Part shown: in pieces, positions 1 to 64,000 of the stretch
Layout of the letters: the number at the start of each line of letters is the position of its first letter
Position numbering within the stretch: position 1 is the first letter of the stretch
Assembly (NCBI RefSeq): GCF_000213805.1
Contig: NC_015556.1
Coordinates: 2,480,001-2,544,000 of the forward strand
Length of the DNA stretch: 64,000 nt
Direction of reading: 5' to 3'
From: Pseudomonas fulva 12-X
Lineage (GTDB): Bacteria > Pseudomonadota > Gammaproteobacteria > Pseudomonadales > Pseudomonadaceae
Notes under the pieces: generated by a model
Database searches by the model: none
Told to the model about the DNA's origin: nothing
Seen by the model: the letters and a program-made list of their open reading frames with translations, nothing else
Made by a program: the position numbers and the translations under genes

Positions 1-1202
1 ATCTCGGTGGCCTTGCCCTTGACCGACTGGCGCAGGGCCAGGGCGACGCGGGCGGCGGTCTGGGTGAGGTCTTCACCGAGTACGAACACCGCGTCGTGGC
101 TCTCGATGTCGCGCAGGGTCGGTACCGGCAGCGGGCCGTTCTGCAGCACGTCGCGGATCAGGCGAATGTTCGCCTGCTCGGCCGCGGCGATACCGGAGTA
201 GAAGTTGCCCGCGCCGACCAGCTCGCGCAGGGCGAAGTTACCCTCCAGGCTGGCACGCGGCGAACCGATGCCGATCACCTTGCGGCCCTTGAGCAGGGCG
301 GCGGCCTGATCCAGTGCAGCGTCCAGGCCCATCTTCATCTTGCTCAGCATCATCACCGGCTGACGCGGACGGTCTTCACGGTTGACGTAGCCATAGCCGA
401 AGCGGCCACGGTCGCACAGGAAGTACTGGTTCACCGAGCCGTTGAAGCGGTTCTCGATGCGGCGCACTTCGCCGTAGCGCTCACCCGGGCTGGTGTTGCA
501 GCCGCTGGAGCAGCCATGGCAGATGCTCGGGGCGAACTGCATGTCCCACTTGCGGTTGTAGCGCTCCGAGTGGGTCTTGTCGGTGAACACACCGGTCGGA
601 CAGACCTCGACCAGGTTGCCGGAGAACTCGCTTTCCAGGGTGCCGTCTTCGACGCGGCCGAAGTACACGTTGTCGTGGGCGCCGTAGACGCCCAGGTCGG
701 TGCCGCCGGCGTAATCCTTGTAGTAACGCACGCAGCGATAGCAGGCGATGCAGCGGTTCATCTCATGGGCGATGAACGGGCCGAGCTCCTGATTCTGGTG
801 AGTGCGCTTGCTGAACCGATAGCGACGGGCGTTGTGGCCGGTCATCACCGTCATGTCCTGCAGGTGGCAATGGCCGCCTTCCTCGCAGACCGGGCAGTCG
901 TGCGGGTGGTTGGTCATCAGCCACTCGACGACGCTCTTGCGAAAGGCCACGGCCTCTTCGTCGTCGATGGAGATCCAGCTGTTGTCGGTGGCCGGCGTCA
1001 TGCAGGACATGACCAGGCGGCCGCGCTTGTCGTTTTCGTCGGTGTACTGCTTCACCGCGCACTGGCGGCAGGCGCCAACGCTGCCGAGCGCCGGGTGCCA
1101 GCAGAAGTAGGGGATGTCGAGACCAAGGGACAGACAGGCCTGCAGCAGGTTGTCCGCACCATCGACTTCGAGATCTTTGCCGTCTACGTGGATAGTGGCC
1201 AT
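1..1202 (-). CDS. nuoG: NADH-quinone oxidoreductase subunit G (3' truncated by window edge)
   Basis: Iron-sulfur subunit of the peripheral arm of complex I, which passes electrons from the NuoF flavin toward NuoB. The protein begins [15 protein letters not shown] at the ATG whose complement is 1200-1202. About 400 residues are visible and the gene runs off the left edge. The N-terminal 2Fe-2S ferredoxin domain shows the C-x(11)-C-x2-C pattern ([18 protein letters not shown]). It is followed by the His-Cys cluster region [14 protein letters not shown], the [11 protein letters not shown] 4Fe-4S motif, and the start of the molybdopterin-oxidoreductase-like domain with CHGCSSGC. It lies 107 bp downstream of nuoF on the same strand, so it belongs to the nuo operon. 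Identification is firm; nothing can be said about the C-terminal half. Confidence 0.97.
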
Positions 1203-1309
1203 TTTTCTTCAGTCTTCGTTTGCCCGCTCGAAAGCGGACGGGCTAAGGGAATTCTTGTCTTTGCCTGGGCCGGACGGCGCCATCGCGCCCACTCGTCCGG
1301 CCATCGGGC

Positions 1310-2671
1310 CTATACCGCGTGTGCCGCTACCGGCGGCTGCGGCGCAGTTGCGCCTACACCGGCTTCGAACTCTTCACGGAAATACTTGATCGCGCTGCCC
1401 AGTGGCTCCACGGCACCCGGTGCGTGAGCACAGAAGGTCTTGCCGGGGCCGAGGAAGTTGACCAGGCCGAGCAGGGTGTCGATATCCTCGCGGGTGCCCT
1501 GCTTGCGCTCCAGGGCACGGAGGATCTTCACGCTCCACGGCAGGCCGTCGCGGCACGGTGTGCACCAGCCACAGGACTCGCGGGCGAAGAACTCTTCCAT
1601 GTTGCGCAGCAGCGAAACCATGTTCACCGTGTTGTCGATGGCCAGGGCCAGGCCGGTACCCATGCGGGTGCCGACCTTGGCGATGCCGGCGGCGTACATG
1701 GAGGCCTCGAGGTGCTCGGGCAGCAGGAAACCGGTGCCGGCGCCGCCTGGCTGCCAGGCCTTGAGGGTGTAGCCGTCGCGCATGCCGCCGGCGTAGTCCT
1801 CGAACAGCTCGCGTGCGCTGATGCCGAACGGCAGCTCCCAGATCCCCGGGTTCTTGACCTTGCCGGAGAAGCCCATCAGCTTGGTGCCGTGGTCTTCGCT
1901 GCCTTCGCGGGCCAGGGATTTGTACCAGTCCACGCCGTTGCCGATGATCGACGGCACGTTGCACAGGGTCTCGACGTTGTTGACGCAGGTCGGCTTGCCC
2001 CACACGCCCACCGCAGCGGGGAAGGGCGGCTTGGCGCGCGGGTTGGCGCGACGGCCTTCCAGGGAGTTGATCAGCGCGGTTTCTTCACCGCAGATGTAAC
2101 GCCCGGCACCGGTGTGCACGAACAGCTCGAAATCGAAACCGCTGCCCAGGATGTTCTTGCCCAGCAGGCCGGCGGCCTTGGCTTCCTCGATGGCGCGGTT
2201 GAGGTTGGCGGCGGCGTCGACGTACTCGCCACGCAGGAAGATGTAGCCGCGGTAGGCCTTCAGGGCCCGGGCGCTGATCAGCATGCCTTCCACCAAGAGG
2301 TGCGGCAGCTGTTCCATCAGCATGCGGTCCTTCCAGGTGTTGGGTTCCATCTCGTCCGCGTTGCACAGGAGGTAACGGATGTTCAGCGATTCATCATTGG
2401 GCATCAGGCCCCACTTCACGCCGGTGGGGAAGCCCGCACCACCGCGGCCCTTGAGGCCGGAATCCTTGACCGTCTGCACGATGTCGGCCTGGGCCATCTC
2501 GGCCAAGGCCTTACGGGCGGCGGCATAACCGTTCTTCTGCTGGTATTCGTCGAGCCACACGGGCTGAGCGTCGTCGCGCAGGCGCCAGGTCAGCGGGTGA
2601 GTTTCTTCGCTGCGGGCGATGCGGTTGGCCGGGCCGAAGGAGGTCAGCAGGTTGGAGCTGCGGCTGATCAT
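1310..2671 (-). CDS. nuoF: NADH-quinone oxidoreductase subunit F (NADH/FMN-binding)
   Basis: Subunit that oxidises NADH with FMN and starts electron flow into complex I. The chosen start gives [17 protein letters not shown], 453 aa. A longer in-frame extension reads through nuoE in another frame and has no merit. The ATG overlaps the nuoE stop by 4 nt (ATGA at 2668-2671), which implies translational coupling. The glycine-rich [10 protein letters not shown] motif of the FMN/NADH site is present near the N-terminus. The C-terminal 4Fe-4S motif SCGWCTPCR with a distal FCAHAPG cysteine is intact. Length and motifs are normal for the family. The protein acts on the cytoplasmic face of the inner membrane together with NuoE and NuoG. 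Confidence 0.97.
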
Positions 2672-3159
2672 TGGAAGTTCTCCAGCAGTTGCGCCACGCC
2701 TTCGGGCTGCACGTCGCCAAAGGTTTCGTCGTCGATCATCATCGCCGGCGCCTTGTCGCAGTTGCCCAGGCAGCACACCGGCAGCAGGGTGAAGCGGCCG
2801 TCAGCGGTGGTCTGACCGGGCACGATGCCCAGTTCGGCCTTGATGCTGCCGAGCACGCTCTCGTGGCCACCGATGAAGCAGGTCATGCTGTCGCACACAC
2901 GGATGATGTGGCGGCCGACGGGCTGGCGGAAAATCTGGCTGTAGAAGGTGGCGACACCTTCGACGTCGCTGGCCGGGATGCCGAGAATCGCGCCGATGGC
3001 ATCGGCGGCGCCGTCCGGCACCCAGCCGCGTTCCTTCTGCACGATCTTCAGGGCTTCGATGGACGCCGCACGCGGGTCCTCGTAGTGGTGCATCTCGTGC
3101 TCGATGGCGGAGCGCTCGGTTTCACTGAGGGCGAAACGGTCGGTCTGAATCATGTTCAT
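2668..3159 (-). CDS. nuoE: NADH-quinone oxidoreductase subunit E
   Basis: Thioredoxin-fold 2Fe-2S subunit of the complex I NADH-dehydrogenase module, 163 aa. The 2Fe-2S ligands are visible as CDSMTC (first pair) and CCLGNC near the C-terminus. The start at 3159 (MNMIQTDRF) is preceded by GAGGAG seven bases upstream, which favours it over the internal ATG two codons later. Ten bases separate it from the nuoCD stop, and its own stop overlaps the nuoF start, so nuoC/D-E-F are tightly packed. The call is unambiguous. Confidence 0.96.
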
Positions 3160-3169
3160 GGTGTTCTCC

Positions 3170-4969
<1,800 letters not shown>

Positions 4970-5011
4970 TCAACGGTGAGAGTGAGTCCGGCTTTTATAA
5001 GCAGGCAGGAC

Positions 5012-5689
5012 TCAGACTTCGTCAGGGGAACGCAGGTTGGTAACCGCAATACGCTGTTCGCGGCGCTGTTCTTTCTGGGACGGCATCTCGGCGCGGTAAA
5101 CGCCTTGATCGCCAACGACCCAGGACAGCGGGCGGCGCTCCTGACCGATGGACTCCTGCAGCAGCATCAAGCCTTGCAGGAACGCCTCGGGACGGGGCGG
5201 GCAACCGGGAATGTAGACGTCGACGGGAAGGAACTTGTCGACACCCTGAACGACCGAGTAGATGTCGTACATGCCGCCGGAATTGGCGCACGAGCCCATG
5301 GAAATGACCCACTTGGGTTCCAGCATCTGCTCATAGAGACGCTGGATGACCGGGGCCATCTTGATGAAGCAGGTGCCGGCAATGACCATGAAGTCGGCCT
5401 GGCGTGGGGATGCACGGATAACTTCGGCACCGAATCGCGCAACGTCGTGCGGCGCGGTGAAGGCGGTGGTCATTTCCACGTAGCAGCAGGACAAGCCGAA
5501 GTTGTACGGCCACAGGGAGTTCTTGCGACCCCAGTTAACCGCACCACTGAGAACATCCGAGAGTTTCCCCATGTAGATGTTCTTGTGGACTTCGTCTTCC
5601 AGCTGTTGGTCGGTTACGACCTCCCGCTTGCCGATCGGGTATTGCTCGTTGGGAGCATCCGGATCGATCCGAGTGAGTTTGTATTGCAT
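5012..5689 (-). CDS. nuoB: NADH-quinone oxidoreductase subunit B
   Basis: Subunit carrying the terminal 4Fe-4S cluster N2, next to the quinone site of complex I. Cysteine ligands appear as the vicinal pair in LSCCYVEM, in GSCANSGG and in PGCPPRPE. The ATG at 5689 ([13 protein letters not shown], 225 aa) was chosen over an in-frame TTG two codons upstream because GAGG sits at good spacing before the ATG and the length matches the family. It begins 10 bp after the nuoA stop. Confidence 0.97.
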
Positions 5690-5699
5690 CGCCAAAGCC

Positions 5700-6113
5700 T
5701 CATTGTTTCAGCTTCGCCTGCCGAGCCTTACGACTCTCGGGTGCCCAATCCAGCGCACCGATACGCCAAAGGTAGACAAGACCTGCCAACAGAATGTTTA
5801 TGAAAACGGCTGCTTCGATGAAGCCGGCCCAGCCGCTTTCGCGAACGGAGACGGCCCAGGCGAAGAGAAAGAGGGCTTCGACGTCGAAGATCACGAAGAG
5901 CATCGCGACCAGATAGAATTTGGCGGACAGGCGCAGGCGTGCGCTGCCGGTGGGAAGCATGCCCGATTCGAAGGGCTCATTCTTGCTACGCCCCCAGGCT
6001 TTGCTGCCCAGCAGGCTGGAGACGCCCATCATGAAGGCACAAAGGCCAACGACGCCCAGCAGAAAAACGGCCAACGCCCAGTTATGGGACAGGGAACTGC
6101 TTGCTTCCAGCAT
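5700..6113 (-). CDS. nuoA: NADH-quinone oxidoreductase subunit A
   Basis: First gene of the nuo operon. It encodes a 137-aa integral membrane subunit with three hydrophobic segments: around [37 protein letters not shown] and [16 protein letters not shown]. The acidic [11 protein letters not shown] segment is the conserved NuoA signature, and the [16 protein letters not shown] loop is also typical. A GAGGAG ribosome-binding site precedes the ATG. Transcription of the operon should start in the AT-rich stretch upstream. Confidence 0.96.
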
Positions 6114-6470
6114 GCCGGGGCTCCTCAGGCAAGGAACGGCTTAACGCACGATTTAAAATTATGGCAAGGCATAAAACGCCTTGAATCAATTCGCATAATG
6201 TTATGCCTGTATGTGGTGTAAGTAAATTTTTCAGCACAAAAAAATAATAAAAAGTCGCATGCCTGCAAACGGCGAGTTTTCAGAAAGCCACGCAAATCAA
6301 GGAGCTACAAAATAAGGTGCGCACTTCGAGCGTGCGGCTAGTTGTATGTAGTGAAAATGCAATTGCGCTTCAATAGGAACAAATATCATTTGCATATTTG
6401 CTCCAGCTCATTGTGCTCAGGCCTGCCCAATGACTATAGCCAGCAAACTCATGGTCATTTAGTTATCAAT
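6114..6470 (-). promoter_or_regulatory. nuo operon upstream region
   Basis: A 357-bp stretch without a gene between nuoA and the aceA terminator. It is strikingly AT-rich for this window, especially 6150-6350. It must hold the nuo promoter. On the minus strand one weak sigma70-like pair (TTTACT, 17 bp, TAACAT) can be read in the 6190-6230 area, but I would not rely on it. No clear ANR/FNR box (TTGAT-N4-ATCAA) was found. No small ORF with a ribosome-binding site is convincing here. Confidence 0.5.
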
Positions 6471-6497
6471 AAAAAAGCCCCGGCATCGCTGCCGGGG
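6471..6497 (-). terminator. Rho-independent terminator of aceA
   Basis: Read on the minus strand, an 8-bp GC stem (CCCCGGCA / TGCCGGGG, loop TCGC or its complement) is followed directly by a run of six T. It lies 39 bp after the aceA stop and separates aceA from the nuo promoter region. Confidence 0.9.
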
Positions 6498-6535
6498 CCG
6501 AGGCTCGAAACATGCGTCAGGGCGGGTGCCGGTTC

Positions 6536-8131
6536 TCAGTGGAACTGGTTCATGGTGTTGTCCTTGCCGCCGGCTTTGAGTGCGGCTTCTCCGGCGAAGT
6601 ATTCCTTGTGGTTGTCGCCGATGTCCGAGCCCGCCATGTTCTGGTGCTTGACGCAGGCGATACCCTGACGGATTTCCTGGCGCTGCACGCCCTTGACGTA
6701 GGCCAGCATGCCCAGGTCGGCGAAGTAGCCCTTGGCCAGGTTGTCGGTGGAAAGCGCGGCGGTGTGGTAGGTCGGCAGGGTGATCAGGTGGTGGAAGATG
6801 CCGGCATTGGCCGATCCGTCGCGCTGGAAGGTGCGGATCTTCTCGTCGGCAACCTGGGCCAGTTCGGTTTCGTCGTACTCGGCGCTCATCAGCTTGGCGC
6901 GGTCGTAGGCCGATACATCCTTGCCCTCGGCGACGAAGGCATCGAACACCTGCTGGCGGAAGCTCAGGGTCCAGTTGAACGACGGGCTGTTGTTGTAGAC
7001 CAGTTTGGCATTGGGGATGACTTCGCGCACGCGATCTACCATGGCCTTGATCTGGCCGACATGGGGCTTCTCGGTCTCGATCCAGATCATGTCTGCGCCG
7101 TTCTGCAGCGAGGTGATGCTGTCCAGTACGCAGCGATCCTCGCCGGTACCCTTGCGGAACTGGAACAGGTTGGACGGCAGGCGTTTGGGGCGCAGCAGCT
7201 TGCCTTCGCGGTTGATCACCACGTCGCCGTTCTTCAGCTCGGCCGGGCTGATTTCGTCGCAATCCAGGAACGAGTTGTATTGATCACCCAGGTCGCCCGG
7301 CTCGCTGGTCACGGCGATCTGCTTGGTGAGGCCGGCACCCAGAGAATCGGTACGGGCGACGATCACGCCGTCGTCCACGCCCAGTTCGAGGAAGGCGTAG
7401 CGTACCGCGTTGATCTTGGCGAGGAAGTCGGCATGGGGCACGGTGACCTTGCCGTCCTGGTGGCCGCACTGCTTCTCGTCGGAGACCTGGTTCTCGATCT
7501 GGATACAGCAGGCGCCGGCTTCGATCATCTTCTTGGCGAGCAGGTAGGTGGCCTCGGGGTTGCCGAAACCGGCATCGATGTCGGCGATGATCGGCACCAC
7601 GTGGGTTTCGAAATTGTCGATCTGCGCCTGGATCTCGCTCTGCTTGGCGCGGTCCCCCGATTCGCGAGCGGCGTCGAGGGCGCTGAACAGCAAATCCAGC
7701 TCGCGGGCATCGGCCTGGCGCAGGAAGGTGTACAGCTCTTCGATCAGCGCGGCGACCGCAGTCTTCTCGTGCATCGACTGATCCGGCAGCGGGCCGAAGT
7801 CGGAGCGCAGCGCGGCGATCATCCAGCCGGACAGATAGAGGTAACGCTTGTTGGTGGTCTTCAGGTGCTTCTTGATGGAGATCAGCTTCTGCTGGCCGAT
7901 GAAACCGTGCCAGCAGCCCAGCGACTGGGTGTAGACAGACGAGTCGGCATCGTACTCGGCCATGTCCTTGCGCATGATGGCGGCGGTGTACTTGGCGATA
8001 TCCAGGCCGGTCTTGAAGCGGTTCTGGGCGCGCATACGAGCGACGGATTCCGGGTTGATCGCGCTCCAGCTGTTGCCAGCGGCTTCTTTCAGGGCGGTAA
8101 CGGCTTTGATGTCGTTTTCGTAAGCTGACAT
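6536..8131 (-). CDS. aceA: Isocitrate lyase
   Basis: Glyoxylate-shunt enzyme that splits isocitrate into succinate and glyoxylate. It lets the cell grow on acetate or fatty acids by bypassing the CO2-releasing TCA steps. The 531-aa length is that of the Pseudomonas isocitrate lyase, longer than the E. coli type. The catalytic loop KQCGHQDGKV is intact, as are the long-form segments IWIETEKPHVGQIK and NNSPSFNWT. The ATG at 8131 (MSAYENDIKAV) is preferred to the in-frame TTG two codons upstream. The gene is monocistronic, with its own terminator and a 467-bp upstream region holding a candidate carbon-regulator site. Confidence 0.97.
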   Translation of the reverse strand: MSAYENDIKAVTALKEAAGNSWSAINPESVARMRAQNRFKTGLDIAKYTAAIMRKDMAEYDADSSVYTQSLGCWHGFIGQQKLISIKKHLKTTNKRYLYLSGWMIAALRSDFGPLPDQSMHEKTAVAALIEELYTFLRQADARELDLLFSALDAARESGDRAKQSEIQAQIDNFETHVVPIIADIDAGFGNPEATYLLAKKMIEAGACCIQIENQVSDEKQCGHQDGKVTVPHADFLAKINAVRYAFLELGVDDGVIVARTDSLGAGLTKQIAVTSEPGDLGDQYNSFLDCDEISPAELKNGDVVINREGKLLRPKRLPSNLFQFRKGTGEDRCVLDSITSLQNGADMIWIETEKPHVGQIKAMVDRVREVIPNAKLVYNNSPSFNWTLSFRQQVFDAFVAEGKDVSAYDRAKLMSAEYDETELAQVADEKIRTFQRDGSANAGIFHHLITLPTYHTAALSTDNLAKGYFADLGMLAYVKGVQRQEIRQGIACVKHQNMAGSDIGDNHKEYFAGEAALKAGGKDNTMNQFH

Positions 8132-8598
8132 GGTCAATCCTTCAAGTATGTGTTGGGGCGAACACCAGTCGTGCGCACAGGCGCACGGCTCGGCGCGAGC
8201 TCACCGCAGACGTTGAGGGGAAACCGGAATGAGGAGGGCCGTAGCCGGGTGGACGAAGCGCATCGTGTGCTCGCTGCCGGGTAGGCGAGCGGTGGTGCGT
8301 GCAGGCCCGTGGACGCCCTTGGCACCGTGCAACTCGATACGTGAAACGCTTCCCCGTCCCTCAGGACAACCTCGTTCCAGTCGCCATCTCGTCGAGCTGC
8401 CTTGTGGGCGTAACAACACGAATCGATCCCTGCGGTAAGCGGAGACTGACCCGGAGGTTCCGTTTCCAGAACCCCTGATTAGCGGGAGCGAGGCCATCAT
8501 GCGACCGACGAAAATGTTCGTCAATCGTTTTTGTAGTGTTTTTTTAGGAGTACTACATAAGTCTTAGATCGACCGTATGGTCACGTTTTACGGGGCTT
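8132..8598. other. aceA upstream region without a supported gene
   Basis: 467 bp between aceA and the secretin-N-domain gene. The part nearest aceA (8132-8490) shows no gene I trust: the open frames there lack ribosome-binding sites and look like compositional artefacts. It would become a 5' leader of about 360 nt if the candidate promoter listed at 8496-8557 is right. The far end (8510-8580) is AT-rich and carries paired TGTAGT/ACTACA half-sites. Confidence 0.5.
8496..8557 (-). promoter_or_regulatory. Candidate aceA promoter with TGTAGT-N14-ACTACA operator
   Basis: On the minus strand TTGACG (8519-8524) and CATGAT (8496-8501) are 17 bp apart, a plausible sigma70 promoter facing aceA. Immediately upstream of the -35 lie the inverted half-sites TGTAGT (8532-8537) and ACTACA (8552-8557), 14 bp apart. 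RccR, the KDPG-responsive RpiR-type regulator of glyoxylate-shunt genes in Pseudomonas, is known to use TGTAGT/ACTACA half-sites with varying spacers. I am not certain that this spacer matches a reported class. The half-sites are seen; the regulator assignment is inference. Confidence 0.5.
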
Positions 8599-9423
8599 TC
8601 AGTCGATCACCTCGACCTTCACGCGCATGCTCATGTCGTCGCGGCCTTCGGTCGAGTAGCGGCGCAGAACGCCACTGCGGTCGGCCTGGCTCTGCTCGCT
8701 GCTGCCGCCGATGGTGATCCACTCGCCGAGCCTGCCGCTGACCCGGGTGTCGGCCTGCCGTATGTCGATCAAGCCGGGTTGCTGCTGGCTGATCCGGTCA
8801 CGATTGCTGCTGATGTCCAGGTGCACGATGTCACCGGCCAGGCTGGCGGTGACGTAGAAACCCTGGGTGACGTTGCGGTACTCGGTGTTGTTGTACACCT
8901 GGCCGTAAGGGCCGCGGCTGCTGGTGGTCACCGGCACGCTCTGGCCAACCTGGATCAGCGCCGGGTAACCCTCGCTGGTCTGCACCTGCTGCGTGCCGCC
9001 GCCACGGCTGTCGGTGCTGCGGCGAATGATGCGCGCCTGGTCGCGACCGTCGACTTCGCCACGGCCGATTTCCACGCGGCCATTGCCGGCGCTGATGCTG
9101 CCGTCGACCCCGTAACCCCGATCGTCGCGGTAGGTCGATTCGCTGGTGTCGACGCTGATCAGCAAGCGCCGCGGCTGGGTGTCGAGCTGGCCGAGCAGGG
9201 CGCGCACCTCCTCGATCTTCGCCGGCGGCGCATTGACGATCAGCTGGTTGCCGTAGGCGCTTACCCGCCCGTCGTTGCCCAGTGCAGACTGCACCACGGG
9301 CAGCAGGTCGCCTGCGGTGCGGTAGTTGAGTGGAATGACTTCGGTGGCGGCCAGCGCCGAGAGGCTGAGCGCGAGCAGGGCGGCGCCGAGTAAATGTCGC
9401 TTCATGGCAAGAAATCTCTTCAT
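8599..9423 (-). CDS. Secretin N-terminal-domain protein (exported, orphan)
   Basis: 274 aa from the first ATG, which overlaps the previous stop by 4 nt. An internal ATG at 9405 (MKRHLLGAALLALSLSALAAT) gives a cleaner Sec signal peptide and may be the true start. The mature N-terminus (about residues 30-95) resembles the N1/STN-type domain of type II/III secretins: TAGDLLPVVQSALG, followed by YGNQLIVNAPPAKIEEV and LLGQLDTQPRRLLISVD. The C-terminal secretin barrel is absent, so it is not a pore by itself. The middle is rich in Gly, Arg and Ser. It is probably periplasmic. A homologue sits at the same place in other pseudomonads as I recall; function unknown. Confidence 0.7.
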   Translation of the reverse strand: MKRFLAMKRHLLGAALLALSLSALAATEVIPLNYRTAGDLLPVVQSALGNDGRVSAYGNQLIVNAPPAKIEEVRALLGQLDTQPRRLLISVDTSESTYRDDRGYGVDGSISAGNGRVEIGRGEVDGRDQARIIRRSTDSRGGGTQQVQTSEGYPALIQVGQSVPVTTSSRGPYGQVYNNTEYRNVTQGFYVTASLAGDIVHLDISSNRDRISQQQPGLIDIRQADTRVSGRLGEWITIGGSSEQSQADRSGVLRRYSTEGRDDMSMRVKVEVID

Positions 9424-10034
9424 AGCAGAAAACTTCGCAAGTCAGGATCGGTGATGCTGGTATCCCAGGTCTGGTCGAATAGCCGCTGCAACTGGCGAAC
9501 ACGGGCGGCGTCCTGGTAATTCGCATAGCCGCCGAACTGATCCGGCTCCGGGCGCATCATCAGGCCCTGGTCGTCAGCCAGCAGAAAGGCGCCCTCGGGA
9601 ACAGGGTAATCAGGATGACAGCGGCGAATGTGCAGGTGGCTGGACAGTTTTCGCGACAGGGCGATGAGTCGGTGCCCGTCACGAACCGCGCGGCTGCTGT
9701 CGCACACCAAGATGCGCAGGCTGCTGTGGCGATGGCGCAACAGAAAATTGCTGCAGGCCGCGTGAATGCTGCTGTGGTGGTAGAGCCAGGGTTCGAGATC
9801 GGGGCTATAGAGGCACAGCGTGCGCCTGGCCTGCTGCATCATCGCCAGGGCGTGGCTGCGAGCCTGGTCGGGCAGGCTGAAACGCTGCATGGCCGACTCG
9901 CTGCCGAGCACGAAGGGTGCCGGCTCCCAGGCGGCCGGCTGCGGCAGGGGGCTGTCCGGATTGTGCAGGGTGAAACGCCCGGGCGACTCGAACTCGATGG
10001 GCTCGAGATCGGCGGGCGTGTGTTCGTCGTTCAT
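9420..10034 (-). CDS. Conserved hypothetical protein, PLD-like/DUF7931 type
   Basis: 204-aa soluble protein without a signal peptide. The central part (LRILVCDSSRAVRDGHRLIALSRKLSSHLHIRRCHPDYPVPEGAFLLADDQGLMMRPEPD) resembles the phospholipase-D-like fold of DUF7931 proteins, which older annotations wrongly label as acetyltransferase-associated. No complete HxKxxxxD motif is visible, so enzymatic activity is doubtful. It sits between a GNAT gene (36 bp upstream) and the secretin-N gene (4-nt overlap), forming a roxA-GNAT-DUF7931-secretinN run on the minus strand. The role is unknown; the family call rests on recollection and deserves moderate trust. Confidence 0.6.
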   Translation of the reverse strand: MNDEHTPADLEPIEFESPGRFTLHNPDSPLPQPAAWEPAPFVLGSESAMQRFSLPDQARSHALAMMQQARRTLCLYSPDLEPWLYHHSSIHAACSNFLLRHRHSSLRILVCDSSRAVRDGHRLIALSRKLSSHLHIRRCHPDYPVPEGAFLLADDQGLMMRPEPDQFGGYANYQDAARVRQLQRLFDQTWDTSITDPDLRSFLL

Positions 10035-10070
10035 GCTGACCTCTGTGGCACCGGTGTGCCACGGCTGAGA

Positions 10071-10493
10071 TCAGCTGCTGCGCACCATGTCGACGTGAGG
10101 GATACCGGCTTCCAGGTACTCCTCGCTCACTACAGTGAAGCCCAGCTTTTCATAGAACGGCGTCGCCTGCACCTGGGCGCTGAGCATTTGCTGGCTCAGG
10201 CCACGTTTTTCCGCTTCGGCGATCACCGCCTGCAGCAGGGCTTCGCCGACCTTCAGGCCGCGCCAGTCCTTGAGCACCGCTACCCGGCCGATCTGGCCGT
10301 CGGCGAGCAGGCGCGCCGTACCGATCGGGTAGTCGCCTTCACAGGCGAGAAAATGCACGGCATCACTGTCTTCGGCGTCCCATTCCAGTTCAGGCGGCAC
10401 GGCCTGTTCAGCGACGAAGACGGTTTCGCGGATGCGATGCAGCTCTTCGTAATCCTTGTGCCAGTCGGCGATGCGTACGTGCAGGTCATTCAT
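10071..10493 (-). CDS. GNAT-family N-acetyltransferase
   Basis: 140 aa. It shows the GNAT acetyl-CoA motif A (IGRVAVLKDWRGLKVGEALL, with the R-G-x-x-x-G/A loop) around residues 75-95 and a C-terminal FYEKLGF motif B. It resembles the ElaA/YjcF-like subgroup; the substrate cannot be told. The ATG at 10493 overlaps the roxA stop by 8 nt, and an upstream TTG is less likely. Tight coupling to roxA suggests co-translation with the ribosomal oxygenase, but whether the acetyltransferase also acts on the translation machinery is only a guess. Confidence 0.82.
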   Translation of the reverse strand: MNDLHVRIADWHKDYEELHRIRETVFVAEQAVPPELEWDAEDSDAVHFLACEGDYPIGTARLLADGQIGRVAVLKDWRGLKVGEALLQAVIAEAEKRGLSQQMLSAQVQATPFYEKLGFTVVSEEYLEAGIPHVDMVRSS

Positions 10494-11655
10494 CGGCAGC
10501 AAACTCCAGGCTTCCTTGCTTGGCCAGTTCGAGCACCAGCTCGCGGGCCTCGTCGTTGCCCAGCCATGGGCCGAGGTTTTCCAGGTGCAGGGCGTCGGCC
10601 GAGCAGATCATCTTCAACAATTCGCGCAGGCTGGTGGAGACCAGGCGGCTTTGCCCGCTGGCGAACAGTACCAGGCCATCGCCGACTTCCGACCAGGCCA
10701 GGCGCGCGCTTGGGTTGCGAACCAGAATGGCGCCATCCTCGAGCTGATCGAGGAAGCCGTCCTCGTCGATCTCGATGCCTTCGACCAGCTCCGGGTACTT
10801 GGGCTCGGTCATGAACTGGCCGAACCAGGTCATCAGCAGGCGCTCGTCGCTCATGTGCTCGGCGAGCAGCGCCTTGAGGCGTTCGAGGGCGTCACGCTGG
10901 ATCTCGTGCGGGTCGCTGGTCGGCGCGGTGCCGGCGTCGCTGTAGCGCGTTTCGTCCGGCAGGAACTGGCCAAGGAAGTCAGTGAAATGGGTCAGAACTT
11001 CGGCCGCGCTGGGTGCGCGGAAACCCACGGAATAAGTCATGCAATCGTCCTCGGCGGTGCCACAGTGGGCCAGGAGCGGCGGCAGATAGAGCATATCGCC
11101 GGGCTCGAGCACCCATTCTTCAGTTTGATCGAATTGAGCCAGGATCTTCATGTCCTGATCCGGCAGCAGCGGGCTCTGGGCGTCGCACATCTGGCCGATC
11201 TGCCAGCGGCGGCGGCCATGGGCCTGCAGCAGGAATACGTCGTAGTTGTCGAAGTGCGGGCCAACGCCGCCACCTGGCGTGGCGAAGCTGATCATCACGT
11301 CGTCGATGCGCCACTTGGGCAGGAACTTGAACTGCTCCAGAAGCTCGGCCACCTCGGGCACGAACTGGTCGACGGCCTGCACCAGCAGGGTCCAGTCACG
11401 CTCTGGTAGGTCGGCGAACGCGTCCTCGGCGAACGGGCCGCGGCGAACTTCCCACGGCGTTTCGCCGTGTTCGAGCACCAGGCGCGACTCGACTTCTTCC
11501 TCGAGGGCCAGGCCAGCCAGCTCATCGGGAGAAATCGGGCTCTCGAAGTCGGTGATGGCCTGGCGCACCAGCAAGGGCTTCTTCTGCCAGTAGTCGCGCA
11601 GGAACTCGCGTGCGCTCAGGCCACCCAATAGCTGAAGAGGAGCATCAGGATTCAT
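10486..11655 (-). CDS. roxA: 50S ribosomal protein L16 3-hydroxylase (JmjC/cupin oxygenase)
   Basis: 389-aa 2-oxoglutarate/Fe(II)-dependent oxygenase of the RoxA/YcfD family, which hydroxylates an arginine of ribosomal protein L16. The JmjC core shows GVGPHFDNYDVFLLQAHGRRRWQIG, giving the HxD iron ligands, and the distal histidine in LPPLLAHCGTAEDD. The C-terminal part matches the winged-helix dimerisation and substrate-clamp region of the family. Length is normal. It is the first gene of a minus-strand run followed by the GNAT gene. Confidence 0.9.
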   Translation of the reverse strand: MNPDAPLQLLGGLSAREFLRDYWQKKPLLVRQAITDFESPISPDELAGLALEEEVESRLVLEHGETPWEVRRGPFAEDAFADLPERDWTLLVQAVDQFVPEVAELLEQFKFLPKWRIDDVMISFATPGGGVGPHFDNYDVFLLQAHGRRRWQIGQMCDAQSPLLPDQDMKILAQFDQTEEWVLEPGDMLYLPPLLAHCGTAEDDCMTYSVGFRAPSAAEVLTHFTDFLGQFLPDETRYSDAGTAPTSDPHEIQRDALERLKALLAEHMSDERLLMTWFGQFMTEPKYPELVEGIEIDEDGFLDQLEDGAILVRNPSARLAWSEVGDGLVLFASGQSRLVSTSLRELLKMICSADALHLENLGPWLGNDEARELVLELAKQGSLEFAADE

Positions 11656-11685
11656 TTGTAAGTCCTTGATATTTATTGGTGCGTA

Positions 11686-11718
11686 TAAAAAAGAAACGCC
11701 CGGCGTCTGCCGGGCGTT
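11686..11718 (-). terminator. Rho-independent terminator of purB
   Basis: A 10-bp perfect stem (AACGCCCGGC at 11695-11704, GCCGGGCGTT at 11709-11718) with a 4-nt loop. On the minus strand it is followed by a T-rich tail (complement of ATAAAAAAGAAA). It lies just past the purB stop, upstream of roxA. Confidence 0.88.
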
Positions 11719-11736
11719 CTTGGGCGTGCCCGTCGC

Positions 11737-13149
<1,413 letters not shown>

Positions 13150-13161
13150 TCATACACGAAT

Positions 13162-13189
13162 CCGGGCGGCTATCAGCGCTGCCGCCCGG
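13162..13189 (-). terminator. GC hairpin between hflD and purB
   Basis: Perfect 9-bp inverted repeat CCGGGCGGC (13162-13170) and GCCGCCCGG (13181-13189) with a 10-nt loop, 38 bp beyond the hflD stop. There is no T-run, so it may be a Rho-assisted terminator, an mRNA 3' stabiliser or a repeat remnant. Confidence 0.35.
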
Positions 13190-13226
13190 CGAATCGACGG
13201 ATGAAATGCATGAGGGGCGCGGCGGA

Positions 13227-13847
13227 TCAGTCGCGCAGCATCGGGTAAAGTTCGCGCAGCAATTTGCGGCGGCTGAACACCAGCTGCCAGCGATGCCCAC
13301 CCAGTTGGCGCCACAGGCGCGCCGAGCGAATCCCGGCGAGGAGCAGGCCGCGAATCTTCGAGGCATTGGCCGGTTGCTGCAGGAAGCGGCTGTCGCCCTG
13401 CACCTGAATGCGCTGCTTGAAGGTGCTGATGGTGTCCTGGTACAGCGCGCCACAGGAGGAAATGACGTTCTCGTGGCCGATGCCGAAGTGGTCGGCCTGG
13501 CTCTGGATCTGGTCCAGACGATTGCCCATCAGTTGCAGCAGGTCGCCGCGCTTGTCGAGCTGCCGCTCCAGGCCCAGTAGGGCGAGGGCGTAGCGCAGCG
13601 GCTCGCGCTGCAGGCTGGTCGGGTCGCGCTCCAGGGCGCTGACCAGGGCGCGGTAACCGTCGCGCAAATTCAGGTCATCACCGCCGTACACGTCCAGCGT
13701 GCCGTTGGCATCGCGCACCAGCAGGCTGTTGATCAGGCAGGTCACTTCGCTTTCGGCGGCCTGGCCGGTCTTGGCGATCTTGTCGACCATCACCGCGGCC
13801 TGAAACACCGCGCCCAGGGCGATCAACTGTTCTTGAATGGGATTCAT
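13227..13847 (-). CDS. hflD: High frequency lysogenization protein HflD homologue
   Basis: 206-aa mostly helical protein of the HflD (YcfC) family, peripheral to the membrane, which in E. coli binds phage lambda CII. Its housekeeping role is unclear. Typical segments are [29 protein letters not shown], the N-terminal family signature, and [25 protein letters not shown] helices. The gene follows mnmA with a 4-nt ATGA overlap, the same mnmA-hflD pairing seen in E. coli. Confidence 0.93.
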
Positions 13848-14959
13848 CGCGGTGCGCCCTCGCTCCAGGGTTCGGCGCTCTCGATCACGCCGCCGCCGAG
13901 GCAGACGTCACCGTCATAGAACACCACGGACTGGCCCGGCGTGACCGCACGCTGCGGTTGCTCGAACGTGGCGCGGTAGCCATCGGCGGTGCGCTCCAGG
14001 GTGCAGGCCTGGTCAGCCTGGCGGTAACGCACCTTGGCGGTCAGGCGCCGAGGCGCATCGAGCGCTACCGGGTTGACCCAGTAGATCTGCGAGGCATGCA
14101 GGGCGCGGGAAAACAGCCAGGGATGTTCGTTGCCCTGGCCGACGATCAGCACGTTGCGGGTCAGGTCCTTGTGCAGCACATACCAGGGCTCGTCGCCGGC
14201 ATCCTTGAGGCCGCCGATGCCCAGGCCCTGGCGCTGGCCGATGGTGTGGTACATCAGGCCGTGATGCTTGCCGATCACGTCACCCTCGGTGGTTTCGATG
14301 TTGCCTGGCTGGGCCGGCAGGTACTGCTTGAGGAAGTCGCTGAAACGGCGCTCGCCAATGAAGCAGATACCGGTGGAGTCCTTCTTCTTGGCGGTGGCCA
14401 GCTGGTACTTCTCGGCAATCGCCCGCACTTCGGGCTTCTCCAGCTCCCCGACCGGGAACAGGGTCTTGGCGATCTGCTCGCCGCCCACGGCATGCAGAAA
14501 GTAGCTCTGGTCCTTGTTGGCGTCCAGGCCCTTGAGCAGCTCGCTGCGCCCGTCGACATCACGGCGGCGCACGTAGTGGCCGGTGGCGATCAGGTCGGCA
14601 CCGAGCATCAGGGCGTAGTCGAGGAACGCCTTGAACTTGATTTCACGGTTGCAGAGGATGTCCGGGTTGGGCGTGCGCCCGGCCTTGTATTCGGCCAGGA
14701 AGTGCTCGAACACGTTGTCCCAGTACTCGGCGGCGAAGTTGGCGGTGTGCAGCTTGATGCCGATGCGGTCGCACACGGCCTGGGCGTCGGCCAGGTCGTC
14801 CATGGCGGTGCAGTATTCGGTGCCGTCGTCTTCGTCCCAGTTCTTCATGAACAGGCCTTCGACCTGATAGCCGGCTTCGAGCAGCAGCAGGGCCGAAACG
14901 GAGGAGTCGACGCCGCCGGACATGCCGACGATGACGCGCTGAGTGGCTGGATCTTGCAT
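13844..14959 (-). CDS. mnmA: tRNA-uridine 2-sulfurtransferase
   Basis: Thiolates U34 of tRNA-Lys, -Glu and -Gln, working with a sulfur-relay donor. The 371-aa protein has the PP-loop GMSGGVDSS at residues 12-20 and the two catalytic cysteines C103 ([12 protein letters not shown]) and C199 ([12 protein letters not shown]). The ATG at 14959 is preferred to an in-frame TTG four codons upstream. Its stop overlaps the hflD start. Upstream, 15042 ends the Nudix gene, so mnmA-hflD may share its transcript. Confidence 0.96.
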
Positions 14960-15041
14960 GGTCGGGATCAATACGGCTTCAAAAGGACGAGATTCTAACA
15001 GGATGCGCGGTGCGTTTCAGTCTGCCGAGCACGGGCGGCTT

Positions 15042-15488
15042 TCACATGGGGTCGTGAATGAGGCTTAGAGGGAAGCGGGCACCGGCCAAGTAGTCGTCCA
15101 GGCAGCGCAACACCAGCTCGCTGCGCAGGCGGCCGCGCTCGGCCAGCAGTTCGTCGTAAGTGAGCCAGCGAATGCCGCTGATATCGCTGTCCAGTGCACG
15201 CTCGGCATGGTGCCTTACCAGGTTGGCGACGAAACAGATGCGTTGATAGGTCACGCCGTTGCTGGGCGCGGTGTACAGGTAGATGCCGGTAACGCCGGTG
15301 AGCTCGACCTCGCAGCCGGTTTCTTCGAGGGTTTCGCGTACCGCTGCCTGCAACAGACTTTCCTTCGGCTCCAGGTGGCCGGCGGGTTGGTTGAGCACCA
15401 GGCGCCCACCCTTGAGTTCCTCGACGAACAGAAAGCGCCCTTCGTGCTCGACGATGGTGGCGACGGTGACATGTGCGTGCCAGGTCAT
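15042..15488 (-). CDS. Nudix hydrolase (NudJ-like)
   Basis: 148-aa hydrolase of nucleoside-diphosphate-linked compounds. The Nudix box G-x5-E-x7-REUxEExGU is complete in GHLEPKESLLQAAVRETLEETG. The small size and the position before mnmA match the NudJ/YmfB phosphatase, which acts on pyrimidine-pathway diphosphates. The start MTWHAHVTVATIV at 15488 has an AAGGAG site six bases upstream, better than the in-frame ATG six codons earlier. Exact substrate not predictable. Confidence 0.9.
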   Translation of the reverse strand: MTWHAHVTVATIVEHEGRFLFVEELKGGRLVLNQPAGHLEPKESLLQAAVRETLEETGCEVELTGVTGIYLYTAPSNGVTYQRICFVANLVRHHAERALDSDISGIRWLTYDELLAERGRLRSELVLRCLDDYLAGARFPLSLIHDPM

Positions 15489-15510
15489 GCTGACTCCTTT
15501 TCGCAATCTG

Positions 15511-15544
15511 AAAACGACAACCCCGGCACGAGGCCGGGGTTGTC
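15511..15544 (-). terminator. Terminator of the isocitrate dehydrogenase gene
   Basis: Perfect 12-bp stem GACAACCCCGGC / GCCGGGGTTGTC (15516-15527 and 15533-15544), 5-nt loop, followed on the minus strand by GTTTT. It lies between idh and the Nudix gene. Confidence 0.8.
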
Positions 15545-15568
15545 GGTGTCGCTAGATCAACAGACTAC

Positions 15569-18134
<2,566 letters not shown>

Positions 18135-18159
18135 AAAAAACCGGCCGCTAGGGCCGGTT
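18135..18159 (-). terminator. Terminator of cspD
   Basis: 8-bp stem AACCGGCC (18139-18146) / GGCCGGTT (18152-18159), 5-nt loop, with a minus-strand T-run (complement of AAAAAA). It sits 17 bp past the cspD stop. Confidence 0.85.
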
Positions 18160-18176
18160 GTTTCAAGCAGCGAGGG

Positions 18177-18443
18177 TCAGGCGCCGACTGCTGCAGCGCG
18201 GGCCGTACTGGTTGCCGGGGCAGATTTGTCCTGGCTGCTCTGAGCGGCGCTGATGTTGACGGCATGGAGGCCTTTGGGGCCCTGAATGATATCGAAGCTG
18301 ACGGCCTGGCCGGCCTTCAGGGTTTTGTATCCATCCATCTGGATGGCCGAGTAATGGGCGAACAGGTCCTCATCTCGGCCGTCGGCCAGGATGAATCCAT
18401 AGCCCTTGGCGTTGTTGAACCACTTGACCTTACCACTTAGCAT
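18177..18443 (-). CDS. cspD: Cold-shock-domain protein CspD
   Basis: 88-aa single-stranded nucleic-acid-binding protein. The OB-fold carries RNP1 KGYGFI and RNP2-like DLFAHYSAI. Unlike CspA-type proteins (about 70 aa) it has an Ala/Ser/Thr-rich tail after residue 68, the CspD pattern. In E. coli CspD is a stationary-phase inhibitor of replication. The start [14 protein letters not shown] is the family N-terminus; a longer frame upstream is spurious. Its divergent position next to clpS is conserved in many gammaproteobacteria. Confidence 0.93.
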
Positions 18444-18571
18444 GCCGATATCCCTCTGCAAGGAACCCCACTGCTGGAGTATCATCCACATTAGATCCAG
18501 CGCCCACGGGCATCGCCCGGCGAACGCAAGCCCTTTCGCCCCGTAGGGGTATCCTTTGGTTGTAACACCCT

Positions 18572-18586
18572 TTGACGGATAGTCAA
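18572..18586. promoter_or_regulatory. Inverted repeat between cspD and clpS
   Basis: TTGAC (18572-18576), GGATA, GTCAA (18582-18586): a perfect 5-bp inverted repeat in the divergent cspD/clpS intergenic region. It may be an operator or part of a -35 element for either gene. No regulator can be named. Confidence 0.3.
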
Positions 18587-18664
18587 GGCATCGCACGAAA
18601 CGACGATAAACGGGTCTTATTTTTGCGGCCCGCTCCATTCACTCCCACGAACCTTTTATCCAGC

Positions 18665-19027
18665 ATGCATGCAAGTAGCCAGATTCGACTAACATTCAAT
18701 CAGGATCGACCCGCACCGCATGAGGACGACTCTTCAGGCCTGGCCGTCGAGGAATCCAAGCCGGCATTGCAGGCGCCTCCGCTCTATAAGGTGGTCTTGT
18801 TCAATGATGACTACACCCCCATGGATTTCGTGGTCGAAGTACTCGAGACCTTCTTCAACCTCAATCGAGAGGTGGCAACCAGGATCATGTTGACCGTGCA
18901 CACCGAAGGTCGCGCCGTCTGCGGGCTATATACCCGAGATATCGCTGAAACCAAGGCTACGCAGGTCAATCAATATGCGCGGGAAAGCCAGCATCCATTA
19001 CTCTGTGAAATCGAGAAGGACGGTTAA
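18665..19027 (+). CDS. clpS: ATP-dependent Clp protease adaptor ClpS
   Basis: 120-aa N-recognin that binds N-terminal Leu, Phe, Tyr or Trp and hands substrates to the ClpA N-domain. The core [24 protein letters not shown] holds the NDDxTP motif. The C-terminal part [19 protein letters not shown] is also conserved. The start [12 protein letters not shown] was taken at 18665 because the frame upstream lacks family similarity. Twenty-nine bases separate it from clpA, so the two form an operon. Confidence 0.95.
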
Positions 19028-19056
19028 CGCCGGCCACTTGGGCATGAGGTGAAGCT

Positions 19057-21327
19057 ATGTTAAATCGAGAGCTCGAAGTCACCCTCAACCTGGCCTTCAA
19101 GGAGGCACGCGCAAAGCGTCATGAATTCATGACCGTGGAGCACCTCCTGCTGGCTCTTCTGGACAACGAAGCGGCAGCCAGCGTGCTGCGCGCCTGCGGT
19201 GCCAGCCTGGACAAGCTGCGCAGTGACCTGCAGGAATTCATCGACTCCACAACGCCGCTGATCCCCCAGCACGACGAAGAGCGCGAAACCCAGCCGACGC
19301 TGGGCTTCCAGCGCGTGCTGCAGCGTGCGGTATTCCACGTACAGAGCTCCGGCAAGCGCGAAGTCACCGGCGCCAACGTGCTGGTCGCGATCTTCAGCGA
19401 GCAGGAAAGCCAGGCCGTGTTCCTGCTCAAGCAGCAGAGCGTGGCCCGTATCGACGTGGTCAATTTCATCGCCCACGGTATCTCCAAGGTGCCGGGTCAG
19501 GGCGCCTCCCCTGAGTCCGACCCGGAAATGCAGGATGAGGAGGGTGGCGAGTCGTCTTCCTCGAGCAATCCGCTCGATGCCTATGCAAGCAACCTGAACG
19601 AGTTGGCCCGCCAAGGGCGCATCGATCCGCTGGTCGGTCGCGAGCACGAAGTCGAGCGCGTGGCGCAGATCCTCGCCCGTCGTCGCAAGAACAATCCGCT
19701 GCTGGTCGGTGAGGCCGGTGTCGGCAAGACTGCCATCGCCGAAGGTCTGGCCAAGCGTATCGTCGACAATCAGGTGCCTGATTTGCTGGCTGACAGTGTG
19801 GTCTACTCCCTGGATCTCGGCGCGCTCCTGGCCGGCACCAAGTACCGTGGCGATTTCGAGAAGCGCCTCAAGGCGTTGCTCACCGAACTGCGCAAGCGCC
19901 CACAGGCCATCCTGTTCATCGACGAGATTCACACCATCATCGGTGCCGGGGCTGCCTCGGGCGGCGTAATGGATGCCTCGAACCTGCTCAAGCCGGCCCT
20001 GTCGTCGGGCGAGATCCGCTGCATCGGCTCGACGACCTTCCAGGAATTTCGTGGCATCTTCGAGAAGGATCGTGCCCTGGCACGGCGTTTCCAGAAGGTC
20101 GACGTGGTGGAGCCTTCGGTGGAAGACACCATTGGCATCCTCAAGGGCCTCAAGGGGCGCTTCGAGCAGCACCACGACATCGAGTACAGCGATGAAGCCC
20201 TGCGCGCAGCTGCGGAGCTGGCTTCGCGCTACATCAATGATCGCCACATGCCCGACAAGGCCATCGACGTGATCGACGAAGCAGGTGCGTTCCAGCGTCT
20301 TCAGCCGCAGGAGAAGCGCGTCAAGCGCATCGACGTGCCGCAGGTCGAGGACATCGTGGCCAAGATCGCGCGCATTCCGCCAAAGCACGTTTCGAGCTCC
20401 GACAAGGAATTGCTGCGCAACCTGGAGCGCGACCTCAAGCTGACCGTATTCGGCCAGGACGCCGCCATCGATTCGCTGGCCACCGCCATCAAGCTGTCGC
20501 GGGCTGGCCTCAAGGCGCCGGACAAGCCGGTCGGCTCGTTCCTGTTCGCCGGCCCCACCGGCGTCGGCAAGACCGAGGCGGCTCGCCAGCTGTCCAAGGC
20601 GCTGGGCGTGGAACTGGTGCGTTTCGATATGTCCGAGTACATGGAGCGGCATACCGTGTCGCGCCTGATCGGTGCGCCACCCGGCTACGTCGGCTTCGAC
20701 CAGGGCGGCCTGCTGACCGAGGCGATCACCAAGCAGCCCCATTGCGTACTGCTGCTCGACGAGATCGAGAAGGCGCACCCGGAAGTCTTCAACCTGCTGC
20801 TGCAGGTCATGGATCACGGCACGCTGACCGACAACAACGGGCGCAAGGCGGACTTCCGCAACGTGATCCTGATCATGACCACCAACGCCGGCGCGGAAAC
20901 CGCATCCCGTGCGTCGATCGGTTTCAGCTATCAGGATCACTCGTCCGACGCCATGGAAGTGATCAAGAAGAGCTTCACGCCGGAGTTCCGCAACCGTCTG
21001 GACACCATCATCCAGTTCGGTCGTCTCAGCCACGAAACGATCAAGAGCATCGTCGACAAGTTCCTCATCGAGCTGCAGGCGCAGCTCGAGGACAAGCGCG
21101 TCATGCTTGAGGTCAGCGATGCGGCGCGTGACTGGCTGGCCGAGCAGGGTTACGACGTGCAGATGGGCGCACGCCCGATGGCTCGCCTGATCCAGGATCG
21201 CATCAAGCGTCCGCTGGCCGAGGAGATTCTCTTCGGGGAGCTTTCCGAGCATGGCGGCACGGTGCACGTGAATCTCGAAAACGGCGAACTGACGTTCGAT
21301 TTCGAGACCGCTGCGGAAATGGCCTGA
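19057..21327 (+). CDS. clpA: ATP-dependent Clp protease ATP-binding subunit ClpA
   Basis: 756-aa AAA+ unfoldase that feeds ClpP. The N-domain (about 1-145) begins [18 protein letters not shown]1 Walker A is GEAGVGKT (residues 218-225) and D2 Walker A is GPTGVGKT (499-506). An IGF-type loop for ClpP docking lies in the D2 domain. No ClpB-like middle domain is present, which separates it from ClpB. It is in an operon with clpS and terminated by a strong bidirectional hairpin. Confidence 0.97.
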
Positions 21328-21371
21328 AGGTTGACGGGGTGCTCATCGCGCCCCGCTTTCAAGGTGTACAG

Positions 21372-21411
21372 CCAATAAAAAGCCCGGCAGAGATGCCGGG
21401 CTTTTTATTGG
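21372..21411. terminator. Bidirectional terminator between clpA and infA
   Basis: Perfect 18-bp inverted repeat (21372-21389 and 21394-21411, loop GAGA). A GCCCGGCA core is flanked by A5/T5 runs on both sides, so it can end clpA on the plus strand and infA on the minus strand. Confidence 0.95.
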
Positions 21412-21448
21412 TCGCTGGAGCAGAGCAGTGGATCGTGCTCTTGCCCTG

Positions 21449-21667
21449 TTAGCGAGCGCGATAGGTGATGCGACCTTTGCTCAGGTCGTACGGGGTCAGC
21501 TCTACGCGAACCTTGTCACCAGTCAGAATGCGGATGTAATTCTTGCGCATCTTTCCGGAGATGTGCGCGGTAACGACGTGCCCGTTTTCCAACTCCACGC
21601 GAAACATGGTGTTGGGCAGGGTGTCGACGACAGTGCCTTCCATTTCGAAGCTGTCTTCTTTCGACAT
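21449..21667 (-). CDS. infA: Translation initiation factor IF-1
   Basis: 72-aa S1/OB-fold protein that occupies the ribosomal A site during initiation. The sequence begins [22 protein letters not shown] and ends [11 protein letters not shown], both typical. The start at 21667 is set by family length; the longer upstream frame is not conserved. It is convergent with clpA and shares the terminator. Its position beside clpA/aat/bpt is conserved in gammaproteobacteria. Confidence 0.97.
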
Positions 21668-21809
21668 GCAGTAAAGCCCTCGGTATCCAGAGAATGGCCC
21701 GGCGCAACTGGCCCCAGGCAAAAGCGGCAAGCATTGTGCCTGAAAACAAGGGTTGACGCCAAGGGGCTGCCTCTGTTTCAGCAGCGAAAAACCAGGAAAA
21801 TCGTCGATT

Positions 21810-22517
21810 TCAGGTCAGAGCGACCCAGCGCTGATTGACGAATAGCTCGATGGGGCGGTACTGGGTCTTGTAGTTCATCTTCCTGCAGTTCTTGATCCAG
21901 TAGCCAAGATATACGGCCTGCAGATCCAGGCGCAGCGCTTCGCCGATTTGCCAGAGAATGGCGTAGCGACCCAGGCTGCGGCGCTCTTCGTCCGGGTCGT
22001 AGAAGGTGTAGACCGCCGACAGGCCATTGGGCAATACGTCGGTCACGGCGATGGCGAGCAGCCGGCCCTGTTCGCGAAATTCGAAGAAGCAGGAGAAAGA
22101 AAGGTCGCGCACCAGAAACGTGGAGAACTGCTCACGGCTGGGTGGGTACATGTCACCGTCGGCATGGCGCTGCTCGATATAGCGCGCGTAGAGCTGATAA
22201 TATTCCTCGTTTAAACAAGGCCTTACCGCACGAACCTCAAGTGACTCATTACGTTTTAGGATGCGCCGCTGCTGCCGATTGGGGGCAAAGCGGGCAGCCG
22301 GAATCCGCGCCGGCACGCAGGCCGTGCAGCGCTGACAATGCGGGCGATAGAGGTGATCGCCGCTACGCCGGAAACCCAGCTCGGAGAGCTCGGCATACAT
22401 GTCTGCGTCCATCGGCTGGCTGGGGTCGAGAAACAGCGTGGTGGCCTGTTCCTCGAGCAGGTAGCTGCAGGGATGGGGTTGCGTGGCGTAGAACTTCAGG
22501 CGAGCCAGCTCAGTCAT
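21810..22517 (-). CDS. bpt: Aspartate/glutamate leucyltransferase (R-transferase-like, Bpt)
   Basis: 235-aa aminoacyl-tRNA-protein transferase. In bacteria this family attaches leucine to N-terminal Asp or Glu, making them ClpS substrates; older annotation calls it arginyltransferase (ate). The N-terminal [18 protein letters not shown] and [18 protein letters not shown] cysteine motifs are family hallmarks. The C-terminal [23 protein letters not shown]-like part is intact. It is 69 bp downstream of aat on the same strand and 2.8 kb from clpS. Confidence 0.93.
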
Positions 22518-22586
22518 GATCGACTCCCGGGAATGGCCTGGAATCAGTGTATGCCAGTGCCGGGCTGCGAGCCAGAACGGCGCTCG

Positions 22587-23279
22587 TCACCGGTCGCCAG
22601 CGCCGTGCCAGTCGGCCAGGCTGGGCTGATCCAGAAAACGCTCCAGATAACCGGCGAACGCCTGGCGACTGATCGCGCGGGCGCCGAGGCTGTGCAGGTG
22701 CTGGGTCGGCATCTGGCAGTCGATTAGTTCGAACTGCCAGGCCTGGAGTTGCTCGACCAGGCTGGTGAAACCGACCTTGGAGGCATTGTCGGCCCGGCTG
22801 AACATCGACTCGCCGAAGAACAGCCTGCCCATGGCCAGCCCGTAAAGCCCGCCGACCAGTTGCCGGTCCTGCCAGACCTCGATGCTGTGCGCGACGCCGC
22901 GCTCGTGCAGGTCGATATAGGCCTGTTGCATGGGCGTGGTGATCCAGGTGCCATCTGCGTAGTCGCGAGGCGCCGCGCAGGCGCGGATGACATCGGCGAA
23001 CGTCTGGTCGAAGGTCACCTGAAAATAACCTTGGCGGATGACTTTGCGCAGGCTGCGCGACACATGCAATTCGCTGGGAAACAGCACGGTACGCGGGTCG
23101 GGCGACCACCACAGCAGCGGCTGGCCATCCTGATACCAGGGAAAGCAGCCGTGCCGATAGGCGGCGATCAGCCGCTCGGCGCGCAGGTCGCCGCCAGCGG
23201 CCAGCAGGCCGTTGGGTTCGCGCAGCGCCTTGTCGAGCGGCGGAAAGGTCAGGGAGTCGCGTTGCAACCAGGTAAGCAT
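22587..23279 (-). CDS. aat: Leucyl/phenylalanyl-tRNA-protein transferase
   Basis: 230-aa transferase that adds Leu or Phe to N-terminal Lys or Arg, creating primary N-degrons. [21 protein letters not shown] is the classic N-terminal motif, and [12 protein letters not shown] and [16 protein letters not shown] are catalytic-region signatures. Length is normal. It is in a likely operon with downstream bpt. Upstream is trxB on the same strand, with a GGGCGGG/CCCGCCC hairpin between them at 23301-23320. Confidence 0.95.
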
Positions 23280-23326
23280 TGGCGAGACCGCAGCGGGGGA
23301 GGGCGGGAGTCAACCCGCCCGGAGCC

Positions 23327-24286
<960 letters not shown>

Positions 24287-24492
24287 TCATAAGCCTTTGT
24301 CACAAAAGAGAATGCATGCTCAAATTGAGCCGCACGGACGAATAGTGGCCGCTATGCTACACCGAAGCACGGGACGAGCGGGAGCCAGCCGGGCGATCGA
24401 TTCCCCAATGCACCGGCGGCATGCCGTACAATGGCGGCGTTTCGTCCTCCACCGATCATTCGGCGCGCTAGCAGCGCAGGAACAGATGCGTT

Positions 24493-26901
24493 TTGAAGAA
24501 CTCTAGCTCTACAGCACCGGCGCCGGCCTGGCGTCAGCAATTGCCATATCGCCTCAAAGAGGGCGCCCTGATCGCCCTCGGGGCGCTGTGTCTCTACGTG
24601 TGGATGGCGCTGGTCACCTACGACCCGGCCGATCCGGGCTGGACGCACACCAGCAACGTCGAGCAGGTACACAACGCCGCGGGCCGCGCCGGCGCCTGGT
24701 TCGCCGATGTGCTGTTCATGGCCCTGGGTTATTTCGCCTACCTGTTTCCGCTGCTGCTGGGCATCAAGGCCCTGCAGGTGTTCCGCGCACGACACGAGCC
24801 GTGGCACTGGAGCGGCTGGCTGTTCTCCTGGCGGCTGATCGGCCTGGTGTTCCTGGTGCTGTCCGGCGCGGCGCTGGCCTACATTCACTTCCAGAGCGGC
24901 GCCAACATGCCGGCCTCGGCCGGCGGTGCGCTGGGCGAGAGCCTCGGGCAACTAACCGTCGCCGCGCTCAACGTGCAGGGCAGCACGCTGCTGTTCATCG
25001 CCCTGTTCCTGTTCGGCCTGACCGTGTTCACCGACCTGTCCTGGTTCAAGGTCATGGACCTGACCGGCAAGATCACCCTCGACCTGCTGGAACTGGTGCA
25101 GAGCGTGGTCAACCGCTGGTGGAGCTCGCGCCAGGATCGCAAGCAACTCGTCGCCCAGCTGCGCGAAGTGGACGAGCGCGTGCACGACGTCGCCGCCCCG
25201 GTGGTCAAGGACCGCCGCGAGCAGGCCAAGGTCAAGGAGCGCCTGATCGAGCGCGAAGAGTCGCTCAACAAGCACATGAGCGAGCGCGAAAGCCGCCCGG
25301 CGCCAGTGATTTCCGCACCGATAGCTCCCAAGGCGCCGGAGCCGAGCAAGCGCGTGCAGAAGGAAAAGCAGGTGCCGCTGTTCGTCGACAGCGCCGTGGA
25401 AGGCACCTTGCCGCCCATTTCCCTGCTCGACCCGGCCGAGGCGAAGAAGGTCGAGTACTCGCCCGAGTCGCTTGCCGGCGTCGGCCACCTGCTGGAAATC
25501 AAACTCAAGGAATTCGGCGTCGAGGTCACGGTGGACTCGATCCATCCGGGCCCGGTGATCACCCGCTACGAAATCCAGCCGGCGGCCGGCGTCAAGGTCA
25601 GCCGCATCGCCAACCTGGCCAAGGACCTGGCACGTTCGCTGGCGGTGACCAGCGTGCGCGTCGTGGAAGTGATTCCCGGCAAGACCACTGTGGGTATCGA
25701 GATTCCCAACGAGAACCGCCAGATCGTGCGCTTCTCCGAAGTGCTGTCCACCCCGGAATACGACGACGCCAAGTCGCCGGTGGCCCTGGCCCTAGGCCAC
25801 GACATCGGCGGCAAGCCGGTGATCACCGACCTGGCCAAGATGCCGCACCTGCTGGTGGCCGGTACCACCGGTTCCGGTAAGTCGGTGGGCGTCAACGCGA
25901 TGATCCTGTCGATCCTGTTCAAGTCGAGTCCGGAAGACGCGCGGCTAATCATGATCGACCCGAAGATGCTCGAACTGTCGATCTACGAGGGCATTCCGCA
26001 CCTGCTGTGCCCGGTGGTCACCGACATGAAGGAAGCGGCCAACGCGCTGCGTTGGAGCGTTGCCGAGATGGAGCGCCGCTACAAGCTGATGTCGAAGATG
26101 GGCGTGCGCAACCTGGCGGGCTTCAACCGCAAGGTCAAGGACGCCATCGAGGCCGGCGAACCGCTGGCCGACCCGCTGTATCGCCGCGAGAGCATGGAAG
26201 ACGAAGCGCCGCTGCTCAAGCCGCTGCCGACCATCGTGGTGGTGGTCGACGAATTCGCCGACATGATGATGATCGTCGGCAAGAAGGTCGAAGAACTGAT
26301 CGCCCGTATCGCCCAGAAGGCGCGGGCCGCCGGTATTCACCTGATTCTCGCTACCCAGCGCCCGTCGGTGGACGTGATCACCGGCCTGATCAAGGCCAAC
26401 ATTCCGACCCGTATGGCTTTCCAGGTATCGAGCAAGATCGACTCGCGCACCATCATCGACCAGGGCGGCGCCGAACAGCTGCTTGGCCACGGTGACATGC
26501 TCTACATGCCGCCGGGCACCAGCCTGCCGATCCGCGTGCACGGCGCCTTCGTGTCCGATGACGAAGTGCACCGTGTGGTCGAGGCTTGGAAGCTGCGCGG
26601 CGCACCGGATTACAACGAGGACATTCTTGCCGGTGCCGACGAAGGCGGCGGTGGTGGTTTCGATGGCGGCAGCGGCGGCGAGGGCGGTGAAGACAGTGAG
26701 AGCGATCCTTTGTACGACGAAGCGGTCAACTTCGTGCTGGAGAGCCGTCGCGCCTCGATCTCTTCGGTGCAGCGCAAGCTGAAGATCGGCTACAACCGTG
26801 CCGCCCGCATGATCGAAGCCATGGAAATGGCCGGCGTCGTTACCCCGATGAACACCAACGGCTCGCGCGAGGTCATCGCACCCGGGCAAAACCGCGATTA
26901 A
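24493..26901 (+). CDS. ftsK: DNA translocase FtsK
   Basis: 802-aa septal DNA pump that clears chromosome termini and activates XerCD at dif. The N-terminal membrane domain has about four hydrophobic segments (residues 22-190). Then come a short linker with a charged coiled-coil-like part (about 215-270), the alpha/beta motor with Walker [10 protein letters not shown] (from residue 457) and Walker [13 protein letters not shown], a Gly-rich hinge, and a C-terminal gamma winged helix ([20 protein letters not shown]). The start is a TTG at 24493, as no ATG precedes the conserved [16 protein letters not shown]. The linker is much shorter than in E. coli (about 1300 aa total), as in other pseudomonads. 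Confidence 0.96.
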
Positions 26902-26919
26902 CTCCGACAGAGGATTCAC

Positions 26920-27546
26920 ATGCGCCTGATTCGCCTGATGCTGCTGGCCTTTCTCACCACGGCCAGCCTGTTCGCCCATGCTGACGACGAGGCGGCGGTC
27001 AAACGCCTGACCGAGCTGCTCAACCAGGCGCAGACCATCACCGCACGCTTTTCCCAGCTGTCGCTCGACGGCAGCGGCACCCAGCTGCAGGAAACTGCCG
27101 GTGAACTGGCCCTCAAGCGTCCGGGCCTGTTCCGCTGGCACACCGACCAGCCCATGGAGCAGCTGCTGGTTTCCGACGGCAAGCAGGTCTGGCTGTACGA
27201 CCCGGACCTGGAGCAGGTCACCATCCAGTCCCTCGATCAGCGTCTGACTCACACCCCGGCGCTGCTGCTGTCAGGTGACGTCTCGCAGATCCGCGAGAAC
27301 TTCGAGATCACCTTCAAGGAAGGCGGCAGCGTGGTGGACTTCATCCTCAAGCCCAAGGCCAAGGACACCCTGTTCGACAGCCTGCGTCTGTCCTTTCGCA
27401 ACGGCGTGCTGAACGACATGCAGCTGATCGACAGCATCGGCCAGCGCACCAACATCCTGTTCATGAGCGTGAAGATGAACCAGCCTCTGGATGACAAGCA
27501 GTTCCGCTTCGACATCCCCGAGGGTGCGGACGTCATCCAAGAGTAG
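26920..27546 (+). CDS. lolA: Outer-membrane lipoprotein carrier protein LolA
   Basis: 208-aa periplasmic chaperone that shuttles lipoproteins from LolCDE to LolB. The signal peptide [21 protein letters not shown] has a clear cleavage site before DDE. The mature domain contains the LolA motifs [22 protein letters not shown] and [17 protein letters not shown] strands. It starts 18 bp after ftsK and is followed 7 bp later by rarA, so ftsK-lolA-rarA-crcB are probably co-transcribed. Confidence 0.95.
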
Positions 27547-27553
27547 GTAAGTC

Positions 27554-28875
27554 GTGGATCTGTTTCGCAGCGCGCCCGTCGCCCAGCCCCTGGCCGCCCG
27601 TTTGCGGGCGACCACGCTGGACGAATACGTCGGCCAGGAGCACCTGCTGGCCCGTGGCAAGCCGCTGCGTGAGGCGCTGGAGCAGGGCGCCCTGCATTCG
27701 ATGATCTTCTGGGGCCCGCCAGGCGTGGGCAAGACCACCCTGGCGCGCCTGCTGGCCCAGGTCACCGACGCGCATTTCGAGACCATTTCCGCGGTGCTGT
27801 CCGGCGTAAAGGAAATCCGCCAGGCCGTCGAAGTCGCCCAGCAGCACGCTGCCCAGTATGGTCGCCGCACCATCCTGTTCGTCGATGAAGTTCATCGTTT
27901 CAACAAGTCCCAGCAGGACGCCTTTCTGCCCTATGTCGAGGACGGCACGCTGATCTTCATCGGTGCGACCACCGAAAACCCGTCCTTCGAACTCAACAAT
28001 GCGCTGCTGTCCCGTGCTCGTGTCTATGTGCTCAAGAGCCTCGACGACGCTGCGCTGCGCAAGCTGGTCGGCCGTGCGCTGAACGAGCCCAAGGGCCTTG
28101 GCGAGCGGCGCCTGAACCTGCCGGAAGAAAGCTTCGAGATCCTCAAGAGTGCGGCGGACGGCGACGGCCGGCGCTTTCTCAACTTCCTGGAAAACGCCGC
28201 AGATCTGGCCGAAGACGGCGGCGAGATCAGCACCGAACTGCTGCTCGATCTGCTCGGCGATACCCGCCGGCGTTTCGACAAGGGCGGCGAGGCGTTCTAC
28301 GACCAGATCTCCGCGCTGCACAAATCGATTCGCGGCTCCAGCCCGGATGGGGCGTTGTACTGGTTCGCGCGCATGCTCGACGGTGGCTGCGATCCGCTGT
28401 ACATCGCCCGCCGCGTGGTGCGCATGGCCAGCGAGGATATCGGCAACGCCGACCCACGCGCCCTGACCCTGTGCCTGAACGCCTGGGACGTGCAGGAACG
28501 ACTGGGCAGCCCCGAGGGCGAGCTGGCGGTGGCCCAGGCCATCGTCTACCTGGCCTGCGCGCCGAAGAGCAACGCCGTGTACATGGCCTTCAAGGCTGCC
28601 AAGCGTGATATCGCTGAAAATGGCTCCCGGGAAGTGCCGCTGCACCTGCGCAACGCGCCGACCAAACTGATGAAGGAGCTCGGCTACGGCGAGGAATATC
28701 GCTACGCCCACGACGAGCCCGATGCCTACGCGGCTGGTGAAGACTACTTCCCCGAAGACCTCGAACCGCGGCGCTACTACGAGCCGGTGCCGCGCGGTCT
28801 GGAGCTGAAGATACGCGACAAGCTGGCCCACCTGGCCAGCCAGGATGCCAACAGCCCCCGGCAGCGGAGAAAGTC

Positions 28876-28879
<4 letters not shown>
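27554..28879 (+). CDS. rarA: Replication-associated recombination protein A
   Basis: 441-aa AAA+ ATPase (MgsA/RarA) acting at stalled replication forks. Walker [10 protein letters not shown] is at residues 54-62 and Walker B is [16 protein letters not shown]. The C-terminal tetramerisation region ([18 protein letters not shown]) is intact. A GTG start at 27554 is the only sensible one. It overlaps crcB by 4 nt. Confidence 0.96.
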
Positions 28880-30544
<1,665 letters not shown>

Positions 30545-30594
30545 AGCGGGTCTGCGAGAAGGCTTGGGCGCTCTTGGGCACCGGCCGTTGCAGC

Positions 30595-30634
30595 GGTGGG
30601 CCAATAGAGCGTCGCTACGCACCCCCGGCCCACC
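30595..30634. repeat. Inverted repeat GGTGGGCC / GGCCCACC upstream of cysG
   Basis: GGTGGGCC (30595-30602) and GGCCCACC (30627-30634) form a perfect 8-bp inverted repeat with a 24-nt spacer, in the 170-bp serS-cysG gap. The layout resembles degenerate repetitive extragenic palindromes of pseudomonads. It might also serve as an imperfect terminator for serS. Confidence 0.45.
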
Positions 30635-30714
30635 TTACCAATCAGGCCCCGAGCTTCGTCTCAGGGTCGCCATTTTCAATGTCGCTGCCGTGAGCGACTG
30701 AAGCGGGACTCGCT

Positions 30715-32112
30715 ATGGACTTCCTTCCCCTGTTCCACAAATTGCAGAAGCGCCGCGTGCTGGTGGTCGGCGGTGGCGAAATCGCCTTGCGCAAGGCGCG
30801 CCTGTTGGCCGATGCCGGCGGTACGTTGCGGGTGGTGTCGCCCGACGTGGTCAGCGAATTGCGCGAGCTGGTCGAGCAAGGAGCAGGCGAGTTGCTGCTA
30901 CGCGGCTACCAGGCTGAAGACCTCAAAGGCGTATCGCTGGTCATCGCGGCGACCGACGACGTGCCGCTCAATGCGCAGATCTCCGAGCAGGCCCAGGCCC
31001 TCGGTATTCCCGTCAACGTGGTCGATGCACCGGCGCTGTGCAGCGTGATCTTCCCGGCCATCGTCGACCGCTCACCGCTGATCGTCGCGGTCAGCAGCGG
31101 GGGCGACGCGCCGGTACTGGCCCGCCTGATTCGCGCCAAGATCGAGACCTGGATCCCCGCCACCTACGGCCAGTTGGCCGGGTTGGCGAAAATCTTCCGT
31201 GCCCAGGTCAAGAGCCTGTTTCCGGACGTGCAGCAGCGCCGCGTGTTCTGGGAAGACGTGTTCCAGGGCCCGGTCGCCGAGAGCGCCTTCGCCGGCAAGC
31301 TCGGTGAAGCCCGACGCCTGCTCGAAGACAAGATCAACGGCACCGCCCCCCAGGCGTTGGGTGAGGTGTACCTGGTCGGCGCCGGCCCGGGCGACCCCGA
31401 CCTGCTGACCTTTCGCGCCCTGCGCCTGATGCAGCAGGCCGACGTGGTGCTCTACGACCGCCTGGTCGCCCCGGCCATCGTCGAGCTGTGCCGCCGTGAC
31501 GCCGAGCGTATCTACGTGGGTAAGCGCCGCGCCGATCACGCCGTGCCTCAGGAACAGATCAACCAGCGCCTGATCGACCTGGCCAAGGCCGGCAAGCGCG
31601 TGCTGCGCCTCAAGGGCGGCGATCCGTTCATCTTCGGCCGTGGCGGCGAGGAAATCGAGCAACTGGCGGCCCACGGCATCCCGTTCCAGGTGGTGCCGGG
31701 CATCACCGCGGCCAGCGGCTGTTCGGCCTACGCCGGCATTCCGCTGACGCACCGCGACCATGCTCAGTCGGTACGCTTCGTCACCGGTCATCTGAAGGAC
31801 GGCAGCGCTGATCTGCCCTGGCAGGAGCTGGTGGCCTCAAGCCAGACCCTGGTGTTCTACATGGGCTTGGTCGGTCTGCCGACCATCTGCCAGCAGCTGG
31901 TGGCCCACGGCCGCGCGGCGAGCACGCCAGCGGCGCTGATCCAGCAGGGCACCACCGAGAATCAGCGGGTCTTCACCGGTACCCTGGCCAATCTGCCGGA
32001 CCTGGTGGCGCAGCATGAGGTGCACGCGCCGACCCTGGTGATCGTCGGCGAAGTGGTGCTGCTGCGCGACAAGCTGGCCTGGTTCGAAGGCGCTCAGCAC
32101 GCCACCAACTAA
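30715..32112 (+). CDS. cysG: Siroheme synthase
   Basis: 465-aa trifunctional enzyme making siroheme for sulfite and nitrite reductases. The N-terminal precorrin-2 dehydrogenase/ferrochelatase has the NAD-binding [15 protein letters not shown]. The C-terminal uroporphyrinogen-III methyltransferase begins at about residue 218 with [19 protein letters not shown] and contains [22 protein letters not shown]. Gammaproteobacterial fused form, normal length, followed by a terminator. Confidence 0.97.
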
Positions 32113-32132
32113 CCCACTCTCCTGCTACTAAC

Positions 32133-32170
32133 GAAAGAGGCCCGCATAGCGCGGGCCTCTTTCTTTTGAA
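32133..32170. terminator. Terminator after cysG, shared with the convergent TRAP gene
   Basis: Perfect 13-bp stem GAAAGAGGCCCGC (32133-32145) / GCGGGCCTCTTTC (32151-32163), 5-nt loop, followed by TTTTG. A-rich bases on the other side could let it act on the minus strand too. Confidence 0.88.
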
Positions 32171-32182
32171 ATCATCCGACGA

Positions 32183-33274
<1,092 letters not shown>

Positions 33275-33349
33275 CTACTGCAGTCATGGCGTCAGATATG
33301 TGACGGCCTTCCTAGCTGGGGCAGGACGTCCGGCAAAATGCCATCGTGG

Positions 33350-34642
33350 CTAGGTTAAGCTGCCGCGGGCGTTCTTGGCGGCGATCCACTGGGAAATGTA
33401 CTGGGTGCTCTTGTGCTGGTGGTGTCGCAGCATGGCGCCGACGAAGTTCTGCTGGCGGTGCTGCTCGCGGTTGTCCATGAGCTGTTCGAGCCTGGCCAGC
33501 AGTTCGGCGCCGAGCCGCGGCCGATCAAAGCGATCTGCCAGCAGCGGCGCTGCGTGGGCGCGGGCTTGCGACCAGGCAGCTGGATCCTCATGGAGCTGCA
33601 CGGCTGCATCGGCAAACCTCTGGGCATCATTCGCAACAGCGCCTGGCCAGGGCAGCTCGCCGTGCATGCCTTCGCTGCCGATACGGGTGGTCACGCTGGG
33701 CGTGCCGCAGGCCATGGCATCGGCCAGTTTGCCCTTGATGCCGGCACCGAAGCGCAGCGGCGCCAGGCAGACGCGAGCCTGGGCCATGACCCGATGGGCG
33801 TCGTCGACCCAACCCAGTACGTGAAAACCCTGTTTGGGGTTGTGCAGCGCGGTGGCCTTGGGCGGTGGATAGGCGCCATAGACGTGCAGCTGGGCCTGGG
33901 GCAGGCGCGCGCGAATCAGCGGCCACAGGGCGTTCTTGAGCCACAACACGGCGTCCCAATTGGGCGCATGGCGGAAATTGCCAATGCTCAGGAAGTGCGC
34001 ACGCTCGGCGAAGGGCAGGTCGGCCAGCACAGGCGGGATCAGCATCAGCGCGCAGTCGTGCAAGAGGCTCGCCGGCACGCCGAACTGTTCCTGCAGCAGC
34101 TGCATCTCGAATTCGGAAATCATCAGCGTCAGGTCGCAGCGGTAGATCGCTGCCACCTCGCGCTGGGCCATATCGCCGCTGGCCATGGCTGCATACAGCT
34201 GCTGCGGGGAGGCCTGCACCGGGCCGACCTGTTGGCGCTGCGCTTCGCTGTCGCAAGCCTGCTGGCTGGCCTTGAGCAAGGCGTGGCGGGCATCACGCAG
34301 GCAATGCAGATCGCTGGTGTCGAGCACGCGCAGGGCGGCTGGCCAGGCGCGCTCGACCCGCCAACCGAATTGCTCTTCGGTGAAGAAACGGTCGAACAGC
34401 ACCAGATCCGGCTGCAGGCTCGCCACGTAGCTATCGAAGCTGTCGCAGTTCAGGGCGACGGCGACTTCCTCGATCGCAAGCTGGGCGAGATCAGCACGGT
34501 GGGTGGACAGCGCCGCGGCGCTGGCAAAGGTGACCTGCCAGCCCTGGCTGCGAAACACCCCGAGCAATTCCAGCATGCGGCTGCCGGCCGCGGACGAGCG
34601 CGGCTCCGGCCACACGTAGCCGATCACCAGTACCTTGCGCAT
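33350..34642 (-). CDS. Glycosyltransferase, GT4-like
   Basis: 430-aa protein starting MRKVLVIGYVWPEPRSSAAGSRM, a GT-B fold. The C-terminal half has the donor-binding pattern APLRFGAGIKGKLADAMACGTPSVTT typical of GT4 enzymes. The sugar donor and acceptor are unknown. A long in-frame extension upstream runs antiphase through dsbB and is rejected. The start is 5 bp after the dsbB stop, so the two are co-transcribed. No other polysaccharide genes are near. Confidence 0.82.
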   Translation of the reverse strand: MRKVLVIGYVWPEPRSSAAGSRMLELLGVFRSQGWQVTFASAAALSTHRADLAQLAIEEVAVALNCDSFDSYVASLQPDLVLFDRFFTEEQFGWRVERAWPAALRVLDTSDLHCLRDARHALLKASQQACDSEAQRQQVGPVQASPQQLYAAMASGDMAQREVAAIYRCDLTLMISEFEMQLLQEQFGVPASLLHDCALMLIPPVLADLPFAERAHFLSIGNFRHAPNWDAVLWLKNALWPLIRARLPQAQLHVYGAYPPPKATALHNPKQGFHVLGWVDDAHRVMAQARVCLAPLRFGAGIKGKLADAMACGTPSVTTRIGSEGMHGELPWPGAVANDAQRFADAAVQLHEDPAAWSQARAHAAPLLADRFDRPRLGAELLARLEQLMDNREQHRQQNFVGAMLRHHQHKSTQYISQWIAAKNARGSLT

Positions 34643-34647
34643 GGGGC

Positions 34648-35145
34648 TCAGCGTTTGCCGCGAATGCTGCGCCACAGAGTGGCCAGCACCAGCACGAACA
34701 GCGCGGCGATGCTGGCCAGCGTCCATACGGTGAAGGGCAGGCCGAGAATCTTGTAATCGTTCATGCCACACACGCCGCCGCTCATGAACACACCTGGCCA
34801 GTACTCGTGCAGCGGCAGTATTTGGTAATAGAACGGGAAGGGCGAGCAGCTGAAGCTTTCCATGATGCCCACTTCGATCAGGGTGACATGGGTGTTGTCG
34901 ATCAGCGCCATGCCGCTGGCGGCCAGCAGCAGCGGCCACAGCAGCACCGCCAGCCAGGTCTGGCGTGCCGCCGTGGCGGCGCTGAGCAGCAAGGCGATCA
35001 CGGCGGTCAGGCACAGCCACAGGCGAATCTGCACGCACAGGGTGCAGGGCTCCCAGCCGAATACATGCTGGGCAATCAGGGCGCCGGCGAGCATCAGGGC
35101 GCTGGCCAGGGCGATCAGCAGCAACAGCGGGGCGGGGCGGGACAT
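34648..35145 (-). CDS. dsbB: Disulfide bond formation protein DsbB-type
   Basis: 165-aa four-helix inner-membrane protein that reoxidises DsbA with ubiquinone. It has the first redox pair CTLC at residues 34-37 and the second periplasmic pair C100 (ESFSCSPFPFYY) and C126 (GGVCGMND). WEPCTLC is the usual context. The start MSRPAPLLLLIAL at 35145 matches family length; a longer frame upstream is an artefact of high GC. Pseudomonads often have two DsbB paralogues and I cannot tell which this is. Confidence 0.9.
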   Translation of the reverse strand: MSRPAPLLLLIALASALMLAGALIAQHVFGWEPCTLCVQIRLWLCLTAVIALLLSAATAARQTWLAVLLWPLLLAASGMALIDNTHVTLIEVGIMESFSCSPFPFYYQILPLHEYWPGVFMSGGVCGMNDYKILGLPFTVWTLASIAALFVLVLATLWRSIRGKR

Positions 35146-35292
35146 GCAACTCTCCAGGTGAGAAGGCCTACGGCAACAAGGTGCCGTTTGTACCGGAAGG
35201 CGGCCTGCCGGGCAATCGAGGATTCCGATGCAAACCATCATTTTTCGAGTGCAGGCATGGCGCTCGCGGCGGGAGCCTTGCGCAAGCCGGCC

Positions 35293-35340
35293 GTGGGAAC
35301 GGCCCATGCCCGTGACGTCGCGCGCATGGCGCGCTCCCAC
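35293..35340. repeat. REP-like inverted pair
   Basis: Two repetitive-extragenic-palindrome-like units face each other: GTGGGAACGGCCCATGCCCG from 35293 and, inverted, GCGCGCATGGCGCGCTCCCAC ending at 35340. GTGGGA..CATG..CG units of this kind are common REP sequences in Pseudomonas genomes. They lie between dsbB and the oprN terminator. Confidence 0.65.
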
Positions 35341-35358
35341 AAGGGCAGTATTTCGTAC

Positions 35359-35394
35359 AAAAAAATCCCCACGCAGAGGGGCATCTGCATGGGG
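35359..35394 (-). terminator. Terminator of mexEF-oprN
   Basis: On the minus strand an 11-bp stem with one G-U pair (CCCC, AT, GCAGA against TCTGC, GT, GGGG; 35367-35394) is followed by ATTTTTTTG. It lies 41 bp beyond the oprN stop. Confidence 0.88.
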
Positions 35395-35434
35395 CAACAA
35401 GGGCCGACAAAGCGGCCGGGAGGGAAAGGGATAC

Positions 35435-36847
35435 TCAGGACGCCGGCTGCCAGCCGCCGCCCAGTGCCTTGTAGATGGCGACGATGCCCTGGTAAAGCTC
35501 GACCTCGGCCTGGGCCTGGCTGTCTTCGGCGGCCAAACGTTCACGCTCGGCGTCGAGCAGCACCAGGAAATCCGCACTGCCTTCACGGTATTGCAGCGCG
35601 GCCTGGGCCGCGGCGGCGCGGCTGGCCTCCGACTGGCGTACCAGTGACAACAGACGTTGCTGGCGTTTGCCGTAATCGCTGAAGGCGTTCTCCGACTCTT
35701 CCAGGGCCAGCAATACCTGCTGCTCGTAGCTGGCCAGGGCGCCATCGGCATCCGCCTCGGCGCCGCGCAGACGGGCCCGGACGCTGCCCAGGTCGAACGC
35801 CGCCCAGCTGATGGTCGGTGCCACGCCCCAGGCGCGCGCCGCCGAGGAGGCGAGTTGCGAACCACGCCCGGCGGTAAAGCCGAGGAAGCCGGACAGGCTG
35901 ACCCGCGGGAACAGGTCCGCGGTGGCCACGCCAACCTGGGCAGTGGCGGCTGCCAGCTCCCGCTCGGCAGCACGCACGTCCGGCCGGCGGCGCAGCAGCT
36001 CGCCCGGATCACCGATCGGCAGGGCCTTGGCGATGGCCGGCAGCGGCCGTGGCGACAGGTCCACGCTCAGCGCATCAGGACGCTGGCCGAGCAGGGTGGC
36101 GATGCGGTTGCGCGCCCGCACCTGCTGCGCCTGGAGCTGCGGCAGCGTGGCTTCGGTGGCCGCCAGGCGGGCGTCGGAGCGCAGTACGTCCAGCTCGCTG
36201 CCCATGCCGACTTCATGGCGGCGTTCGATTATGTCCCGCGACGACTGCTGGTTCTGAAGATCCGAGCGGGCGATGCTTTCGCGCAGCTGGGCGCCGCGCA
36301 GGGTGCCGTAGGCGTCGACCAGCTCGGCGATCAGGCTGACCTGCAGCTGCTGGTAATCGGCCTGGGCCACCTCGATCTGCGCCTCGCTGGCTTCCAGTTG
36401 CCGCTGAATGCGCCCGAACAGATCCAGCTCCCAGGCCATGTCCATACCGAGGTCGTAGCGTTCGGCATTGACCCGCTGCTCGGTCACGCCAGGCTGCTGC
36501 GCCTTGCCGATCTCGCTGCTGGCCCGGCTGGTTACGGTGGGCAGGCGGTCGTTGGCGACGTCATCGCGAATCGACCGGGCGGCGCGCAGACGGGCATAGG
36601 CCACGCGCAGCTCGCGGTTGTTCTGCAGCGATTGCTCGACCAGCTGGTTGAGCGTCGTGTCATCGAACTGCTGCCACCACTGCGCTTCGAAGCGGGCGGT
36701 GTCGTAGTTGCCCTGGGCCGCCTGTTGCGAGGCCGCGGGCGCCTCCTGCGGCGCCTTGTAGTCCGGGCCGACGGCGCAGGCGCTGATGGCCAGCGCCAGG
36801 ACGGAGATCAGCAGCGTGCGTGGCACCAAGTGAGTCATCGAATTCAT
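35435..36847 (-). CDS. oprN: Multidrug efflux outer-membrane channel OprN
   Basis: 470-aa TolC/OprM-family lipoprotein forming the outer-membrane exit of the pump. The signal sequence ends in the lipobox ISAC, acylated at the Cys before AVGPDYKAP. The two outer-membrane-factor repeats show the paired long helices, and GRGSQLASSAARAWGVAPTISWAAFDLGSVRARL is the family C-terminal region. The sequence follows P. aeruginosa OprN closely as I recall it. Its ATG overlaps the mexF stop by 4 nt. Confidence 0.93.
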   Translation of the reverse strand: MNSMTHLVPRTLLISVLALAISACAVGPDYKAPQEAPAASQQAAQGNYDTARFEAQWWQQFDDTTLNQLVEQSLQNNRELRVAYARLRAARSIRDDVANDRLPTVTSRASSEIGKAQQPGVTEQRVNAERYDLGMDMAWELDLFGRIQRQLEASEAQIEVAQADYQQLQVSLIAELVDAYGTLRGAQLRESIARSDLQNQQSSRDIIERRHEVGMGSELDVLRSDARLAATEATLPQLQAQQVRARNRIATLLGQRPDALSVDLSPRPLPAIAKALPIGDPGELLRRRPDVRAAERELAAATAQVGVATADLFPRVSLSGFLGFTAGRGSQLASSAARAWGVAPTISWAAFDLGSVRARLRGAEADADGALASYEQQVLLALEESENAFSDYGKRQQRLLSLVRQSEASRAAAAQAALQYREGSADFLVLLDAERERLAAEDSQAQAEVELYQGIVAIYKALGGGWQPAS

Positions 36848-39800
36848 GCCTGGGCCTCCTGCAGACGGGCCTGTTGTTTACGCGCCTGGCGCTTTTCCAC
36901 GAAGCCGCGAATCAGCACATAGAACACCGGGGTGAGCAGCAGGCCGAAGAAGGTTACGCCGAGCATGCCGCTGAACACCGCAACGCCCATGGCATGGCGC
37001 ATTTCCGCACCAGCGCCACTGGAGATGACCAGGGGGACCACGCCCATGATGAAGGCGAAGCTGGTCATCAGGATCGGCCGCAAGCGCAGGCGGCAGGCTT
37101 CCAGCACCGCGGCGACGCGATCCAGGCCGTGCTCCTGTTGCTCCTTGGCGAACTCGACGATCAGAATGGCGTTCTTGCATGCCAGGCCAACCAATACGAT
37201 CAGGCCGATCTGGGTGAAGATGTTGTTGTCGCCACCGGACAGGATCACCCCGGTGATGGCCGACAAGAGCACCGTCGGCACGATCAGGATCACCGCCAGA
37301 GGCAGGCTCCAGCTCTCGTACTGGGCGGCCAGCACCAGGAAGGCCAGCAGTACGCAGAGCGGGAACACGAACAGCGCGGTATTGCCGGCGAGGATCTGCT
37401 GGTAGGTCAGCTCGGTCCACTCGTAGCTCATGCCGTTGGGCAGTTCTTCCTTGAGCAGCTTGGCCATCGCCGCTTCGGCCTGGCCGGAGCTGTAGCCGGG
37501 TGCTGCGGCGCCGTTGATCTCCGCGGTGATGAAGCCGTTGTAGTGCATCACCCGGTCCGGGCCGGAGGTGTCGCTGACCTTGACGAAGGTCGACAGCGGG
37601 ATCATCTCGCCGCGGTTGTTGCGCACCTTCAGCTGGCCGATCTGCTCGGCATCCAGGCGGAAGCGCTGGTCGGCCTGCACGTTGACCTGGTAGGTACGGC
37701 CAAAACGGTTGAAGTCGTTTGCGTACAGCGAGCCGAGGTAGACCTGCATGGTGTCGAAGATGTCATCGATGGCCACACCGTGGGTCTTGGCCTTCTCGCG
37801 GTCGAGGTTGGCTTCCACCTGAGGCACGTTGACCTGGTAGCTGGTGAACAGCCCGGCCAGCTCCGGCACGTTCTGGCTCTTGGCGATGATGTTCTGGGTC
37901 TGCTTGTACAGCTCTTCGTACCCCAGGCTGCCACGGTCCTGCAGCTGCACGCGGAAGCCGCCAATGGTGCCCAGGCCCATCACCGGCGGTGGCGGGAAGA
38001 TGGCGATGTAGGCTTCCTGAATGCTGGAGAACTGGCCGTTGAGGTCGGCGGCAATGGCGTTGGCGCTCAGCGAGGCGTCCTTGCGCTGATCGAAGTCCTT
38101 GAGGGTGACGAACACGATGCCGCTGTTCGGGCTGTTGGTGAAGCCGTTGATCGACAGGCCCGGGAACGACACGGTGTTTTCCACGCCCGGGTGTTTGGCG
38201 GCGATATCCGACATGCGCTTGATCACCGCTTCGCTGCGGTCCAGGCTGGCGGCGTCCGGCAACTGGGCGAAGGCCACCAGGTACTGCTTGTCCTGGGGCG
38301 GCACGAAGCCGGTCGGCGTGCTGGAAAAGCCCATGTAGGTCAGCCCCATCAGCCCCGCGTAAAGAATCAGGGCGATGCCGCTGCCGCGTACCACACGGCG
38401 CACGGTGCCGACGTAGCCATGGCTGGCTCGCTCGAACACGCGGTTGAAGGGGTTGAACAGCCAGCGCCCGAACAGGCGGTCGAGCACCACCGAGAAACGG
38501 TCCTTGGGCTCGTGATGACCTTTGAGCAATACGGCGGCCAAGGCTGGCGACAGGGTCAGCGAGTTGAAGGCGGAGATCACCGTGGAGATCGCGATGGTTA
38601 GCGCGAACTGTTGATAGAACTGCCCGGTGAGGCCGGAGATGAACGCGGTCGGCACGAACACGGCGCAGAGCACCAGGGCGGTGGCGACGATCGGCCCGGT
38701 GACTTCCTTCATGGCCTGACGGGTCGCCTCCAGCGGCGTCTTGCCGAGACCGATGTTGCGTTCGACGTTCTCCACCACGACGATGGCGTCATCCACCACG
38801 ATGCCGATGGCCAATACCAGCCCGAACAGTGACAGGGCGTTGAGCGAGAAGCCGAACATGTGCATGACCGCGAAGGTGCCGATCAGCGACACCGGCACGG
38901 CGGCCAGGGGTATGATCGAGGCGCGCCAGGTCTGCAGGAACAGGATCACCACCAGCACCACCAGCACGATGGCTTCGAGCAGGGTGTGCACCACCGCTTC
39001 GATGGAGCCGCGCACGAAGATGGTCGGGTCGTAGACGATTTCGTAGTCCACGCCTTCCGGGAAGCTCTGCTTGAGCTCGGCCATGCGCTCGCGCACCGCA
39101 TCGGAAATGGCGATGGCGTTGGAGCCCGGGCGCTGGAAGATCGGCATGGCCACGGCGGGCTTGTTGTTGAGCAGCGAACGCAGGGCGTATTGCTTGGAGC
39201 CCAGTTCGATGCGGGCGATGTCCTTGAGGCGGGTGATTTCGCCGTTCTCGCCGGCGCGCACCACGATGTTCTCGAACTCTTCCTCATTCACCAGACGGCC
39301 CTGGGTGTTGATCGACAGCTGGAAGCTGTTGTCGCTGGCTGCTGGCGGCGCACCGAGAGAGCCGGCCGCCACCTGACGATTCTGCTCGCGAATGGCGTTG
39401 ACCACATCGGTGGCGGTCAGCCCGCGGGAGGCGACCTTGTCCGGGTCCAGCCAAACGCGCATCGAGTAGTCACCGAGGCCGAACAGCTGCACATCACCCA
39501 CACCATCGAGACGCGACAGTTCGTCCTTGATGTTCAGGGAGGCGTAGTTGGAAAGGTAGAGCATGTCATAGGCGTCGTTGGGCGAGGTCAGGTGCACGAC
39601 CATGGTCATGTCAGACGACGCCTTGTCGACCGTCACGCCGAGACGCTGCACTTCGGTCGGCAGGGTCGGCTGGGTGCGCGTCACACGGTTCTGCACCTGC
39701 ACCTGAGCAGTGTCCAGATCGGTGCCCAGAGCGAAGGTGATGGTCAGCGTCATGCGTCCGTCGTTGGTCGCCTGGGACGACATGTAGAGCATCCCCTCGA

Positions 39801-40020
39801 CGCCGACGATGGCCTGTTCGAGCGGCGAAGCCACGGTTTCACCGATGACTTTGGGGTTGGCGCCGGGGAAGTCGGCACGCACCACCACGGTGGGCGGCAC
39901 CACTTCCGGGTATTCGCTGATCGGCAGCTGGAACAGCGAGATGGCACCGCCGATCAGGATGATCAGCGACAGCACGGCGGCGAAGATCGGCCGCTGGATG
40001 AAGAACTGCGAGAAGTTCAT
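36844..40020 (-). CDS. mexF: RND multidrug efflux transporter MexF
   Basis: 1058-aa HAE1-type inner-membrane proton/drug antiporter; in P. aeruginosa MexEF-OprN exports chloramphenicol, fluoroquinolones, trimethoprim and quorum-sensing precursors. The N-terminus MNFSQFFIQRPIFAAVLSL, the TM4 charged segment LAIGIVVDDAIVVVENVERN with the paired Asp residues for proton relay, and the duplicated 12-TM, two-large-loop plan are all present. The start at 40020 is set by homology; a 14-residue extension is discarded. The gap to mexE is 100 bp. The frame is intact, so the pump is probably functional. Confidence 0.96.
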   Translation of the reverse strand: MNFSQFFIQRPIFAAVLSLIILIGGAISLFQLPISEYPEVVPPTVVVRADFPGANPKVIGETVASPLEQAIVGVEGMLYMSSQATNDGRMTLTITFALGTDLDTAQVQVQNRVTRTQPTLPTEVQRLGVTVDKASSDMTMVVHLTSPNDAYDMLYLSNYASLNIKDELSRLDGVGDVQLFGLGDYSMRVWLDPDKVASRGLTATDVVNAIREQNRQVAAGSLGAPPAASDNSFQLSINTQGRLVNEEEFENIVVRAGENGEITRLKDIARIELGSKQYALRSLLNNKPAVAMPIFQRPGSNAIAISDAVRERMAELKQSFPEGVDYEIVYDPTIFVRGSIEAVVHTLLEAIVLVVLVVILFLQTWRASIIPLAAVPVSLIGTFAVMHMFGFSLNALSLFGLVLAIGIVVDDAIVVVENVERNIGLGKTPLEATRQAMKEVTGPIVATALVLCAVFVPTAFISGLTGQFYQQFALTIAISTVISAFNSLTLSPALAAVLLKGHHEPKDRFSVVLDRLFGRWLFNPFNRVFERASHGYVGTVRRVVRGSGIALILYAGLMGLTYMGFSSTPTGFVPPQDKQYLVAFAQLPDAASLDRSEAVIKRMSDIAAKHPGVENTVSFPGLSINGFTNSPNSGIVFVTLKDFDQRKDASLSANAIAADLNGQFSSIQEAYIAIFPPPPVMGLGTIGGFRVQLQDRGSLGYEELYKQTQNIIAKSQNVPELAGLFTSYQVNVPQVEANLDREKAKTHGVAIDDIFDTMQVYLGSLYANDFNRFGRTYQVNVQADQRFRLDAEQIGQLKVRNNRGEMIPLSTFVKVSDTSGPDRVMHYNGFITAEINGAAAPGYSSGQAEAAMAKLLKEELPNGMSYEWTELTYQQILAGNTALFVFPLCVLLAFLVLAAQYESWSLPLAVILIVPTVLLSAITGVILSGGDNNIFTQIGLIVLVGLACKNAILIVEFAKEQQEHGLDRVAAVLEACRLRLRPILMTSFAFIMGVVPLVISSGAGAEMRHAMGVAVFSGMLGVTFFGLLLTPVFYVLIRGFVEKRQARKQQARLQEAQA

Positions 40021-40120
40021 CGTTAATGTCCTTTTGATACGGGCACGGCTCGGCCTGCCCACGCCATAGGCGGCGCGAGCAGGTTCTCGGGTTGGCAGTC
40101 GGAGAGGGCGAGGCCCGGTG

Positions 40121-41344
40121 TTACTTGAGGCTGAGCTTCAGCGGCTCGTCATTTTTCCGCGCCGAGGCTACCGCCTTGCGCTGTTTTTCCAGGGTGGCGA
40201 GGGTTTTCTCGTCGGCCATCGGCACGGCTTCGGGGTCCACGGTGCTGCCGGGCAGGGCGCGCTGCAGGCCGTTGACCACTACCCGGTCGCCCTTGGCCAG
40301 ACCGCTGCGCACGATGCGCAGGCCTTCGAGCTTCGGTCCCAGCTCCACCGAGCGGTAGGCCACGGTGTTGTTGTCGCCGAGTACCAGCACGAACTTCTTG
40401 CCCAGGTCGGTACCGATCGCAACGTCCTGCACCAGCATGGCGTCGTAGGTGTCGCTGCCGACCAGCTTCAGGCGGGCATATAGGCCTGGGGTGAACTGAC
40501 CGTCACGGTTGTCGAACACCGCACGGCCGCGAATGGTGCCGGTACGCGGATTGACCTGGTTGTCGAGAAAGTCCAGCTGGCCCAGGTGCGGGTTGCCGGT
40601 TTCGTTGGACAGGCCCAGGTACACCGGGCTCTTACCGCGACTATCGTGACCGGCCTTGCGTGCCAGTTCGGTGTACTTGAGGAAAGCGCGCTCGTCGGCG
40701 TCGAAGTAGGCATACACCTTGTCGGTAGATACCAGCGAGGTGAGCAGCGATTCACTGGCGGTCACCAGATTGCCGGCGGTCACTTCGGCTCGGCTGACGC
40801 GGCCGTCGATAGGCGCAGTAACGCGGGTGAAGCTGAGGTTCAGGCGGGCGTTGTCGAGTTCGGCCTGGATGCCGGCCACCGCGGCCTTGGCTTCCTCGGC
40901 GGCGGTTTTGCGCGCTTCGGCCAGCTCGGTGGAAATCGCGTTGCTTTCACGCAGGCGCTCGCCACGCTGGGCTTCCTTGCTGGTGCGGGCCAGGTTGGAA
41001 CGGGCCTGCTGCAGCTGGGCTTCCAGGCGTTTGACCTCGGCCTGGAAGGGCCGCGGGTCGATCTGGAACAGCAGGTCGCCTTTCTTTACCAGCGCGCCTT
41101 CGGTAAAGCTGACCTTGTCGATGAAGCCGGAGACACGTGGGCGGACCTGAACCGATTCCGGGGCTTCCAGGCGACCGGTGAATTCGTCCCACTCGTTGAG
41201 CGGCTGCTCGATGACCTCGGCCACGCTTACCTTCGGCGCCGGCATCTGCTGTGCGGTTTCCTGGGATTTGCCACAGGCGGCGAGCACCAGGGCTGCGGTG
41301 AGGGCGAGGGGAAATTGCCAGAGTCTTGTAGTGGGCTGTTCCAT
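40121..41344 (-). CDS. mexE: RND efflux membrane-fusion protein MexE
   Basis: 407-aa periplasmic adaptor linking MexF to OprN. It has a lipoprotein signal with lipobox near AACGKSQET. The sequence APKVSVAEVIEQPLNEWDEFTGRLEAPESVQVRPRVSG is the MexE N-terminus. Coiled-coil hairpin segments (EVKRLEAQLQQARSNLARTS and the return helix) sit inside the split lipoyl domain. The start at 41344 (MEQPTTRLW) was chosen by homology over an ATG 120 nt upstream that lies inside a palindrome. First gene of mexEF-oprN; normally activated by MexT, whose gene here is about 18 kb away. Confidence 0.95.
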   Translation of the reverse strand: MEQPTTRLWQFPLALTAALVLAACGKSQETAQQMPAPKVSVAEVIEQPLNEWDEFTGRLEAPESVQVRPRVSGFIDKVSFTEGALVKKGDLLFQIDPRPFQAEVKRLEAQLQQARSNLARTSKEAQRGERLRESNAISTELAEARKTAAEEAKAAVAGIQAELDNARLNLSFTRVTAPIDGRVSRAEVTAGNLVTASESLLTSLVSTDKVYAYFDADERAFLKYTELARKAGHDSRGKSPVYLGLSNETGNPHLGQLDFLDNQVNPRTGTIRGRAVFDNRDGQFTPGLYARLKLVGSDTYDAMLVQDVAIGTDLGKKFVLVLGDNNTVAYRSVELGPKLEGLRIVRSGLAKGDRVVVNGLQRALPGSTVDPEAVPMADEKTLATLEKQRKAVASARKNDEPLKLSLK

Positions 41345-41433
41345 TATTGAGATCCGCCAGGAAATGAAGAGAAGTGATGGAGGCGGAGTCTGGTCGCTGC
41401 AACATTTCTGAACGAATCGAACGACACGAAGAT

Positions 41434-41459
41434 AAATATCATCACCAATGATGATATTT
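41434..41459. promoter_or_regulatory. Palindrome upstream of mexE (candidate MexT box)
   Basis: AAATATCATCA (41434-41444), CCAA, TGATGATATTT (41449-41459): a perfect 11-bp inverted repeat 90 bp upstream of the mexE start. On the minus strand it reads ATCA-N5-GGTGAT-N4-TTTAT, close to the ATCA-N5-GTCGAT-N4-ACYAT pattern I recall for MexT. The palindrome is seen; MexT binding is inference. Confidence 0.6.
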
Positions 41460-41472
41460 CCCAATGGAATAT

Positions 41473-41496
41473 AAATAGAAAGCTAGCTATCTATTT
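41473..41496. promoter_or_regulatory. Second AT-rich palindrome upstream of mexE
   Basis: AAATAGA, A, AGCTAGCT, A, TCTATTT: a 24-bp palindrome broken by one A/A pair, only 13 bp beyond the first palindrome. It could be an operator or lie at the edge of the accessory insertion. No regulator is known to me for it. Confidence 0.4.
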
Positions 41497-41712
41497 GTTC
41501 TGTTCCTGGATGCAGAATCCAAGCGTTTTTGCAGGCTTTGCTATACCTCCTGATCTGCCTCGCATCGAACAATCCCAGAGCTGATTCCACGCATCTGCGG
41601 CGATGAAGAGCGCCTTTGCCGGTTCGAACCCAATTTCGTCCGTTTCGACCCTGACTCAGTGCCCCGCAGCTCGTTATCTTGACGGCTGGCCGATGACCCC
41701 GAGGAGCGCTGA

Positions 41713-43248
41713 ATGAGCCGCGTCGATGAATCTGAATCCCGCCCTCACGACAATCTGCTGTCCTGTGAGGAGGAGATTTCCCGGATCGCATTCGAAAACG
41801 CCCGCACGGCCTTGCGTGCCCATTCGCAGCTGTCGATCCAGGCGCGTCTGGCCGAGTTGTGCAAACTCAAGCACGCGATCCTGGCCCACCGTTCGATGAT
41901 CATCGAGCGGGTCATGCAGGAGGTTGGCAAATGTCGGACAGATGCATTGATCGCGGAAATCCTTGGCACTCTCGATTGGCTCAACTGGCTGGAAAACAAT
42001 GCCGAACGGCTGCTGAAACCTGAGAAGGTCAAAACGCCGATTACATTGTTGGGCAAGCAGTCAATGCTGCTGCACGAACCCCTGGGTGTGGTACTGATCA
42101 TCTGCCCCTGGAACTATCCGTTCCATAACGCGATTACAGGCATTGCCGCGGCGATTGCGACGGGTAATACGGTGGTCTACAAACCCTCCGAGCACGCGCC
42201 TTGCAAAGGCCTGGTTGAGCAGGTACTGGCATGCTCTCCCATGCTCCAGGCCCTGGTTCAGGTTGTTTACGGCGATGGCAGCCTGGGCTCGGCGTTGATC
42301 GATCAACAACCGGCGAAGATCTTTTTTACCGGCAGTGGCCCCACCGGCAGCAAGATCATGGCCCAGGCCAGTCGCGAGTTGATCCCCGTCGAGCTGGAGC
42401 TGGGCGGTAAAGACCCGATGATCGTGTTTGCCGACGCGCCGATAGCACGCTCGGTAGCGGGTGCGTTGTGGGGTGCTTTCACCAATGCCGGACAATCCTG
42501 CAGCGGCGTGGAGCGCTTATTGGTAGAGCACAGCGTGCTGGATCGTTTCGTCGACAGCCTGGTCCAGGAAGCGGAAAAACTGGTCGTACGCTGTGGCGAT
42601 AACGGCGACGCCGACATCGGGCGCATGACCGTCGGCTTTCAGCGCGACAAGGTCATCGAGCATGTTCTAGATGCTCTGGATCGCGGTGCCCGCCTGCGCT
42701 TCGGTGGCATACCCGATGCGAATTCCCTGACCGTGCAGCCAATCATTCTGGACCGTGTCACGCCGGACATGCGTGTCTGGAACGAGGAGACGTTCGGGCC
42801 GGTATTGCCGATCATGGCCTTCACCAGTGAAGCTCATGCCATTGAGCTGGCCAATGACACCCGTTACGGCCTGTGCGCCAGTGTGTTCAGTGCCGATGAG
42901 CAGCGCGCACTGCGGGTGGCCGGTGCACTCGAGGTCGGTGGTGTTTCGATCAACAACGTCAACATGAGCGAAGGCAATCCAGGCCTGCCGTTCGGCGGGG
43001 CGAAGAAAAGTGGCTTCGGAAAACTGCGTGGGCCGGAAGGGTTGCTGGGATTCACGCGTAGCAAGGCCATACTGGTCGACAAGGCCGCCAGCAAGATCGA
43101 AGCCAACTGGTATCCCTACACATCGCGCAAATTCCAACTGTTCGAACGCTTCATTCAGGCGCTGTATGGGCCGCAGCGTTTGCGCCTGCTGGCAATCGCC
43201 TGGCATGGCCTCAGGCTTGAAGCCTTCAGCCAAAAGCCGCGTGATTGA
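41713..43248 (+). CDS. Aldehyde dehydrogenase family protein
   Basis: 511-aa NAD(P)-dependent aldehyde dehydrogenase. The catalytic cysteine is C263 in NAGQSCSGVER, the general base lies in ELELGGKDPMIV, and the substrate/NAD loop is ICPWNYPFHN with FTGSGPTGS. A C-terminal tail (about residues 460-511, SRKFQLFERFIQALYGPQRLRLLAIAWHGLRLEA) is longer than usual and amphipathic, suggesting membrane association as in fatty/long-chain aldehyde dehydrogenases. GAGGAG precedes the ATG. It is convergent with the AraC gene, with only 9 bp between stops. Substrate unknown; probably oxidises an aldehyde made by the neighbouring aldolases. Confidence 0.88.
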   Translation: MSRVDESESRPHDNLLSCEEEISRIAFENARTALRAHSQLSIQARLAELCKLKHAILAHRSMIIERVMQEVGKCRTDALIAEILGTLDWLNWLENNAERLLKPEKVKTPITLLGKQSMLLHEPLGVVLIICPWNYPFHNAITGIAAAIATGNTVVYKPSEHAPCKGLVEQVLACSPMLQALVQVVYGDGSLGSALIDQQPAKIFFTGSGPTGSKIMAQASRELIPVELELGGKDPMIVFADAPIARSVAGALWGAFTNAGQSCSGVERLLVEHSVLDRFVDSLVQEAEKLVVRCGDNGDADIGRMTVGFQRDKVIEHVLDALDRGARLRFGGIPDANSLTVQPIILDRVTPDMRVWNEETFGPVLPIMAFTSEAHAIELANDTRYGLCASVFSADEQRALRVAGALEVGGVSINNVNMSEGNPGLPFGGAKKSGFGKLRGPEGLLGFTRSKAILVDKAASKIEANWYPYTSRKFQLFERFIQALYGPQRLRLLAIAWHGLRLEAFSQKPRD

Positions 43249-43257
43249 TTGGGCGGT

Positions 43258-44271
43258 TCAAGCGCGCGTTTGCCGTGGCCCGTGCCCAGTCCAGCGCTTG
43301 AACGCCTTACGAAAGTTCTGCGCGTCGCTGAACCCCACTTCGTAGGCGACCTCATCCAGGGTCAGGTGCACATTGCCCAGCAGCGACAGGGCGCGTTGTT
43401 TGCGCAGCTCATCGAGGATGGCCTGATAGGAGATATCGTTCTGGGCGAGGCGGCGGCGCAGGGTTCGATCGCTCATGCACAGTTGTGAGGCAACTGCTGA
43501 CAGGCTGAGGGGCGTACGCAGATCACGACGCAGAATGCGCTCGACGGACTCGATGAATTCAAGCTCACCACCTCTATCGGCACTCATCTCCAGCAGCTCG
43601 ACGACCTGTCGATTGCTTAGCGCGTCGTGGGTGGCGATGGGGGTGTTGGCCCAGTGATTGGCGCAGACGAATAAATTGCTCTTGCGATCAAAGTGCACCG
43701 GGCATCTGAACAAGTGCTCATAGTGATCGGCGTAAGCAGGCCTTGGATAACTCAGTTCGATCAAGGACGGGGTGAACGTCGGGCCCGCCAGCGAACGGGC
43801 AATATTGAGCAGCATCCCGAAGGCCTCCTCGACAAGAAAGGTCAGAATCTCGGGCTCATGAAACGGGCATGTGGCCTGGAGCGTGATATGCCCGGGAGAT
43901 TCAATATGCTCAAAGCTCAACAGCGCGCCGGTCTGCTTCTGCAGGTCGATGCCCAGAGCTATCGCGCTGCCGAGCGTGGCGCTGGTCAACATGGCGTAAC
44001 CTACCAGGCCCATGGCGGTGATGGACTCGGTCGCGCTCATGTCCAGGCCCAGCCCTCGGTCACGCCCCTTGGTCATCTCCAGGGCGCGTTTGATCATCAG
44101 GCAGGCTTGACGAATCGAAACCCGGCTTTGCGGGTTGCCCAGATCGGCGACATTGAACCCCAGCCCCATGCACAGCCGGCTGGAGTCCAGGCCTAATTGC
44201 GCAATCAGATCCGCCAGGCTGCGCAGCAGGTTCACCGGTAAATCCGCGGTGTGCCGAAGTGGGGCAAGCAT
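43258..44271 (-). CDS. AraC-family regulator, OruR-type (first copy)
   Basis: 337 aa. The N-terminal two-thirds matches the arabinose-binding-like sensor domain of OruR/ArgR-type AraC regulators (PF12625 style): FLVEEAFGMLLNIARSLAGP, then SYPRPAYADHYEHLFRCPVHFD. The C-terminal double helix-turn-helix is LSAVASQLCMSDRTLRRRLAQ and LDEVAYEVGFSDAQNFRKAFKRWTG. It lies 21 bp downstream of the second aldehyde dehydrogenase gene on the same strand, so the two may be co-expressed. It is clearly paralogous to the regulator at 55736-56782. Confidence 0.9.
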   Translation of the reverse strand: MLAPLRHTADLPVNLLRSLADLIAQLGLDSSRLCMGLGFNVADLGNPQSRVSIRQACLMIKRALEMTKGRDRGLGLDMSATESITAMGLVGYAMLTSATLGSAIALGIDLQKQTGALLSFEHIESPGHITLQATCPFHEPEILTFLVEEAFGMLLNIARSLAGPTFTPSLIELSYPRPAYADHYEHLFRCPVHFDRKSNLFVCANHWANTPIATHDALSNRQVVELLEMSADRGGELEFIESVERILRRDLRTPLSLSAVASQLCMSDRTLRRRLAQNDISYQAILDELRKQRALSLLGNVHLTLDEVAYEVGFSDAQNFRKAFKRWTGHGPRQTRA

Positions 44272-44292
44272 GGAGGGCTCCTCGCTGTGCGC

Positions 44293-45729
44293 CTACCTGC
44301 CAAGCATCAGGCGGACCACCAGGCGGGTCAGCCGCCCATAGGGTGCCGAGACCTTGTCGGACATATTGAAGGGACTCAGTTTGAATACGCCTCGGGCATG
44401 GGACAGGCGCACGAAGCCTTCATAGCCGTGATAGGCGCCTGTGCCGCTTTCACCGACGCCGCCAAAGGGCAGGTCGTCCTGGGTGGCATGCAGCATCGTG
44501 CCATTGATGGTCACGCCACCGGAGCGGGTTTGCTGCACCACATGGTCGATGCTGGCTCGATCATTGGAGAAGCAATACAGCGCCAACGGTTTGGGCCGCT
44601 TGTTGATGAAAGCGAGTGCCTCGTCGAGTGTGTCATAGGCCACGACGGGCAACAGCGGGCCAAAAATTTCCTCGCGCATGATATCGCTGTTCAAGGGCAC
44701 GTCAGTCAGCAGGGTGGGCGGGATTTTGCGCTCGGCAGTCTGGTCGAACGCCTTGTCCTGCCACACCTTGGCTCCGGCCACGACGGCCTGATCGACCAGA
44801 TTCAACAGACGTTCGTAGTGGCGCTGGGAGATGATCGAGGTGTAGTCCTTGTTGCCGTCGATGGTGGGATACAGCTGCTTGGCTGCTGCCACCCATTCGC
44901 TGGCAAAGTGCTCGACCAGATGGCGCGGCACCAGCACATAGTCGGGGGCGACGCAGGTTTGACCTGCGTTGAACAGTTTGCCGATGGCGATCAGTCGCGC
45001 AGCTTTCTTGAGTGGGAAATCCGCAGTGAGTACCACTGGGGATTTGCCGCCCAATTCCAGCGTCACTGGTGTCAGGTTGCGCGCCGCAGCCGCCATTACT
45101 ACGCGCCCGACCTGGGTAGAGCCGGTAAATATCAGGTGGTCGAACGGCAGTTCGCTGAAGCGGCTGGCCACTTGCGCATCACCGATGACCACGCTGACCT
45201 GGTCGGCGGGGAAGGTTTTGGCCAGTAGCTCTTGTAGCAACAGGGCGGTATTGGGCGTCAGTTCCGATGGCTTGATCATCACCCGATTGCCTGCCGCCAG
45301 CGCTTCGACCAGCGGCACGAGGGTCAGTGTCAGCGGGTAATTCCATGGTGACAGAATGCCGACTACGCCCAGGGGCTGATAGATCACCCGCGCCGTGGCG
45401 GGCTTGAAGGCCAAGCCCACTTTGCGTTTGCTGGGGCGCATCCAGGCTTTGAGGTGCGAGCGAATATGCTTGATGCCGTTGACGATGGGCATCAGCTCGC
45501 TGAGTTGGGTCTCGGCAAACGAGCGGTTGCCGAAATCCGCGCACACCGCTTCCAGCAGTTGCGCCTGGTGATCGCTGACCAGGCGCAACACGGCGTTCAG
45601 GGCCGTGATACGCTGCTCGTAGGTGGGGGCTCCCTGGGCGTGCACGGCGGCTTGCTGAGCCGTGAACAATTCATCGATTAACGGCACGGGCTCAAGCGAC
45701 GAGGGCAGGTTGCTGAGAGGCTGATTCAT
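44293..45729 (-). CDS. Aldehyde dehydrogenase, coniferyl-aldehyde dehydrogenase-like
   Basis: 478 aa. The active-site cysteine is in LFNAGQTCVAPDYVLV, the general-base region is VTLELGGKSPVVL, and the NAD loop is LSPWNYPLTLTLVPLVEALAAGN with FTGSTQVGR. The short length, NAGQTCVAPDY and the C-terminal YHGYEGFVRLSHARGVFKLS resemble the CalB/class 3 group that oxidises coniferyl or fatty aldehydes. The ATG at 45729 has AAGGA at proper spacing, better than the in-frame TTG six codons upstream. It probably belongs to one transcript with the PLP enzyme upstream (54 bp gap) and the AraC downstream. Confidence 0.88.
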   Translation of the reverse strand: MNQPLSNLPSSLEPVPLIDELFTAQQAAVHAQGAPTYEQRITALNAVLRLVSDHQAQLLEAVCADFGNRSFAETQLSELMPIVNGIKHIRSHLKAWMRPSKRKVGLAFKPATARVIYQPLGVVGILSPWNYPLTLTLVPLVEALAAGNRVMIKPSELTPNTALLLQELLAKTFPADQVSVVIGDAQVASRFSELPFDHLIFTGSTQVGRVVMAAAARNLTPVTLELGGKSPVVLTADFPLKKAARLIAIGKLFNAGQTCVAPDYVLVPRHLVEHFASEWVAAAKQLYPTIDGNKDYTSIISQRHYERLLNLVDQAVVAGAKVWQDKAFDQTAERKIPPTLLTDVPLNSDIMREEIFGPLLPVVAYDTLDEALAFINKRPKPLALYCFSNDRASIDHVVQQTRSGGVTINGTMLHATQDDLPFGGVGESGTGAYHGYEGFVRLSHARGVFKLSPFNMSDKVSAPYGRLTRLVVRLMLGR

Positions 45730-45783
45730 GACGGTATCCTTGGGCAAAAATGCAGGAAAAGTGCGGTGAGAACGCGTGAGCCA

Positions 45784-47004
45784 TCAGAAGAAGTTTTTGC
45801 CTTCGCCGCGGTAAGTCGGTACACGGTTCACCACGCGCCCGCTGCTGATTACCAACAGTTCATCGAAACGCTCACACAGCTCGCCCGCCTTGGCGTGACG
45901 AAACAGAACAGGCTCACCGATGTTCAACGCGTGCGCCAGGGTGTGCAGCAACGGGGTCTGTACTTCGCCGGCGGCTTCGTTGTCGATCAGCCGGCAGCCG
46001 CTGGGCAGCCATGGCCGGGGCAGCCGGTCCTTGCCCGCTGGCCCGGAGGCGATGTAACCGCCGCCTGAGCACACCATCACGCCGGGTGCCTGGGTGCGTG
46101 TCACCGGCAAGGCGAAACCGGCAGCGGGCATCAGTTCAAAGGCTTGGTAATGGTCGAACAGGGTCGGTGCGTACAAGCCGGATCCGGCTGCCAACTCGGT
46201 AACCGAAGGGTCGAGGCGGGTACTTTCAAAACTGCCCGTGCCGCCGCCATTCACGAATTGCAGGGTATGGCCAGCCTTTTGCAATGCCTGCACGACCTGC
46301 TCACGGCGTTTATTGACTTCGACAATGGAGCGGCGCTTGAGAAAACGGATGATTCCATTCCTGATAGCTTGCCCTGGCACTGCGTCCATCAGCCCGGCAA
46401 TTTGCCCTTCATAGCCCATCAGCCCCCGCAATACGACGCTCTGGCGCGAGGCGATGTTGGCTGCCAGCCCGAGCGCACTCGCCACGTCATTGATCGGCGA
46501 GCGGTGTACGCCGAAGTACAGCCCGGGAAAAACCGATGACATATCCAGATCGATCGCCAACGGCATGACCACACCTTCTGTCATGGCTATCTCGTTGATC
46601 GCCTGCACCTGGGCGGGGTTATCGACCATCAAGGTAATCGAGCGTCCTCGGCGCAATTGGCAAGCGACTTTTACCAGGCTGCGTTCATCGACCGTCGGGT
46701 AAGCCACGACGATGTCGTCAAACCCCAAGCCGGCCAGCCAGGCGGCCTCGGCGGCGCAGTAGCACAGCAGGCCCTGCATGAATGGCCCCGCGGCCATGAT
46801 CGTGCGGAGCATCTCCACCGAACGTATGGATTTGGTCACCAGCCGCACGGGCAAGCCCCCAGCACGGTTGCCCAGGCGCTGCAGGTTTGCGATGAGCGCA
46901 TCCAGGTCGATGAAGGCGGCGGGCAGCTGCACCCCAGCCAGCGCCTCTCGGTAATAGGCGTAATCGCGAACAGTGGGCGGCGGGGGATTTTCGACACTGC
47001 GCAT
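45784..47004 (-). CDS. PLP-dependent amino acid deaminase/aldolase-like protein (D-threonine aldolase fold)
   Basis: 406-aa fold-type III PLP protein (alanine racemase N-terminal barrel plus D-serine dehydratase/D-threonine aldolase-like C-terminal domain). The likely Schiff-base lysine is K58 in VRLVTKSIRS. LMVDNPAQVQAI, LAIDLDMS and FVNGGGTGSFEST are barrel strands and the phosphate loop. The C-terminal FRHAKAGELCERF corresponds to the metal-site region of the family but is not the exact HxD seen in D-threonine aldolase. Relatives cleave beta-hydroxy-alpha-amino acids into glycine plus an aldehyde or deaminate them; here the aldehyde would go to the adjacent dehydrogenase. Start chosen at MRSVENPPPP. 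Substrate unknown. Confidence 0.8.
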   Translation of the reverse strand: MRSVENPPPPTVRDYAYYREALAGVQLPAAFIDLDALIANLQRLGNRAGGLPVRLVTKSIRSVEMLRTIMAAGPFMQGLLCYCAAEAAWLAGLGFDDIVVAYPTVDERSLVKVACQLRRGRSITLMVDNPAQVQAINEIAMTEGVVMPLAIDLDMSSVFPGLYFGVHRSPINDVASALGLAANIASRQSVVLRGLMGYEGQIAGLMDAVPGQAIRNGIIRFLKRRSIVEVNKRREQVVQALQKAGHTLQFVNGGGTGSFESTRLDPSVTELAAGSGLYAPTLFDHYQAFELMPAAGFALPVTRTQAPGVMVCSGGGYIASGPAGKDRLPRPWLPSGCRLIDNEAAGEVQTPLLHTLAHALNIGEPVLFRHAKAGELCERFDELLVISSGRVVNRVPTYRGEGKNFF

Positions 47005-47140
47005 GACGGACCCTATGAGTTCAGCGTTGTGAGGTGACGCGTAGTCTCGCTGCCGGGAGGGTAAAGGCCACATGGCGGCTATTGAAGGTGCGATCCGGCC
47101 GGTAAAGGGGTTCGCACCGGCCATGTTCGCGCCTCTCTCT

Positions 47141-47815
47141 TTACAGGCTCGAAGCCGGGGTCAAGCGACCCAGGTGGCTGACAAGCATCGAGGCAACCAT
47201 GGCACACACGCTCTTGGGGTCCAGGGACTCATCAAACAACAACTCGATGGTCGAGTGGATCATCTCGACCGCCACCCTGGAAGCGGTGGCGAGTTGCTGT
47301 GGGTCTGCGTGCGGAAACACCTGAGCGAGGATTTCCGCCTGTGCACCTGTGACCTTGCGGTGGGAGTCGAGCCTGACGTGCTCCAACGCCGGCACCGCGC
47401 GCAGCGCCTTGAGGATCCACATGCCGCCCAGGGTGGCATCAGTGACCCGGTAAGTGTCCAGGATCAGTTCGCTGAGCGCCGACTCCAGATCCTCGGTCGG
47501 GCCGGACAGCAATTGCGGGGTAATCCAGCGATCGATCAGCTCGTTCTGTTTTTCCAGCAGGCGCTCACCCAGCACGGTCAGCAGCGCGTACTTGTTCGGG
47601 AAGTAACGGTACAGCGCCGGCGGCGTCAGCCCTGCGCACTGGCAAACCAGGTTGGTGGACAGGCGCTCGATTCCCACATCACACAGGGTCTGCGCGGTGG
47701 CGACCAGAATCCGCTCGTAGGTTTCGGAGCTGCGCTGCTGTGCAGGCGATTTCTTTTGATCCTGGGTCTTCCCGGCGGTAGCGGCACGGGCGCGGGCAGT
47801 GTTGGGCTTGGCCAT
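47141..47815 (-). CDS. TetR-family transcriptional regulator
   Basis: 224 aa. The N-terminal helix-turn-helix (about residues 30-78) is RILVATAQTLCDVGIERLSTNLVCQCAGLTPPALYRYFPNKYALL, a standard TetR DNA-binding domain. The all-helical C-terminus is not assignable to a ligand class. The N-terminal 25 residues are basic and Ala-rich. It is divergent from the DUF2147-porin-kinase operon, and a 12-bp perfect palindrome lies between them, so it most likely represses that operon and itself. Start taken at ATG 47815 rather than the GTG two codons earlier. Confidence 0.92.
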   Translation of the reverse strand: MAKPNTARARAATAGKTQDQKKSPAQQRSSETYERILVATAQTLCDVGIERLSTNLVCQCAGLTPPALYRYFPNKYALLTVLGERLLEKQNELIDRWITPQLLSGPTEDLESALSELILDTYRVTDATLGGMWILKALRAVPALEHVRLDSHRKVTGAQAEILAQVFPHADPQQLATASRVAVEMIHSTIELLFDESLDPKSVCAMVASMLVSHLGRLTPASSL

Positions 47816-47888
47816 AGGCACCTGACGAAGAAAGGTTGGAAAGTCAGCTTAGCTAAATGAAAAAAAATGTTGCTGAGCCAGATAATGG

Positions 47889-47900
47889 TAGTTATAACTA
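47889..47900. promoter_or_regulatory. Candidate TetR operator
   Basis: TAGTTATAACTA is a perfect 12-bp palindrome 74 bp from the TetR start and 79 bp from the DUF2147 start, in an AT-rich stretch of an otherwise GC-rich region. Position and symmetry fit a shared operator controlling both divergent units; binding is inferred. Confidence 0.6.
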
Positions 47901-47978
47901 TCGTGTAGCGATGACTATCATAACCGATGCGTCGCTAGTGCGGTGGTCTCTGAACAACAAAAAATACAGGTGATGACT

Positions 47979-48404
47979 ATGAACGCTCGGCAATGGCTGT
48001 CTCTTTCACTGGCACTGGCGTGCTCTGCCATCGGACATGCGGCGGCAGGTCCACAGGAAGCCAAAGGTCTCTGGCTTACCTCGGAAAAGGATGCTGTGGT
48101 CAAGGTCGACGATTGCGTCGACAAGCCTGGCGCGCTGTGTGGAAAGGTGGTCTGGGTCAAGGACGAGGCGTCCGTCACCAGCGATTGCGGCGTACAGATC
48201 ATGCAACTGGACCGTTTCGACCAGGACGCATGGCGCGATGGCTGGGTGTTCGATCCCCGCGACCATAAAAAATACAAAGGCGTCGTTCGGGTCAAACAGG
48301 GGCTGCTCAATGTCCGGGCTTTCGTCGGCACCGAGATCCTCGGCAAGACGGAGCAATTCGAACGCGTTGCCTCACTGCCTCCTGCACCGGTTTGCAGTTT
48401 GTAA
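47979..48404 (+). CDS. DUF2147-family secreted protein
   Basis: 141 aa with signal peptide MNARQWLSLSLALACSAIGHAAAG. The mature part has the DUF2147 pattern: KGLWLTSEKDAVVKVDDC, LCGKVVWVKD, then DGWVFDPRDHKKYKGVVRV. It is a small beta-rich periplasmic or secreted domain. Three cysteines (DDC, LCGK, SDCG) plus one at the C-terminus may form disulfides. The ATG at 47979 is favoured since AGGTGA lies seven bases upstream; an ATG two codons earlier is too close to it. First gene of the plus-strand operon. DUF2147 has no established function. Confidence 0.85.
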   Translation: MNARQWLSLSLALACSAIGHAAAGPQEAKGLWLTSEKDAVVKVDDCVDKPGALCGKVVWVKDEASVTSDCGVQIMQLDRFDQDAWRDGWVFDPRDHKKYKGVVRVKQGLLNVRAFVGTEILGKTEQFERVASLPPAPVCSL

Positions 48405-48431
48405 ACCCGACCTTTCTTGTAGGAGAGCATC

Positions 48432-49313
48432 ATGCGTGCAACGACACACCATTGTCTGATGGCTGCCTTGCTGTGGCCTATCGTCAGCCCATCCCTGGCG
48501 ATCGCCGACGAAATGGCCAGCTATGCCATTGATGTCACCGCCAAGGCTGTATCCGATGTCCGGACCCGGGGTATCTCCGATTCCTTGAATGGCCCCGGCG
48601 CCCGAGTCACCGTCCAGGTTGCCCATGAAAGTGGCCTGGTTGCGCTGGCCGAGTTCACCACCGTGAGCAAAAAACAATTCATCGATGGCGACGGAGTGGG
48701 CGTTTTACTGGCGGGCGGTTATCGCTTTGGCGACCCGGAGGCTTGGCATTACGGCGTGGGCCTGGCCGCGGAAATGTTCCCGGACGCGCAGTTCAAGGCG
48801 CCGAACAAATTCGACTTCACGACGTTCACCCCAACCGATGAGCGTACGACCAACTACAACAGCCAGTTCGCGGTGTTGGAAATTGGCTACGGTGCGCTGG
48901 AAGGTCGGATCGCTCGGGTACTGTCCAAAACCTACCGTGGCGCCAACACCGGCGGTGTGTGCGGCGCCCAGCTGCAGTTTCGCGATGACCCCACGAAGGG
49001 CCTGGACTGCTACGCCAAGGGCGACCGTAACTCGCGCGGCAGCATGCTCTATGACCTCGACTACAAATACGCGCTGGGGATCAACACCACGCTGAAGCTG
49101 CACGCCGGCTACCAGCAACTCGTCAACTTTTCCGAGGCAAATGCGACCGACTACGCCGTCGGCCTGAGTCATCGCTGGCTTGGGTTCGACTGGGGTATCG
49201 ACTGGATAGGGGTCAATACCAAGGCGCGTGAACTGTACATGGTCGAGGACGACGGGCATGTGCGCTCCACGGATGACAACCGCTGGGTCGTATCGATTTC
49301 ACGCACTTTCTGA
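48432..49313 (+). CDS. TorF-family putative porin
   Basis: 293 aa, exported (signal peptide to about residue 25, PSLAIADE). The mature protein alternates hydrophobic and polar residues as in beta-barrels. The start KAVSDVRTRGISDSLNGP resembles the TorF/Gcw_chp family opening (usually TTDYVYRGIS-like). The last residue is Phe in VVSISRTF, the outer-membrane assembly signal. It has two cysteines in VCGAQLQFRDDPTKGLDC, likely a loop disulfide. AGGAGA precedes the start. It probably provides the outer-membrane route for the substrate of this operon. Confidence 0.82.
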   Translation: MRATTHHCLMAALLWPIVSPSLAIADEMASYAIDVTAKAVSDVRTRGISDSLNGPGARVTVQVAHESGLVALAEFTTVSKKQFIDGDGVGVLLAGGYRFGDPEAWHYGVGLAAEMFPDAQFKAPNKFDFTTFTPTDERTTNYNSQFAVLEIGYGALEGRIARVLSKTYRGANTGGVCGAQLQFRDDPTKGLDCYAKGDRNSRGSMLYDLDYKYALGINTTLKLHAGYQQLVNFSEANATDYAVGLSHRWLGFDWGIDWIGVNTKARELYMVEDDGHVRSTDDNRWVVSISRTF

Positions 49314-49323
49314 GTAAACCACT

Positions 49324-50952
49324 ATGACTTCGCTTTTCTTTTCCCGGGCGCCTCAGGCCGCCGCCGGTCTGGAGCAACTCGTCCTCGCTGTGGACCTCGG
49401 CACCTCCGGTTGCAAGTGCGCCCTGGTTTCACTGGAAGGCGATATCCGCGCGTGGGTGTTTCACAGTGTGCCGTTGCACGTGAGCGGGTTGAGCGTCGAG
49501 CAGGAACCGCAGGATTGGTGGGACGCTTTTCTGCATGGCGCCAACGAACTGCTCGGTGCCGATCCAGTGCGGCGGCGCCAGGTGATCGCGGTATGTTGCT
49601 CGACGCAGAGCGAAGGCACTGTGTGTGTCGATCGTGACGGCATGGCCATTGGACGGGCCATGCTGTGGCTGGACAAACGTGGGGCCGGCGCGGTGAAAAA
49701 ACGCATGGGGGGAGGGCGGTTCAGCCTGGCTGGCTACGGGCCGCTCAAGCTCTGGCGTTCACTGCGCCTGACCGGTGGCGTGGCGTCGCTGTCCGGCATG
49801 GATGCCGCCGGGCACATGGCCTATATCCTCGATCACGAGCCGCAGCGCTACGAGCGAACCCACAAGTTTCTCAACGTGCTCGACTACATGAACCTGCGGC
49901 TCTCGGGGCGCTATTGCGCCACCAGTGACTCGATGTTGACCGCCTGGATCACCGATAACCGCGACCCTCACCATATCCGTTATGACGATGGGCTGGTCAA
50001 GACACTGGGAATCGAGGCCGGCAAACTGCCCGAGCTCGTGCGCTCCACCGACGTTATCGGCACGCTGCGCCCGGAGCTTGCCGATACCCTCGGGCTGGCG
50101 CGCACCACGCAAGTGGTGGCGGGCGCAGTCGACACCTCGGCGGTCGCCGTCGGCGCCAGCGTCAGCGATTTTGCCTCGCACCTCTATCTGGGCACCTCGT
50201 CATGGGTAGGGGCTCACGTCCCGTTCAAGAAAACCAGCGTGCGTAATCACATTGCTGCGGTACCCAGTGCCGTCGACGGTCGCTACCTGGCGATGGCCAT
50301 GCAGTCGGCGGCGGGCGCGAACCTTTCCTTCCTGCGCGACAAGGTGCTGTACCACCCGGATGAGCTGCTCAGTGATGAACAGCAGCCGGACGTCTACGCC
50401 TTGCTTGACCGTATCGCTGCACGCGTGCCGCCGGGATCGAGAGGGTTGATCTACACGCCCTGGCTGTGTGGCGAGCGCTCGCCGATCAGTGACCCAAGCC
50501 TGCGCGCCGGCCTGTTCAATCTGAAGCTGGAGCACTCGCGGGAGGACATCATCCGAGCCTTCATGGAGGGGGTCGCCCTCAATACGCGCTGGATGTTCGA
50601 ACCGTTCGCGCGTTTTCTCGGCCAGCCCGCCGACGTGATCGTGGCTACCGGTGGCGGCGCCCAATCGGACGTGTGGTGTCAGATCATGGCTGATGTCTGT
50701 GGGCGCGTGATCCAGCAACCGCAGAACGCCATCCAGACCAATGCACGCGGGGCCGCATTCATTGCCGCTGTGGCATTGGGCAAGTTGCAGTTCCACGACC
50801 TGCCCAGCCTCAAGCGCCCACACCGACTGTTCGAACCGTCGCGCGCGAGCCGCGCGCTTTACGACGATCAATTCGCCACGTTCCAGGAGGTGCGCAAGCG
50901 CCTTGCGCCGCTCTACCGGCGACTGAACCCCATACAGAAGGCTGCCTCATGA
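49324..50952 (+). CDS. FGGY-family carbohydrate kinase
   Basis: 542-aa kinase of the xylulokinase/glycerol kinase superfamily. The N-terminal ATPase motif LVLAVDLGTSGCKCALV, the adenine/phosphate loop in LYLGTSSWVGAH, and the FGGY C-terminal signature region VIVATGGGAQSDVWCQIMADVCG are present. It would phosphorylate a sugar, polyol or polyol-like hydroxyl. It overlaps the downstream class II aldolase by 4 nt, the usual kinase-aldolase arrangement of pentose/hexose catabolism (as in fuculose and rhamnulose pathways). Substrate unknown. Confidence 0.9.
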   Translation: MTSLFFSRAPQAAAGLEQLVLAVDLGTSGCKCALVSLEGDIRAWVFHSVPLHVSGLSVEQEPQDWWDAFLHGANELLGADPVRRRQVIAVCCSTQSEGTVCVDRDGMAIGRAMLWLDKRGAGAVKKRMGGGRFSLAGYGPLKLWRSLRLTGGVASLSGMDAAGHMAYILDHEPQRYERTHKFLNVLDYMNLRLSGRYCATSDSMLTAWITDNRDPHHIRYDDGLVKTLGIEAGKLPELVRSTDVIGTLRPELADTLGLARTTQVVAGAVDTSAVAVGASVSDFASHLYLGTSSWVGAHVPFKKTSVRNHIAAVPSAVDGRYLAMAMQSAAGANLSFLRDKVLYHPDELLSDEQQPDVYALLDRIAARVPPGSRGLIYTPWLCGERSPISDPSLRAGLFNLKLEHSREDIIRAFMEGVALNTRWMFEPFARFLGQPADVIVATGGGAQSDVWCQIMADVCGRVIQQPQNAIQTNARGAAFIAAVALGKLQFHDLPSLKRPHRLFEPSRASRALYDDQFATFQEVRKRLAPLYRRLNPIQKAAS

Positions 50953-51626
50953 GCCATGTTCAAGAGCAAATCGTCGAGCTCTCGCAGCACCTGTGCCACC
51001 GCGGTTTTTTCGCGGCCACGGGCGGCAATCTCGCGTTGCGCCTCGACGCGCAGCACATCGCGGTTACGCCGTCGGCTACCGACTATTTCGCCATGCGCCC
51101 GGAGGATGTCTGCGTGCTGCGCCTCAAGGATCTGGCGCAGATCTCCGGTGAACGAGCACCCTCGGTTGAAAGCGGGCTGCATGCAAAAATTCTGCGCGCG
51201 CGCCCGGACGTGCAGTGCAGCATCCACACGCATCAGCCCGTAGCCAGCGCCTGCACCTTGCTCGGCAAACCGATGGAGGTGCCCGACCCTGCGCTGTGGG
51301 ATTGCCTGGGTAAGCACATTCCCCTGGTCGGCTACGCGCCTTCAGGTTCCAGCTGGCTGGCCGGCAAGTTCGGCCGGGCCATTCGTTGGGACTACAACGC
51401 GTACCTGATGCGCAACCACGGGGTGCTGTGCTGTGGCCCGGATGTCCAGACGACCCTGTTGCGCCTCGAGAGCCTCGAAACCTTTTGCCGTGACTACCTG
51501 TTACGCCAGATCACCGCACAGTCCCGCCATCAATCACAGTCACCCGCTGCCGTGGCACGCCTGGTCGACGCCCTGATGCGTTCCAACGCTGCCGATGCCC
51601 ACATTTCTTCCGAGATCCCATCATGA
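50949..51626 (+). CDS. Class II aldolase/adducin-family protein, catalytic copy
   Basis: 225 aa, FucA-like fold. All zinc and catalytic residues are present: Glu in PSVESGLHAKIL, the HTH pair in SIHTHQPVAS, and the third His in LMRNHGVLCCG. GFFAATGGNLALR is the phosphate-binding loop. Relatives cleave ketose-1-phosphates into dihydroxyacetone phosphate and an aldehyde. Coupled by 4-nt overlaps to the kinase upstream and the aminotransferase downstream, so it most likely acts on the kinase product. Confidence 0.9.
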   Translation: MSHVQEQIVELSQHLCHRGFFAATGGNLALRLDAQHIAVTPSATDYFAMRPEDVCVLRLKDLAQISGERAPSVESGLHAKILRARPDVQCSIHTHQPVASACTLLGKPMEVPDPALWDCLGKHIPLVGYAPSGSSWLAGKFGRAIRWDYNAYLMRNHGVLCCGPDVQTTLLRLESLETFCRDYLLRQITAQSRHQSQSPAAVARLVDALMRSNAADAHISSEIPS

Positions 51627-53104
51627 ACAAACCCCTTGATCCCATCACATTGCCCGCAGCAGCCGATGCAGCGGTCTCGCAATGGCCTGATGTCGACTCG
51701 CTGTATCGGCGTTTCGATGCGCTGGTCAAACAGCCGATTCGCCCCTTGAAGCGTGAAGCGCTAAACAAAGTCATGGGTTACTTCGACGAACGCTGTCAGG
51801 GGTCGAAACGGCTCGCTGAAGAGGCCAAGAAATTCATTCCCGGGGGCGTGCAGCATAACCTCGCGTTCAATCACCCGTTCCCGCTCGCCATCGCCCAGGC
51901 CAAGGGCGCCCACCTGACCGATGTGGACGGCAACCGCTATATCGATTTTCTACAGGCCGGCGGGCCGACGTTGCTGGGCTCCAACCATCCGGCGATTCGT
52001 GAGCAGGTCAACCGGATTCTGGACGACTGCGGTCCGGTCACCGGCCTGCTGCATGAATACGAGGTGAAGCTGGCGCAATTGGTCTGCGACGTGATGCCTA
52101 GCGTCGATATGGTTCGCCTGCTGGGCTCCGGTACCGAGGCGGTCATGGCGGCGGTGCGCCTGGCGCGCGCCTATACCGGCAAGAAATGGGTGATCAAGAT
52201 CGGCGGCGCCTATCACGGCTGGAGTGACCAACTGGTATACGGCATGCGGTTGCCAGGCACCGGCCGCCTGGAAGCCGTCGGCATCCCACGCGGCGCCACG
52301 GCTAACACCCAGGAAAGTCCGCCGAATAACCTGGACGCGCTGCGCAGGCGCTTGCAGATCAACCGCCTGCGTGGCGGCACGGCGGCGATCATGGTGGAGC
52401 CGTTCGGCCCGGAAAGTGGCACGCGCCCGGTGCACCCGGACTTCAACCGGCAACTGCGCAAACTGTGCGACGAATTCGATGCCCTGTTGATTTTCGACGA
52501 GGTGGTGACCGGCTTTCGCGCCGGCATGGGCGGCGCACAAGGCTATTTCAACGTGATGCCGGACATCACCGTATTGGGTAAATGCCTGACCGGCGGCTAC
52601 CCGATGGCGGGTGCGATCGGCGGGCGAAAGGATGTGATGCAATTGCTCGCCGGCGGCATCGGCACCACGGCACGACGTGCGTTTGTCGGTGGCACCTTGT
52701 CGGCCAACCCGCTGTCCTGCGTGGCCGGTTACTACGCCCTGATCGAGGCGCGCAAATTGAATGCACCGGCTTTGGCGGGGCGCGCTGGCGACCGTATGCG
52801 CAAGGGCCTGGAAGAAATCATCAACCGCCGTGGCTTACCCTATGTGGCCTATAACCTGGGCTCGATCGTGCACCTGCAAACCTCAGGCGTGCTGTTGCTC
52901 GATACCAGCAACCCGCTCAAGTTGCTGCGGGCACGCAACGAAGCCAAGTCGCGCAAGCACATGATGGAAGAAATGGGCGCTGCCTACACCGCCCACGGGC
53001 TGATCACCCTGGCCGGCAGCCGGATCTATACCAGCCTGGCCGATACCGACGATGTCATCGACGACGCACTCGAGCGGTTCGATGCGGTTTTCAAGCTGGT
53101 GTGA
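51623..53104 (+). CDS. Class III aminotransferase, glutamate-1-semialdehyde aminomutase-like
   Basis: 493-aa fold-type I PLP enzyme. The PLP lysine is K320 in VLGKCLTGGYPMAGAIGG. The PLP-binding aspartate is in LLIFDEVVTGFRAG, and LLGSGTEAVMAAVRLARAYTG and GGAYHGWSDQ form the cofactor phosphate and ring contacts. An N-terminal extension of about 55 residues precedes the family start. Relatives transaminate amines or isomerise amino-aldehydes; the fumonisin aminotransferase FumI is a class III enzyme acting on a sphingoid-like amine. Substrate here is unknown. Coupled to the aldolase by a 4-nt overlap. Confidence 0.88.
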   Translation: MNKPLDPITLPAAADAAVSQWPDVDSLYRRFDALVKQPIRPLKREALNKVMGYFDERCQGSKRLAEEAKKFIPGGVQHNLAFNHPFPLAIAQAKGAHLTDVDGNRYIDFLQAGGPTLLGSNHPAIREQVNRILDDCGPVTGLLHEYEVKLAQLVCDVMPSVDMVRLLGSGTEAVMAAVRLARAYTGKKWVIKIGGAYHGWSDQLVYGMRLPGTGRLEAVGIPRGATANTQESPPNNLDALRRRLQINRLRGGTAAIMVEPFGPESGTRPVHPDFNRQLRKLCDEFDALLIFDEVVTGFRAGMGGAQGYFNVMPDITVLGKCLTGGYPMAGAIGGRKDVMQLLAGGIGTTARRAFVGGTLSANPLSCVAGYYALIEARKLNAPALAGRAGDRMRKGLEEIINRRGLPYVAYNLGSIVHLQTSGVLLLDTSNPLKLLRARNEAKSRKHMMEEMGAAYTAHGLITLAGSRIYTSLADTDDVIDDALERFDAVFKLV

Positions 53105-53114
53105 GGTGAGCGTG

Positions 53115-53735
53115 ATGCGCGATGTACTGCGGCAACAATGGCTGGAAATCCGGCAAAGGCTGGTGGATCTGGTACAGGAGGGGGGCAGTGTTTCCTTGCG
53201 TGTACCGGGTGAGCAAAGCATGTGGTGGGGGCGACTGGACGATTTGGCTCCCACCCACTTCGATTGGGCGCCGCACGAGCCTGGTGATAGCCATACCCAC
53301 CAGGCGATCTACCGTGCCCGCAGTGACGTCGGCGCCATCCTGCTGGGCGGAGGGGACTTTGCCCAGTGCCTGGCGGACTTTGGCGGGGTCATGCCGATTC
53401 TGTTCGATGAACAGGCGCGCCATATTGGCCACATGGGGGCGCCGGCGGCATCGGTTCACGACATTGCCGGCGCCCTGCAGCGTGGCGGCAATGCCGTGTT
53501 GATCAAGGGTATGCCCGCGACCCTGGGCACCACCGGTGCCCGGATGGCGATGAATGCACAGCTGTTTGAAAAGTGCGCCAAGGCCTTCACCCTCGCCAAG
53601 GCCACCGGTGCCAAGATGACATTGCTGCCCTGGTGGGTCGTGCGAGTTGCCAACAGCCGGCTGATTAAAGACGAGCGACGTGCTGCGCAATGTTTTGCCC
53701 GAGGCGAGATTCCGCCGGAAAACCGTGGTTACTGA
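53115..53735 (+). CDS. Class II aldolase-fold protein lacking metal ligands
   Basis: 206 aa, start at 53115 after GAGGTGAG. Aligning RARSDVGAILLGGGDFAQ with RARPDVQCSIHTHQPVA of the other aldolase shows the HTH zinc ligands replaced by GGG, the catalytic Glu replaced by Asp (GDSHTHQAIYRAR), and the third His site replaced (VLIKGMPATLG against LMRNHGVL). It is thus a likely pseudoenzyme, a regulatory or structural partner of the catalytic copy, or a metal-free enzyme of new function. It lies 10 bp after the aminotransferase stop and 23 bp before the MFS-SDR gene. Confidence 0.78.
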   Translation: MRDVLRQQWLEIRQRLVDLVQEGGSVSLRVPGEQSMWWGRLDDLAPTHFDWAPHEPGDSHTHQAIYRARSDVGAILLGGGDFAQCLADFGGVMPILFDEQARHIGHMGAPAASVHDIAGALQRGGNAVLIKGMPATLGTTGARMAMNAQLFEKCAKAFTLAKATGAKMTLLPWWVVRVANSRLIKDERRAAQCFARGEIPPENRGY

Positions 53736-53758
53736 AACCCGTCAAGAGGTGTAGCGGC

Positions 53759-55732
53759 ATGAACATTTCGCCCGCTGTTTCCCATAAGCAACTGAGTGTC
53801 GCCCTGGCGCTGGGCTCTATCGCCGTGCTGATGGTGGGGCTGCAACCCTTGTTGCTGGGCGAGTTGCTGGCGCAGAACCGCCTGTCACTCGAGGGCGTCG
53901 GCCTGGTCGCCATGGGTGAAATCCTGGCGCTGGGACTGGGCGTGGTACTGGGCGATTCGCTGCGTTCGCGGTTCAGTCTGCGGGCGATCACGGTCGTCGC
54001 CATCCTGGCCGCCTCGGGGATGGACCTAATCACGGCCAGGAACACCGGCGATGGAGCCCTCGCGGCGACGCGGGCCTTGGCTGGCCTGGCCGAAGGTTTG
54101 CTGTTATGGGGGACCGTGAATCTGATTGTCCAGGGCCCGGCTCCTGACCGGGTCGCGGGCGTGTTCATGGTGGTGCAAACCCTCGGCCAGGCTTTGGTGG
54201 CTGCGGTGCTGGCATATTGGGTGCTACCCATTCCGAGCACGTCGTCCAATGGCTTCGTGTTTCTAGGTGCGCTGACGGCAGCCTGTTTGCTGTTGGTCAG
54301 GTGGCAGCCCACCCGGCTGGCCAATCAGCACGTGCAGCAAACGGCTGCTACCACTTTCGGCTGGGGCCTTAATCATCTGTTACTGCTGGGGCTGGTCTTC
54401 ATGCAGCTCAGTGCCATCGGCGGGCTTTGGGCTTACCTTGAGCCGTTGAGCAACTACGTGGGGCTTGATGCGCAAAACGCACAATTGCTCATCTCCGGCA
54501 CCTTGCTCATGCAGGTGGTGGGCGGGTGCCTGGGGATCGTCCTGGTCCGCCGCGTTTCTGACTATTCGCTGTTGGCTGTCGCGGCAATGCTGTTGGGCGG
54601 CATCGCGCTGGGAATGTATTTTTCGGCTGATCTGGGCGTCAGGGTATTCCTGGTGTTGTGCGGCGCGTTTGGTTTGGTCTGGCTTATGCTGACGCCGTTC
54701 CAGGTGCGCATCGCGCTGCAGCTCGATCCCTCCGGGCGGATCGCGGCACTGGTGCCCGGTATGCAACTGCTTGGGTGCGCGTTCGGCCCATTGATCGCTT
54801 CGCAGTGGGTAGTGGGGGAGAACGCCGAGCGTGTGCTGCTGGTCAGCACCTCGTTCTCGCTGATTGCACTGACCCTGGTCGGCTTGCTACGCCGGTGCCC
54901 CGCGAGCAAGCACGTCAGCTTCGCGCAAAAAGTGGTGCTGGTCGTCGGCGCGTCCAGCGGCATGGGGCGGGGCCTGGCGGTGCGTCTGGCGCAGGAGGGC
55001 GCCTGGGTGGTGGCAACTGCGCGGCGCAAGGAGCTGTTGAATGACCTGCAGCTGGAAATCACACGCCAGGGCGGCGAATGCCAGGTCTCGGCGGTGGATG
55101 CCCTGGATGAACGTGCGGCGGCTGGTCTGGTGGCTGAAGTCGTCGAGCGCTATGGCCGCCTCGACGTGGTAGTGCTCAATGCCGGCGGAGCACCCGCGCT
55201 GGATATGCGCGAGATGAAAGCTGCAGATGTCACGGCGTATATGCGCTCGAATTACGATGTGGTGGTCAACTACCTGTTCCCAGCCCTGGAGCAGATGAGC
55301 CGCCAGGGACATGGTTTTGTGGTGCACACCAATTCACTCGCCGGTTTTCTCGGTGTGCCCTTGCAGGGCCCCTACAGCGCCGCCAAGGGCGCACTGCGCC
55401 TGTTGATCGATACCTGCCGCATCGAGTTCGGTGGCCGAGGAATTCGTTTTCTATCGCTCTACCCAGGGTTTGTCGCCACTGCGCAAACCGCCAACGACGG
55501 CATGCCGGCACCGCTGGAAATACCTGAGGCCGCAGCGGTCGAGCATATGCTGTACGCCATGCGCAGCCGCCGGTGGGATTATTTGTTTCCCTGGCCGATG
55601 AGATGGGTGATCCGCTTGGCCAGGGCACTGCCCAAATCGGTCACGATGTGGGTGTTGCGTAAACAACTGCCATGCGTGCAGACGGTTGACGGGCGTCGTG
55701 AGGCGGCCGTTTCGCTACACAAAACCGGCTGA
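53759..55732 (+). CDS. Fused MFS transporter-SDR oxidoreductase
   Basis: One 657-aa frame joins two unrelated domains. Residues 1-385 hold about 11-12 hydrophobic helices with a major-facilitator pattern (MVGLQPLLLGELLAQNRLSLEGVGLVAMGEIL, later LVPGMQLLGCAFGPLIAS). Residues 390-655 form a short-chain dehydrogenase with GASSGMG (397-403), the NAG motif VVLNAGGAP, and the catalytic YSAAK (Y539, K543). A hydrophobic/basic C-terminal stretch RWVIRLARALPKSVTMWVLRK resembles lipid-acting SDRs. AAGAGGTG precedes the start and no stop or frameshift separates the halves. It suggests uptake directly coupled to oxidation or reduction at the membrane. Confidence 0.85.
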   Translation: MNISPAVSHKQLSVALALGSIAVLMVGLQPLLLGELLAQNRLSLEGVGLVAMGEILALGLGVVLGDSLRSRFSLRAITVVAILAASGMDLITARNTGDGALAATRALAGLAEGLLLWGTVNLIVQGPAPDRVAGVFMVVQTLGQALVAAVLAYWVLPIPSTSSNGFVFLGALTAACLLLVRWQPTRLANQHVQQTAATTFGWGLNHLLLLGLVFMQLSAIGGLWAYLEPLSNYVGLDAQNAQLLISGTLLMQVVGGCLGIVLVRRVSDYSLLAVAAMLLGGIALGMYFSADLGVRVFLVLCGAFGLVWLMLTPFQVRIALQLDPSGRIAALVPGMQLLGCAFGPLIASQWVVGENAERVLLVSTSFSLIALTLVGLLRRCPASKHVSFAQKVVLVVGASSGMGRGLAVRLAQEGAWVVATARRKELLNDLQLEITRQGGECQVSAVDALDERAAAGLVAEVVERYGRLDVVVLNAGGAPALDMREMKAADVTAYMRSNYDVVVNYLFPALEQMSRQGHGFVVHTNSLAGFLGVPLQGPYSAAKGALRLLIDTCRIEFGGRGIRFLSLYPGFVATAQTANDGMPAPLEIPEAAAVEHMLYAMRSRRWDYLFPWPMRWVIRLARALPKSVTMWVLRKQLPCVQTVDGRREAAVSLHKTG

Positions 55733-55735
55733 TCC

Positions 55736-56782
55736 TCATCGCTGGCGCTGCTCGCTCGGCAAGGTGCCCGTCCAGCGTTTGAACGCCCGACGCAGCACGC
55801 GTGCGTCGCTGTAGCCGAGCGTGTGAGCAATCTGCGCCAAGGTCATGGCGGTATTGTTCAGCAAATCGCTGGCGCGTTCATGGCGGATCTGGTCGAGCAG
55901 TTGGCTATAGGAAACCCCTGACACCGTCAGGCGTCGACGCAGCGTGCGCTCGCTCATGTTCAGTTGTCTGGCAAAGGTCTGCAGCGCCTGCGGGTCGTCC
56001 AGATGGGCGCGAATATGACTGCGCAGTGATTCGACCAGTGCGTCGTAACTCACGCCACGATCCAGCAGTTGATCCAGCTTGGCGCGCAGCGGTGCGCAGC
56101 TGATGTCGTCATAGTCCGGCAGGCGCGTGGTTAACCACTGCGCCGCGCTGATCAGCCGGTTCCTGCCGGCCTTGAACTTTATCGGGCAGCGAAAAATGCG
56201 GCTGTAACTGTCCGCATAAGACGGGCGTGAATACGCCAACTCGATACGCAATGGGCTGAAGCTTGGGCCTGCCAGTCGCCGTACAACGGCCACCACGCTG
56301 GAAAACGCCTCTTCCACCAGAAATGGCTCGATGTCGAGATCAAATACTTTGGGTTTGACTTCGATCACCAGCTCATCTTTTTGCTGGCTAGCCTGGTGCT
56401 CCATCAAGGCCCCCGTGTCGCCCTGATGCTCAAGCCCGTAGCGCATCGCCTCGCCGAGGGTTTCACAGGTCAACATCGCCAGCCCCGCAAATCCCCACGA
56501 CACCGGCGTCTGCCGAATACCCGTCGATAAGCCCAGCGCGGGATCGCCCAGAATCCGCCGGGCGCGGGTGATCAGCGTGCGGGTCTGGCGGTAGGACAAC
56601 CGCATATCCAGATCCAGCAGCTCCTCATGGCCGAAGCCCAGGCCACGGCACAGCTGTGCCGTGGATATCCCGCGCTCATTGACCAGGCTGAGCAGGGCGC
56701 GCGCGACGTTGGGCACCACCACGGCTTCATCGTGCTGGGGGTGCTGAGTCCAATGGTGAGTGTCGCCGGAGTGCTCAAGCAT
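55736..56782 (-). CDS. AraC-family regulator, OruR-type (second copy)
   Basis: 348 aa, paralogous to the regulator at 43258-44271: FLVEEAFSSVVAVVRRLAGPSFSPLRIELAYSRPSYADSYSRIF aligns with the same region there. The C-terminal double helix-turn-helix is LQTFARQLNMSERTLRRRLTVSG and LAQIAHTLGYSDARVLRRAFKRWTG. It is convergent with the MFS-SDR gene (3 bp between stops) and divergent from the FMO gene. A 21-bp-periodic direct repeat in that divergent gap is a likely binding site. Confidence 0.9.
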   Translation of the reverse strand: MLEHSGDTHHWTQHPQHDEAVVVPNVARALLSLVNERGISTAQLCRGLGFGHEELLDLDMRLSYRQTRTLITRARRILGDPALGLSTGIRQTPVSWGFAGLAMLTCETLGEAMRYGLEHQGDTGALMEHQASQQKDELVIEVKPKVFDLDIEPFLVEEAFSSVVAVVRRLAGPSFSPLRIELAYSRPSYADSYSRIFRCPIKFKAGRNRLISAAQWLTTRLPDYDDISCAPLRAKLDQLLDRGVSYDALVESLRSHIRAHLDDPQALQTFARQLNMSERTLRRRLTVSGVSYSQLLDQIRHERASDLLNNTAMTLAQIAHTLGYSDARVLRRAFKRWTGTLPSEQRQR

Positions 56783-56827
56783 GGTTCAAGACTCATGGTT
56801 CATGAACAGGGACATTGGTCCGTAGTT

Positions 56828-56856
56828 TGTCCGGCAAAGAACCCTTTCTGTCCGCC
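56828..56856. promoter_or_regulatory. Candidate AraC-type operator (21-bp-spaced direct repeat)
   Basis: TGTCCGGC (56828-56835) and TGTCCGCC (56849-56856) are direct repeats 21 bp apart, two helical turns, in the gap between the AraC gene and the FMO gene. GGACA (56810-56814) forms an inverted partner to the first repeat. AraC proteins commonly bind direct repeats with this period. Confidence 0.55.
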
Positions 56857-56933
56857 CAAGGCCCATGCAGGGATCATGCGTGTTTTACATTTCAGGTGCA
56901 AAGCCTATCCAATAACAAATCAAGGAATCAGCC

Positions 56934-58355
56934 ATGAGTGCGCTCGGCAATGCCCAGGTGATCGATCAGGGCGACAGCGTTTGCATAATCGGTTCAGGGC
57001 CCGGCGGGTTGAGTGCGGCGCGCGCCTTGAAGGCGCAGAACATCCCCTACGATCAGTTCGAGCGGCATGCGGACGTCGGTGGTATCTGGGACATTCATAA
57101 CAGCGGTACGCCGATGTACGAGTCGGCGCACTTCATCTCTTCCCGTGACTTGTCCGGCTTCGTCGGGTATCCCATGCCGGAGCATTACCCGGACTATCCC
57201 TCCCACCGTCAAATCGCCCACTACCTGCGCAGTTTTGCCGACGCCTTTGGCTTGCGCGAGGCGATTCAATTCAATACTTCAGTCGAGCTGATCGAGAAAG
57301 ACTCGGAAAACCGCTGGCGCGTCAGCCTTTCCAGTGGCGTTGTAAAGCGCTATCGCTGGGTGGTGCTTGCCACTGGCACAAACTGGAAACCGAACATGCC
57401 GTCGTTCCCGGGGCAGTTCAACGGTGAGATCCGTCACTCCAATACGTTCAAGTCCGGGCGCGAATTTCAGGGCAAACGCGTGGTGGTGGTCGGCGCCGGC
57501 AATTCCGGTGCGGATATTTCCTGTGAGGCGGCGATCCATGCCGAGCAAGCCTTTATCAGCATGCGCCGCGGCTATTACTTCATTCCCAAGCATGTGTTCG
57601 GCATGCCGGTCGACAGATTCAACGAGGGCCCACATCTGCCGTTGTGGTTGGCCCGCCCGGTGTTCAAAGGGCTGCTGCGCCTACTGGTCGGTGACCTGAC
57701 ACGCTGGGGGCTGCCCAAGCCTGACCACGCCCTGTTCGAAACCCACCCGATCATCAACTCCCAGCTACTGCACCATTTGCAGCACGGCAATATTGCCGTG
57801 CGCAAAAACATCGAGCGTTTTGACGGTGACTTCGTGGTGTTCGAGGATGGCACCCGCGAGCAGATCGATCTGGTGCTGTGTGCGACCGGGTACAAGTGGG
57901 GGGCGCAATGCGCTGCGCAGTTCTTCGAATGGAAGGGCGGGCGCCCATTGATGTACCTGTCCATGTTCAGCCGTACTCACCGCAACCTCTGTGCGATCGG
58001 CTACCTCGACCAGAACTCCAGCGCGTTCAAAACGTTCGATAGCCAGGCGCTGACGCTGGCTTCGTACTTTCGCGCGCAGCTTGACGGTGCCGCGACCGCG
58101 GCGCAGTTCGACCAGTTGATCCAGCGCGATGAGCCTGACCTGAGCGGCGGCATTCAATTCGTGAACTCGGATCGTCACGCCGTGTACCTGGATGCGCGGG
58201 CTTTCCTGGCCTACCTGATAAAGCTGCGCGCCGAGCTGAACTGGCCAGCCTTGGGCGCTCACCTCTACGACACCTTGAAAGTGGCCCCAGGTCGGGCCGT
58301 CGATACGCGGGTAAGGGTTCCCACGCTGCAAGAGGCTGGCGCCCATGGCGAATAA
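56934..58355 (+). CDS. Flavin-containing monooxygenase
   Basis: 473-aa class B flavoprotein monooxygenase. The FAD site is GSGPGGLSAARALKAQ and the NADPH site VVGAGNSGADISCEAA. Between them lies FNGEIRHSNTFKS, which fits the FMO fingerprint FxGxxxHSxxF rather than the Baeyer-Villiger form FxGxxxHTxxW. It may hydroxylate N or S atoms or oxidise ketones; substrate unknown. AAGGAATC precedes the ATG. It overlaps the downstream SDR by 11 nt and is divergent from the AraC regulator. Confidence 0.9.
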   Translation: MSALGNAQVIDQGDSVCIIGSGPGGLSAARALKAQNIPYDQFERHADVGGIWDIHNSGTPMYESAHFISSRDLSGFVGYPMPEHYPDYPSHRQIAHYLRSFADAFGLREAIQFNTSVELIEKDSENRWRVSLSSGVVKRYRWVVLATGTNWKPNMPSFPGQFNGEIRHSNTFKSGREFQGKRVVVVGAGNSGADISCEAAIHAEQAFISMRRGYYFIPKHVFGMPVDRFNEGPHLPLWLARPVFKGLLRLLVGDLTRWGLPKPDHALFETHPIINSQLLHHLQHGNIAVRKNIERFDGDFVVFEDGTREQIDLVLCATGYKWGAQCAAQFFEWKGGRPLMYLSMFSRTHRNLCAIGYLDQNSSAFKTFDSQALTLASYFRAQLDGAATAAQFDQLIQRDEPDLSGGIQFVNSDRHAVYLDARAFLAYLIKLRAELNWPALGAHLYDTLKVAPGRAVDTRVRVPTLQEAGAHGE

Positions 58356-59226
58356 ACGGGTATTCACCGGCTGGGTCGCGCTGATCACCGGTGGTGCGGG
58401 TGGGTTAGGCCGTGCGATTGCAGCAGCGTTGATCGAACGCGGTATCAAGTGTCTGTTGGTGGATATCGATGCGCAGCGCCTGGCCCAGGCAAGCAAGGCA
58501 TTAGGCCCCATGGCACTGACTTACCAGGCCGACCTAACGGACGCCCAGGCGCTGGAAGGGCTGGTCAATCATGTGCGCGAGGACCTCGGGCGCCTGGACC
58601 TGCTGGTCAATAACGCCGGGATATTGAGCAATACGCCATTCGAGTTGCGCTCGATGCAGACCATCACCCATGAGGTGCAACTCAACATGCTGGTGCCTAT
58701 CGCGTTGACCCAAGCGTTCCTGGGGCTGCTGCAACAGGCCGCTGACGGTCGAGTGATTTCAATCGTGTCCCTGGGCGGGTTATTCCCGATGCCGGAAACC
58801 TGCATTTATTCGGCGACCAAGTTCGGCCTGCGTGGTGCGATGCTTTGTCTGGGGCTGGATGGCAAGCGCCTCGGCGTAAAGTTCACCATCGTCAACCCGT
58901 CGGCTACCGAAACGCCGATGCTGATGCGCGAGGCCATTGAGGACGGCAACAAGATGCAGTTCCTCGATCCCCCGCAAATGCCTGAGGACGTTGCTCAAAC
59001 GGTGCTCAAGGCGCTGGACAAACCGTGCCTCGAGTTGTTCGTGAGGCCCAGCGAATCCTGGACGGCACGCCTGGTGATGCTGGCTCCCGGCATCTTGCCC
59101 CGCGTGCTGCCATTGTTTCGCCGCAAAAGCGAAACGGGCCACCGCAACTACCTGATATCCCTTGAACAGCGCGGTTTGATCAAGCGAGATGAGCAGGGCT
59201 GGCGCCTGTGTTTGCCGGAGAACTGA
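58345..59226 (+). CDS. Short-chain dehydrogenase/reductase
   Basis: 293 aa. The cofactor motif is TGGAGGLGRAI, NNAG follows in LLVNNAGIL, and the catalytic triad is S in SIVSLGG with YSATK. The C-terminal part after about residue 225 (RPSESWTARLVMLAPGILPRVLPLF) is amphipathic like that of SDRs acting on lipids or retinoids. It overlaps the FMO by 11 nt, implying a shared step, for example alcohol-to-ketone oxidation before oxygenation. Last gene of the insertion; the next stop downstream belongs to mexT on the other strand. Confidence 0.9.
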   Translation: MANKRVFTGWVALITGGAGGLGRAIAAALIERGIKCLLVDIDAQRLAQASKALGPMALTYQADLTDAQALEGLVNHVREDLGRLDLLVNNAGILSNTPFELRSMQTITHEVQLNMLVPIALTQAFLGLLQQAADGRVISIVSLGGLFPMPETCIYSATKFGLRGAMLCLGLDGKRLGVKFTIVNPSATETPMLMREAIEDGNKMQFLDPPQMPEDVAQTVLKALDKPCLELFVRPSESWTARLVMLAPGILPRVLPLFRRKSETGHRNYLISLEQRGLIKRDEQGWRLCLPEN

Positions 59227-59303
59227 TGATTGCCGACAGACGCCGGCATAACTATGCCCACAACGTAGTAATCCGGCGCAAATGACAGCCTGCGCAACGA
59301 CAC

Positions 59304-60218
59304 CTACAGACTGTCGGGATCACCAAAGAACATCTGAATGCGCGAGCGCAGCCAGCGCTCGGCCGGGTCGTTGTCCTGGGCACCGCGCCAGGCCATGGAC
59401 ATTTCGAAACTGTCGCTTTCAAAAGGCAGGTCTTCGGCGCGCAGGCCGCCGGCTGCGGTAAGTGCGGCGGCGGTGTAGTCGGGCACCACGGCGATCAGAT
59501 CGGTACCGGCGAGCAGAGTGCCCAGGCCGTTGAACTGCGGCACGGCGAGCACCACCTTGCGGGTCCGGTCGAAGCGCGCCAGCTGCTCATCGATGAAACC
59601 GTTGAGGTCGCCGGCGAACGACACCATGGCGTGGGGGCGGGCACAGTATTCGTCGAGACTGAGCTTGCCGGGGATCGAGTCGGCACGCAGCAGTTTCGGT
59701 TTGCTACGTCGCAGGCTCTTGCGCTTGGCGTTGGCCGGCAGCTCCTCTGTGTAGCTGACGCCCACCGATATCTCACCGGAGGCGAGCAGGTTGGGCATCA
59801 GCAGGTAGTTGGCGCGGCGCACCACCAGCACCACGTTGGGCGCCTCGGAGCGCAGGCGCCGCAACAGCGCCGGAAGCAGGGCGAATTCGACGTCGTCCGA
59901 CAGGCCGATGCGAAACACCGCATTGCTGGTGGCCGGGTCGAATTCGGAAGCACGGCTGACCGCCGTGGAGATCGAGTCCAGCGCCGGCGAGAGCAAGGCG
60001 AAAATTTCCTGAGCCCGGGCGGTGGGTTCCATGCTGCGCCCGGTGCGCACGAACAACGGGTCATCGAACAGGTTGCGTAGCCGCGACAACGCCGCGCTGA
60101 TCGCGGGCTGGCCGAGAAACAGTTTCTCGGCCGCACGGGTCACGCTGCGCTCATGCATCAGCGTTTCGAACACGATCAGCAGGTTGAGATCGAGACGTCG
60201 CAGGTCGTTGCGGTTCAT
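59304..60218 (-). CDS. mexT: LysR-type activator MexT
   Basis: 304 aa. The N-terminal winged HTH begins MNRNDLRRLDLNLLIVFETLMHERSVTRAAEKLFLGQPAISAAL, which matches P. aeruginosa MexT closely as I recall it. The effector domain contains FRIGLSDDVEFALLPALLRRLRSEAPNVVLVVRRANYLLMP, also MexT-like. It activates mexEF-oprN in P. aeruginosa in response to electrophilic or nitrosative stress. The frame is full-length with no frameshift. Start set at 60218 by homology. It is divergent from mexS, but its target operon is displaced about 18 kb by the insertion. Confidence 0.92.
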   Translation of the reverse strand: MNRNDLRRLDLNLLIVFETLMHERSVTRAAEKLFLGQPAISAALSRLRNLFDDPLFVRTGRSMEPTARAQEIFALLSPALDSISTAVSRASEFDPATSNAVFRIGLSDDVEFALLPALLRRLRSEAPNVVLVVRRANYLLMPNLLASGEISVGVSYTEELPANAKRKSLRRSKPKLLRADSIPGKLSLDEYCARPHAMVSFAGDLNGFIDEQLARFDRTRKVVLAVPQFNGLGTLLAGTDLIAVVPDYTAAALTAAGGLRAEDLPFESDSFEMSMAWRGAQDNDPAERWLRSRIQMFFGDPDSL

Positions 60219-60459
60219 CCGGGTTCCAAATGTGCGGGCTTGCCAGAGCGGGACGCTAGTGAGAGCCTTGTGCGCCAATAGTACGAGCACTTGAGCGTAT
60301 TGGGAAAGACACCGGTACATCGGCATATCCACACGTTCTGCCGGCCTATATCACTGCGAGGCATGACGACTATTACTCGTGCCGGGTGGTGTGACATAAG
60401 GTCTGCAGATAAAGTCGAGTCCATTGAATGACCCAGTCCGCGATCAGTTGAGGTTGACG

Positions 60460-61476
60460 ATGTCCCGCATGATCCGTTTCCACAAGTTCGGCGACGCCAG
60501 CGTATTGCAGTGCGAAGAAATGCCGACACCCACTCCGAACGCCGGGGAGGTGCTGGTACGTGTCCAGGCACTTGGCGTCAGCTGGGGCGACGTGCTGTGG
60601 CGCCAGAACCTGGCGTCCGAAGAAGCCAAATTACCCTCCGGCGTCGGCTCCGAGCTGGCCGGTATCGTAGAAGCCGTGGGCGAGGGCGTTGACGACCTCG
60701 AGGTCGGCACGCCGGTCGCTGCATTCCCGGCCAACACGCCCAACCGTTACCCGACCTGGGGCGACGTGGTGGTGGTGCCGCGCTATGCGCTGACCCGCTA
60801 CCCGGACGTGCTCAGCCCGGTGGAAGCCAGCATTCATTACACCGGGCTACTGTTCGCCTACTTCGCCATGGTCGACCTGGCCAAGCTCAAGGCCGGTCAG
60901 CACGTGCTGATCACCGAGGCCTGCCATTGCCTGGCGCCGCAGTCGGTGCAACTGGCCAAGGCGCTGGGCGCCAACGTCATCGTGTCGACCAGCGTGCCGG
61001 GCAGCCGTGAGTTCCTGCGCGAGCTCGGTGCCGACAAGATCATCTTCACCGAAGAGCAGGATCTGGTGCTGGAGGTCGAGCGCTACACCGAAGGCAAGGG
61101 CGCGGAGGTGATCCTCGATCACTGCGCCGGTCAGCAGCTCAAGCTGCTCGGTGACGTGGCTGCAACTCGTGGCAAGCTCATCCTGTATGGCCTGAACGGC
61201 GGCAACGACACCGCTTTCCCGGCCTGTGCCGCGTTCAAGAAGCACCTGCAGTTCTTCCGTCACTGCGTGCTGGACTTCACCGGCCACTCGGAGCTGGGCA
61301 TCGAGCAGGATGAACACGCCGTGCAGCGCGCGCTGGACCACATCAACGCGCTCACCGCCAAAGGCCTGCTCAAGCCGCGTGTCGACAAGACTTTCCCGTT
61401 CGAGGAATTCGCCGAGTCGCACCGCTACATGGAAGCCTGCCCGGATCGTGGACGCGTCGCCCTGACGCTGGAGTGA
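60460..61476 (+). CDS. mexS: MexS-like NAD(P)-dependent quinone oxidoreductase/alcohol dehydrogenase-family protein
   Basis: 338-aa zinc-independent member of the medium-chain dehydrogenase superfamily. The start MSRMIRFHKFGDASVLQ has GAGG eight bases upstream; an ATG 36 nt earlier is weaker. The usual nucleotide-binding turn is replaced by LITEACHCLAPQSVQLAKALGA, a form I associate with MexS. The call also rests on its divergent position next to mexT. In P. aeruginosa loss of MexS activates MexT and the pump, probably by letting a toxic metabolite build up. Frame intact. Confidence 0.85.
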   Translation: MSRMIRFHKFGDASVLQCEEMPTPTPNAGEVLVRVQALGVSWGDVLWRQNLASEEAKLPSGVGSELAGIVEAVGEGVDDLEVGTPVAAFPANTPNRYPTWGDVVVVPRYALTRYPDVLSPVEASIHYTGLLFAYFAMVDLAKLKAGQHVLITEACHCLAPQSVQLAKALGANVIVSTSVPGSREFLRELGADKIIFTEEQDLVLEVERYTEGKGAEVILDHCAGQQLKLLGDVAATRGKLILYGLNGGNDTAFPACAAFKKHLQFFRHCVLDFTGHSELGIEQDEHAVQRALDHINALTAKGLLKPRVDKTFPFEEFAESHRYMEACPDRGRVALTLE

Positions 61477-61480
61477 TCCG

Positions 61481-61526
61481 CCCCAGAACGAAAGAAGCCC
61501 GGCACTGACCGGGCTTTTTTCTGGGG
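61481..61526 (+). terminator. Terminator of mexS
   Basis: Inner stem AAGCCCGG (61495-61502) / CCGGGCTT (61509-61516) runs into T6. An outer CCCCAGAA (61481-61488) / TTCTGGGG (61519-61526) extends the hairpin. It begins 5 bp after the mexS stop and may also end gntR transcripts on the other strand. Confidence 0.9.
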
Positions 61527-61590
61527 TAACACATCCTTGTGTCGGGTTCCGATCATGGCGACCATCCGTTGCGATTTGATGACCGCACGT

Positions 61591-62616
61591 CTAGCTGCTT
61601 TCGCGCACTCGTAATTCGAAGCCCAGGTCGATACTGGGTGTAGCGGGGCGGCCGTCGAGCATTTTCAGCAATAGATTGGCGGCTTCGCGGCCCACTTCGG
61701 TGCGCGGCGTATGGATCGACGACAGCCGCGGCACGGCGTGTGCCGAAGCCGGCAGGTCGTTGAAGCCGACCATCGCCACGCGCCCCGGCACCGCCATCTC
61801 GCAGCGCTGTGCTTCGAACAGCGCGCCCTGAGCCAGGTCGTCGTTACAGAAGAAGATGCCGTCGACATCCGGGTGGCGCTGCATCAGCTCGCGAAACAGC
61901 TGACAGCCCAGGCCAATGGATGAGGGCAGGGGATGCAGCAATTCCAGCGCCGGGTCGTAGACGCCGGCGGCCTGCAAGGCGCGGCGAAAGCCCTCACCGC
62001 GTTGCATTACCCGCGGGTCCAGTTGGGCCGCCACATAGGCGAGCCTTTTGCGGCCCTGCTGCAACAGATGTTTGGCCGCCGCTTCACCCGCCGCCTGCTG
62101 GGAAAAGCCGACACTGGCAATGCCCGGCGCGTCGCTCAACTCCATCATGTGTACACAGGGAATTCGGCTGCTGCTGAGCAGGTGCCGCGTGGCTTCGGTG
62201 CGGTCAAAGCCGGTCAGCAACATGCCCATGGGCCGGTGCGGCAGGTAGTTGCGCACCAGCCGTTCTTCTTCGTCGCGGCAGTAGTGGTAATCGCCGATCA
62301 GCACCTCGATGCCGCGCGGGCGCATTACCTCGTGGATGGCCTCGAGCGGTTCGACGAACAACTGGTTGGACAGCGACGGTACCAGCACCACCACCGAGGT
62401 GCTGCGCGCCGAGGCCAGCATGCGTGCCGCGGGGTTGGCCACGTAGCCCAGCTCGTCGGCCGCCTTGCGCACCCGCTCGACGAGATCCGCGCCGACCGTG
62501 GCCACGCCGCGCAGCGCTCGAGAGGCGGTGATGGTCGAGACGCCGGCGCGCTCGGCGACCTGCGCCAGGGTCGGCATGCCAAGGGTGCGGGAGTTGCTGT
62601 GCGTCGGAGATTTCAT
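61591..62616 (-). CDS. gntR: LacI-family gluconate repressor GntR
   Basis: 341 aa. The N-terminal LacI-type HTH is PTLAQVAERAGVSTITASRALRG, and the C-terminal periplasmic-binding-like ligand domain (VVVLVPSLSNQLFVEPLEAIHEVM, HPDVDGIFFCNDDLAQGALFEA) is intact. It is divergent from gluconokinase, and two near-identical operators lie in the gap. In Pseudomonas GntR represses gntK, the permease and itself; gluconate or 6-phosphogluconate relieves repression. Confidence 0.93.
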   Translation of the reverse strand: MKSPTHSNSRTLGMPTLAQVAERAGVSTITASRALRGVATVGADLVERVRKAADELGYVANPAARMLASARSTSVVVLVPSLSNQLFVEPLEAIHEVMRPRGIEVLIGDYHYCRDEEERLVRNYLPHRPMGMLLTGFDRTEATRHLLSSSRIPCVHMMELSDAPGIASVGFSQQAAGEAAAKHLLQQGRKRLAYVAAQLDPRVMQRGEGFRRALQAAGVYDPALELLHPLPSSIGLGCQLFRELMQRHPDVDGIFFCNDDLAQGALFEAQRCEMAVPGRVAMVGFNDLPASAHAVPRLSSIHTPRTEVGREAANLLLKMLDGRPATPSIDLGFELRVRESS

Positions 62617-62650
62617 CGACAGGGGTTGTCATCGGCCAGAATTGCTGGTT

Positions 62651-62665
62651 AAGGTAGCGCTGTCT
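62651..62665. promoter_or_regulatory. GntR operator, gntR-proximal
   Basis: AAGGTAGCGCTGTCT, 35 bp upstream of the gntR start. It contains the AAG-N-TAGCGCT core reported for P. aeruginosa GntR and matches the gntK-proximal site in 14 of 15 bases, in the same orientation. Confidence 0.75.
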
Positions 62666-62775
62666 CAGAGGCTTTTCAATCGAGCGCGATGCGCTTGCAG
62701 TCTGTGAGCTGAAGGAACCGGCGAATAACAGTTACAACATCTGAAGCCGCTGTCTCACGAGTGTTTTATCCGCCA

Positions 62776-62790
62776 AAGATAGCGCTGTCT
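62776..62790. promoter_or_regulatory. GntR operator, gntK-proximal
   Basis: AAGATAGCGCTGTCT, 18 bp upstream of the gntK start. With the next base it forms a 16-bp palindrome with one mismatched pair. Bound GntR would block gntK transcription or initiation. Confidence 0.78.
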
Positions 62791-62807
62791 TCTGCTGGAG
62801 TTGCACG

Positions 62808-63332
62808 ATGAGCAAACCGATAACCGCAGTAGTCGTCATGGGCGTATCCGGATGCGGCAAGAGCTGCATCGGCGAATCGATCGCCAAACATGTCGGCGGT
62901 TACCTGATCGAAGGTGACCAATTCCATCCGCCTGCCAACATCGAAAAGATGAGCGCCGGCATTCCCCTCGATGACGATGATCGCGCCGACTGGTTGACCC
63001 GCCTGGGCCAGGAACTGGTCAGCGCACTCGAAACCCATCCTTATCCTGTACTGACCTGCTCGTCGCTCAAGCGCAAGTACCGCGAGCGGCTGCGTGAAGC
63101 CGTGCCGGGCTTGGGCTTCGTGTTTCTCGAGCTGTCTCGCGAAGAAGCCGCGCAGCGGGTCGGCAACCGGCCGGGCCACTTCATGCCGGCCAGCCTGATC
63201 GACAGCCAGTTCGCCACCCTGGAGCCGCCTCACGGCGAGCCCTCGACCCTGGCGCTGGATGCCACTCAACCCATCGATACCCTTGGCCGCAAGGCCGCTG
63301 ACTGGTGGCGGGCCTCTAACGACGACCGCTGA
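62808..63332 (+). CDS. gntK: Gluconokinase
   Basis: 174-aa kinase making 6-phosphogluconate for the Entner-Doudoroff pathway. The P-loop VMGVSGCGKS is at residues 10-19. EGDQFHPPANIEKMSAGIPLDDDDRADWL is the strongly conserved GntK substrate region, and TCSSLKRKYRERLR follows. Length normal. It is followed after 118 bp by the permease gene, with a possible leader peptide between. Confidence 0.96.
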   Translation: MSKPITAVVVMGVSGCGKSCIGESIAKHVGGYLIEGDQFHPPANIEKMSAGIPLDDDDRADWLTRLGQELVSALETHPYPVLTCSSLKRKYRERLREAVPGLGFVFLELSREEAAQRVGNRPGHFMPASLIDSQFATLEPPHGEPSTLALDATQPIDTLGRKAADWWRASNDDR

Positions 63333-63380
63333 CCGTAACGACCCCATGCATCTCCCATAACAAAGACAAGTGGAGGCGAC

Positions 63381-63458
63381 ATGAATATCAAGCATCAGGC
63401 TGCACCGTACTTTCCATCCCATGCTGCAGGCATAGAGGAGGGCGCTCACCATGAATGA
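63381..63458 (+). CDS. Possible leader peptide overlapping the permease start
   Basis: 25-codon ORF (MNIKHQAAPYFPSHAAGIEEG then AHHE) with GGAGG four bases upstream of its ATG, a stronger site than many genes here. It is in a different frame from the permease, and its stop overlaps the permease start by 8 nt (ATGAATGA). It could couple or attenuate permease translation, or be chance. No family resemblance is seen. Confidence 0.4.
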   Translation: MNIKHQAAPYFPSHAAGIEEGAHHE

Positions 63459-64000
63459 GGTGACCACTACCCTCGGCGCCGGGCCGCTGCTGTCCATCGC
63501 TGCCGGCGCCGTCCTGCTGCTGTTGCTGATGATCATCCGCTTCCGCCTGCATGCCTTTCTGGCACTGGTGCTGGTGAGCATCATCACCGCACTGGCAACG
63601 CAGATTCCCTTCGACAAGATCGTCCCGACCCTGCTCGGCGGCTTCGGCACCACGCTCGCGGCGGTGGCCTTGCTGGTAGGCCTCGGCGCAATGATCGGGC
63701 GCTTGCTGGAAATTACCGGCGGCGCCCAGGTGCTGGCGGACACGCTGATCAACAAGTTTGGCGAACACCGCGCACCGTTTGCCCTGGGCGTTGCTTCATT
63801 GCTGTTCGGCTTCCCGATCTTCTTCGATGCTGGCCTGATCGTGATGCTGCCGATCATCTTCAGCGTGGCCAAACGCTTTGGCGGCTCGACCTTGAAGTAC
63901 GCGCTGCCGGCCGCCGGCGCATTCGCCGCCATGCACGCCCTGGTGCCGCCACATCCGGGACCGGTCGCCGCGGCAGAGCTGCTGGGCGCCAACATCGGCC
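63451..64000 (+). CDS. Gluconate permease, GntP family (3' truncated by window edge)
   Basis: First 183 residues of an inner-membrane gluconate/proton symporter. Hydrophobic helices LLSIAAGAVLLLLLMIIRFRLHAFLALVLVSIIT, then ALLVGLGAMIGRLLEITGGAQVLAD and FGFPIFFDAGLIVMLPIIFSVAK are GntP-family hallmarks, as is the AMHALVPPHPGPVAAAELLGANIG loop. GAGGAG precedes the ATG at 63451. With gntR and gntK it forms the usual gluconate-uptake locus. The gene continues beyond the right edge. Confidence 0.94.
   Translation, partial: MNEVTTTLGAGPLLSIAAGAVLLLLLMIIRFRLHAFLALVLVSIITALATQIPFDKIVPTLLGGFGTTLAAVALLVGLGAMIGRLLEITGGAQVLADTLINKFGEHRAPFALGVASLLFGFPIFFDAGLIVMLPIIFSVAKRFGGSTLKYALPAAGAFAAMHALVPPHPGPVAAAELLGANIG

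Follow-up and report, generated by a model that had tools for sequence, protein, structure and literature searches.

Eukaryotes break down sphingoid bases through sphingosine kinase, S1P lyase and fatty aldehyde dehydrogenase, with Mpo1 acting in the case of phytosphingosine. The pathways for L-fucose, L-rhamnose and 5-deoxyribose rely on a kinase and a class II aldolase. Sugars are the usual substrates of FGGY kinases and of class II aldolases, and to our knowledge no FGGY kinase acts on lipids. The fumonisin catabolic cluster uses the aminotransferase FumI. In Pseudomonas aeruginosa, the SphR regulon comprises sphA, sphBCD and cerN according to the accessible parts of earlier reports (PMC5150637, PMC11893366, PMC4493636, PMC3900636).

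In a Pseudomonas of the plant type, a set of adjacent genes seems to form an as yet undescribed pathway for consuming sphingoid bases, the backbone of sphingolipids, with enzymes akin to those that degrade sugars in place of the lyase employed by animals and yeasts. The set lies in the window (the whole stretch of 64,000 nucleotides from Pseudomonas fulva 12-X that was analysed), the genes of which were scanned for families between 40.1 and 61.5 kb. A preliminary description had proposed an operon of seven plus-strand genes with named domains and several 4-nt overlaps. The operon (47979..55732, all +) was confirmed as real, its genes being presumably co-transcribed; overlaps of strictly 4 nt are present at two junctions only. 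Beside the operon, the island reaches into flanking modules on both strands:

41713..43248, + strand: aldehyde dehydrogenase of 511 aa (Pfam Aldedh, 381.6 bits), possible accessory
43258..44271, - strand: AraC-family regulator (Pfam PF12625)
44293..45747, - strand: class-3 aldehyde dehydrogenase, candidate fatty-aldehyde oxidiser (PDB sequence search)
45784..47124, - strand: PLP fold-III (Ala_racemase_N) enzyme, distant SphD-type relative (Pfam)
47141..47821, - strand: TetR regulator, divergent from the operon (Pfam TetR_N)
47887..47902, no strand: candidate TetR operator site 1, GGTAGTTATAACTATC (conserved block in alignment)
47904..47919, no strand: candidate TetR operator site 2 (same 13-sequence alignment as site 1)
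47979..48404, + strand: DUF2147 protein (PF09917, 57 bits)
48432..49313, + strand: TorF/Gcw_chp putative outer-membrane porin (PF09694, 42 bits)
49324..50952, + strand: FGGY kinase (FGGY_N and FGGY_C), proposed C1 kinase of the keto-sphingoid
50949..51626, + strand: class II aldolase (PF00596, 136.9 bits), proposed to release DHAP
51623..53104, + strand: class III (HemL-like) aminotransferase (PF00202, 181 bits), proposed first step
53115..53735, + strand: pseudo-aldolase, a class II aldolase fold without metal ligands (alignment and fold match)
53759..55732, + strand: MFS-type transporter fused to an SDR oxidoreductase (family scan)
55736..56782, - strand: AraC-family regulator (Pfam PF12625)
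56934..58355, + strand: FMO-like flavoprotein, accessory module (family scan)
58345..59226, + strand: SDR oxidoreductase, accessory module (an Mpo1-like gene follows its counterpart in loci L017 and L124)

The core, consisting of the FGGY kinase, the class II aldolase, the class III aminotransferase and the metal-less aldolase homologue, was found in all 26 Pseudomonas-family loci, and all four genes are also present on a Burkholderia plasmid (L054). A Butyrivibrio plasmid carries the kinase, aldolase and aminotransferase without the pseudo-aldolase. The counts exclude L104 (G1071), which is on the same contig as L024, and L092 (G950), a short locus only. Among 8000 proteins scored, at least 7657 were aminotransferase orthologues at E<=1e-120. 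Aminotransferase orthologues (E<=1e-110) occurred in 6 of 398 genomes of a phylum draw and in 1 of 369 genomes of a class draw, this one being the window itself; Burkholderiales chromosomes lay outside the reach of both draws. The gene was present in 10 of 149 Pseudomonas genomes of a genus draw, and no match was found in viral contigs.

Both domains of the kinase scored above the Pfam cut-offs (110.9 and 115.9 bits). Its nearest equivalog family is xylulokinase, but it reached 236.3 bits against the XylB cut-off of 380.25 (TIGR01312). The aldolase is nearest to the ribulose and fuculose phosphate aldolases, with 51.5 of 400.25 bits for FucA in TIGR01086 and 84.1 of 264 in NF005302; neither enzyme reached an equivalog cut-off among the models shown in the profile search. 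The aldolase combines the Pfam domain of the superfamily with the metal/catalytic Glu and three His. All 13 sequences of an alignment share these residues, Glu74, His93, His95 and His157, which presumably have metal-ligand or catalytic roles and resemble the set of phosphate-using fuculose aldolases. The aminotransferase scored 291.6 bits against the HemL cut-off of 527.3 (TIGR00713). In a PDB sequence search it was closer to GSA aminomutases (248 bits) than to 6hbs (102 bits), the aminopentol aminotransferase, which acts on a sphinganine-like mycotoxin. The pseudo-aldolase matches the class II aldolase fold despite the absent metal/catalytic residues: among 18 aligned sequences, none has Glu in the Glu column, and His occurs in 1, 0 and 0 at the three His columns. 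The most probable role of the protein is that of a partner to the class II aldolase without catalysis of its own. Members of its family are often annotated as hypothetical proteins. The SDR part of the MFS-SDR fusion has a free-standing counterpart in the Burkholderia locus, with 65% identity. The porin scored 41.7 bits with TIGR02001, under the cut-off of 47.15. It is of the TorF type, and we rejected its identification as SphA, which is described as a COG4313 channel in the accessible text on it (PMC4493636).

Domains, catalytic residues, gene order and linkage were observed directly; the substrate and the order of steps are inferred. The island is likely to serve the uptake and catabolism of sphingoid bases, a class of 2-amino-1,3-diols to which phytosphingosine and sphinganine belong, and phytosphingosine is probably among its substrates. 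Somewhat less firmly, we favor a route free of S1P lyase, made up of transamination, C1 phosphorylation by the FGGY kinase and aldol cleavage with the dedicated metal-less partner, which would yield DHAP and a (2-hydroxy)fatty aldehyde; it would be found on chromosomes and plasmids of Pseudomonadota and, partnerless, in rumen Butyrivibrio. The TorF porin and the DUF2147 protein would pass the lipid inward, with DUF1302/DUF1329 in their place in a second clade. The aminotransferase would replace the C2 amine by a keto group and so yield a long-chain 1,3-dihydroxy-2-ketone, which the kinase may phosphorylate at C1, as related kinases do with ketoses. Retro-aldol cleavage between C2 and C3 would then release DHAP and a fatty aldehyde, or a 2-hydroxy-aldehyde if phytosphingosine is the substrate. 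The class-3 aldehyde dehydrogenase would oxidize the fatty aldehyde, the Mpo1-like dioxygenase, where present, could shorten the 2-hydroxy acid by one carbon, and the SDR fused to the transporter might adjust an alcohol or aldehyde. Among the papers listed in a literature search, none describes this set of genes or the breakdown of sphingoid bases by way of transaminase, kinase and aldolase.

Another chemistry on the same substrates is possible but improbable. The kinase could act before the aminotransferase, with sphingoid-1-phosphate formed first, or on the short product after cleavage, in which case the aldolase would free dihydroxyacetone and not DHAP. Gene linkage indicates the substrate class and not the step order, and the kinase and aldolase scores below every equivalog cut-off shown leave room for this. 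However, the four Glu/His residues of the aldolase are those of phosphate-using fuculose aldolases. Moreover, retro-aldol cleavage needs a C2 ketone, and a cut made without it has no electron sink.

The proposed sphingoid-base route resembles the eukaryotic one in its substrate class, the long-chain aldehyde, the class-3 aldehyde dehydrogenase and, in some loci, an Mpo1-like enzyme. However, transamination and an aldolase cut between C2 and C3 would lead to DHAP, whereas eukaryotes form phosphoethanolamine, and neither a sphingosine kinase nor an S1P lyase domain was found among the cluster genes scanned. With the L-fucose, L-rhamnose and 5-deoxyribose type it shares a kinase followed by a metal-dependent class II aldolase that gives DHAP and an aldehyde. 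It differs in having an aminotransferase in place of a sugar isomerase (none was found among the genes at 40.1-61.5 kb), lipid-type neighbors and the extra pseudo-aldolase. In common with the fumonisin cluster, the island has a class III aminotransferase that would act on an amine resembling sphinganine, but that enzyme is nearer to the GSA aminomutases, and the kinase and aldolase chemistry is additional. With the SphR regulon the island shares AraC regulators near the core and, in some relatives, ceramidase and sphBCD-type genes as its neighbors; however, the accessible accounts of that regulon do not name a kinase-aldolase-aminotransferase core, and the window's genome has a different type of porin and lacks ceramidase and SphC (E<=1e-60).

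The preliminary description had guessed at a 2-amino-polyol or a sphingoid-like 2-amino-1,3-diol and had called the substrate speculation. The sphingoid reading is supported because ceramidase, sphBCD homologues, Mpo1-like genes and class-3-type aldehyde dehydrogenases adjoin the core in relatives, although the window's own genome has neither a ceramidase nor a close SphC. A neutral ceramidase (432 bits to PDB 2zws) adjoins the core in 3 of 26 loci (L035, L098 and L100). These ceramidases are 89-97% identical, and the linkage may be one event because the three loci are close relatives. In the genus draw of 149 genomes, 4 have a ceramidase and 2 have both ceramidase and aminotransferase, the two genes being about 7 kb apart in each. 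No ceramidase was found in 20 of 21 core-bearing genomes or records examined. Homologues of sphBCD also stand beside the core in 3 of 26 loci (L034, L036 and L100/L101), where cytochrome c, ALO and Ala_racemase_N genes follow in that order beside AraC and the core; these are the protein kinds given for sphBCD in the accessible text of PMC5150637. The sphBCD genes are sphingosine-induced. SphC (ALO-type oxidase, E<=1e-60) was found in 8 of 23 genomes, beside the core in 3 of these, and was absent from 10 of 14 core-bearing genomes searched, including that of the window, which was not assigned to the SphR/sphBCD system. The window's Ala_racemase_N enzyme is 24% identical over 408 aa to the SphD-like protein of L036 (E 1e-13).

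In 3 of 26 loci, a gene for an Mpo1-like 2-hydroxy-palmitate dioxygenase is part of the island or close to it, and the Burkholderia plasmid has one there too. The gene is 16 nt 3' of SDR2 in L017 and about 110 nt 3' of the MFS-SDR gene in L103; in L124 it follows FMO-SDR, at a position some 10 kb 5' of the operon in L024. On the plasmid it adjoins the aldehyde dehydrogenase gene, but this short copy covers positions 12-89 of the 95 in the profile and borders on an IS5 gene, so that it may be broken. Presence alone is uninformative because 146 of 149 Pseudomonas genomes have the gene, and we rejected it as evidence, keeping position and second copies. Only two genomes of the genus draw (G944 and G1071) have two full-type matches (better than 1e-37), with the second copy at the island in both. 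The window's genome has two Mpo1-like genes, about 0.4 and 2.1 Mb from the island. Class-3-type aldehyde dehydrogenases are present in 17 of 26 loci, with no match seen near the core in the other 9. The best PDB matches of these enzymes are not all fatty-aldehyde enzymes: for 44293..45747, the best is a steroid aldehyde dehydrogenase (9nxl, 349 bits) and the third a fatty aldehyde dehydrogenase (4qgk, 324 bits). The aldehyde dehydrogenase at 41713..43248, the end of which is visible at the edge of L017 and L019-L023 (91-93%), is a possible accessory with the weakest island link of all parts. An FMO-like flavoprotein recurs near the core at 62-63% (L035, L036, L099 and L101). The DUF1302/DUF1329 pair occurs in 7 of 7 second-clade loci; for P. 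putida, the accessible text of one study reports that the use of Tween20 depends on such genes (PMC10866462).

The TetR gene accompanies 19 of 26 Pseudomonas-family loci and the Burkholderia locus, and its product would repress the operon until a pathway compound binds. The candidate operator sites form a block conserved from Pseudomonas to Burkholderia. With at most one mismatch, the pattern occurs mostly at the island promoter and in few other places. With at most two, it occurs at 2-9 places per genome versus 1-10 for a reversed control (16 genomes), and we rejected a distal TetR regulon on these counts. No lipid genes were recognised in the ORF listings around the sites near 0.11 and 2.27 Mb in the window's genome and on contig 9 of G584. 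The AraC protein at 43258..44271 is 36-38% identical to the AraC adjoining sphBCD-type genes in L119-L122, and that at 55736..56782 shares 42% identity with the core-adjacent AraC of L034-L036, L098 and L100. Because the core-side AraC proteins are only 32-39% identical to the sphBCD-side AraC of L119-L122, we did not name them SphR.

Three further explanations were weighed against these neighbors. It is unlikely that the island serves to detoxify sphingoid bases with antimicrobial action, or toxins resembling sphinganine, from plants, fungi or bacteria, as opposed to using them as food. In P. aeruginosa, sphBC counter the growth inhibition that sphingoid bases cause, according to the accessible text of PMC11893366, and 6hbs is among the PDB relatives of the aminotransferase, though at only 102 bits; however, a kinase, a DHAP-type aldolase and an aldehyde dehydrogenase recover carbon beyond the needs of detoxification, and the ceramidase neighbors suggest foraging. 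Slightly less likely still is catabolism of a hydrophilic amino-polyol or amino-sugar, which would suit the usual sugar substrates of the kinase and aldolase families and make the lipid neighbors coincidental; these neighbors, DUF1302/DUF1329 included, nevertheless recur beside the core in different lineages, and no sugar transporter or isomerase was found among the window genes scanned. Biosynthesis in reverse, with the aldolase joining DHAP and a fatty aldehyde before transamination to a sphingoid base, is hardly credible: aldolases are reversible enzymes, and a non-canonical PKS route to sphinganine-type lipids is described for one Pseudomonas (PMC12134224), but a kinase is present in the operon while no phosphatase was recognised among the scanned genes, and aldehyde dehydrogenase, ceramidase and outer-membrane genes stand beside the core in relatives.

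In the accessible text of a 2025 study, P. aeruginosa turns sphingosine into an unknown product, and one P. fluorescens strain must owe its resistance to another mechanism (PMC11893366). The four proteins of the core, together with a regulator and its candidate operator, can be tested directly. If the proposed sphingoid-base pathway is correct, lipids would be broken down by a chemistry like that of sugars, bacteria associated with plants and the gut would gain a carbon source, DHAP-based synthesis of sphingoids would have enzymes to draw on, and the family of metal-less aldolase homologues would have a candidate role.

The window covers bases 2480001-2544000 of a single-contig genome of 4.92 Mb, and all seven operon genes named in the preliminary description (47979..55732) were confirmed on its plus strand. 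The 4-nt overlaps proposed there hold at the kinase/aldolase and aldolase/aminotransferase junctions; elsewhere, adjacent genes are separated by 10-27 nt, taking the pseudo-aldolase to start at 53115 and the MFS-SDR gene at 53759, as homologues imply. A TetR gene diverges from the operon, and between the two lies a double palindrome (47887-47902 and 47904-47919) that is conserved in an alignment of 13 sequences from Pseudomonas, a second genus of the same family and Burkholderia. The palindrome pattern was found twice against 0.41 expected, a figure that is not an independent test because the pattern came from the alignment itself. We infer that TetR binds this candidate operator (47887-47919).

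Tblastn was used to compare 26 Pseudomonas-family loci (the window, L016-L036, L098, L100, L102 and L103) as well as two loci from plasmids. The four core genes (FGGY kinase, class II aldolase, class III aminotransferase and pseudo-aldolase) were matched in 26/26 Pseudomonas-family loci and on the Burkholderia ambifaria plasmid L054. The L102 kinase, the L030 aminotransferase and the L017 MFS-SDR gene appear broken or mis-sequenced. The core is rare: among 149 genomes drawn from the genus, ten carry an orthologue of the aminotransferase, and the named loci in a pseudo-aldolase search were all from Pseudomonas (10/10). Pseudomonas salomonii ICMP 14252 has two core copies on different contigs (L018 and L019). 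The L054 plasmid is typed as conjugative, a Tn3 transposase precedes the island, and IS5 transposases lie both within the island and beyond it; therefore, the Burkholderia island may be mobile. The rumen Butyrivibrio plasmid L055 carries homologues of the kinase (31%), aldolase (29%) and aminotransferase (56%) at 11891-16488, with a GtrA gene between them and a class-3 aldehyde dehydrogenase (ALDH) beyond an IS66 element; it gave no pseudo-aldolase match.

Two clades differ in their envelope parts: 19/26 loci have TetR, DUF2147, porin and MFS genes, and 7/26 have a different TetR with DUF1302 and DUF1329. The SDR part of MFS-SDR is found in 11/26 loci, and L054 carries a separate SDR 65% identical to it. 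P. putida required DUF1302/DUF1329 proteins to use Tween20 (PMC10866462), and such proteins are also part of a monoterpene transport cluster (PMC6394551). The island substrate is therefore likely to be hydrophobic.

Near the core, both clades repeatedly carry genes for an FMO-like flavoprotein, an SDR (SDR2), AraC and a PLP fold-III enzyme, the last from two different subfamilies; all are probable members of the island. In the window, the flavoprotein-SDR pair occupies 56934-59226, next to an AraC gene; in L017 and L124 the pair is followed by an Mpo1-like gene. The window PLP fold-III enzyme (45784-47124), a distant relative (24%) of SphD-type proteins, may act as a beta-hydroxy amino acid aldolase or racemase that serves a parallel sphingoid route. 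A 1072-aa ORF and a HlyD-type protein lie upstream (36844-41464), and ORFs of 1013-1023 aa lie downstream of the core in L017, L018, L022 and L103.

Four links point to the substrate. The first is neutral ceramidase, found in four of the 149 genomes, two of them among the ten with the aminotransferase (hypergeometric 0.023); the other two, G987 and G1054, lack the aminotransferase. In both genomes with the pair the genes are ~7 kb apart, and a third genome, G163, has the same arrangement, the only ceramidase among 21 core-bearing genomes or records of one search. In L035, L098 and L100 the ceramidase follows DUF1329; its match to neutral ceramidase 2zws reaches 432 bits. Because these loci come from related species, the three linkages perhaps reflect one event.

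The second link is sphBCD, whose products are described as cyt c, ALO and Ala_racemase_N kinds of protein (PMC5150637). Genes with PF13442, PF04030 and PF01168 (domains scanned in L036) stand in sphBCD order beside AraC and the core in L034, L036 and L100/L101. The PF04030 and PF01168 proteins share 71-75% identity with those of a corresponding set, likewise near an AraC gene, in three genomes (6.0-6.7 Mb) of another genus; domains and gene order suggest that this set is sphBCD itself. A published study shows a role for sphBC in growth with sphingosine, sphinganine and phytosphingosine, and in the disappearance of sphingosine (PMC11893366). Weighing against this link, SphC was missing at E<=1e-60 from 10 of 14 core-bearing genomes searched, including that of the window, and in G944 it lies ~278 kb from the core. 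The SphD-like gene of G944 is in two frames (L122:8798-10068) and the SphC-like gene of G095 contains an in-frame stop (L123:7330-8703); these copies are possibly decaying.

The third link is a gene for an Mpo1-like dioxygenase; yeast Mpo1 acts in phytosphingosine breakdown. Pfam describes the Mpo1-like family as 2-hydroxy-palmitic acid dioxygenase Mpo1-like. Such a gene follows SDR2 in L017 after 16 nt and MFS-SDR in L103 after ~110 nt; L124 has one downstream of FMO-SDR, at a position ~10 kb upstream of the L024 operon. In L054 it is beside an ALDH and short, perhaps broken by IS5. Some Mpo1-like gene occurs in 146/149 genomes, so presence alone carries no meaning. Counting matches better than 1e-37, 142 genomes gave 144: two each in G944 and G1071, where the additional match is the island copy, and one in each of the others.

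The fourth link is class 3 ALDHs in the window (44293-45747), L026 and L055, whose matches to fatty aldehyde dehydrogenase 4qgk have scores of 324, 299 and 243 bits, respectively; 4qgk is the top match for none of them. ALDH homologues occur in 17/26 loci; none was seen in L016, L018 or the seven second-clade loci. Together, these links make a sphingoid substrate highly probable.

From the domains, residues, gene order and linkage, which were observed directly, we infer the following chemistry. Transamination would convert the 2-amino-1,3-diol into a 1,3-dihydroxy-2-ketone, the kinase would place phosphate on C1, and the aldolase would cut C2-C3 to give DHAP and a fatty aldehyde, which ALDH would oxidize to the acid. 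Where present, Mpo1 would remove one carbon from the 2-hydroxy acid derived from phytosphingosine. Fucose and rhamnose breakdown follow the same logic, but with an isomerase where the island has an aminotransferase. The full scheme is somewhat more probable than not to be correct. We found no such pathway in the literature searched, which included few subscription papers. The enzyme families are already known; as far as can be told, their combination and the proposed substrate are undescribed. There is a good chance that the island encodes a distinct pathway of sphingoid catabolism.
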